Shown: piece after piece, positions 1 through 32,435 of the stretch
Position numbering within the stretch: the stretch's first letter is position 1
How the letters are laid out: the number at the start of each line of letters is the position of its first letter
Source of the DNA: a virus
Reading direction: 5' to 3' (one strand)
Virus record (IMG/VR): IMGVR_UViG_3300021961_000359
Coordinates: 1-32,435 of that record
Length of the DNA stretch: 32,435 bases
Translations under genes and position numbers: made by a program
Notes under the pieces: model-generated
Seen by the model: the letters and a program-made list of their open reading frames with translations, nothing else
Told to the model about the DNA's origin: nothing
The model's database searches: none

Positions 1-166
1 GCGTGGATGCAACAGCTTAAAAATATGGGGGCAGTGGCCTTAAAATTATGCCATGTAAGCTATTTTGTGCTATGGCCCAAACTCTTTTTTTTAATTTTTT
101 ATTTTCTGGGGCCCCACACAAAATTTCGAATTTTTCATGGGTAAAAATTTTTTTGGGGGGGGCCTA
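1..166. other. Non-coding left edge with homopolymer runs
   Basis: No gene is supported here. It lies downstream of the last minus-strand gene (stop at 167). It holds a run of seven T followed by eight G near 150-164, a GGGGCCCC palindrome near 108-115, and an imperfect inverted repeat near 114-142 (CCCA...AAAATT-TCG-AATTTT...TGGG). The repeat could act as a weak terminator for the leftward transcripts. The G run is odd in such an AT-rich genome and could also be a sequencing or assembly artefact. Confidence 0.4.
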
Positions 167-604
167 CTATAGCCACTCTAATATCTCAAAGTATTCTAAT
201 ACTCTTTGTTTTGCTTCTTGTTCGGATCGTGCTAAGATTTCTACACTAATCACATCCTCTTCTAAGAATACTCTAAAAGGGCATTTGTTATTCTTCGTGT
301 ACATCAGCATTTCTTCTACGTCAACTCTACCACTCAGCTTATAGAATTGCCCGTCTTTTGCTCTTAAGATTAAATCGATAGTTTCAAAGTGGATTCTAAG
401 GATGTTATCGTACCACTTTTCGGCGTCTTTGCGTGTATTAAAAGAAGGAGAGATAGTTCCACCGGAGGATGAATTAACCCAGAACCAGACGTATTCTTCT
501 GATTCTGGATCTCTATACTTAATTAAAGATGCGTTAAAAGATCTCTTGGTATTGGGTATCTCTGGAGGAGGATGGTCTGGAGGGCTTGAAGGAGTTCTTG
601 GCAT
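167..604 (-). CDS. Hypothetical protein, 145 aa
   Basis: I do not recognise this protein. I chose the ATG at 604, seven codons inside the longest frame, because it shares one base with the stop of the oxygenase gene upstream (TAATG) and follows a purine-rich AAGAAG stretch. This arrangement recurs at many junctions here. The first 20 residues are proline-rich (PRTPSSPPDHPPPEIP). A mixed alpha/beta region follows, with several tryptophans, then an acidic C-terminal helix. There is no signal peptide, membrane segment or cysteine motif. Coupling to the 2OG oxygenase suggests co-expression, but the function is unknown. Confidence 0.7.
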   Translation of the reverse strand: MPRTPSSPPDHPPPEIPNTKRSFNASLIKYRDPESEEYVWFWVNSSSGGTISPSFNTRKDAEKWYDNILRIHFETIDLILRAKDGQFYKLSGRVDVEEMLMYTKNNKCPFRVFLEEDVISVEILARSEQEAKQRVLEYFEILEWL

Positions 605-1155
605 TATTTCTTCTTGGAGAACCAAAGCTGAATGGAATATCGAATAGGAGCATTAGCTGCAAGGGGAGTCGTGCAATGCCATTCGGTGTTTGTTGAGCGT
701 ATGGCTGTGTTATACTGTGGAACATAGAAGTTACCGGACAAAGGATTAAAAGGTGCCTGGGATAGGTCGTTACCTGCATTTAGATCGGTCCATGCAAACC
801 AACCGCCCCAATTGGAATCCCATTCTTTTGACAGGTAAATCGACATTGCGTCATATTCTGGAAAGTCTGGATGCCAGTTTACGCAGGAAAGCGGAAACCC
901 CATATAGAACAATGCAGAGGTAGTTTCGGGCATCCAGTCAATGGTTCCACGGTTATACAGGTCATTGTAAATGGCTGCTCTGAGATTTTCTGGAAAAACT
1001 CTGGAAAGAATCGTACCAATCGTTGCGTATTTCAGTACATTCAGCCATTTGACCTGATTGGAAGCCCAAACATCACCTGCTTGAGTTTCTTCATTCCATG
1101 CAAAGATTTGATCGATGAGTTCTTGTGAAAGTACATCACGTACAACGTAAATCAT
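604..1155 (-). CDS. 2OG-Fe(II) oxygenase (prolyl 4-hydroxylase-like)
   Basis: Predicted non-haem iron, 2-oxoglutarate-dependent dioxygenase of 183 aa. The facial triad is visible: H95-x-D97 in the NWHPDFPEYDAMSIYLSK stretch and a distal H160 in TEWHCTTPL. R172 in APIRYSIQLWF is placed to bind the 2-oxoglutarate carboxylate. A start at 1155 is preferred over the in-frame ATG at 1182 because AAGGA lies six bases upstream and it avoids an overlap with the VWA gene. Enzymes of this family are common in T4-like marine phages; their substrates there (protein side chain, nucleobase or other) are mostly unknown. The family call is firm, the substrate unknown. Confidence 0.85.
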   Translation of the reverse strand: MIYVVRDVLSQELIDQIFAWNEETQAGDVWASNQVKWLNVLKYATIGTILSRVFPENLRAAIYNDLYNRGTIDWMPETTSALFYMGFPLSCVNWHPDFPEYDAMSIYLSKEWDSNWGGWFAWTDLNAGNDLSQAPFNPLSGNFYVPQYNTAIRSTNTEWHCTTPLAANAPIRYSIQLWFSKKK

Positions 1156-1174
1156 AGTAATCCTTTTTATGCAA

Positions 1175-3319
1175 TTATGCAATCAATGTAATAAAACGAT
1201 TCAATATTACACGGTTCAAAAGTCGCCCGCTCGTATATTTAGAAAATGCGGAGACAAGTGAGCGTGTTGTTACATTTGTATTTTTTGGTTCAAAAGTAAA
1301 TTCTGAATCTTCAATGTCAAGTTTGTCTGAACGAAGGAAATAATAGTCATCATAACCAACATCAGAAAGAAGCGTATAGTTCTTCTTTTTAAAATCGGCT
1401 ATATGCTTATCTTTCACAAGAGTATCATCGGTTTGAATATAGGTCGAAATCGCTTCCCGTGCATAACGCATCGAGCAGATATAAAATCCGATGATATTGC
1501 AGTTTGCACGTTGTTTAAGCAATTTCAAAAGCGCAATTGTCTGCATCGCAGCAAAGGTGTCTGATGCAAGATATTTGTTGTTTTTTGAATCGATTTCAAC
1601 CGATGCTTTGGTAACAGGATCACGAAACCAGCAACGGCGATAACGTGAAACGTTAATTGAATGTGAAAAGGTGCTCTCTGATGCAAAACGATGATGCAAA
1701 GGTGCACCGTTTCCGTCCGTCAGAAAAACTGCATTGACGATATCAATCTTATTGGCTTTCTTGAATTCTGGAAGAATCGTATATGCTGCAATGATTGCCT
1801 CATTCAGTGGTGTACCCGAAAGGTGCATAAGTTTAGGAAACCAACAAGTGCTGTTGTACTGGTTTGCAACAAATTTTAGGAGATGGGATGCCATAAAAGT
1901 AAACTGGCGAATCGTCATCTTACTGGACAAAAGATTCAACAAAGAAAAGTGCTCAAGTCGAATCGTACCGACTTTATTTGCTTGAATCGGCTTTTCGTTT
2001 GCATTCTCTTGCAGCCCTGATGCAAACGCATACACTTCAAAAGGAATATTGACTTTCTTGCAAAAGAAAACTAGATTAAGCAATTGCTTGATTGTGGCCG
2101 ACATATGCTCGGCCATCGAACCCGACCAGTCGATGAACATAACCAGCCCATGCGATTTACCATTGGGCACTTTTGTCATGCGAGCAAAAATGTCATCAGT
2201 AAAACGATACTCATGAATTTTGTTTAGATTAAGTTCACCCGTTTTTGAAATACGTGAACGTGACTGCTGTTCGGCATTTTTACGCATTTCAAATTCTTTG
2301 ACAAGATAAGACACAACTTTGTTCGATTCGTTTTTGAACTTGTTGTATTCGGACAGGAATACCTCTTTGTTGTATGAGGTATTCTTGATGTTTTCTGCAA
2401 TAATCATTTCGATAATGTTTTCATAACTAACCTTCAGATTATCGATGTACAGTTCGGGAATATCCGAATACACAATTTCTTTGTTTTCTTCTGAATAGAG
2501 TTCCTGTTCTTTTTTACGAAAGGTGTCATCGGTGACTGAACGAATGTTTGTATCGTTCGTACCGGTCGTACCGGAATCGTCTTCAAATTCATCCAGTGAA
2601 TACTCATCATCATAACCTTCGGAATCAAATTGATCCTTTGATTCTAACTCATCACTGTCAAAATCATCACTCTCGTCAATTTCGTCGCTCTCATCATAAT
2701 CTTGCCCATCCGACGGCATGCTGAATTTTTTGCTCTTTTGTTGCATTTGTTCTTTTTCTTGTTTACGCTGCTCCTTCATAAACTTCTGAATTTTGATAGC
2801 AACTTGAACAGTCTCATCAAAGGTTTCGGCATTCTCAACTTCTCTCAGCAGTTCAGCCTCTTTCAAGGAAAATTCAATACCTTGTGCAGATCCACCTTTT
2901 GTGTACAGATTTACACGGTCAATGAAGTTTAGTTTGTTGAGGTCTTTTCCTTTTACTCCAAAAAAGTCCATGTCGAACAGTTGTCGATAACCTTTGACAA
3001 AGGAAACACGGATGCCAGGAAACTTGCGTTTGATTTTCTTTTCAATACGTGCATCTTCGCAAATATTCAGAATCGAACGATTGACTTTTAGATCCACAAT
3101 CGAGTCATGCCAACCCTCAAGAGGCGTTTCAAGCGCATGCCCAGTTTCATGCCCAATCATCAAGTCATAAACTTCAGGTGAAAGGTTTCCGTTAAGAATC
3201 GGAATCGTCAAAATACGATTTTTAACGTCAAAAGATGCCGTGGGAACTTTTCTCTGCTCAACAATTAGATTTTCGGTAGCCATCAGACGGGCAAGAACAG
3301 ACTTAGATTCGATCAGCAT
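1175..3319 (-). CDS. Zincin-VWA fusion protein (CobT-like phage peptidase)
   Basis: A 714-aa protein. An N-terminal zinc-peptidase-like region holds H57-E-T-G-H61 and a following NICEDARIEKKIK segment (85-97) that looks like the third-ligand helix of gluzincin-type peptidases. A very acidic, low-complexity linker follows (about 205-250, rich in D, E and S), then a helical region. A C-terminal von Willebrand A domain begins near 390 with the MIDAS motif D397-W-S-G-S. The layout resembles the CobT/VWA proteins of T4-like cyanophages. These may act with an AAA+ partner, but none is in this window. A near-perfect sigma70 promoter lies just upstream, so it is probably expressed early. Substrate and role are unknown. 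Confidence 0.82.
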   Translation of the reverse strand: MLIESKSVLARLMATENLIVEQRKVPTASFDVKNRILTIPILNGNLSPEVYDLMIGHETGHALETPLEGWHDSIVDLKVNRSILNICEDARIEKKIKRKFPGIRVSFVKGYRQLFDMDFFGVKGKDLNKLNFIDRVNLYTKGGSAQGIEFSLKEAELLREVENAETFDETVQVAIKIQKFMKEQRKQEKEQMQQKSKKFSMPSDGQDYDESDEIDESDDFDSDELESKDQFDSEGYDDEYSLDEFEDDSGTTGTNDTNIRSVTDDTFRKKEQELYSEENKEIVYSDIPELYIDNLKVSYENIIEMIIAENIKNTSYNKEVFLSEYNKFKNESNKVVSYLVKEFEMRKNAEQQSRSRISKTGELNLNKIHEYRFTDDIFARMTKVPNGKSHGLVMFIDWSGSMAEHMSATIKQLLNLVFFCKKVNIPFEVYAFASGLQENANEKPIQANKVGTIRLEHFSLLNLLSSKMTIRQFTFMASHLLKFVANQYNSTCWFPKLMHLSGTPLNEAIIAAYTILPEFKKANKIDIVNAVFLTDGNGAPLHHRFASESTFSHSINVSRYRRCWFRDPVTKASVEIDSKNNKYLASDTFAAMQTIALLKLLKQRANCNIIGFYICSMRYAREAISTYIQTDDTLVKDKHIADFKKKNYTLLSDVGYDDYYFLRSDKLDIEDSEFTFEPKNTNVTTRSLVSAFSKYTSGRLLNRVILNRFITLIA

Positions 3320-3355
3320 CGTAATTCCTATGTTTTTTGAGTGTTGATATAAGAA

Positions 3356-3384
3356 ATTATATTAAAAAACACGTAAAAAGTCAA
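3356..3384 (-). promoter_or_regulatory. Sigma70-type promoter before the VWA gene
   Basis: On the minus strand TTGACT (3384-3379) is followed by a 17-base spacer and a perfect TATAAT (3361-3356). It sits in the 87-base gap in front of the VWA gene, with the -10 box about 37 bases before its ATG. This is a host-type promoter and suggests early transcription by unmodified host RNA polymerase. Confidence 0.8.
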
Positions 3385-3406
3385 ATTTTTTCGATTTTAT
3401 TGTCTT

Positions 3407-3649
3407 TTACTGTTGTTTTTTTGTAATAACCAACTTATTTCCGTCAATAAGTTCAAGATTTAGCGTGTCTCCCTCTTTCCAGCCGATTTTTTCGCACATT
3501 CCTTCAGGAAAAGTCAAAATTCCGTCTCCGGAACCGTCATTAGCATCTTCAATATAACAATAACCGCTTAAATAGGCCATAGGATTGACCCATTCATTGA
3601 CAATATCTGTCAATTGTTGCCACGCTTGCACATTTTGTTCTACATTCAT
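3407..3649 (-). CDS. AbrB/MazE-like small protein
   Basis: An 80-aa protein whose second half (about 40-76) reads like a SpoVT/AbrB swapped-hairpin domain: GDGILTFPEGMCEKIGWKEGD followed by LNLELIDGNKLVITKK. Family members bind DNA as dimers, often as antitoxins or transition-state regulators, and versions like this recur in T4-like aquatic phages. The N-terminal 35 residues are tryptophan-rich and specific to this protein. AGGAT lies nine bases before the ATG. No toxin gene is adjacent, so a phage transcription regulator is likelier than an antitoxin. The DNA target is unknown. Confidence 0.65.
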   Translation of the reverse strand: MNVEQNVQAWQQLTDIVNEWVNPMAYLSGYCYIEDANDGSGDGILTFPEGMCEKIGWKEGDTLNLELIDGNKLVITKKQQ

Positions 3650-3673
3650 AATAATTTATCCTATTTAAGTGAT

Positions 3674-4015
3674 TTAACGACGCATTTTTGCAATATCTTT
3701 TGCTTCTTCATCAGTGAAAATTGGAATTGCATTAGATTTATGCAAAGTTCCAATTCCAATGATTTTGTCACCCGTGTAGACTTTTCGAGGAGCTGCTGCG
3801 GCCATTGATAACCCAGAGTCTACAGACGGTATATGTTTGGTTGTTGATCGCCCAGAGGGAATTTTCATAGAATATTCGTTGATTGTATGGTATTTTTTAG
3901 TTTTTACTTTACTACCATCAACGCCATGTTTTTTGAGCCATGCTGCATATTCTTCACGCTCTTTTTTTGGAGCGAGTTTGGGTTTTGACTTACCTAGATT
4001 GGTGTAAATAATCAT
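3674..4015 (-). CDS. Conserved phage hypothetical protein, 113 aa
   Basis: A small basic protein beginning MIIYTNLGKSKPKLAPK. The start at 4015 is chosen over the in-frame ATG at 4030 because GGAG lies seven bases upstream. The N-terminal part (1-45) is lysine-rich with EREEYAAWLKKHGVDG. The middle has SGRSTTKHIPSVDSGLS, and the C-terminus (RKVYTGDKIIGIGTLHKS) looks like a small beta unit. I recall similar proteins in marine T4-like phages but know of no function. It is the first gene after a strong sigma70 promoter, so it is probably early. Confidence 0.72.
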   Translation of the reverse strand: MIIYTNLGKSKPKLAPKKEREEYAAWLKKHGVDGSKVKTKKYHTINEYSMKIPSGRSTTKHIPSVDSGLSMAAAAPRKVYTGDKIIGIGTLHKSNAIPIFTDEEAKDIAKMRR

Positions 4016-4039
4016 TATAATCTCCAACAAAGAGATATC

Positions 4040-4068
4040 AGTATATCACATTGTTGAAGCTTTGTCAA
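4040..4068 (-). promoter_or_regulatory. Sigma70-type promoter before the 113-aa gene
   Basis: On the minus strand a perfect TTGACA (4068-4063), a 17-base spacer and TATACT (4045-4040) stand in the gap between the 60-aa gene and the 113-aa gene. Five of six bases match at -10 and six of six at -35. The predicted transcript would start a few bases before the GGAG ribosome site of the gene at 4015. Confidence 0.8.
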
Positions 4069-4095
4069 CCAAAAGTGTTGTTTTTTTACAACGCC

Positions 4096-4278
4096 TTAGT
4101 CTTTATATTTAAAGGGCCTATCTGAACCTTCAAAAGCATAATTATCTTCTTCGTATTGTCGCATTTTCATTTTACGAATTTCACGGTTTTCACGTTTTCT
4201 TTTTTGTTTTCTTCCGCCGTAACCGTAGTCATCGGAATAGTCACGCTCTTGTCGAAATTTTCCAACAAATTTTCCCAC
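4096..4278 (-). CDS. Small highly charged protein, 60 aa
   Basis: A 60-aa protein composed largely of charged and aromatic residues: KRKRENREIRKMKMRQYEED in the middle and DDYGYGG before it. It starts with GTG; GGAG a few bases upstream supports that start, and there is no better ATG. It is the last gene of the RNase H/DUF6433 run, and a short hairpin-forming sequence and a new promoter follow it. It could be a nucleic-acid-binding or host-takeover peptide, but nothing in the sequence shows that. Confidence 0.6.
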   Translation of the reverse strand: MGKFVGKFRQERDYSDDYGYGGRKQKRKRENREIRKMKMRQYEEDNYAFEGSDRPFKYKD

Positions 4279-4297
4279 TTAAGTCTCCGTAGTTAGA

Positions 4298-4720
4298 TTA
4301 AAAGATACCTGGAATATTATCACGAATAAATTTTTCGGTCAAACCTTTGACTCCCAGGTTTTTTCTGAAAATACCCATAACGATTTCCGCCTCACGAGGT
4401 TCAAGAGATTCTAAAAACACCACTAAAAGTTCTTCACTTCGTTTTGGTGTTAGTTTCTCTGCGGTAGGATTACCTTTTTGAAAAATATAAAGTCTTTTGA
4501 TTTCAGTGTCAAGAGACGCAAAGGAATATCCTGGAACAATTTCTTGCTTCTTATATGATTCAGGGAAGTTTTTATATTTCCACTGCACTTCTGGCCTATA
4601 TGCTAATTGTAGAACCAACTTCAATGTTGGGCCCCAATTTTTAGCAAGAACATCGATTCTATCTTTTTTGTTAGTTTGTTTTTCAAACTCATCAAATACT
4701 TCGTAAATATTTTTACGCAT
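4298..4720 (-). CDS. DUF6433-like phage protein
   Basis: A 140-aa helical protein that I match to the DUF6433 family of T4-like phages, from the order of features: an N-terminal helix with KKDRIDVLAKN, a LVLQLAYRPEVQWKYK segment, a PGYSFASLDTEIKRLY stretch and a C-terminal EAEIVMGIFRKNLGVKGLT. Its role is not known to me; relatives sit beside replication genes. Its ATG shares one base with the rnh stop (TAATG), so the two are probably translated together. Confidence 0.7.
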   Translation of the reverse strand: MRKNIYEVFDEFEKQTNKKDRIDVLAKNWGPTLKLVLQLAYRPEVQWKYKNFPESYKKQEIVPGYSFASLDTEIKRLYIFQKGNPTAEKLTPKRSEELLVVFLESLEPREAEIVMGIFRKNLGVKGLTEKFIRDNIPGIF

Positions 4721-5565
4721 TAAAATTCCTCTATTACATCCATAAGGTTTTTAAGTTTCTTCTCCATAAAATAATTAATCAGTTGTGATTTTGGAGAAGG
4801 CTTGTAATTATCGAACGCTTTGATAATTGACACTTGAATTTCTTTAGGTGTCATTTCGAGATCAATCAAAGTTTTGTTGCGAATAAATCCTCGTTTTATT
4901 TCCTCTTCATAGTTTTCTGAATTTTCATTCAGAAGTTGACTGAGTTTAACTTTAGTGATGGGCTTTTGTCTCTGTTCGAGTACAAAGCAATTGTCGGGTG
5001 AGAAAATATTTGGAATGCCGTCTCCACGATCACCTTGAATAATCTTCTCTTTTAGATCAGATGTAGGATTCGTAGAAACGATAAACTTCTTGGTGGCAGG
5101 ATTATATTGCTTTACATTTTTATATTTCTGCAATTGAATGAAGTCACCATCACTCGAAAGGATCAGAACCTTTTCAGTGCCTGAGTGGCGGACAGAGAGA
5201 GTACCGATAATATCATCAGCTTCAGCACCATCAACATCAATGACTTTGTATGGAAAGTTTTCTTTCAATTCTTGTTTTAGATTTCCAAGAATATTAAAAA
5301 TAAGATGCCAATCTAGGTCGGATTTCTCTCGTGCCTTTTTCCTCCCAGCCTTGTAATAAGGAAAGAAGCTTTTTCGCCAATAAGTTCTGTTATCGCAACA
5401 GAGAACAACTTCACCATACTCTTGGCGAAATTGTTTTATTTGAGTTCTCAGTATATTAAGAACTAGGTGTCGAATAAGCCCTTCTTCGATTTTGAGATTT
5501 TTCTGTCCTGCTATTTGCGCCATCAACCCAGAGAGCAGAACTTGGTTTAGATCAATGAGAATCAT
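4720..5565 (-). CDS. rnh: RNase H / 5'-3' exonuclease (T4 Rnh, FEN-1 family)
   Basis: A 281-aa relative of T4 RNase H, the FEN-family nuclease that removes RNA primers from lagging-strand fragments. Metal-binding acids are visible in order: D5 in MILIDLNQ, D58 in CCDNRTYWR, E115/D117/D118 in DGAEADDIIG, D139/D141 in SSDGDFIQL, and a GDRGDGIPN loop near 178-186 as in the helix-hairpin-helix region. The conserved basic stretch (RKSFFPYYKAGRKK) lies at 64-77. The length is close to the T4 protein. It is preceded by AAAGGT at proper distance and coupled to DUF6433. It works with gp41 and gp61, encoded elsewhere in this window. Confidence 0.92.
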   Translation of the reverse strand: MILIDLNQVLLSGLMAQIAGQKNLKIEEGLIRHLVLNILRTQIKQFRQEYGEVVLCCDNRTYWRKSFFPYYKAGRKKAREKSDLDWHLIFNILGNLKQELKENFPYKVIDVDGAEADDIIGTLSVRHSGTEKVLILSSDGDFIQLQKYKNVKQYNPATKKFIVSTNPTSDLKEKIIQGDRGDGIPNIFSPDNCFVLEQRQKPITKVKLSQLLNENSENYEEEIKRGFIRNKTLIDLEMTPKEIQVSIIKAFDNYKPSPKSQLINYFMEKKLKNLMDVIEEF

Positions 5566-5574
5566 TATATACCT

Positions 5575-6666
5575 TTATTTGATAATTCTAACTAAGATGG
5601 TATCAGAATTAATTCTACCTGTCAAGGGCTGTTCGACAGAATTTATTGTGGAAAGAAATTTGCGAAGAGATACTTTACCACTTTTCAAAAGCTCTGGTAA
5701 AACTGTATCTGGTTTTCTAACCGTCTTATGTACAGACGTTTGTTCACTAAAATTCACAATTGTCGTACCTTTGACGGTTAGCCCACTTTCATCAATTGCA
5801 TTGTACACACCAAGCTTTCTGGTTTTTGTGTTGAAAATCCACAGTTGTGATGAACCAACAATGTCGGTTGGGTTCACCGATGCAATTTTAAAATCGGGAT
5901 CTTCTTTCTTAAACGAAAGCTTTGATATCACCTTGTCGACAGGTTTAGCTTTTTTCTTTCTTGGCTTCCTGGTCAATTTGGTGTTGTGTGAAATTCTTTC
6001 GGCATCAGATACAATCTTGTTCAGATAAGACAAATATTCTTTCAATTCTTTTTTAGAGAAATTCGAATATCCTTCAGTCAACTGTTCATCTTTTCCCTGA
6101 ACAACTTGTTCGATTTCGGATACCTTCTGTTTGAAGAATTTGATTACATGGTTTGCATGTGCGCTTTTGATACCCATGGCTTGCATAGAGTCGTAAGGAT
6201 CTACGGCATCAAAATCCCGAACCATGAAACAGTCATCAATAATACTTTCGATTTCACCAATATATTCTTTTGCTTTGTCGAAAGTTCTTTCTTGAATTGA
6301 AATTACAACTTTAGGCTCGACAGGTTTTTTTGTTTCCTGTAACTCAACTTTATGCTTCAACTCTTCTATAAAAGAAGAAATCCAAAGAGTATTCTTTTCA
6401 TTCAGGTTTCCGCCACGCATTTTGATGCGGCAGACAAAGCCTAAATTTTTAAATTGGTCTTCAGGAACTTTTTCGATAAGATCAATATCTTTTTTGGTGT
6501 ATTTGTTTTCCTTAAGATATTGGATAGTGTATTTTTTACTATCTTTTGATTCACAGTGATAATTATACCAATTAAGTGCTTTTACAATTGAACCATCACC
6601 ATTCTTCCAGGTAGGTTCTCCACCTGAAATTTGTTTTTCATAGTCTTTAACGGATGTAAGTCTCAT
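5575..6666 (-). CDS. Conserved phage protein of unknown function, 363 aa
   Basis: I recognise the type (a conserved hypothetical of marine T4-like phages next to replication genes) but know of no function. Residues 1-110 hold a helical domain (EKQISGGEPTWKNGDG, then KYTKKDIDLIEKVPEDQF). The middle (about 120-235) is lysine- and glutamate-rich and probably coiled coil. A KPRKKKAKPVDK basic patch follows. The C-terminal 110 residues form a beta-rich domain (SQLWIFNTKTRKLGVYNAID), ending in a conserved PLTGRINSDTILVRI. It overlaps the upstream gene by 20 bases and has no clear ribosome site, which suggests coupling. Confidence 0.7.
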   Translation of the reverse strand: MRLTSVKDYEKQISGGEPTWKNGDGSIVKALNWYNYHCESKDSKKYTIQYLKENKYTKKDIDLIEKVPEDQFKNLGFVCRIKMRGGNLNEKNTLWISSFIEELKHKVELQETKKPVEPKVVISIQERTFDKAKEYIGEIESIIDDCFMVRDFDAVDPYDSMQAMGIKSAHANHVIKFFKQKVSEIEQVVQGKDEQLTEGYSNFSKKELKEYLSYLNKIVSDAERISHNTKLTRKPRKKKAKPVDKVISKLSFKKEDPDFKIASVNPTDIVGSSQLWIFNTKTRKLGVYNAIDESGLTVKGTTIVNFSEQTSVHKTVRKPDTVLPELLKSGKVSLRKFLSTINSVEQPLTGRINSDTILVRIIK

Positions 6667-6925
6667 TTTTCGTTACGGCTTTAATTGAGTCAAGGCGAAA
6701 TGAACGCCAACCATTATTTTCCAAATCCCATACTGCTATTGTATTGGGGTTTTCTGCTTTTGGCAAACTTTCTGTCAAAAGTTGTTGTTTTTCTGCAACA
6801 GTTGTTGGAATGTATTCTGGAAGCAGAGTGCAGTTCATTACCCTTTCGGAACCGTCCACTTTTGTAAAAACCACAGTAACGACAGAATTACTGAGAACTT
6901 CTTTCAATTCATATTTGTTCATCAT
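6647..6925 (-). CDS. SH3-like beta-barrel phage protein (DUF2693-like)
   Basis: A 92-aa protein that fits the small SH3-fold proteins of T4-like phages: VVTVVFTKVDGSERVMNCT, then a flexible middle (PEYIPTTVAEKQ), then the closing strand pair TIAVWDLENNGWRSFRLDSI. Two ATG codons stand in tandem (6925 and 6922), and GGGAG lies eight bases before the first. An upstream in-frame TTG at 6931 is less likely. Relatives are found in many large phages; their ligand is unknown. Confidence 0.72.
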   Translation of the reverse strand: MMNKYELKEVLSNSVVTVVFTKVDGSERVMNCTLLPEYIPTTVAEKQQLLTESLPKAENPNTIAVWDLENNGWRSFRLDSIKAVTKNETYIR

Positions 6926-7268
6926 TTTCAATACTCCCTTTTTCCTTCATTTCATCATACAAATGTTTCATTACCTCTTCGGAGGTAGTCGTAACTTTAG
7001 CCACAACACCTGAAAAACCATCATTTATTAATCTTTCAACATAATGCAAAGGTGAACTAAGAATTGCTTCTGTTTTTTCTAAATCTTGTACAGACTCTGC
7101 CAGGTTAGGTATAACAATAATGTGATAGAAGTCACCCATGACTGAGCCTTCTATTTTTTCACCTTTATTGTTGTAGGTAAAAGTGCTGACGCTATATTCA
7201 TCATCCAATTTGAAAAATTGAATTCCGTCCATTGGTCTATCACGAAACCTATCAACAATATTAATCAA
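6909..7268 (-). CDS. Hypothetical protein, 119 aa
   Basis: Not recognised. The first half looks like a beta sheet (DGIQFFKLDDEYSVSTFTYN); the second half is helical (ESVQDLEKTEAILSSPLHYVERL and TSEEVMKHLYDEMKEKG). The start is uncertain. A TTG at 7268 has AAAGG nine bases upstream and would overlap the GIY-YIG stop by eight bases; the first ATG, at 7232, has no clear ribosome site. The C-terminus overlaps the start of the SH3-like gene by 17 bases. Confidence 0.62.
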   Translation of the reverse strand: MINIVDRFRDRPMDGIQFFKLDDEYSVSTFTYNNKGEKIEGSVMGDFYHIIVIPNLAESVQDLEKTEAILSSPLHYVERLINDGFSGVVAKVTTTSEEVMKHLYDEMKEKGSIENDEQI

Positions 7269-7677
7269 TTAATTTTACCTTTAGGTGATTTTTTCGGACT
7301 CTTACCATTATCCATGTATTATAGTATTCTTCTGATTCTAACACTTGTCGACTGAACTGTTCTTTAGCTTCAAAGTAACTACATTCTCCTTTAGATTTAC
7401 AAAGATACAGAATTTCTCTTTTGAAGTTTTCTGTTCCGTGTAGTATAACATCATTTTGCAATTCTTTGTTAGATCCGTAGTAAGTTTGCCAATCTGAATT
7501 AACTTTATACCTTTTCTTCTTACCTTTTAAGGTTTTTGTCTTAGAAGAATAAAAAAATTTTTTACCTATGTATTTTTTACCAGTTTTTAAATTAGTTATT
7601 AGATAAACGAATCCATAATTATCTTCTATGTCATCTTCAAAAAAATCTTTTTCTTTGTATACCCAATTTATCGCCAT
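7261..7677 (-). CDS. GIY-YIG endonuclease (Seg-like)
   Basis: A 138-aa protein with the GIY-YIG nuclease core near its N-terminus: G22-F-V-Y in place of GIY, K35-Y-I-G as the YIG element, a WQTYYGSN segment (63-70), and E103 in YFEAKEQF as the likely metal-binding glutamate. The insert around 45-58 is lysine-rich (KTKTLKGKKKRYK). There is little beyond the catalytic domain, so DNA specificity is probably limited. T4 Seg proteins are freestanding homing endonucleases, and this gene follows nrdB, a frequent site of such insertions. A repair role cannot be excluded. Confidence 0.8.
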   Translation of the reverse strand: MAINWVYKEKDFFEDDIEDNYGFVYLITNLKTGKKYIGKKFFYSSKTKTLKGKKKRYKVNSDWQTYYGSNKELQNDVILHGTENFKREILYLCKSKGECSYFEAKEQFSRQVLESEEYYNTWIMVRVRKNHLKVKLID

Positions 7678-7859
7678 TCCTCTATCTCATCAAAGTCATC
7701 GTCCTGGTCTATATATTCTTCTTCTTGGACGTCTTCGATTTTTTCGCCACAGAAAGGGCAATAGCATGGGAGGTCTTTTGAGACAAGTTCCTCTTGATAT
7801 GTCATTTCAAAACTGGATTCACACTCTGAACATTCTGCTGTTACTAATTTTTCTAGCAT
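7668..7859 (-). CDS. Small zinc-ribbon protein
   Basis: A 63-aa protein with two cysteine pairs, C10-x-x-C13 and C34-x-x-C37 (SCPFCGEK-type knuckle, plus C32), typical of a zinc ribbon. A very acidic tail follows (DQDDDFDEIEEW). It is located between nrdB and the GIY-YIG gene, overlapping the latter by ten bases. Such proteins may bind nucleic acid or another protein; the acidic tail argues against simple DNA binding. No specific function can be assigned. Confidence 0.72.
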   Translation of the reverse strand: MLEKLVTAECSECESSFEMTYQEELVSKDLPCYCPFCGEKIEDVQEEEYIDQDDDFDEIEEWR

Positions 7860-7871
7860 GGTTTTCCTTTT

Positions 7872-8852
7872 TTAAGCCCAAACTTCTCCCCAATTACCAG
7901 AAAGTGCACCTTTCGCATAATCTGTTGCTCTGTTTTCAAAGAAGTTTGTGTGTGTTGGTGCATTAATCATTTCTTCGACCCAGGGAAGAGGATTCTTTTT
8001 CACTTTCATTATACCCTTGAGACCCATACTAATAAGGCGACGATCAGCAATATAACGAATATAACGTTTAACGTCATCAGGAGATAAATTAGACATATCG
8101 CCCATGCTAAATGCCAAATCAATAAAACGATCTTCGAGTTCAACCATTTTTGTAGCAATTGTGTAAATCTTTCCTTTGAGATCATCATTCCAAATATCTT
8201 TATTTTCCTCTATATATGTTCGGAACAATTTTATCATGCTTTCTGCATGCATTGTTTCGTCGACGATGGACCAAGTAATGATTTGTCCCATACCTTTCAT
8301 TTTACCATGTCTGGGGAAATTTAGCAACATGATGAACGAAGAGAATAGCTGCATACCTTCTGTAAATGCTGAAAACACTGCAATATGTGTTGCTGTAGAT
8401 TCTATTGTTCCATTTTTTGAGGACAAATCTAAAACATAATCGTGTTTGTCTCTCATTTGCTGATATTCTAAAAATTGATTGTATGTCGTTTCAGGTAATC
8501 CAAGTGTTTCAATTAAATGTGAATACGCCGCAATATGTAAAGCTTCTCTTGCCGCAAATCCCGATAACATCATCCGTATTTCAGGTTGGGGAAAATAAGG
8601 AAGATAATTACGCACGTAACCACCAGCAACGTCGATATCTCCTTGCGTAAAAAATCGGAAAATATGTGTGAGGAATTGTTTCTCTTCATCAGTCAACCTA
8701 TTTTTCCAATCTTTAACATCTTCAATCATTGGCACTTCGGTATGTAGCCAGTGGGCTTGTTCATGTTTAAGCCATGCATCATATGCCCAAGGATAATTAA
8801 AAGGTTTAAAGCTATTTCTTTCGTCTGTTAGTTTTAATTGTTGTTTTTTCAT
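7872..8852 (-). CDS. nrdB: Ribonucleotide reductase class I, beta subunit
   Basis: A 326-aa small subunit that carries the di-iron centre and the tyrosyl radical. Ligands match the class Ia pattern in spacing: D72, E103 and H106 (EALHIAAY), E165 (FTEGMQLF), E199 and H202 (VDETMHAE). The radical tyrosine is present as Y110, four residues after H106, so this is not a Tyr-less variant. The C-terminus (SGNWGEVWA) is the usual tail that docks on NrdA. It is shorter than the bacterial subunit (about 375 aa), as is common in phages. It pairs with nrdA in the same operon and supplies dNTPs for phage replication. Confidence 0.96.
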   Translation of the reverse strand: MKKQQLKLTDERNSFKPFNYPWAYDAWLKHEQAHWLHTEVPMIEDVKDWKNRLTDEEKQFLTHIFRFFTQGDIDVAGGYVRNYLPYFPQPEIRMMLSGFAAREALHIAAYSHLIETLGLPETTYNQFLEYQQMRDKHDYVLDLSSKNGTIESTATHIAVFSAFTEGMQLFSSFIMLLNFPRHGKMKGMGQIITWSIVDETMHAESMIKLFRTYIEENKDIWNDDLKGKIYTIATKMVELEDRFIDLAFSMGDMSNLSPDDVKRYIRYIADRRLISMGLKGIMKVKKNPLPWVEEMINAPTHTNFFENRATDYAKGALSGNWGEVWA

Positions 8853-9502
8853 TATTGATCCTTTTGCTGTTCATACATTACCGTATCTGTATCACCAAGG
8901 GCCCACTTAGGATTTGTTTCGACTCGGTATAATTTTTTACACACACGAAAATCTGGAAATTTCAATGTTTTAGGATTTGAAGCCGCATCTAAAAAAATAG
9001 TTCGATTATTTGGTTGTGCGGCAAACTGGCCATTCTTTAACATGATGAAATTAAATGATTTATGATCTTCAGGCCATTCTGCATAAGTTGTATCTAAAAC
9101 ATTTGAATCTGGCGCACTATTATCGACTGTGAACAAATATTCGCCGTGGTGCCAGTTTTTGTCTTTACCATAAAATTTTGCTGATAAATTTCCTAAAAAA
9201 GATTTTTTTATAACTGTAATATCATAACTGAAACAATCCCAGATTTGCAAGGTGTCAAGAGGTAAAAAAGAATCTATTTCTAAATCTTTATTTCTGGAAA
9301 CGTAAGCATGCAATGGCAGTTTATCATATAGAGCACCATAGTTGGGTAAGTATGATTCTATACGAAATGCTTGCCCTCGAATAGATTTAATACTCACCCA
9401 AATACAAGGTTCATATTCATTAAATCCTTTTTCAAAATCATATAAAAATTCTCTTCTTATATAACAATGAATTGGTGGTAAATTGGCGACCATGTGTGCC
9501 AT
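8852..9502 (-). CDS. Conserved phage protein between nrdA and nrdB
   Basis: A 216-aa protein starting MAHMVANLPPIHCYIRREFL. I recall proteins of this type in the same genomic position in marine T4-like phages but know of no function. It looks beta-rich, with aromatic patches (IWVSIKSIRGQAFRIESYLP, LQIWDCFSYDITVIKK, NWHHGEYLFTVDN) and no catalytic signature I can name. It shares one base with the thioredoxin stop (TAATG) and its own stop abuts the nrdB start, so it is co-translated with the RNR genes. A role tied to nucleotide metabolism is a guess from position only. Confidence 0.75.
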   Translation of the reverse strand: MAHMVANLPPIHCYIRREFLYDFEKGFNEYEPCIWVSIKSIRGQAFRIESYLPNYGALYDKLPLHAYVSRNKDLEIDSFLPLDTLQIWDCFSYDITVIKKSFLGNLSAKFYGKDKNWHHGEYLFTVDNSAPDSNVLDTTYAEWPEDHKSFNFIMLKNGQFAAQPNNRTIFLDAASNPKTLKFPDFRVCKKLYRVETNPKWALGDTDTVMYEQQKDQ

Positions 9503-9744
9503 TAGCTATTTGCCCATTCTTTAATTTTATCTACTGAATGTAATCCGATAAGTCTTTTGTCTGTTGAACCATCTTTTAAAATTAGAGTTGGCACTGAACG
9601 AATGCTATGTTCGATTGCAACATCATCATGTACATCAATATCAATCACTTCAATGGGAATATCTAAATTTGCAGCTTCTAAATTCTTTGCCATTGCTTTA
9701 CACGGCTGGCACCATGAAGCGGTAAATCTTAGTATCTTTTTCAT
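9502..9744 (-). CDS. Thioredoxin/glutaredoxin-like reductant
   Basis: An 80-aa minimal thioredoxin fold. It has the redox motif W11-C-Q-P-C15, a beta strand and VDIDVHDD-type turn, and the cis-proline loop S50-V-P-T. The WCxPC motif points to thioredoxin, the size to glutaredoxin. It lies directly between nrdA and the 216-aa gene, so its likely job is to re-reduce the C-terminal CxxC of NrdA. AAGGAT lies seven bases before the ATG. Confidence 0.88.
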   Translation of the reverse strand: MKKILRFTASWCQPCKAMAKNLEAANLDIPIEVIDIDVHDDVAIEHSIRSVPTLILKDGSTDKRLIGLHSVDKIKEWANS

Positions 9745-9747
9745 TTT

Positions 9748-11550
9748 TTATCCTTCGCAAGCAATGCAATCGTTACCTTGGGCAATTTGGCTCATATCAA
9801 TTTCTTCTATAACTTTTCTTTCAATTTTCCTGGATACTTTATCAGCTTTTGCTAATTTTTCTGAGCGACAGTAGTAAAGTGTTTTCAATCCTTTTTTCCA
9901 AGCCATAAAATGTACTGCATGAATATATTTAATATTAGAATCTGGTCTAAAGAAAAGATTCAAACTCTGTGCTTGGTCAATGTATTCTTGTCGGTCAGCA
10001 GCGTGTTCAATTAACCAACGCTGGTCAATTTCCATTGAAGTCTTGAAAACATCTTTTGTCCAGTCATCCATCCATGTCAGGTGCTGAACAGATCCATCAT
10101 TAGCAATAATAGAAGACCAGATATCATTATAATCATTTGTTGATATTGTGTCTCCATCACCTGCTAAATGTTTCTGAATAACTTTGTCAAGATAACGATT
10201 CTTGTTTAAGTGAGAACCCGATAGAGTGTCTTGGCGATAAGCATTGGCACGATAAGGTTCAATAGAAGGACTAGTGTTGCCCATAATAATACTAGAAGAA
10301 GCGTTAGGAGCGATTGCCATCGTATGACTGAACCTACGGCCGGTTCCTTTGGCATCAGGAGCTTCACCACGTTCCTCACCCAATTCAAGGTTTGCACGTT
10401 CTAAACCTTCTTTGATGTGTTTGAATATTTTTTTATTTTTTCCGATGGCAATTGGTGACTCCCACGGTATATTACTACGCTGTAAATAAGCATGAAAACC
10501 CAAAGTACCAACGCCAATACTTCTTTCACATGAAGCAGAATATCTCGCCCTAGAAATGCTATCAGGAGCATTATCGATAAAATACTGAAGAACGTTATCC
10601 AACATCTCAGCAATGTCCCGAAGAAAAAGTTCGTTATTCTTCCATTCATCATAATACTCCAAATTAACCGATGAGAGGCAGCACACTGCTGTCCTATCTT
10701 TATCTGTAGGTAAGATGATTTCGCTACAAAGATTTGACTGTTTAATACTCAAACCTTTTTCTTTTTGAAATTTGGGCATCAGTCGATTACTTGTATCTAT
10801 AAAATGAATATAAGGTTCACCCGTATGCATTCTAAGCTCAATAATTTTCTGCCACAATTCTTTAGCGGAAACAACTTCACGAACCTCTTTATTATGTGGG
10901 TCCTTAAGCTGCCAAGAATCGTCCGCATTTGGGTCTAACATACACTTTTCGATAATTTGCATAAAATCATCAGTGATATTAATACCATGATGCAGATTCA
11001 GAGCCCGCATATTAGGGTCGCCTGTAGGTTTTCTCATCTCCAAAAAGATAAGAATATCAGGATGGGATATGTCAAGATAAGCAGCATATGAGCCACGGCG
11101 TGTGCGCCCCTGCCGATAGGCAAGCGAACTAGCATCGTATGTGCGTAAATGAGGCATAATCCCAGTAGACTTATCATCAGCCGAACGAATACCGATTCCG
11201 ATTCCAATCCCGCCTCCCAACATTGAGAGCCAATTTACTTCCGACAAACAATCCACCAAACCTTCTGCACTGTCGTGGAGATATGGTAAAAAACAAGAAA
11301 TAGGTAAACCCCTACGGCTGCGCCCAAAAGAAAGAATGGGAGTAGAATAACTGAGCCAATGCTTGCTGCTGTACTCATATAACCTCTGAGCGTGTTCTGA
11401 CGAGGAAGAGAATGCTTTTGAGACATATGCGAACCTTTCTTGTGGAGATTTTTCTTCTTCTCTCATGTATGATTCTTTTAATCTTTTCAATCCAAGCTCA
11501 TCAAAAAGCCTATCTCTCTCCAAATCAATTTTAATTCCCATATACTCCAT
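9748..11550 (-). CDS. nrdA: Ribonucleotide reductase class I, alpha subunit
   Basis: A 600-aa catalytic subunit. It has the active-site cysteines C86 (LPISCFLP), C275 in SNLCSEI with E277 two residues on, and C290/C291 (AVCCLSSVN). It also has the tyrosine pair of the radical path (TLYYCRS) and a C-terminal C595-x-x-C598. A GGGIGIGIG loop lies at 112-120. At 600 aa it is shorter than the 760-aa bacterial enzyme. It starts directly in the alpha/beta barrel approach region, so the N-terminal ATP-cone (overall activity site) is absent; feedback inhibition by dATP at that site should therefore be lost. GGA lies at good spacing before the ATG. Confidence 0.95.
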   Translation of the reverse strand: MEYMGIKIDLERDRLFDELGLKRLKESYMREEEKSPQERFAYVSKAFSSSSEHAQRLYEYSSKHWLSYSTPILSFGRSRRGLPISCFLPYLHDSAEGLVDCLSEVNWLSMLGGGIGIGIGIRSADDKSTGIMPHLRTYDASSLAYRQGRTRRGSYAAYLDISHPDILIFLEMRKPTGDPNMRALNLHHGINITDDFMQIIEKCMLDPNADDSWQLKDPHNKEVREVVSAKELWQKIIELRMHTGEPYIHFIDTSNRLMPKFQKEKGLSIKQSNLCSEIILPTDKDRTAVCCLSSVNLEYYDEWKNNELFLRDIAEMLDNVLQYFIDNAPDSISRARYSASCERSIGVGTLGFHAYLQRSNIPWESPIAIGKNKKIFKHIKEGLERANLELGEERGEAPDAKGTGRRFSHTMAIAPNASSSIIMGNTSPSIEPYRANAYRQDTLSGSHLNKNRYLDKVIQKHLAGDGDTISTNDYNDIWSSIIANDGSVQHLTWMDDWTKDVFKTSMEIDQRWLIEHAADRQEYIDQAQSLNLFFRPDSNIKYIHAVHFMAWKKGLKTLYYCRSEKLAKADKVSRKIERKVIEEIDMSQIAQGNDCIACEG

Positions 11551-11559
11551 TTTATTTCC

Positions 11560-11919
11560 TTATTTTTCTAATATCTTTTTAATATTGGGTGGAGTCCAAT
11601 CATCAGGTTTCAAAATTTTACCGTCTTCACGCCTTTTGACTTTACCGTCTGATCCTATTTTTGAAATATTACTTCTTGCAACTTCATCCCACACTTTTTG
11701 CTGAGGTAAATTTAGTGTTAACTCCAGACCCTCAATAACCCATTTTAAATCTGCACACGCATCAGCAATTTCAACTAAATCTTTATTTTTGTATGCTTCA
11801 TTTAGTTCTTTAAATTCTTCTTTAATTAATTTCAAGTAGAGATCTGATTGTTTTCCAAATCCTATTTCGGTTTGATCACATGCGTTTAAAAACTTTTTAA
11901 CATCATCATGACTGTTCAT
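11560..11919 (-). CDS. MazG-like nucleotide pyrophosphohydrolase
   Basis: A 119-aa all-alpha NTP pyrophosphatase. The metal-binding acids are visible as E34-E-F-K-E38 (EExxE) and E50-x-x-D53 with D57 on the next helix turn (EIADACADLKW). The C-terminal segment (DGKVKRREDGKILKPDDW) is the typical strand-and-loop after the helices in phage members of this group. It may hydrolyse dUTP, dCTP or other (d)NTPs to monophosphates, or alter alarmone levels as proposed for cyanophage MazG. It sits between thyX and nrdA, which favours dNTP pool work. GGAG lies seven bases before the ATG. Confidence 0.82.
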   Translation of the reverse strand: MNSHDDVKKFLNACDQTEIGFGKQSDLYLKLIKEEFKELNEAYKNKDLVEIADACADLKWVIEGLELTLNLPQQKVWDEVARSNISKIGSDGKVKRREDGKILKPDDWTPPNIKKILEK

Positions 11920-12571
11920 CTACAAACTCCTTAATCATTGGAAACACAGATTCAATAGCTTTAGCGCAGTCTCGTGCAATTTGCATGTGTTCCTTTTGAG
12001 TCCCATTTGATGACCTGAGCTGTATATAGTGTACCCACGATCTTAAGGTTCCGTTCATGTACAATCTAGAGAGAGTCATACCTTCAGGTAACACCGCTCT
12101 TGCTTGCTCCTTTGCAACACCTTTTGAAATTGCCCAATTATAGGCGTTTTCAGCTTCGACACGAACTCTTGTTTGCATTCTTTCCCACTGATAGGCTAAC
12201 TGCCTTTCGCTATCATTGTTTAAATCAATAGTAACAGAGTTTTGTCTATTTTTTGTGTCTTGTAACCTGGCTTCTTTTAGTTCCCATCCCATATCAGCAA
12301 CGGCGTATCTCTGGCTAAATTCTTGAAACGAAAATGAACGGTGTCTCAGAATTTGTCTAGCTATATCACGAGTTGTGTTTATTTCCAAACATACACTGAC
12401 CATTTCCAGAGGAGACCAGTGTTTATGTTTTATTAAGTATCTAACTAACTTCTCAGCCGTCTCGTTATTATTTTGATTTGATGGGTTTGAAACTCTTGCG
12501 GTATATGCAATTTGCTCTAGAAGATTCCTACCCTCCGGATCTTGCGAATAATTGATTAATTTTACTTTCAT
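11906..12571 (-). CDS. thyX: Flavin-dependent thymidylate synthase ThyX
   Basis: A 221-aa protein with the ThyX signature R76-H-R followed by seven residues and S86 (RHRSFSFQEFSQRY). It methylates dUMP to dTMP with FAD, NADPH and methylenetetrahydrofolate. The second conserved region, with arginines and serines for dUMP binding (EQARAVLPEGM, then NGTLRSWVHYIQLRS), lies at about 155-195. A start at 12571 is preferred over 12583 because it overlaps the primase stop as ATGA. It replaces T4's ThyA-type td gene and complements the RNR genes downstream. Confidence 0.95.
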   Translation of the reverse strand: MKVKLINYSQDPEGRNLLEQIAYTARVSNPSNQNNNETAEKLVRYLIKHKHWSPLEMVSVCLEINTTRDIARQILRHRSFSFQEFSQRYAVADMGWELKEARLQDTKNRQNSVTIDLNNDSERQLAYQWERMQTRVRVEAENAYNWAISKGVAKEQARAVLPEGMTLSRLYMNGTLRSWVHYIQLRSSNGTQKEHMQIARDCAKAIESVFPMIKEFVDEQS

Positions 12572-13581
12572 ATTTTTTTCCATTGTATGTATTCCATTTT
12601 AGCTCTCAAATTCACAAAAGTGTTTTTGTCGATAATATCTAAAATTTCTTCAGAGGTAAATCCAGATAAAATCATCTCATTAATATCTTTTTCTTGCATC
12701 ATTTCTGGCCAAATACAAACAGAAAAATGTTCTTCTATCGCTTTGTCCATAATTTTGCATATGTCTTTATTTCTCGGTTCATTGTCAAAAACTAAAACCA
12801 AATTTTCTTTTGATATATGATTGGCTGCACTCATTAAGTTAGCATCGGCGGTCGCAACTGAATTTGATAAAAATAAGGAATCTATTGGACCTTCAGTCAC
12901 ATAAACTTTCTTTGTTTTATCAATTTTGTTTAAACCAAATAATTTTTTGCTGTCATCATCTAATTTGATTGTTATATATCGAATCTTTGAATCCGTTAAA
13001 GTTCTACCTTGAAAACATGTTAGAAAACCTTCTTCATCGAGAAAAGGTATAATTAATCTAGCATCATTTTCTTTGAGCTGTTTCTCATTATTAGGAAGAA
13101 TTTCATCAACAAATTTTTTAAAATCTTCACAATAATATAGTTCATCATATGTATCTTTTGGAATTTTTCGCCCTATGCAATATTGCACGGCTAAATGATT
13201 TTCCGGTAAAAATGAAATCTTTGGTAAATTAATTACCGTTTTATTTTTGAAAACCGGAATTTCAAACTTTATTTCCGGTTTCTTATAGTTATGATTGCCA
13301 TCTTCTCCATTGGCATATCTCTCCATCGAGTATTCTTTTACTAAATTTGAATCTATCAAATTAATAAAATTGTACATCGTGTGCCCAATACCACAATTTT
13401 GGCACTTATAGTAATAATCATTTTTCTTTTTATAAATGTACCCTCTAGCTTTGTGTGGATTCTTTCTGGAATCTCCACAAAAGGGGCAACGAAAATTATA
13501 CAAATCCTCTTTTTTTTGTGAGAATTTGTTTAATTTAGGTGAAAGTAGTTTAAGATATTTTCTATCAATAAAAATAGACAT
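12568..13581 (-). CDS. 61: DNA primase (T4 gp61-like)
   Basis: A 337-aa primase. The N-terminal zinc ribbon has C32-x-x-C35 and C60-x-x-C63 (RCPFCGDSRK, YKCQNCG). The TOPRIM catalytic core follows, with E230 in VYVTEGPIDSLF and an acidic site in LVFDNEPRNKD (D266, E268). This is the domain order of T4 gp61 and of DnaG, without the long DnaG helicase-binding domain. It makes RNA primers for lagging-strand synthesis with the gp41 helicase, whose gene end lies at the right edge. Its stop overlaps the thyX start. Confidence 0.92.
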   Translation of the reverse strand: MSIFIDRKYLKLLSPKLNKFSQKKEDLYNFRCPFCGDSRKNPHKARGYIYKKKNDYYYKCQNCGIGHTMYNFINLIDSNLVKEYSMERYANGEDGNHNYKKPEIKFEIPVFKNKTVINLPKISFLPENHLAVQYCIGRKIPKDTYDELYYCEDFKKFVDEILPNNEKQLKENDARLIIPFLDEEGFLTCFQGRTLTDSKIRYITIKLDDDSKKLFGLNKIDKTKKVYVTEGPIDSLFLSNSVATADANLMSAANHISKENLVLVFDNEPRNKDICKIMDKAIEEHFSVCIWPEMMQEKDINEMILSGFTSEEILDIIDKNTFVNLRAKMEYIQWKKI

Positions 13582-13598
13582 AACAACTCATAATAAAA

Positions 13599-14027
13599 TT
13601 AACGAAATAGCTTTGATATCATATCTAAATTTATGTTAGAAAACAACCATGCCAAGGCAACAATACCACCGGCAACCATCCATTTCCATTGTAATATTTT
13701 TTTGATTTCACTTTCTTCTTTCTTATTATGATTATCGATGTGATTACGTAGAGATTTTATCTCTTCCATGATTCTGCGTTCAGTTAATTCTATCTTATCT
13801 GATAGGTTTCTGTCAACTGTTGTGATGCGAGAATGCATCTCTTTGATATCATTTACCGTATCGTCTTTTCTTTTTTCCATGTCGTTATAAATCTGATTGA
13901 CGAACCTATCTTGATTATCGGATAACTTTTCGATAACTTTATCCATTTTATCACAAAGTTGAGTAAGGGAAGATACTTGCGTTTTAAGTATTCCCACTTC
14001 CACTTTTAAATCTACCTGTTCAGCCAT
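13599..14027 (-). CDS. Coiled-coil protein with C-terminal membrane anchor
   Basis: A 142-aa protein. Residues 5-110 form a long heptad-rich coiled coil (IEKLSDNQDRFVNQIYND, IELTERRIMEEIKSLRNHI). A single membrane span follows near 113-130 (WMVAGGIVALAWLF) with a short basic end. The architecture resembles XhlA-type and related phage membrane proteins. It is the last gene of the lysis/membrane run, so a role in lysis control or membrane tethering is possible. It could also be an unrelated scaffold at the membrane. The ATG shares one base with the stop of the upstream gene (TAATG). Confidence 0.7.
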   Translation of the reverse strand: MAEQVDLKVEVGILKTQVSSLTQLCDKMDKVIEKLSDNQDRFVNQIYNDMEKRKDDTVNDIKEMHSRITTVDRNLSDKIELTERRIMEEIKSLRNHIDNHNKKEESEIKKILQWKWMVAGGIVALAWLFSNINLDMISKLFR

Positions 14028-14227
14028 TACTTTTTCGCAGGAGGTACTTCAGTACCTTCAAGTTTTTTGTGAACTTTAATTTCTTTACATTCTTGAACTG
14101 GCTTACCTGCTTTATCGAGAACTGGTTTACCATCATTAGTGACTTTATCAACACAAACTTTTTTTGTTTCCGCTGCAAGTGCTAGACTCGAAAATGCAAT
14201 CAGAAAAGAAAGAATAATTGCTTTCAT
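14027..14227 (-). CDS. Small secreted protein with signal peptide
   Basis: A 66-aa protein with a clear type I signal peptide (MKAIILSFLIAFSSLALA, cleavage probably before AET). The mature part of about 47 residues holds two cysteines (VCVDKV, QECKEI) and is lysine-rich (KVHKKLEG, PPAKK). The two cysteines could form a periplasmic disulfide. I recall similar short proteins in marine phages but no function. CGGAGA precedes the ATG, and a late-promoter-like box lies about 20 bases further upstream. Confidence 0.7.
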   Translation of the reverse strand: MKAIILSFLIAFSSLALAAETKKVCVDKVTNDGKPVLDKAGKPVQECKEIKVHKKLEGTEVPPAKK

Positions 14228-14245
14228 TTATTTCTCCGTGTTGTT

Positions 14246-14253
14246 TATTTATT
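14246..14253 (-). promoter_or_regulatory. T4-late-like promoter box (AATAAATA)
   Basis: On the minus strand AATAAATA matches the T4 late consensus TATAAATA in seven of eight bases and lies 19-26 bases before the ATG of the secreted protein gene. It overlaps the end of the two-TM gene. A single 8-base box is common by chance in AT-rich DNA, so support is modest. Similar boxes at 17664, 24542, 29508 and 31907 occupy equivalent positions. Confidence 0.4.
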
Positions 14254-14485
14254 TGAGCAAGGGAGTCTTAGGTGTAGCAAATCGCTCTGCAACGGTTACA
14301 CCAAGACCTGCAACTGCGATATACATCATGCCATCAAATATATGAGTGTCTATTTTATATCCGAAAAACAAATTTGCAAAGAAAGCGATACTACAAAACA
14401 AGAATGCTAAAAAAGTAACAACTCTTTTGCTACTAATTCCGTGATCACCGACATTTGATTGAAATATACTAATGAGTGGTGGCAT
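14249..14485 (-). CDS. Small two-TM membrane protein, holin candidate
   Basis: A 78-aa protein with two predicted membrane spans: about 21-43 (VVTFLAFLFCSIAFFANLFF) and about 51-67 (GMMYIAVAGLGVTVAERF). A short polar N-terminus and a charged C-terminus (ERFATPKTPLLK) complete it. Size, two spans and location downstream of the endolysin fit a class II holin. The neighbouring 148-aa two-TM protein is an alternative, and the two might work as holin and antiholin. The stop-to-start gap to that gene is zero bases. Confidence 0.65.
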   Translation of the reverse strand: MPPLISIFQSNVGDHGISSKRVVTFLAFLFCSIAFFANLFFGYKIDTHIFDGMMYIAVAGLGVTVAERFATPKTPLLK

Positions 14486-14932
14486 TTAAATCTCCGGTTG
14501 ATGTGCTACTGGAGGTGCAGGTTTACCACCAAAGCCTGTAACTACTGTCGCAGGCATTGATACTGTAGGCTCTGTTCTCTGCCCATATGATATGTTTAAT
14601 GTAGGAGTTGGAACGGGCGCTGGTGCAGGTGGTGGAGGTGGTCTGTTTGCAGATTCAAGTGCTTTTGCTCTCAAATCTTTGTCATTACCAGCAAGCATGA
14701 TACCTGATAAAGTTCCAGTCAAGAATGTTGCAATAGGAATAATCAATTCAAAAAACTTATTATCCACGGGGCTAATACCATTCATAGGTTGCGTTACAAA
14801 GATGATAGAAAAGAGAACTACGAAAACGATACCCGTCAATGTTACTGCAAGGCACACGCCAATGAAAAATTTTAATCTCGCATTTAACTCATCTTCTGTG
14901 TATTTTGGTCCTGACCATAAGTCCTTAATCAT
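14486..14932 (-). CDS. Two-TM protein with proline-rich tail
   Basis: A 148-aa protein. Membrane spans lie at about 21-45 (FIGVCLAVTLTGIVFVVLF) and 62-82 (LIIPIATFLTGTLSGIMLAG). A charged turn follows (NDKDLRAKALESANR), then a low-complexity tail rich in proline (PPPPPAPAPVPTPT) ending in APPVAHQPEI. The start at 14932 has GGGGAG six bases upstream and overlaps the lipoprotein stop (ATGA), so the longer frame is not needed. It is a possible holin or holin partner in the lysis cassette. Confidence 0.68.
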   Translation of the reverse strand: MIKDLWSGPKYTEDELNARLKFFIGVCLAVTLTGIVFVVLFSIIFVTQPMNGISPVDNKFFELIIPIATFLTGTLSGIMLAGNDKDLRAKALESANRPPPPPAPAPVPTPTLNISYGQRTEPTVSMPATVVTGFGGKPAPPVAHQPEI

Positions 14933-15141
14933 TTGCAACTCCCCGAACATGAATTTTGTTTCTGATTATTTGTATTCTGTCTTTCATAGTGTCTCAAATC
15001 TTCTGGGCATGTTCCGTTTGCGCTACAATAAGGTTTCTGACACATTTTTTTATCCCAATTATCAGGGTCTTGACAGGGGTATCGATATCTCTCTTGACAA
15101 GCAACTAAAAATGGCATCAGTAAAATCAACAGATACTTCAT
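14929..15141 (-). CDS. Cysteine-rich lipoprotein, 70 aa
   Basis: A short lipoprotein with a signal peptide (MKYLLILLMPFLVAC) whose lipobox LVAC predicts lipidation at C15. The mature part is cysteine-rich (CQDPDNW, MCQKPYCSANGTC, NSCSGSC), suggesting disulfides outside the cytoplasm. Its ATG shares one base with the endolysin stop (TGATG), and GGGAGAG lies upstream. Position in the lysis cassette suggests an outer-membrane or periplasmic role, for example in lysis or superinfection exclusion. No specific function is shown. Confidence 0.7.
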   Translation of the reverse strand: MKYLLILLMPFLVACQERYRYPCQDPDNWDKKMCQKPYCSANGTCPEDLRHYERQNTNNQKQNSCSGSCK

Positions 15142-15770
15142 CAATGCTCTCCCATTATATGCAGAGCATGTTCATAATGTTTGATTCGGTCATCAAGCCC
15201 GATTGTTCCACCGTTAATTCTTTTTGTGAGTGTAAGTATATCGCCTTTATCTGCCCACTGATTTAGTTTATTACTTTCCCAAAACCAGCAAGCAGATTGT
15301 GCTGCACCTTCGAATGTAGTTAGATATTCTGATGCTTCTTCTGGGCTAATTTCTAATGATGCTGCAAACCATGTATAATTATGTCGACCAGTAAGTTGAA
15401 TGAGCCCACGCCCACGAAATTTCCATCCGTCACCAGACTCTTCTGGTCCATTACCCATGCGACTTGCATAGATACGATTTGCTATAGCCTCTTGTTTGTT
15501 AGGTCGACTTGCATAGTCTTGAGCGATTGCATCATCTGGAAAGTATTTGGGAAATAACTTTCTTAAAGATTGTGCTCTGTAATTTAGATTCTCTTGTAGA
15601 ACCATAAAGTTACCAGATTCATGGGCACACTGAGCAACGAATGCTGCGATTCTTTTGCCAGTATTAATTTCATAATCAGGAAGCAACTGTGCAAGTGCAT
15701 TGTGCCAATAATCAATATAAGGGTTCTTAGGTAACATCTGCTTTAACTGTTCTTTTGTTAATTCAGTCAT
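15141..15770 (-). CDS. GH19 endolysin (chitinase-like muramidase)
   Basis: A 209-aa glycoside hydrolase family 19 domain without signal peptide. Hallmarks are the catalytic H50-E51-S-G-N (AHESGNF), a second acid E60 in LQENLNYRA, the GWKFRGRGLIQLTGRHNY segment (about 115-132), SACWFWESNKLN and TKRINGG near the end. Phage GH19 enzymes cleave peptidoglycan glycan strands. The lack of a signal peptide implies release through a holin, for which two small membrane proteins follow. The start overlaps the o-spanin-like stop as ATGA. Confidence 0.92.
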   Translation of the reverse strand: MTELTKEQLKQMLPKNPYIDYWHNALAQLLPDYEINTGKRIAAFVAQCAHESGNFMVLQENLNYRAQSLRKLFPKYFPDDAIAQDYASRPNKQEAIANRIYASRMGNGPEESGDGWKFRGRGLIQLTGRHNYTWFAASLEISPEEASEYLTTFEGAAQSACWFWESNKLNQWADKGDILTLTKRINGGTIGLDDRIKHYEHALHIMGEH

Positions 15771-16036
15771 TTCATTGATTCCTCAAATATTTTTTTATGT
15801 GCTTTGTACCATTCACCCCATGCTTGATTTTTAATCGAACACTCATGATAAAGTGTATAATTTTCTGTGATTGTTTTTGCAACATCACTTAACTTAACGT
15901 CTTTTTCTAGTTTTTTTAAATCTGGGCAAGGCTGTAATAAAACTTCAGGTGCTTCAGGAAATTTTATTTTGACTGGCACTGGCTTCGATGCACACCCAAC
16001 GAGAAATAATGCTGAAAAAATGATTGCAAATTTCAT
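15767..16036 (-). CDS. Rz1-like outer-membrane spanin lipoprotein (candidate)
   Basis: An 89-aa lipoprotein: signal peptide MKFAIIFSALFLVGC with lipobox LVGC (lipidated C15), a proline-rich start of the mature part (KPVPVKIKFPEAPEVLLQPCP), then a helical segment with NYTLYHECSIKNQAWGEWY. It lies immediately downstream of a coiled-coil membrane protein and upstream of the endolysin, the usual place of o-spanins. Unlike lambda Rz1 it is not embedded in the i-spanin gene but overlaps it by four bases. It should act with that partner to fuse inner and outer membranes at lysis. Confidence 0.72.
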   Translation of the reverse strand: MKFAIIFSALFLVGCASKPVPVKIKFPEAPEVLLQPCPDLKKLEKDVKLSDVAKTITENYTLYHECSIKNQAWGEWYKAHKKIFEESMK

Positions 16037-16467
16037 TTTACTTTCTCTGCTGCTTGATTATGAACTTCGATGAAAGGAGGAGGAATTTCACATTTGTTAT
16101 CATACTTGACAACTTCTTTCTCTACGACCTTTACAATATCTTGTCCTCTTTGGCGAACAATTTTTTCTTGTACGACAACTTTTTCAACTATCTTGACAGT
16201 TTCTTTTGCGCCTTGAGCTTCAGCTTCAGCAAGTTTAGCTTCGACTTCTTTTACTTTTGCTTCCCATGCTTCGTTGTTTGCAATTGATCCGGCCATGTAA
16301 ACGCCAATGACCATGAAGACTACCGATACTATTTGTATTGGTGTCTTATAGACGTATAATGCTGGAATTGGTACGAATTTGAGAAGATATGTGACTGCGA
16401 ATCCTATTAAACCCAGTAATAGAATTGCATAGAATATCCAGTTAGGTAACCACTCTAAAATCCACAT
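16033..16467 (-). CDS. Inner-membrane spanin-like protein (candidate)
   Basis: A 144-aa protein with two N-terminal membrane spans (about 11-31 and 43-62), then an alanine/glutamate-rich helix (KVKEVEAKLAEAEAQGAKE) and a valine-heptad coiled coil to about 125. It ends in CEIPPPFIEVHN. The short loop between the spans carries lysines (KFVPIP, YVYKTP) and the N-terminus has none, so the N-out/C-out topology needed for a periplasmic coiled coil is plausible. Typical i-spanins have one span. The pairing with a lipoprotein downstream supports the call, but it is inference. Confidence 0.65.
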   Translation of the reverse strand: MWILEWLPNWIFYAILLLGLIGFAVTYLLKFVPIPALYVYKTPIQIVSVVFMVIGVYMAGSIANNEAWEAKVKEVEAKLAEAEAQGAKETVKIVEKVVVQEKIVRQRGQDIVKVVEKEVVKYDNKCEIPPPFIEVHNQAAEKVK

Positions 16468-16471
16468 TTTA

Positions 16472-16651
16472 TTATGACTTTGGTGGTTTTCTTCTTGCCA
16501 TAGGTTGTACTATGACGGCTTTTTTCCTTTTTAGATGTACGCCAGGTTCACCACCTTTTTCACCTGAACCAGCTATAGCACCTGTCGACACAACATTAAC
16601 AGGTCCTGCGGATCCACCCATATCTTCTCTTAATTTTTTGAAAGTTTTCAT
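16472..16651 (-). CDS. Small basic internal-head-protein candidate, 59 aa
   Basis: A 59-aa frame just too short for common ORF filters. It begins MKTFKKLREDMGGSAG, has a glycine-rich middle (TGAIAGSGEKGGEPGVHLK), and ends in a basic segment (KRKKAVIV, MARRKPPKS). Support for it being real: its ATG overlaps the upstream stop as ATGA, its stop leaves four bases to the next gene, and it fills an otherwise empty 180 bases. The start resembles the T4 capsid-targeting peptide MKTYQEFIAEA, with LRE before an acidic residue as a possible gp21-type cleavage site. I recall similar small proteins in marine T4-like phages. Confidence 0.78.
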   Translation of the reverse strand: MKTFKKLREDMGGSAGPVNVVSTGAIAGSGEKGGEPGVHLKRKKAVIVQPMARRKPPKS

Positions 16652-17034
16652 ATTTTTCTTAGTGTTTCTGCCACGTTCATATCTATGAGTATGTCGGAAG
16701 AAATGATATCTTTACCTCTTATACCTTTCACTTTATCTGGCATGTAGTTTAGATAAATTAAGAAAGTTTTTAAAACATCATAATCCGATTCATCAATTTT
16801 ATAGAATAATATTCTTGTGGCGGCATCTACTCCAAAAACATTATAAAGAAGAATTGTATGATTCAGTATCAATCTCTCTTTGAGAGTTTTGGTCACTTTA
16901 TATCGACGAAATAATCTTTTTAAATATTTAGTACGTTTAAGATCGCTTTCAAATTCACTTAGTATGCAATGTGGCGAGTTATACGCCTTCATTGCGTACA
17001 TTATAATATTGTCATCATTCAAATCTTCGAACAT
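16648..17034 (-). CDS. Conserved T4-like phage protein (DUF7207-like)
   Basis: A 128-aa helical protein beginning MFEDLNDDNIIMYAMKAYNS. The segments CILSEFESDLKRTKYLKRLFRRY and LKERLILNHTILLYNVFG match a family I know from marine T4-like phages, which I believe is DUF7207 (the number is from memory). No catalytic motif is visible. It follows a strong hairpin, has no clear ribosome site in the ten bases before its ATG, and is coupled to the 59-aa gene. Its position between virion genes suggests a late role. Confidence 0.7.
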   Translation of the reverse strand: MFEDLNDDNIIMYAMKAYNSPHCILSEFESDLKRTKYLKRLFRRYKVTKTLKERLILNHTILLYNVFGVDAATRILFYKIDESDYDVLKTFLIYLNYMPDKVKGIRGKDIISSDILIDMNVAETLRKI

Positions 17035-17041
17035 TATTTAG

Positions 17042-17073
17042 AAAGGAGAAGGTCATTTTATACCTTCTCCTTT
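17042..17073. terminator. Perfect 12-bp hairpin, probable terminator
   Basis: A perfect inverted repeat: arms AAAGGAGAAGGT and ACCTTCTCCTTT with an 8-base loop. It lies directly after the stop of the structural gene (17079), with the next ATG at 17034. Read on the minus strand the stem is followed by CTAAATAAT, so the U-tract is weak, though the arm itself ends in UUU. It probably stops or stabilises the abundant structural transcript. The 5' arm carries an SD-like GGAGAAGG that the stem would bury. Confidence 0.7.
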
Positions 17074-17078
17074 ATTTA

Positions 17079-17633
17079 CTATTCTATCACCGGTCCGCTG
17101 CCTGTCATACTACCAGCGGCAACGATTGTTTCATATTGTGTGCGATTTGCTCTTCCACCCATTGTGACCGTGATGGCCACATTACTATTTGTTACTGTAG
17201 TGCTTGGTGTTGTCAGATACAAACCGCTTGTGTTTAAAGTAATTGATGTAATTAATTTTGAACCATTTGTGACTATTCTGGCATTAGCTGTCGTTGAACC
17301 AGTTCCACCACCTGAAAATGTAACAAAAATATTTCCGTCTGGGCTGTATGCATTTGTATTAGCAGAGAGCGATAAAACCGGGCCCATACCCGCTTTTCTT
17401 TCTACCCAACCAGCATGTGCCATTTTACCTGCTGCTGATGTAACTTGTGTATTGGATGCCTCTTGTGTATCGACTCCGTAGACACCGACAGCCATACTAA
17501 AAGCTTGTGCAGTATTTGAGTTTGCGAAAATTACATTAGCATTTGCTCTTGTTGGTGCAAGTTTTAAATCTGCTGGTGTAAAAATTGGTACGCCAGTATT
17601 TGCATCTGTCATTGTCCAAAAAGCTGATGACAT
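17079..17633 (-). CDS. Virion structural protein of marine T4-like type
   Basis: A 184-aa protein rich in Ala, Thr, Gly, Ser and Asn, with a beta-sandwich look. The recognisable stretches are LAPTRANANVIFANSNTAQA, VGVYGVDTQE, HAGWVERKAGMGPVLSLSAN and SPDGNIFVTFSGGGTG. Proteins with these motifs occur in structural modules of marine T4-like phages; I do not know whether they decorate the head or another part. A strong AAGGAGAAG site and a late-like box precede it, and a hairpin follows, which fits high late expression. Its composition differs clearly from the lysine-rich neighbours. Confidence 0.78.
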   Translation of the reverse strand: MSSAFWTMTDANTGVPIFTPADLKLAPTRANANVIFANSNTAQAFSMAVGVYGVDTQEASNTQVTSAAGKMAHAGWVERKAGMGPVLSLSANTNAYSPDGNIFVTFSGGGTGSTTANARIVTNGSKLITSITLNTSGLYLTTPSTTVTNSNVAITVTMGGRANRTQYETIVAAGSMTGSGPVIE

Positions 17634-17663
17634 TTTTTCTTCTCCTTAAAAGAATCTATTTAC

Positions 17664-17671
17664 TATTTATT
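17664..17671 (-). promoter_or_regulatory. T4-late-like promoter box (AATAAATA)
   Basis: On the minus strand AATAAATA (seven of eight to the T4 late consensus) is followed directly by a second similar box GTAAATAG (17656-17663). Both lie in the 36-base gap before the structural gene, 23-38 bases from its ATG, ahead of a strong AAGGAG ribosome site. Context supports a late promoter; the AT-rich background limits confidence. Confidence 0.45.
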
Positions 17672-19736
17672 ATAGATTGGGTTTAGTGCCATTTGCACCG
17701 TTGAGCTTCGTTCTCACAACAGGATCAATTTCGATGGTGTCTCTATCTTTGCCTGTCATTGTTTTACCGCCTTTTAGAATGATCTTTGCATTGGGTCCTT
17801 TTTCACCACCTTTTTCTGATTTTTCCCAATCATATATTGTTTCTTTTTTTAAACCTTTTTTCTTATAAATGGCTTTAATCATTCTCGCTGATTTTGATTT
17901 TTCTTTTGCCATTTTAGATTCCATAGCTTTTACTGAATTGGTGGCTGATAAAGGTGAATCTTCTATACCGTAGATGCCCTCCTTTACTACCTCTTCATTT
18001 TTTACTTCATCTTTTTTATTCATAGAAGCAACGTAATCATCGTGCTGTTTTTTTAACTTTGCACTGAGTTCTTTGTAATATTTTTCTTTATCTTCTAAAG
18101 AAGAACCTGTCATCTTTTTATATCTTGCATTAATGGCTGCATAGCCAAACTTTTTTGCTTCTTCTACAGTTTCTTCGTTTGTTGCTCTCCAACCACCACC
18201 TTTAGATTTGTACCATTTAGAAGCCCAGCCATTTGCATATGCAGAAGGGTAAACGTCAAATTTTGATCTTGCTAATGATTTTGCTCTTGCCCAAAGTTTT
18301 GGATTTGTTGGCTTGTTCTTTTCATCAATCTGTTCAACTTCTTCGTTTTTAGGTACACAATCTGGTACCATTTTATTACCTTTTTTCTTCATACCAACTT
18401 GTTTATGTGTGTCCCAACAAGCTTCATCAACAACTTCTTCGTTTTTAGGTTTTTTGCCTGCTTTTTTCATTGCTATAGCTATTGCAGCCTGTTGTGCCCA
18501 GGTTGCCGCTTCACCAAGTTTACCTTTTCCAAAATTTGAAACATTAACTGGCTTTCCACCTTTACCTGGTCTATCTGCAACAGGATCATGCTTTCGTTTT
18601 GCTGCAACGGCGGCTGCTCTTTCTTTTTTGGATAGCTTTGCACGTTTTTCGTTTGACATACATTTAGGTTTTGGTTCACCTGGTTCACGGGCGCAGGGAC
18701 CGATGGCTTCACCTTTGCTGTTGATTCTTTTCCAACCACCTTCAGGATCAGTTTTACTGAACCATTTTCTTAAATCTTCTCTTGTTATATGTGCATCTGC
18801 ATCTTGATTATCAGGTTGCTTTTTTAATTCATCAATTTGTTCAACTTGTTCTTTTACTTTTTTAATACTAACAATTTGTTCGTAATGATCCATAGTGAGA
18901 ACACCTTCATGTCGAAGGTTAATTAAGTTCTCGACAATTCTATGTAGATCCATATCCGTCTTTGCATCTTCTCTAGCATATTCGACAATACGAATCATTA
19001 AAGGAATATCTAAAGTAACGGTATCTTTTTCGTCAACAGCCTCTTTGACTGGCTTCTTTTCTTCGTTCCAATCATCACCACGCTCGCCCATTCCTGAAGT
19101 TTCAGCTTTCATTCTTCTGTGCTTGAACAACTTATATTCACTTGAATGTGAATATTTGTTTTTCTGATTTCCATTCATCGATAGAGGATTCAAACCTTTT
19201 GCTTTGATATAAGACATTAGTGTGCCAGTTCCAGCTTCATTAACGGTTTCTTCCGCCACACCTTGCTTTTTTAAAATAGCAAGTGCGTCTTTTTGCATTT
19301 GTTTTACACTAATTTGCTTGGCTGGGATTTCTTTACCTTTAAAATAGTCGGAACCCTTTTTGTCTCTTGAACCATAGGTACTATGGCTTATTTTATCATC
19401 ACGACCAGGACTGGGTTGACTCTTATCCATTTCATCAATTTGTTCAACTTCTTCTTTTTGCTGCTGAATCAGTTTGACATGATCTCTTGCAAACTTTTTA
19501 AATTTATCTGTTCGTGCAAGATTCAGACGATCATTGAGTGAAATGGTTCTGGGGTCACGACCCATTGCTTTAATATATTTCCAAAGCACTTGTGTGTTGA
19601 CCTCATCCAAAGGAGCATGCTTTTTGGACCATGGCTCCATTGGATCAGTGTCTCCATTTGCCAGTTTTCCCATGACAGATTCTTTTTTAGCTTTTTTGAG
19701 TGCTTCTAAGAAAATCTGCTTTTTACGTTCACTCAT
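17670..19736 (-). CDS. Modular head protein with EEVEQIDE linkers, 688 aa
   Basis: A string of small lysine-rich modules joined by near-identical acidic linkers: EEVEQIDE at 95-102, EQVEQIDE at 296-303 and EEVEQIDE at 465-472. Looser forms lie near 162-168, 229-236, 432-439, 520-526 and 579-586. Two modules are paralogous (LWKYIKAMGRDP near 51-62 and LMSYIKAKGLNP near 173-184). Others are a helical unit (about 243-293), a Cys module (REDLRKWFSKTDPEGGWKR, CAREPGEPKPKC) and a DUF5872-like unit (LWARAKSLARSKFDVYPSAY, 481-500). The IDE of the linkers fits the T4 gp21 protease rule (I/L-x-E). Related proteins occur in marine T4-like phages. The likely role is an internal, DNA-associated head protein cut during maturation. 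Confidence 0.75.
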   Translation of the reverse strand: MSERKKQIFLEALKKAKKESVMGKLANGDTDPMEPWSKKHAPLDEVNTQVLWKYIKAMGRDPRTISLNDRLNLARTDKFKKFARDHVKLIQQQKEEVEQIDEMDKSQPSPGRDDKISHSTYGSRDKKGSDYFKGKEIPAKQISVKQMQKDALAILKKQGVAEETVNEAGTGTLMSYIKAKGLNPLSMNGNQKNKYSHSSEYKLFKHRRMKAETSGMGERGDDWNEEKKPVKEAVDEKDTVTLDIPLMIRIVEYAREDAKTDMDLHRIVENLINLRHEGVLTMDHYEQIVSIKKVKEQVEQIDELKKQPDNQDADAHITREDLRKWFSKTDPEGGWKRINSKGEAIGPCAREPGEPKPKCMSNEKRAKLSKKERAAAVAAKRKHDPVADRPGKGGKPVNVSNFGKGKLGEAATWAQQAAIAIAMKKAGKKPKNEEVVDEACWDTHKQVGMKKKGNKMVPDCVPKNEEVEQIDEKNKPTNPKLWARAKSLARSKFDVYPSAYANGWASKWYKSKGGGWRATNEETVEEAKKFGYAAINARYKKMTGSSLEDKEKYYKELSAKLKKQHDDYVASMNKKDEVKNEEVVKEGIYGIEDSPLSATNSVKAMESKMAKEKSKSARMIKAIYKKKGLKKETIYDWEKSEKGGEKGPNAKIILKGGKTMTGKDRDTIEIDPVVRTKLNGANGTKPNL

Positions 19737-19745
19737 GGTAAATCC

Positions 19746-20702
19746 TTATTTTCGTTCTTTTGCGGCTTTAGTTGCAGTTGCATACATAACCGATTTTGCT
19801 CTTTCACCATAACGAGATTTAAAACCTGCTAAACTTTTTTTCATGCCCTTGACAATACGCTCTTTCTCTGCTGTTTCTGGTTTGGTTAATGTACGTTCAT
19901 CAATTTGTTTCGTTTCTTCTTTGACATTGCCTGGCACATCCATCATAACCTTTTTCGATAAATTTGGATTGCTAGAACTTTTTTCACGACCTCTTAAAGT
20001 ATCAGTAACAGTTTTGTTAGGATCAACTTCTTCCTTTTCTACCTGTTTTGCACTTTGAGCTGAGCCTTTCACAAGTCTACCTTTTGCTTGAACAGCGGCT
20101 AATCGTGCAGCTTTATCACTATAACCAGGCATCAAACTTGTCATTGGAACTTTACCTTCAGGCGCTTTACGCTCATTTTCGGGATTATCGTAACCTTTAC
20201 CTTGAACTCTTTTACCATATGTTTCAGGTTTTTTTGCAGTAGCACCTTTTCGGCCAATTCCATAAGATGCTTTAAAACCTGGTTCTTTGGCTTCATCAAC
20301 TTGTTCTGTTTCTTCTTTCTTTAGTCCTTTATCTGGAGCCGCAGGTTTAGATGGTTGTGTTGCAGTTGGTGTTTTTGTAGGGCTCGTGCCAGTTCCATAT
20401 CGATCAGGGCTGGGTTTGGAAGTTCCATATCGCCCGATACGGTGCATTCGACTAAAGGGTCTACCTTCCGACAATTCCTCAGTTTCCTTATCATTCTGAT
20501 CCACTTGTTCTTTTTTCATGGCTTTCTTTTCGCCACGGAGAATTGCAAAGTCTTGTGCGTCGATTTTATTATTTTTATTTTTATCGATTTTGTGCTGCCC
20601 ACCTTTCAATTCTTCCATTTTAGCTTTTGTGTCAGCTTCAATAATCGTTTTGATAAGGTTTGCAATAGAATCCATTTTGGCAAATTTATTATTCGTAAAC
20701 AT
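19746..20702 (-). CDS. Modular head protein with EF-hand-like loop, 318 aa
   Basis: A companion of the 688-aa protein. Residues 11-23 end in IIEAD (IIE followed by A, a possible protease site). Residues 40-52 form an EF-hand-like calcium loop (D40-K-N-K-N-N-K-I-D-A-Q-D-F). Linkers of the same family recur: KEQVDQND (64-71), EETEQVDEA (130-138), EKEEVDPN (222-229) and EETKQIDE (262-269). Between them are Gly/Pro/Lys-rich stretches with RYGTSKPSPDRYGTGTSP. The C-terminal 40 residues (MKKSLAGFKSRYGERAKSV, then MYATATK) form a basic helix known from many marine phage virion proteins. GAGGT lies eight bases before the ATG. Confidence 0.75.
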   Translation of the reverse strand: MFTNNKFAKMDSIANLIKTIIEADTKAKMEELKGGQHKIDKNKNNKIDAQDFAILRGEKKAMKKEQVDQNDKETEELSEGRPFSRMHRIGRYGTSKPSPDRYGTGTSPTKTPTATQPSKPAAPDKGLKKEETEQVDEAKEPGFKASYGIGRKGATAKKPETYGKRVQGKGYDNPENERKAPEGKVPMTSLMPGYSDKAARLAAVQAKGRLVKGSAQSAKQVEKEEVDPNKTVTDTLRGREKSSSNPNLSKKVMMDVPGNVKEETKQIDERTLTKPETAEKERIVKGMKKSLAGFKSRYGERAKSVMYATATKAAKERK

Positions 20703-20705
20703 TTT

Positions 20706-21125
20706 TTATACCTCTGTCGTTTCTTTTAAAAATTTTTCCCATTCTGGTAAATCGGAACTGGCGTAAAGATATTGAGCAGCAAATTCTAAAAGCATTGGAT
20801 CATCTCTAAAATGACCTAAACCTCTGTTACAGTGGTTACACAACATACCCCTAACTTTACCTGTTTTATGGTCGTGATCTACAACTAACTTTTCTACATT
20901 ACCACATATTACGCATTCTTTAACTTCTGTTATTAGACTTTTTAATGTATCATCATCTATTGATTCTCTATAATTACCTCTTCTAGTTTCCGATCTATAT
21001 GTTGCTCTACATTTTCTACACCAACTATCGAAACCACTTTTAGTTTTGTTATGAGGTGGAAAATGCTCTTTATCTAAAGGTTTTTCCTGTTTACATTTTG
21101 TACATTGTTTATTTAACAATTCCAT
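20706..21125 (-). CDS. Endonuclease VII-like HNH nuclease
   Basis: A 139-aa protein. The core is CVICG ... [17 protein letters not shown] ... [12 protein letters not shown], the treble-clef HNH site of T4 endonuclease VII, with four cysteines as zinc ligands. The N-terminal third adds a second zinc-binding unit ([17 protein letters not shown]) absent from T4 gp49, and the long C-terminal dimer part of gp49 is missing. It may therefore be a homing-type or restriction-type relative rather than the true gp49 junction resolvase. It interrupts a run of internal head protein genes and overlaps the upstream gene by 13 bases. Confidence 0.85.
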
Positions 21126-21424
21126 TTCCTTAAAGACAATGCTTTTCTTGTCGGTCTACCTTTCTCATCTTTCATGGGACCAGGCATTCCTCCCATCCTG
21201 GCACAAAATGATTTGCGTCTTTTTGCAGCCTTTGACCCTGGTTTCAACTTTGATGGTTTTGTGGTAACTGCCATCGAAAGTTTTGAGCCTGGATTTTCTC
21301 GTCTATATGAAGCAATACCCTTTTTATTTAAGCCACCAGACTCTGATTTTCCTTCTTTTCTTTGCCAAGCCGGTGTAGCTTCTTCTAGACATTCTTCATT
21401 TATAAATTGTTTGAAACTTTTCAT
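21113..21424 (-). CDS. DUF6321-like basic head protein, 103 aa
   Basis: It begins [20 protein letters not shown]. The first ten residues align with the T4 internal-protein signal MKTYQEFIAE, with INE before E at the same cleavage position. The rest is strongly basic and matches a family I know as DUF6321 from phages and giant viruses: [39 protein letters not shown] and the conserved end SLRKWNC. A packaged DNA-binding protein is a reasonable inference. Its ATG overlaps the upstream stop as ATGA, with AAGAAG before it. Confidence 0.8.
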
Positions 21425-23313
21425 TTTTTCTTCTTTTTAGTTGGATTCGTTTCAATTTTATTTAATGTTTCTATGGGCTCTTTATTAGAAGGTCCATGTG
21501 CTGTGCCGGTTACTCCCATATCCACGCTCGGAGAATCTATTGCTTCTTTTCTAAAATTTTTGAACGATTTGCGTGTTACCTCTGCGGCACTGGTATATTT
21601 ATTTTCTTTTTGTTCTCTATATGTCACCATTCCCAAACCTGACATTGGATAAACTGTACCGGAACCTCTTGTATCATATTCTGGTGAGGTCCCAGGAGCT
21701 TTCATCACTTTACCTGCTTCGGAGTTGTTCGTTTTTTGTTTTTTTGCCCTGATTTTGTCGGCGTCTTGTTGGAACCTGGTTTCTTTGGCTTCTGGCTTTC
21801 TTTCGATGGTTGGAGAGGTTCCTTCAACGTAGGTTCTGAAGATGTAACTACTGTTGGAGGCAACGTCTCCGTCGGTAACGGAGTCGACTCTACCTTGTTT
21901 TCTGGTAAGCTGACAACTGGGGCAGATGTTGTCAAGTATGCGTTGGCCTTTCTTTCCTGATTGTTTACCAAAGAGTCTAGAGGATGCTTTTCCTCCTTTG
22001 GTGCAGGAGCAGGTTTGTTCTTTGGTAATAGAAGCATTGCGATTTGTTTTATTTTTTGAAACATAGTTTCCTCCAATTATGGCTTGTTCAAATAAATTAT
22101 CAATGGTTATTTTTTTATTTCTAACGAGCCATCCTTTAGAAATTTCATTTTCGATTTCAATATCAAAAAACCAGTTGATCATTTCATAAATGATTGTTAA
22201 ATCTTCTTCTTTATCTGCTTTTTCCAGTTCGGTAGCTTCATTCAAGTTAACTGAATTATCAAACTCCAAATATTTTGTGAAATTTTCTTTGAAAAATTCT
22301 GAAACGATTTGTGTCTTTTTCCATCTCTCGTATCTAACAGATTCTTCTAAAATTCTGGTGTGACTTTCATTTCTTCTTTTGGAAGAATCGTTGGAAGTGT
22401 TGACAAAAATCATCATCGTCTCGTAACCTAACTCTTCTAATTCTTTTTTTATTTCTAAAATAACGAACTGATCATTTGTTGTACCGTTGATTATTAGAGG
22501 GCTTCTATTTCTTATTGCCTCACGACGAGAATCGTTTGAATATTCATATAACTTGTGCTTGTCATTTAATATGTTTATTGCTAAATTTGTGTTAATTTCA
22601 ACGGCTCTTTGGTGTGGTACACACTCCCTAATGATAATATCTTTACCAGAACCTGGACCTCCAGCAACAAATATGGCTTTAAATAAACCATGGTTCACAT
22701 TTTCATGAATTCCCATTCCAGTTCTAACGTCACGAAATAATTCTCTAGCATGTTTTTCGGGAACATGAGCAGGAACGCCTTGCTTAAAAGAATTAAAATC
22801 GTTATTTTTTGCATGTTCACGCATTTTAGATGCAGACATTCCCTCCACACCCTCTGCATCCGGATCTCTTTGCCCAGCCGATTTAACTTCTATTTTCTTA
22901 AAATTAAACAATGCTCCTGGGTGAGTACCATTATATTGATGCAGTTTTTTTTCAAATTCATCAACACGGTCTGAACCAGCAACCATGATTAAATGGTCAT
23001 GCTCAGAATGGTAAAGTTTAGATGCATGTTGTAAAAACGTAGGTGATTCTTTACTTGAAGAATATATGTTAGTATTAGGAAAAAATCTTTTAGCGTGTTT
23101 TACTTTTTTCACCACATCTAAAGGATTCTTTTTCGAATCTGTTGAATGTGAAATTATTACATGATGAGGCGCATTGTAATCTTGAGCAATTTTTTTAACA
23201 TGATTTACAAGTTGTTCATGCCCAACGGTAGGAGGATTCATTCTACCGAAAGCCATGACAACAGGTCTTTCAGTTCTTTCGTTTTCTTCTACTTTTTCTA
23301 GAAAAGTTTTCAT
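21421..23313 (-). CDS. Nucleotidyltransferase-kinase, packaged-protein candidate
   Basis: A 630-aa multidomain protein. (1) A CTS-like start MKTFLEKVEE. (2) A cytidylyltransferase-fold domain, about 17-200, with T29-V-G-H32 after GRMNPP and an ISSTxxR-like SASKMR (160-165). (3) A P-loop kinase-like domain, about 210-350, with GGPGSGKD (218-225), where Asp replaces the usual Ser/Thr. (4) LNEA near 357-360, a possible gp21-type cut site. (5) A C-terminal region with a zinc-knuckle candidate (CSC 435-437, CPSC 464-467) and a conserved VYPMSGLGMVTYRE segment. The order resembles NadR/NMNAT-kinase fusions, but the substrate is unknown. Relatives occur in marine T4-like phages. Confidence 0.8.
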   Translation of the reverse strand: MKTFLEKVEENERTERPVVMAFGRMNPPTVGHEQLVNHVKKIAQDYNAPHHVIISHSTDSKKNPLDVVKKVKHAKRFFPNTNIYSSSKESPTFLQHASKLYHSEHDHLIMVAGSDRVDEFEKKLHQYNGTHPGALFNFKKIEVKSAGQRDPDAEGVEGMSASKMREHAKNNDFNSFKQGVPAHVPEKHARELFRDVRTGMGIHENVNHGLFKAIFVAGGPGSGKDIIIRECVPHQRAVEINTNLAINILNDKHKLYEYSNDSRREAIRNRSPLIINGTTNDQFVILEIKKELEELGYETMMIFVNTSNDSSKRRNESHTRILEESVRYERWKKTQIVSEFFKENFTKYLEFDNSVNLNEATELEKADKEEDLTIIYEMINWFFDIEIENEISKGWLVRNKKITIDNLFEQAIIGGNYVSKNKTNRNASITKEQTCSCTKGGKASSRLFGKQSGKKGQRILDNICPSCQLTRKQGRVDSVTDGDVASNSSYIFRTYVEGTSPTIERKPEAKETRFQQDADKIRAKKQKTNNSEAGKVMKAPGTSPEYDTRGSGTVYPMSGLGMVTYREQKENKYTSAAEVTRKSFKNFRKEAIDSPSVDMGVTGTAHGPSNKEPIETLNKIETNPTKKKKK

Positions 23314-24506
23314 ATGTTTCTTATTCCCTCAAAATTTCTTTTGGAGAACTCTTGTCTATTTACAAATTTATCTGTATCGTTTTTATGATGAAAAACATAT
23401 CCTTCAGGATTTGCATTTTCTCCAGCATGCTGATGCTGAAATTGTTGATGCTGATTCATAACGTTAATCAAAACATTTTTGGCTTTTTGGAGATGCCCAT
23501 GCATTTTAAATAGATTATTGTAATGTTTTTTATTTAATTCTATTTTATTTAATTCATTTTTTAGATCATCTTGTCTAGCTTTTTTATTCTTCTCAACCTT
23601 TAATTTATCTATTTCTTTATTTTTTTTAGTTTCCAGCCAATTTTTGAAGTTTTGGTGATTTGGCATCTCACCGCTTCTTACAGTATGATTCATATATGCT
23701 TCTAAGTGCCCACCTACGCCGTGATGATTGCTTGTTCCAGCATACATATCATCACCATGAGTATTATGAACTGCTTCAGCGGCAGCAATATGTTTATTAA
23801 ATTCGGCCCGTTCTTTTGGACCGAAATGAACTTTGGACGTATCCATCTGCGGATCAACGGTAAATACGTCTGGATGTTCATTAAAGTTTTCATGATCAAC
23901 TTGATGTGATGCGTTTAAGCTTCCTGAATTTTTACCCTCATATTTCAAGTGTGTCACTACACCTATTTGTGCCCTTTTTGCTTTTTTACCTAATTCGCCG
24001 TGTGCAGTGTAAGTTAAACCTGAAGGATTAGGATTAAAGGAAACACCACCTCCTTTAGAAGCTTTTTTATCTTCTGAAGAAAACATCATATCACCTTGAT
24101 AAACTCCTTGCTTTGGTGCAACTTTTGGTAAGTGTTTCAAAGCATGTTTGAGTTTTTCCACCAATCCAGGAGCATGTCCGTGATTATTTTCAATATCTTT
24201 AGGAGTGTAGTTTATTTTTGGAGTTTTATTGAATGCAGACTTTGAAGCGACAAAAAATTTACCATTGTCTGGATGATAGCCATAAACGATAGCTGGAGAT
24301 CCATCATATTTGGTAGTAAGTTCTGAAGATTTTTTTCCTGATGCAATATGTTCAGCAGCGGACCTGAGTGAGGAAATAGAACGTAAAGCACCCTTTTCTC
24401 CAGTTTGAAGGGCACGGTCTTCGACATGTGTTAGATGTTTAATTTGTCGGCTAGCGCCTTCTTCTGGATCTTCTTGTTCCAGTAAGAATTTGGCAAAAGA
24501 TAGCAT
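23310..24506 (-). CDS. Ligase-like nucleotidyltransferase (DUF6267-like)
   Basis: A 398-aa protein that starts MLSFAKFLLEQE, matching the T4 capsid-targeting pattern with LLE at the cut position. It then shows the motif series of covalent nucleotidyltransferases (DNA/RNA ligases): I K66-Y-D-G (TTKYDGSPAIVYG), III VYQGDMMF (136-142), IIIa IGVVTHLKYEG (181-191) and IV EGYVFHHKN (368-376). About 170 residues, largely coiled coil and His-rich, separate IIIa from IV. I match it to a phage family I know as DUF6267. It may seal or adenylylate nucleic acid, possibly after injection. GAGGAT precedes the ATG, and the stop overlaps the next start (ATGA). Confidence 0.75.
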   Translation of the reverse strand: MLSFAKFLLEQEDPEEGASRQIKHLTHVEDRALQTGEKGALRSISSLRSAAEHIASGKKSSELTTKYDGSPAIVYGYHPDNGKFFVASKSAFNKTPKINYTPKDIENNHGHAPGLVEKLKHALKHLPKVAPKQGVYQGDMMFSSEDKKASKGGGVSFNPNPSGLTYTAHGELGKKAKRAQIGVVTHLKYEGKNSGSLNASHQVDHENFNEHPDVFTVDPQMDTSKVHFGPKERAEFNKHIAAAEAVHNTHGDDMYAGTSNHHGVGGHLEAYMNHTVRSGEMPNHQNFKNWLETKKNKEIDKLKVEKNKKARQDDLKNELNKIELNKKHYNNLFKMHGHLQKAKNVLINVMNQHQQFQHQHAGENANPEGYVFHHKNDTDKFVNRQEFSKRNFEGIRNI

Positions 24507-24541
24507 TGAATCCTCGATTTTAGTACACTGTGACTATCTGG

Positions 24542-24549
24542 TATTTAGT
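24542..24549 (-). promoter_or_regulatory. T4-late-like promoter box (ACTAAATA)
   Basis: On the minus strand ACTAAATA differs from the T4 late consensus at two positions. It lies at the junction between the glycan island and the head cluster, overlapping the upstream stop codon and 36-43 bases before the ligase-like ATG. It is the natural place for a promoter driving the head cluster. Confidence 0.4.
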
Positions 24550-25279
24550 AACCCCAGATTTTCTTATCTACCCATTTTTCCATATCATCTCGTATAATAG
24601 AGTGTTTTCCAATGTTATATTTGCCATTTTCAAAAGGATGATCTATGTCTATTCTTTCCACAGGTATTCCAAACATATTCAATTGAGCTTCCAACATTGC
24701 ATGCCCACAAAGTTGTACTCCTTTATTATAATGTTGTCGTAGGAAAAGATAGGTTGAAGAATAAATTTTCATTGTTTCAGGATCAGCTATTGCAAATTGG
24801 TCATTTAACAAAGCATTTGAATCTTCAGTATCTTTTGACACGTATACTTTACCTTTTTCAAGTTTTGAAAAATCTATTTGTTTATTCAAAGCAAAGTCAA
24901 ATCTACTCCGAATAACAAAGTCGTAAGATTTATTTAAAAACAATTCGGATAAAATACGAAAATGATCAGATTTGTGTATCGAATAAAACATCGATGTACA
25001 AAAATTGGCAGGATGAGAAGCGTTCGGAACTGTCAAATCCGAATTGACACTCCCTTCTAAGGGCTTATCAAAAAGACTGAAAATTGGAGAGTATATTGCT
25101 TTTATTTCATCATATATTCTCATTTGAACAAACATGTTATCGTTTTTCCATGAATGTACAAATGTGTCTACATCATACACACTAAGCAAATTTTTTCTTA
25201 TGTATTGATAACCTTGAAAATAACTTCTAGGCTGTCCGGACAGACATAGTGCGAGTTTCGGATACGAATTTTTCAACAT
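24545..25279 (-). CDS. Glycosyltransferase-like protein, paralogue 1
   Basis: A 244-aa protein with LALCLSGQPRSYFQGYQYIR near the start and YDFVIRSRFDFALN in the middle, followed by LLNDQFAIADPETMKIYSS. The R-x-R-x-D motif after a hydrophobic strand and the later NDQFAI segment recur in two other proteins of this island, so all three are one family. I know such proteins as putative glycosyltransferases of phage and bacterial surface-glycan loci. The start is either 25297 or 25279; neither has a strong ribosome site, and 25279 gives the usual spacing to the first strand. It overlaps the upstream gene by 53 bases. Confidence 0.65.
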   Translation of the reverse strand: MLKNSYPKLALCLSGQPRSYFQGYQYIRKNLLSVYDVDTFVHSWKNDNMFVQMRIYDEIKAIYSPIFSLFDKPLEGSVNSDLTVPNASHPANFCTSMFYSIHKSDHFRILSELFLNKSYDFVIRSRFDFALNKQIDFSKLEKGKVYVSKDTEDSNALLNDQFAIADPETMKIYSSTYLFLRQHYNKGVQLCGHAMLEAQLNMFGIPVERIDIDHPFENGKYNIGKHSIIRDDMEKWVDKKIWGY

Positions 25280-25706
25280 AATCAGTGCAAATCCCATAAA
25301 TTGTTACAGACTTAACATATTCCCAATAATCTTTATTAAACTCAGGTAAAACTGCAATTGAGTTTTTTGTTAGATGTTTTCCTGGGTATGTCCAGATAAA
25401 ATTTCCAGATGTTAAGGTAAAATCATCATTTTGATGCCAGAAGTATTCATAATTAAAAACGGAATCGTTCAATTTATAAAGTGCATCCAAATTTTTACAA
25501 TGTATCCACAATCCCTGTTTACCCAAAAAGCTTACAGGTATTTCATACTGTGGTTCGTCATGCCCAAGAAACCATTTATCATAAATTGCCCAAACGTCAA
25601 TTTCACAGTCGAAACCTTGTAGTAGGACCTTCTCTATTTCGTCTGGTTTATTTTCTTTATTTTTGTTTGGCCCATAAATCAGGCCTCTGTGTGATATAAT
25701 TTTCAT
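25227..25706 (-). CDS. GDPD-like phosphodiesterase domain
   Basis: A 159-aa protein with the spacing of a glycerophosphodiester phosphodiesterase barrel: H6-R-G (ISHRGL), E35-x-D37 (CEIDVW) and H49 (LGHDEP), then LWIHCKNLDALYKL and a terminal YGICTDYVEKF. It is shorter than typical GDPD enzymes (about 240 aa), so part of the barrel is missing or reduced. A start at 25706 is chosen because AAGAGA precedes it and it leaves two bases after the upstream stop. In glycan loci such proteins may trim or attach phosphodiester-linked groups. The family call is fairly firm, the substrate unknown. Confidence 0.72.
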   Translation of the reverse strand: MKIISHRGLIYGPNKNKENKPDEIEKVLLQGFDCEIDVWAIYDKWFLGHDEPQYEIPVSFLGKQGLWIHCKNLDALYKLNDSVFNYEYFWHQNDDFTLTSGNFIWTYPGKHLTKNSIAVLPEFNKDYWEYVKSVTIYGICTDYVEKFVSETRTMSVRTA

Positions 25707-25708
25707 TT

Positions 25709-26464
25709 TCAATCTCTTATTAAATGGTGATCTAAACACATATCCCCCACAGTTATTTCATTTTTAAATAAATGATATGATAGCAAAGTTTCTTGGTGAA
25801 AAAATAAATCATCCTCTAGAACATATTTTTCAATAAAGTCCACTAATGAACAAAAAACTTTCATTCCATAGAAATTTGTTATTGCAAGTTGATCGTTCAC
25901 AGGAATATTAGGTTTATCTAAACAATATCTTCCATTTGATGGCATTAAAATAGTATTGTCAACCCATTCATAATAATAATTGAAATCTATTGAATAATTC
26001 GTTATTCCGTCTATTCTAAATTTCATATAACAATCATAGTTTATATTAGACAATGTGGATAAGTCAAAAACATATTTTAAACCTAAAAATTGTTTTAGGC
26101 AAGAATCTATCAAATCTAATGTTTTACTTAGTTGGTCGGTTCCGTAAATATTTATTTTTTCATAAATTTTTCCGAGTAGATGTGGGCTTTTAATTAATTC
26201 TTTCGAAAGAAAGTTTGGCTCATCAATAAAAATAACTTTTTTTAAATTAAAATTTTTTGGTAATATTGTTGAAAATTTTTCATAGTCGAAATCATCTTGT
26301 GAGTTTACAAAACCAATTTTATCTTTTTTATGATATTTTTTCCAGAAGCAAAAATAAATATCGTACTCTACTTCGTGACCCGGAAAGATTATCCTATGAA
26401 AAAAATTATTGATTGTAAATTTAAAATTTGGTATTCCGGACGCCAACAGAGCTATTCTTTTCAT
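25709..26464 (-). CDS. Glycosyltransferase-like protein, paralogue 2
   Basis: A 251-aa protein beginning MKRIALLASGIPNFKF. It carries the same landmarks as its two neighbours: YDCYMKFRIDGITN (R-x-D motif) and PVNDQLAITNFYGMKVFCSL. It has diverged further at the N-terminus, where SGIPN replaces SGQPRSY, and it is richer in Phe, Ile and Asn. Its ATG overlaps the upstream stop as ATGA. The putative role is transfer of a sugar to a surface or virion glycan; donor and acceptor are unknown. Confidence 0.62.
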   Translation of the reverse strand: MKRIALLASGIPNFKFTINNFFHRIIFPGHEVEYDIYFCFWKKYHKKDKIGFVNSQDDFDYEKFSTILPKNFNLKKVIFIDEPNFLSKELIKSPHLLGKIYEKINIYGTDQLSKTLDLIDSCLKQFLGLKYVFDLSTLSNINYDCYMKFRIDGITNYSIDFNYYYEWVDNTILMPSNGRYCLDKPNIPVNDQLAITNFYGMKVFCSLVDFIEKYVLEDDLFFHQETLLSYHLFKNEITVGDMCLDHHLIRD

Positions 26465-27177
26465 TTTTGATACAATTCTTTTGGTTTATATTCACCTAAA
26501 GGTGTATGCATAATTGTTTTACTCACCATAAATTCTTCCCAAGGAAACCCTAGTCTTTTTATGAAATGTTCAGAAATAACATGTGGGCAAAGTAAGCCAG
26601 TTTCTCTATAAATTTGAGGAAGATGATGTAGCAATTTTGAAAAGAGACCTATTGTAAAGAAGTTTCCAACTTGTATCATATCAGATGTACCTTGACCTTT
26701 ATGATTTCTATAACCCATTGTGTAAAATTTATTACGGTCAAAATTAGGAAGTTCTTCGTTGAACACTAAATCTGGGCGCATTCTTATGACTAAATCATAT
26801 GTTTTTCCCGTTTTAAACATATAATCTTCCATCATCGCAACGCCACGACCCAATTTAAAAAACATAGAAATTATATTTTTTGGAACATGATAAAAATTTT
26901 CGAAATATTTTGATCTGTGTTCAAATAATTTTTCATAGTCTTCATAATGTTCTTTTCGAAGCATAGTCGGATTATAAACTTCTATCAGTTTATCAAAATT
27001 CACTTGTGGCGCATTTTTGACAACTCCATGTGAACTGTGAGGATCCCAATAAGCCTCATCATTCCATGTTTCTATGAATATGTCTGGATTATATCTATCA
27101 ACAAAGTGATGTTTAAAATTAGGATAAACTTTATCCCAGCATCTCATGTGCCCAGTTAAAACAACGGCAACATTCAT
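26461..27177 (-). CDS. Glycosyltransferase-like protein, paralogue 3
   Basis: A 238-aa protein, MNVAVVLTGHMRCWDKVYPN, with NPDIFIETWNDEAYW, YDLVIRMRPDLVFN and GTSDMIQVGNFFT, the same order of motifs as the two related genes downstream. The start at 27177 is supported by TAGGAG nine bases upstream. The frame stays open to an ATG at 27279 that overlaps the upstream stop as ATGA, which would add 34 residues with no counterpart in the paralogues. I take the short form as the protein and describe the extension separately. Confidence 0.66.
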   Translation of the reverse strand: MNVAVVLTGHMRCWDKVYPNFKHHFVDRYNPDIFIETWNDEAYWDPHSSHGVVKNAPQVNFDKLIEVYNPTMLRKEHYEDYEKLFEHRSKYFENFYHVPKNIISMFFKLGRGVAMMEDYMFKTGKTYDLVIRMRPDLVFNEELPNFDRNKFYTMGYRNHKGQGTSDMIQVGNFFTIGLFSKLLHHLPQIYRETGLLCPHVISEHFIKRLGFPWEEFMVSKTIMHTPLGEYKPKELYQK

Positions 27178-27275
27178 AATATTAACTCCTATTTTTTTTA
27201 TCACACAGAAACGTCTTTTGCCAATTCCTGTATCTTTGTTGTAAGTTGAAGTTTTATCTGCTTCAAAAGCAATTT
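27178..27275 (-). other. Possible relic of a GT4 glycosyltransferase start
   Basis: This 98-base stretch between two glycan genes is open in the frame of the downstream gene from an ATG at 27279 (ATGA overlap with the upstream stop). It reads MKIAFEADKTSTY, then DTGIGKRRFCVIKKIG. That resembles the beginning of GT-B glycosyltransferases (MKIAxDA ... TGIGRY). It may be the remains of a lost gene, or a true N-terminal extension. The similarity is weak and rests on pattern memory. Confidence 0.3.
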
Positions 27276-28658
27276 TCATTCTTTATAGTTATCAAGGAAA
27301 TAGTTTAAATCTTCTGGTGTCCCAATACCCCACATTTTTTCAATATTTTTAATTCTAATTTTTTTACCATCTTGAATCGCTTCATTGAAAACTGGGCAAA
27401 CATAAAATTCATTATTTACACGAATATTTTTTGAAATCATTTTTTCTGCATATTTAACATAATCGGAACCATATTTCCAATAATATATTCCTACCGTAGC
27501 CAAATTGCTAATTGGGCGTTTTTCAGCAACTTCTGACACGAATCCATCTTCACCTAGTTTTGCATATGACCACTTTGGATGAGTTGCTTCGAATGTGACG
27601 ATACCTCCATCAATAGAATCGGCGGTGAAAGCATACATACATTCATTGGAATTCCATTCAACAAACTGATCTGAATTTGCCATTACTAGAGGATGGTCGT
27701 TATCGATAAATTCTTTTGCTAACAGTGTCGTACATGCTGCACCTTCTGTAAGCCCATCTACTTGAACAATCTTACAATCAGGTGCCACTAAATTTAATAA
27801 GAATTTTAAATTGTATTTTTCATAATGTTCTTTCTGAACGATGAAAATATAATTTGCTTCAATGTTTAAATTTTCAACAACTACTTGAATCATTGGTTTT
27901 CCCCGAACTTCGATCAGAGGTTTAGGGAAAGTGTATCCGACTGAAGCAAATCTTGATCCTGCTCCTGCCATAGGAATCAGCACATTTAATTTAGTGTCTC
28001 TCCAAGGAGGGCTTTTTTTATTTTTACCTTCGATTGTTTGCATCATATCATTTAACCTTTTTAACATTCTGTCAGAGTTGACTTCTTGAGAGTTTTCAAC
28101 AGGCAGTAGGTGTGCCCCTGAGTCCATTGCACCTTGACGCCCAATATGACTATCTTCAATAATTATTGTATTTTTTGGTAATGCGTTCATGGCAGTCATG
28201 CACTTCCAATACATCTCAGGATAAGGTTTTGTTCGACTGACATCCTCATTACTTACATAGTAATCCACTAAATCAATGACGCCTATGCTTAACAATGCCA
28301 ATTTAACTGTTTCACGTATTGAATTTGATGCTACTGCAATTTTATACCCTTTCTTTTTTATTTCATAAAAAAATGACGAAAGAAAGTAGTTAGGCTTGAA
28401 TCCTCGTATCAAGCTGAACGTTGCTTCTTGTTTATCTTTCCAAACTTGATCATAGAATTCTAACGGAAGACCTTTTCTTTCCGTTAACATTTTAAGTTTT
28501 TTTGTTGTACTTAAACCATCATACAAACTTAAGTGTTCATCTCTTGAAATGACATATTTTGCATCAATTTTTTGCAAAGCTTTGTTTAATGCATCATAGT
28601 GCAATTCTCTTGAATCTATTAAGACTCCATCTAAATCGAAAATTATTAATTTATTCAT
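27276..28658 (-). CDS. HAD phosphatase-sugar nucleotidyltransferase fusion
   Basis: A 460-aa bifunctional protein. Residues 1-210 are a HAD-IA hydrolase: D8-L-D10-G (IIFDLDGVLIDS), VASNSIR as motif II, the K of SRTKPYPEMY and acidic IIIEDSHIG as motif IV. From about 225 an NTP-transferase domain begins with LIPMAGAGSRF, FPKPLIEVRGKPM, then VMANSDQF and GIYYWKYGSDY. It should dephosphorylate a sugar phosphate and activate a sugar-1-phosphate, giving a nucleotide sugar for the transferases around it. The gene overlaps htrL-like by eight bases (ATGAATAA). The domain calls are firm, the sugar unknown. Confidence 0.85.
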   Translation of the reverse strand: MNKLIIFDLDGVLIDSRELHYDALNKALQKIDAKYVISRDEHLSLYDGLSTTKKLKMLTERKGLPLEFYDQVWKDKQEATFSLIRGFKPNYFLSSFFYEIKKKGYKIAVASNSIRETVKLALLSIGVIDLVDYYVSNEDVSRTKPYPEMYWKCMTAMNALPKNTIIIEDSHIGRQGAMDSGAHLLPVENSQEVNSDRMLKRLNDMMQTIEGKNKKSPPWRDTKLNVLIPMAGAGSRFASVGYTFPKPLIEVRGKPMIQVVVENLNIEANYIFIVQKEHYEKYNLKFLLNLVAPDCKIVQVDGLTEGAACTTLLAKEFIDNDHPLVMANSDQFVEWNSNECMYAFTADSIDGGIVTFEATHPKWSYAKLGEDGFVSEVAEKRPISNLATVGIYYWKYGSDYVKYAEKMISKNIRVNNEFYVCPVFNEAIQDGKKIRIKNIEKMWGIGTPEDLNYFLDNYKE

Positions 28659-29481
28659 GTTTATTAAATTTCCTTAATATCGATCGAACATCTTCGATTG
28701 GTGCGTCCAATGGCATTTTATGCAATTCAAACATTTTTGGTTCTTTGAAGTATGACATTAGAAGTAATCCCTGATCATCATCGACAAGCCCATTATCCAT
28801 CAATGTAATAAGTGATCTCTCCATGTATTCTTTTAATTTTTTCCATTCTTGTCTTTGACCAACAAAAACACCACCTATAATATAAACAAGGTTGTTAAGT
28901 ACAGCAATTTGAACTTGTTCCATCGATCGATTGATATCAGGATCTCTATAATTAAATAAATGCATTTTTCCAGGCGTAAAATCATATTCCCATGTCTTTG
29001 ATTCAGGTATGTGTGTTGAATCTCTACAATAACCAAAATCAATCCATGCAGCAAAATCATTTGTTACTAAGCCTTTCTCAAATGCATCATAAACAAAGAA
29101 TGCTTTTAGAGAAGTTATGCCCACATAATCTTTTGACCAATATTCTGGGTTCCTTACTTCATAAGGATTAATTCTGGATGCAAAATCTGGAAGGGTTTGT
29201 ATAGCTGAGATTTCGTTTCTAAGTTTTTCATGTATAGTAAAATAATCGTATTCTACTACTTTTACTTTCGGGGAAATGGATGCTATCTTTCGTGATAGTT
29301 CTTTTGATGTATAAACAATTATTTCTGCATCCATTTCACACATTCGTGAGAAGTGATCGAGATATTTGTCTACTGATCTTTGAAGATAGTGTGGGAGAGG
29401 GCCACCATTTTTTTGAACGCTTGTCGACCAGTCACCTCTTCCTATATCATAGAAAGCGGTAACAAGAGTTATTTTACTCAT
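28651..29481 (-). CDS. HtrL/YibB family protein
   Basis: A 276-aa protein matching the HtrL/YibB family: ITLVTAFYDIGRGDW at the start, YLQRSVDKYLDHFSRMCEM, WSKDYVGITSLKAFFVYDAF, and AAWIDFGYCRD with the acidic pair typical of the family. Members lie in lipopolysaccharide core gene clusters and are thought to be GT-A-like transferases. Here the gene sits between a GT-A-like gene and the HAD-nucleotidyltransferase, which fits a glycan pathway. GAGG lies seven bases before the ATG. Confidence 0.82.
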   Translation of the reverse strand: MSKITLVTAFYDIGRGDWSTSVQKNGGPLPHYLQRSVDKYLDHFSRMCEMDAEIIVYTSKELSRKIASISPKVKVVEYDYFTIHEKLRNEISAIQTLPDFASRINPYEVRNPEYWSKDYVGITSLKAFFVYDAFEKGLVTNDFAAWIDFGYCRDSTHIPESKTWEYDFTPGKMHLFNYRDPDINRSMEQVQIAVLNNLVYIIGGVFVGQRQEWKKLKEYMERSLITLMDNGLVDDDQGLLLMSYFKEPKMFELHKMPLDAPIEDVRSILRKFNKHE

Positions 29482-29503
29482 ATCAAAACCTCATGGTTAT
29501 AAC

Positions 29504-30388
29504 TTATGATTTATAGATAAAATATTTAGGTGAAGTTCCTGTATTCGTATCTTTTGTTAAATTCACATCATATTTTTTCATGACATATTCCATCCATTGT
29601 GGAACTCTATCATATTGGTGTACAATAGTAAATTCTTCACCAAATTCATTTTTAACTTTACCATCTTCGAAGATCGGTCTACCTTCTTTCAAAAACGGTC
29701 CAAATTCTTCTAACTGGTCAGGTTTGTTGGTGACATGTGCATTAATAGCCCAAGCATGTCTCAACTGTTTAATCTGAATAGTTTCTTTAAAGGGATGAAA
29801 TGCCAGCAGCATATTGTATGCGGCTTGATCGGCAACCCAGTCTGGGCGATTTAGTGACATTTGAAATAAATGAAAACACAAGTCTCTTACTAAATGAACA
29901 TGCCCAGCTAATATGCCAACATTACAAACTAGGTTATTTTTAACTTGTTCATACCAATAATTACCAAAATTTTTAATTATGTTTTCACGATTCCATTTCT
30001 CATCTTTTATGCTAATAGCTTCACTGGCACCTATCATTTTCAAATGAAATTCTTTTTCCAAGTAGTCTACCGGATTTTTTTGAAAAATAACATCTCTAAC
30101 ATCAGTGGAAACTACATAACGATAAGTATTACCTTTTGTTTTTAGATATTCGTAAATATGAATGAAACGCAACATATGAATCATCATATTATTTTTATCA
30201 TTAACTTTTACGACCTCAATACCTTCACTCACGAGAGTTTGGCAAATTTGATCGGAAGCATTTATAGCTATTAAAACAATATCACCTTTGAAATTAGTTT
30301 CTTTAATTGAATATACCCAAGGTTTCAGCACGTTAAAATCATTGTAATTGGAGAAAGCTCCTATAATTAAATCTTTTTTATCTTCCAT
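29504..30388 (-). CDS. GT-A-like glycosyltransferase, 294 aa
   Basis: It starts MEDKKDLIIGAFSNYNDF. The pattern LKPWVYSIKETNFKGDIVLI, then YRYVVSTDVRDVIFQKNP (95-99 as the D-x-x-D metal site) and later PDWVADQAAYNMLL, is that of small GT-A transferases that act on glycans of surface proteins or lipids. Two adjacent ATGs (30391, 30388) follow GGAG. The second has the better spacing and overlaps the upstream stop by one base (TGATG). Confidence 0.7.
   Translation of the reverse strand: MEDKKDLIIGAFSNYNDFNVLKPWVYSIKETNFKGDIVLIAINASDQICQTLVSEGIEVVKVNDKNNMMIHMLRFIHIYEYLKTKGNTYRYVVSTDVRDVIFQKNPVDYLEKEFHLKMIGASEAISIKDEKWNRENIIKNFGNYWYEQVKNNLVCNVGILAGHVHLVRDLCFHLFQMSLNRPDWVADQAAYNMLLAFHPFKETIQIKQLRHAWAINAHVTNKPDQLEEFGPFLKEGRPIFEDGKVKNEFGEEFTIVHQYDRVPQWMEYVMKKYDVNLTKDTNTGTSPKYFIYKS
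29508..29515 (-). promoter_or_regulatory. T4-late-like promoter box (TATAAATC)
   Basis: On the minus strand TATAAATC matches the T4 late consensus at seven of eight positions. It overlaps the stop of the GT-A-like gene and lies 27-34 bases before the HtrL/YibB ATG. It may be an internal late promoter of the glycan island. One codon of the upstream gene forms part of the box, so chance is possible. Confidence 0.35.
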
Positions 30389-31122
30389 CATTTTCTCCAA
30401 GGGAATTTTCCATTCATTTTCCCATTCATTTTTTCATTACCATTTTTGAAAAAATCAGCTTGAACAGAGTCAGCTCTGCTTGCGACTCTATAGTTTAACG
30501 TATAAAGCCCATTCGTGTCAACCTGTTCGTGTGGCACTTGTGTGAAAAGTAGATGTGAAAGGAGACGATCAACTTCTGGTTGCTCTTGTGGATTTCTTGC
30601 TCTTCGATACCAGCCAGGAGAAAATCTAAGGGCGATACCTTTTGGTATCATAAAACAACCGACATCGACAAAATGATCGTTTAATATAGACTTCCATTTA
30701 CCTAATGACTCACAATCATCATTGCAGATATATTGACCCGATTGGTCGACAATTTTTCTTAATGAATAAGACCACATTTTAGTATGTGCGATTTCAACTA
30801 GACTTTCGATATGATTTGGTTCGTACCAGTTATCTTGGTCAAGAAAACAGAGATATTCACCTTCTGCAATATAAGTCATGGCGCCGTAAATTCTGTGCCC
30901 GTTATATTGTTCATAACCTGTAATTTGCGGTAAAGTTATAAGACTGTAGCGTTTACAGTCTAACGAGTCTAGAACTTCTCTTGTTTGTTTTTCTCTATCT
31001 TTGCCATCAATGACTACAAGATATTGGATATTTTCGTAGGTTTGATTTTCAACAGATAAGATTGCATCCGCTAATTGTTTGCTGCCTGTTGTAGGCGTTA
31101 TGATTGTCACTAATGGTTTCAT
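30388..31122 (-). CDS. Glycosyltransferase family 2
   Basis: A 244-aa GT2 enzyme: VTIITPTTGSKQLADAILSV as nucleotide-binding start, YLVVIDGKDRE, and D95-x-D97 in LCFLDQDNWYEP as the metal/nucleotide-sugar site. It has no membrane spans, so it acts in the cytoplasm. The C-terminus holds a threefold short repeat (NEKMNGKMNGKF) from a 12-base tandem unit near 30406-30440. As the first transferase of the island after the late promoter at 31907, it probably begins or extends the glycan. AAGGACA lies upstream of the ATG. Confidence 0.88.
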   Translation of the reverse strand: MKPLVTIITPTTGSKQLADAILSVENQTYENIQYLVVIDGKDREKQTREVLDSLDCKRYSLITLPQITGYEQYNGHRIYGAMTYIAEGEYLCFLDQDNWYEPNHIESLVEIAHTKMWSYSLRKIVDQSGQYICNDDCESLGKWKSILNDHFVDVGCFMIPKGIALRFSPGWYRRARNPQEQPEVDRLLSHLLFTQVPHEQVDTNGLYTLNYRVASRADSVQADFFKNGNEKMNGKMNGKFPWRK

Positions 31123-31137
31123 TATATGGTTGTCCTT

Positions 31138-31887
31138 TTACATAAAACAAGATAAATTTAATTTTGATTTAATAATTCTTACACTTTTACCATCTACAGG
31201 AGCTATGTTGAAAGGAGATTCATTTGCTTTAGGTATTGAAAATTGCATTTCAAAAGTAAATTGATAATTATCATTGCCTTTATATTGAACTCTCGCTCTA
31301 TAAATTGCTTTAGCAGATTTGCCAAAAGTGGGCACATCTTTTAAGCCTAAAGGATTTTCATCTCCCATCATATAAAATCCATGAGTTCCTACATTTACAT
31401 AGTATGTATCTTTCCTGTTATAGTATTCTTCTATTTTAGTTGCTGATATTTCACCTCTTATATCAGGAAAGGTATCACGATCTCTTTCATATTGCTGTTT
31501 TTTTGTCAATTTTGCGGCCGTTGCGTTCCAGAGAGCATCTTTATCCCTTTTAAATGGTATTTCTTTCCATTCTTTTTTAATTATTTTGAATAAATCAACT
31601 TCATCTGCTAAATCTTTAATGAATTTTTTTTCAGAATCATCGTCTGAAATTTTTCCAAAACTCCAGGGATTTCTTTTATTGCTTATATTGTATTTTAATA
31701 CTAAAGAACCTGCTGAAGCCGCTGTTATTTTCAATTCACAGCCAGAAGATTTTCCTTTATGTTCGAGTATCAAGTCAGGTTGATTTGATCCTGCACCGGC
31801 CGGCGTGAAGTTTTTAGGTACAAATCCTAATGGTTTCAAAACACTAGCAGCATTTTTTTCATATTCGAATCCTTGTTGTGCAGCCAT
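31138..31887 (-). CDS. PD-(D/E)XK nuclease-like protein, 249 aa
   Basis: An N-terminal restriction-like fold is suggested by FTPAGAGSNQPDLILEHKG (P37-D38) and E51-L-K53 in GCELKIT, the classic PD...ExK spacing after a beta turn. Before it lies a helix (FEYEKNAASVLKPLGF). The remaining 190 residues include KISDDDSEKKF, a lysine-rich helical part and a beta region (TYYVNVGTHGFYMMGD), and are not recognised. It could be a host-DNA nuclease, a junction enzyme or a restriction-like protein. It lies directly behind a perfect late promoter and next to the helicase gene. Confidence 0.62.
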   Translation of the reverse strand: MAAQQGFEYEKNAASVLKPLGFVPKNFTPAGAGSNQPDLILEHKGKSSGCELKITAASAGSLVLKYNISNKRNPWSFGKISDDDSEKKFIKDLADEVDLFKIIKKEWKEIPFKRDKDALWNATAAKLTKKQQYERDRDTFPDIRGEISATKIEEYYNRKDTYYVNVGTHGFYMMGDENPLGLKDVPTFGKSAKAIYRARVQYKGNDNYQFTFEMQFSIPKANESPFNIAPVDGKSVRIIKSKLNLSCFM

Positions 31888-31906
31888 TTAAAACCCCAAA
31901 AGGAAA

Positions 31907-31914
31907 TATTTATA
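31907..31914 (-). promoter_or_regulatory. T4 late promoter, perfect TATAAATA
   Basis: On the minus strand TATAAATA matches the T4 late promoter exactly. It overlaps the stop codon of the helicase gene and lies 20-27 bases before the PD-(D/E)XK gene's ATG. No other promoter is visible between helicase and glycan island, so it probably drives the nuclease-like gene and the GT genes at late times. Confidence 0.65.
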
Positions 31915-32435
31915 CTTTAAATCCAGAAAAACTTTTCTTTTCGAATTTATTTTCACCTTTCATGACGGGGTTACTGCCAGCATCAACCAAACCAGTTTGT
32001 GCGGTTTGTTCAACATCATACAACTTCATTTTTGACCTATCGATACCTAGAACGAATCTTTTATGTGTTGTCGGGTCTGAATATCGGTTTTTCAACTGCT
32101 TGACCATGATTTGATTGAGTGCTTCAAGCTCTTCGGAAGATATCAGTGCAAACATTAAGTCGGCTGTTGCGGGCAAACCAAAACTCTCACTGGTGTCTTC
32201 AAGTCCAGGGTCAGAATTGGTATATCCGCTCCTTGTTGTCTGGGTAGCAGATACAATAGGGACTCCGAATTCGACTGCAAGACCTCGCAATTCCTCTGCA
32301 ATTGCTTTGACGTATGTGTAAGAGTTGACGTTTGCTCCGGCTTTGATACGAGCAGAACAACAAATGTTGAGATAATCAATGAAAATAATATCAGGGACAA
32401 AATTTTTCTTAAGGTTAAGTTCATTCAGAAGTGTC
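31910..32435 (-). CDS. 41: Replicative DNA helicase, T4 gp41-like (partial)
   Basis: Only the C-terminal 174 residues are in the window; the frame runs off the right edge. They contain the Walker B strand DIIFIDYLN, a helix ANVNSYTYVKAIAEELRGLA, the sensor region VPIVSATQTTRSGY and a TSESFGLPATADLMFALI segment, all characteristic of DnaB-type hexameric helicases and of gp41 in particular. The Walker A part should lie beyond 32435. It unwinds DNA ahead of the fork and carries the gp61 primase encoded at 12568-13581. Confidence 0.92.
   Translation of the reverse strand, partial: TLLNELNLKKNFVPDIIFIDYLNICCSARIKAGANVNSYTYVKAIAEELRGLAVEFGVPIVSATQTTRSGYTNSDPGLEDTSESFGLPATADLMFALISSEELEALNQIMVKQLKNRYSDPTTHKRFVLGIDRSKMKLYDVEQTAQTGLVDAGSNPVMKGENKFEKKSFSGFKV

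Follow-up and report, generated by a model that had tools for sequence, protein, structure and literature searches.

Putative head cargo with T4-type capsid-targeting starts in a fragment of a T4-like phage

The viral DNA analysed here (IMG/VR record IMGVR_UViG_3300021961_000359, positions 1 to 32,435; "the window") comes from a T4-like phage, and this 32-kb fragment appears to include a cargo island marked by a late-promoter motif. We assign a probability of roughly 0.78 to the reading as a whole, in which tagged proteins and modular core proteins are loaded into the head, trimmed, kept and probably injected. Judged from sequence, head packaging by a T4-type tag is strongly supported for the DUF6267 and DUF6321 proteins and likely for a 59-aa protein, based on conservation of the tag positions, genome-wide specificity, the late-promoter motif and the virion proteomes of relatives. 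The initial annotation had proposed packaging for four proteins with similar starts; this is supported, to these degrees, for the three, whereas the fourth, a nucleotidyltransferase-kinase, has a poor tag of its own. In the proposed mechanism, F4 and the aromatic residue 7 of a tag of about 10 residues would bind the prohead core, and the I/L-x-E behind them would be the cut site of a gp21-type prohead protease. Tagged proteins would enter the prohead before DNA packaging, be trimmed after residue 9 or 10, stay in the mature head and probably be injected along with the DNA. In the case of the 318- and 688-aa core proteins, a gp21-type protease would free several small proteins from one chain. 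Cutting of the N-termini, injection and what the cargo does in the host are inferences.

Conserved gene starts in the putative cargo locus

For T4 IPIII, the first 10 residues suffice as capsid-targeting sequence, with positions 4 and 7 acting in targeting and positions 8 and 10 needed for processing; the gp21 protease of T4 cuts after L/I-x-E (PMC9026906). All four window starts share M-[KL]-[ST]-F, lie at the annotated positions and have plausible upstream sequence. A hydrophobic-x-E is likewise present in each, as LLE in DUF6267, INE in DUF6321 and VEE in the nucleotidyltransferase-kinase (residues 8 to 10) and as LRE in the 59-aa protein (residues 7 to 9). The T4 start MKTYQEFIAE to which they had been compared is that of ipII and ipIII, but not of ipI, which begins MKTFKEF and lacks E10. 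Alignment of N-termini across relatives, the check suggested initially, showed the motif to be kept in the DUF6267, DUF6321 and 59-aa families but only in part in the nucleotidyltransferase-kinase. F4 was found in all four window proteins and in all distinct orthologues, bar one register-shifted DUF6321. Position 7 is F or Y in 34/34 DUF6267 starts, F in DUF6321 and F or L in the 59-aa family.

Table 1. Features of the putative cargo locus in window coordinates; a slash marks the candidate cut.
Feature	Coordinates	Strand	Remarks
59-aa protein, T4 gene 61.1-like	16472..16651	-	phrog_3286
Shortened tag MKTFKKLRE/D of 59-aa protein	16622..16651	-	family consensus MKTFKQFMLED has one residue more
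DUF7207 protein, without tag	16648..17034	-	PF23837, E 4e-39
184-aa protein	17079..17633	-	gene at the syntenic position in S-SCSM1 and S-SZBM1 codes for a virion protein; link by synteny
688-aa modular protein, EEVEQIDE-type junctions	17670..19736	-	homologue gp160 of S-CREM2 belongs to the virion
318-aa modular protein with EF-hand-like module	19746..20702	-	modules preceded by [VIL]xE
IIE/A candidate cut site, residues 20-22 of 318-aa protein	20637..20645	-	ILE/A, INE/A, IAE/A at same place in relatives
Endonuclease VII-like gene, without tag	20706..21125	-	PF02945, E 1e-18; same gene run
DUF6321 protein, 103 aa	21113..21424	-	PF19846, E 1.5e-22
Capsid-targeting-like start [11 protein letters not shown]	21395..21424	-	full match to T4 positions
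Nucleotidyltransferase + P-loop kinase, 630 aa	21421..23313	-	phrog_3041/395; Foldseek
Weak tag MKTFLEKVEE	23284..23313	-	F4 kept; K7 31/33, E10 25/33 orthologues
DUF6267 protein, 398 aa, predicted virion cargo	23310..24506	-	PF19782, E 6e-94
Capsid-targeting-like start MLSFAKFLLE/Q	24477..24506	-	T4 IPIII positions 4, 7, 8, 10 matched
CTAAATA late-promoter-like motif	24542..24548	-	about 36 nt ahead of DUF6267

In the DUF6267 protein (315.9 bits against a Pfam cut-off of 27), F4, F/Y7, L/I8 and E10 are each present in 34/34 distinct starts while position 9 is free, and M1, F4 and E10 do not vary even where overall identity falls to 29%. Residues 1 to 23 are disordered in the structural model and the fold begins after them. 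An HTAAATA motif was found within 80 nt ahead of the gene in 75/78 orthologues (shuffle mean 7.1), and the same motif precedes the 184-aa gene in 12/12 orthologues. The initial description of this protein as ligase-like is supported by invariant motifs, while support from the fold is weak. KxDG, QGD, EGxV and KxVxR columns are invariant in 34 sequences (K66, D68 and G69; G138 and D139; E368, G369 and V371; K380). By our own assignment, these may correspond to motif I KxDG, G[DE], EGxV and the K-containing motif V of the covalent nucleotidyltransferase (ligase) superfamily. A Foldseek search with the model gave no significant match; those of best probability were RNA ligase and NAD+-ligase adenylation domains (probability 0.2-0.33, E ~0.2-0.4).

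The DUF6321 start, [10 protein letters not shown], matches T4 IPIII at positions 4, 7, 8 and 10. I/L8 and E10 occur in 12/13 distinct starts, the remaining one being shifted by one residue, and stand-alone forms of the protein keep the motif. In the 59-aa family, the candidate cut site is LRE at residues 7 to 9 in the window and MLE or ILE at residues 8 to 10 in some relatives. T4 gene 61.1 (54 aa) has a perfect tag, MKTFKEFIKED, adjoins gp61 and is close in length to the 59-aa protein. However, the two belong to different PHROGs and their likeness lies mostly in the tag, which dominates the hhalign match (96.9% over 31 columns). A literature search, which was not exhaustive, returned no virion data for gene 61.1; such evidence may exist.

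We fixed a search pattern from the T4 IPIII positions, ^M..[FY]..[FLYMIV][ILVFM].E, for which shuffles gave a chance expectation of ~0.07-0.2 matches per 170-280 genes, or ~0.1 genes per genome. The window holds two full matches, DUF6267 and DUF6321, both within the cargo cluster. In T4, the pattern matches only ipII, ipIII and gene 61.1, and in relatives it also picks out the cargo locus. All 87 motifs fetched from viral contigs (87/87) stand at gene starts. A codon-permuted control matched only 20 times across the collection, and just 3 of these sites resembled gene starts. Matches in bacterial genomes were mostly short frames or lay within genes. The single strict match per genome in S-SCSM1, S-SM1, S-SM2 and G002 is not significant alone.

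The locus is placed among replication genes, with gp41/uvsX on one side and gp61/nrdA on the other in annotated cyanophages, and in a near-complete relative the gp21-gp23 capsid genes lie ~40 kb away. Calling the four genes a head cluster was therefore wrong. A search of the window, itself a fragment, for the gp21 (S77) prohead protease came back empty; among larger relatives, 5/10 encode a protease of this type (PF03420). gp23 is likewise present in larger relatives, and LNE/ is seen in gp23 N-termini.

The nucleotidyltransferase-kinase and cyanophage virions

The identity first given to the 630-aa protein is backed by its fold, with Foldseek matches to NadD-type adenylyltransferases and a bacterial polynucleotide kinase (E ~1e-5 to 1e-3). 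Its tag is another matter. F4 is present in 33/33 orthologues, but position 7, aromatic or hydrophobic in the other families, is K in 31/33, E10 occurs in 25/33, and the VEE at positions 8 to 10 is not conserved. At somewhat below even odds, the enzyme of the window's lineage has no tag but a start that belongs to the folded domain, and either works inside the cell or is carried along by other cargo. The substitutions at positions 7 and 10 point in this direction, as do a helix modelled at residues 2-12 (pLDDT ~76) that adjoins a strand at 17-24, and the match of phrog_455 to DUF6267 and also to part of the nucleotidyltransferase-kinase, a hint that the two proteins may form a complex. Arguing for a tag are the invariant F4, the V/I/L-x-E mostly retained in orthologues, the lack of E10 in T4 IPI as well, and tagged homologues in cyanophage virions.

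Published virion mass spectrometry covers homologues in phages other than the window's lineage, and the cited proteomes pool head and tail proteins. The S-CREM2 genes with strict matches at annotated starts are gp6 (SAM hydrolase), gp14 (kinase), gp136 and gp154 (cytidylyltransferase). All 4/4 fall within the published 52-protein virion proteome (P=0.003, or P=0.01 when homologous cytidylyltransferases, which are not independent, are counted once). The virion-detected cytidylyltransferases of S-SM1, S-SCSM1, S-SZBM1 and S-CREM2, four homologues of the nucleotidyltransferase-kinase, are all tagged (MKKFSAFLNE, MKSFLQFLKE, MRFRQFIIE and MKNFSSFLTE). The virion-associated cytidylyltransferase/NMNAT and SAM hydrolase proteins of these phages resemble the window proteins in carrying the tag, and the transferase gene lies near gp61 and nrdA, as it does in the window's lineage. 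Within the syntenic cluster of S-SCSM1, a virion flag is attached to seven genes; gene 30 of this phage, a strict match, carries none. Upstream re-starts offered no in-frame tag for S-SCSM1 gene 97 or S-SZBM1 gene 134. GenBank notes reading "similar to S-SM1 protein" may mark virion proteins, a reading that was kept out of the evidence. The accessible parts of the reports on these four phages describe virion presence and mention no packaging signal, and those of the S-CREM2 report allow for contaminants in LC-MS of CsCl bands.

Junctions in the modular proteins

The large repeat proteins appear to be strings of modules whose junctions follow the T4 gp21 rule (I/L-x-E), and their relatives in cyanophages are virion proteins. 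At KNxPTNP module junctions, P1 was E in 23/23 cases and P3 was I or L in 22/23 with P2 free, and the spacing between I/L-x-E and the module start is fixed. Cuts in the 688-aa protein are predicted after residues 102, 167, 236, 303, 438, 472, 526 and 586. Bulk [VIL]-x-E enrichment was considered as proof of cutting and rejected as too weak, the excess being modest in the 688-aa protein (15 vs 9.5, P=0.04) and not significant in the 318-aa protein, so the case for predicted cutting of both rests on the junction positions. The 318-aa protein, named initially as perhaps packaged, turns out to be better founded as head cargo than was known then, given I/L-x-E at its module junctions and relatives in virions. 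The DUF6321 domain stands behind either a tag or an internal I/L/V-x-E with equal spacing, and in relatives it is alternatively fused behind EEVEQIDE/. P1 is E in 54/90 DUF6321 contexts, many of the others being small forms with nothing ahead of the domain.

That the EEVEQIDE repeats serve as linkers or in interactions, and not as protease sites, is unlikely. Frequent acidic residues at P5, P7 and P8 and the weak bulk enrichment speak for this reading; against it, P3 and P1 are fixed while P2 is free, the distance to the module start is constant, and DUF6321 occurs with either a tag or this element at the equivalent junction.

Other routes, known systems and scope of the tag

Entry into the virion through the tail, portal or outer head, bypassing the scaffold core and gp21, is improbable: the failure of the cited proteomes to resolve head from tail leaves room for it, but the starts agree with the T4 internal-protein tag down to the cut site, and the I/L-x-E rule recurs in gp23 N-termini and at module junctions. 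Slightly more improbable still is that the starts play no part in packaging and are ordinary N-terminal helices or reflect a bias at translation starts (Lys-rich second codons), since common MK starts, the moderately ordered helix modelled for the nucleotidyltransferase-kinase and chance matches in a few bacterial proteins, prepilin-like leaders among them, are set against the far rarer codon-permuted pattern lying mostly away from real gene starts, conservation limited to T4's functional positions, the disordered DUF6267 start and S-CREM2 matches that are all virion proteins.

Several known systems come close to the one proposed here. T4 IPII and IPIII share with the window proteins a ten-residue start with F/Y4, F7, I/L8 and E10 and a gp21-type cut rule. 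In contrast to IPI, IPII and IPIII, the window cargo consists mostly of enzymes and conserved domains (DUF6267, DUF6321), belongs to freshwater and Kyanoviridae-like phages and is encoded between gp41 and gp61. T4 Alt is a packaged ADP-ribosyltransferase trimmed by gp21 in the head (PMC9026906). It is a head-carried enzyme like the proposed cargo but differs in its start (MELITELFDE) and enzyme class. In SPN3US and phiKZ, cleavage of internal head proteins follows a short motif with E as its last residue (PMC9026906), although protease and motif have diverged in these giant phages. Our literature search on capsid targeting and cyanophages returned only the T4 review. The tag itself is known; its apparent extension to enzymes as cargo and to core proteins built of modules would be new.

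The ten-residue tag probably predicts which phage proteins go in with the DNA. We see slightly better than even chances that it is a general head address code in cyanobacterial and lake T4-like phages, accompanied by protease-cut module polyproteins and with 61.1 as an overlooked head protein. If so, a ten-residue rule would be enough to predict which proteins a very large group of phages injects, and the hypothetical genes DUF6267, DUF6321 and 61.1 would become predicted head cargo. Enzymes that would come under such a code are SAM lyase, NMNAT-like transferases, kinases, a Cas9-like nuclease and DUF6267. The authors of the cyanophage proteomes found virion enzymes and could not separate packaged cargo from contamination, a distinction that can be tested directly when the tag comes with a defined cut site. 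The tag also offers an account of how counter-defence or metabolic enzymes may be delivered at the first moment of infection. Finally, our analysis suggests that some annotated start codons, e.g. that of the S-CREM2 Cas9-like gene, may be wrong.

Conservation of the N-terminal tag

The four N-termini reported in the initial annotation were all found in place on the minus strand. In T4 IPIII the first ten residues are enough for packaging, with targeting by positions 4 and 7 and processing by positions 8 and 10, and the prohead protease gp21 cuts after L/I-x-E (PMC9026906). When relatives were aligned, the proposed sharing of such a capsid-targeting start held for DUF6267 and DUF6321 and probably for the 59-aa protein. 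In 34 distinct DUF6267 starts, F4, F/Y7, L/I8 and E10 were each kept in 34/34, positions 5 and 6 varied and position 9 took eight different residues; M1, F4 and E10 were invariant even among members at 29% identity. The predicted DUF6267 structure is disordered over residues 1-23, with the fold beginning beyond them. Stand-alone forms of DUF6321 also carry the tag, as do relatives of the 59-aa protein (MKTFKQFMLED), of which the window copy (MKTFKKLRED) is one residue shorter, giving LRE-D (hyphens before the last residue mark predicted cuts). The nucleotidyltransferase-kinase did not follow: F4 is kept, but K7 occurs in 31/33 and E10 in 25/33 starts, and its N-terminal helix is predicted to be moderately ordered. 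Its start is a candidate tag, not a proven one; a missing E10 does not exclude targeting, since T4 IPI also lacks it.

From the IPIII positions we derived the pattern ^M..[FY]..[FLYMIV][ILVFM].E, set before the S-CREM2 and S-SCSM1 genomes were examined. Shuffling the residues after the start gave a chance expectation of about 0.07-0.2 matches per genome. The pattern matched only ipII, ipIII and gene 61.1 in T4, and DUF6267 and DUF6321 in the window. All gene-like, ATG-started matches in three relatives lay within the cargo locus; one additional match in G001, a small TTG-started frame, is probably noise.

We further scanned 2.9 million viral contigs with a codon pattern for MK[ST]FKxF[ILFM]xE, whose degenerate codons also admit a few neighbouring residues. 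Among the matches listed, 80 loci contained 87 occurrences. Reading upstream in frame from each, a stop codon or the end of the contig is reached within 47 codons in 87/87 and within 25 codons in 80/87. A codon-permuted control gave 20 matches in the whole viral collection, three of them gene-start-like. Bacterial and archaeal genomes (257 Gb) yielded 114 matches; among the 80 examined, 27 were gene-start-like and the others short frames or intragenic. Tagged viral genes include DUF6267, SAM lyase (PF23780), cytidylyltransferases, an HD-domain protein, DUF5661, DUF5662 and 61.1-like proteins. If injected, the SAM lyase-like proteins would offer ready protection against restriction. Of the source contigs, most of which are fragments, 20 were tested and eight carry a major capsid gene of T4 type. 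The tagged group at L290 is an apparent cargo island.

T4 gene 61.1 has matches in 1179 phage records and is likely the counterpart of the 59-aa protein (hhalign 96.9% over 31 columns, most of them the tag). An incomplete literature search found no virion evidence for it. The tag gives a clear-cut prediction for this laboratory phage.

Tagged proteins in cyanophage virions

Among the annotated starts of S-CREM2 the pattern matched exactly four genes, and all four are among the 52 proteins of the virion proteome in PMC10665884 (Table 3; hypergeometric P 0.003, or 0.0004 without genes annotated as structural), whose authors allow for contaminants in LC-MS of CsCl-purified particles. Two further listed proteins are near misses: gp13 (MKDLHSFLTE) and the Cas9-like gp12, which has LRFASFMAE-A about 20 residues in and may truly start further downstream than annotated. 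A cytidylyltransferase is also reported in virions of S-SM1 (MKKFSAFLNE; PMC3037559), S-SZBM1 (MRFRQFIIE-A, one residue shorter than the pattern; PMC9146016) and S-SCSM1 (MKSFLQFLKE; PMC9602691). The S-SCSM1 record flags seven genes of the syntenic cluster as virion proteins; its gene 30 is a counter-example, tagged and unflagged. Pooled, 6/7 strict matches are in virions (P about 0.0005, or about 0.01 with homologous transferases counted once), the relatives being non-independent samples.

Features compared and their coordinates (L handles denote other loci, with positions counted within them)
Feature	Coordinates	Description	Start
S-CREM2 gp6		SAM hydrolase	MKDFDSFLEE
S-CREM2 gp14		APH/ChoK-like kinase, GTG start	VKRFDAFLTE
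S-CREM2 gp136			MQTFSMFFSE
S-CREM2 gp154		cytidylyltransferase	MKNFSSFLTE
S-CREM2 gp12	L131:7704-10313	tag-like string inside annotated protein	
S-CREM2 gp156	L129:26013-26726	virion protein; polymerase-beta-like nucleotidyltransferase signature GG...YSDIDLHL (by eye only)	
S-SCSM1 gene 93	L130:11517-11726	virion-flagged, 69 aa; C-terminal tag-like TFKEFLEYIE	
T4 gene 61.1	L124:18966-19130	perfect tag; adjoins gp61	MKTFKEFIKED
Tagged group	L290:5915-9422	five tagged genes close together on one 14-kb contig; one DUF5662, one with a possibly ADP-ribosyltransferase-like start	
SAM lyase-like (PF23780)	L255:1441-2151	tagged; similar loci also seen	
G002 protease and capsid genes	142.6-146.0 kb	near-complete relative	
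G002 cargo locus	about 96-103 kb		
Window, upstream of cargo locus	24545-31122	run of glycosyltransferase-like and sugar-nucleotide-like genes (by eye only)	
Window, near nrdB	7261-7677	small GIY-YIG-like gene (by eye only)	

Candidate cut sites at module junctions

The 318-aa and 688-aa proteins, both rich in lysine and glutamate, are built of short modules recurring in relatives. Modules of the 688-aa family also occur in the S-CREM2 virion protein gp160, where they follow a start resembling that of S-SCSM1 gene 97. Overall, the 688-aa protein has only slightly more [VIL]-x-E than expected and the 318-aa protein has no significant excess, so the cut-site claim rests on site position. For the KNxPTNP...KFDVYPSAYAN module, the distinct junctions that precede it have E at P1 in 23/23 and I/L at P3 in 22/23, with P2 free; read from the junction sequences, this profile is the gp21 rule. 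The EF-hand-like LKGxQHKID module tends to follow the same rule, with a site within 12 residues in 78% compared with 30% at random positions. DUF6321 stands behind the tag in 19 distinct contexts, the site ending 3-4 residues before a conserved W, and behind an internal [VIL]-x-E in 37 (spacing 3-5 residues); other small forms start directly with MAKTPAW. The gp23 starts read LNE-A/T in relatives versus LTE-A in T4.

Position, expression and predicted activities of the locus

Pfam and PHROGs named DUF6267 (398 aa), a cytidylyltransferase-like/P-loop protein (630 aa), DUF6321 (103 aa) and endonuclease VII (139 aa) in the window, which is the entire IMG/VR fragment; the locus also holds a 184-aa protein, DUF7207 and the 59-aa protein (phrog_3286). 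The corresponding genes of annotated relatives are flanked by gp41 helicase/uvsX on one side and gp61/nrdA/nrdB on the other. Since protease and capsid genes sit elsewhere, in these relatives as in G002, the initial description of a head cluster was wrong as to location. In 75/78 relatives the 80 nt before DUF6267 contain HTAAATA (shuffle mean 7.1), and the motif likewise precedes the 184-aa gene in 12/12; the same scan gave no clear enrichment upstream of most other locus genes. We take this motif to resemble the T4 late promoter element, and expression of the locus looks late.

The earlier view that two of the proteins are enzymes is supported for the 630-aa protein, in which a NadD/NMNAT-like domain is joined to a P-loop domain resembling polynucleotide kinase. 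For DUF6267, a ligase-like character is suggested by the invariant KxDG, QGD, EGxV and KxVxR elements, which we read as motifs found in ligases and other covalent nucleotidyltransferases; support from Foldseek was weak. The two proteins may work together, because phrog_455 matches both DUF6267 and part of the nucleotidyltransferase-kinase; as a guess, they would repair nucleic acid or restore NAD+ as infection begins.
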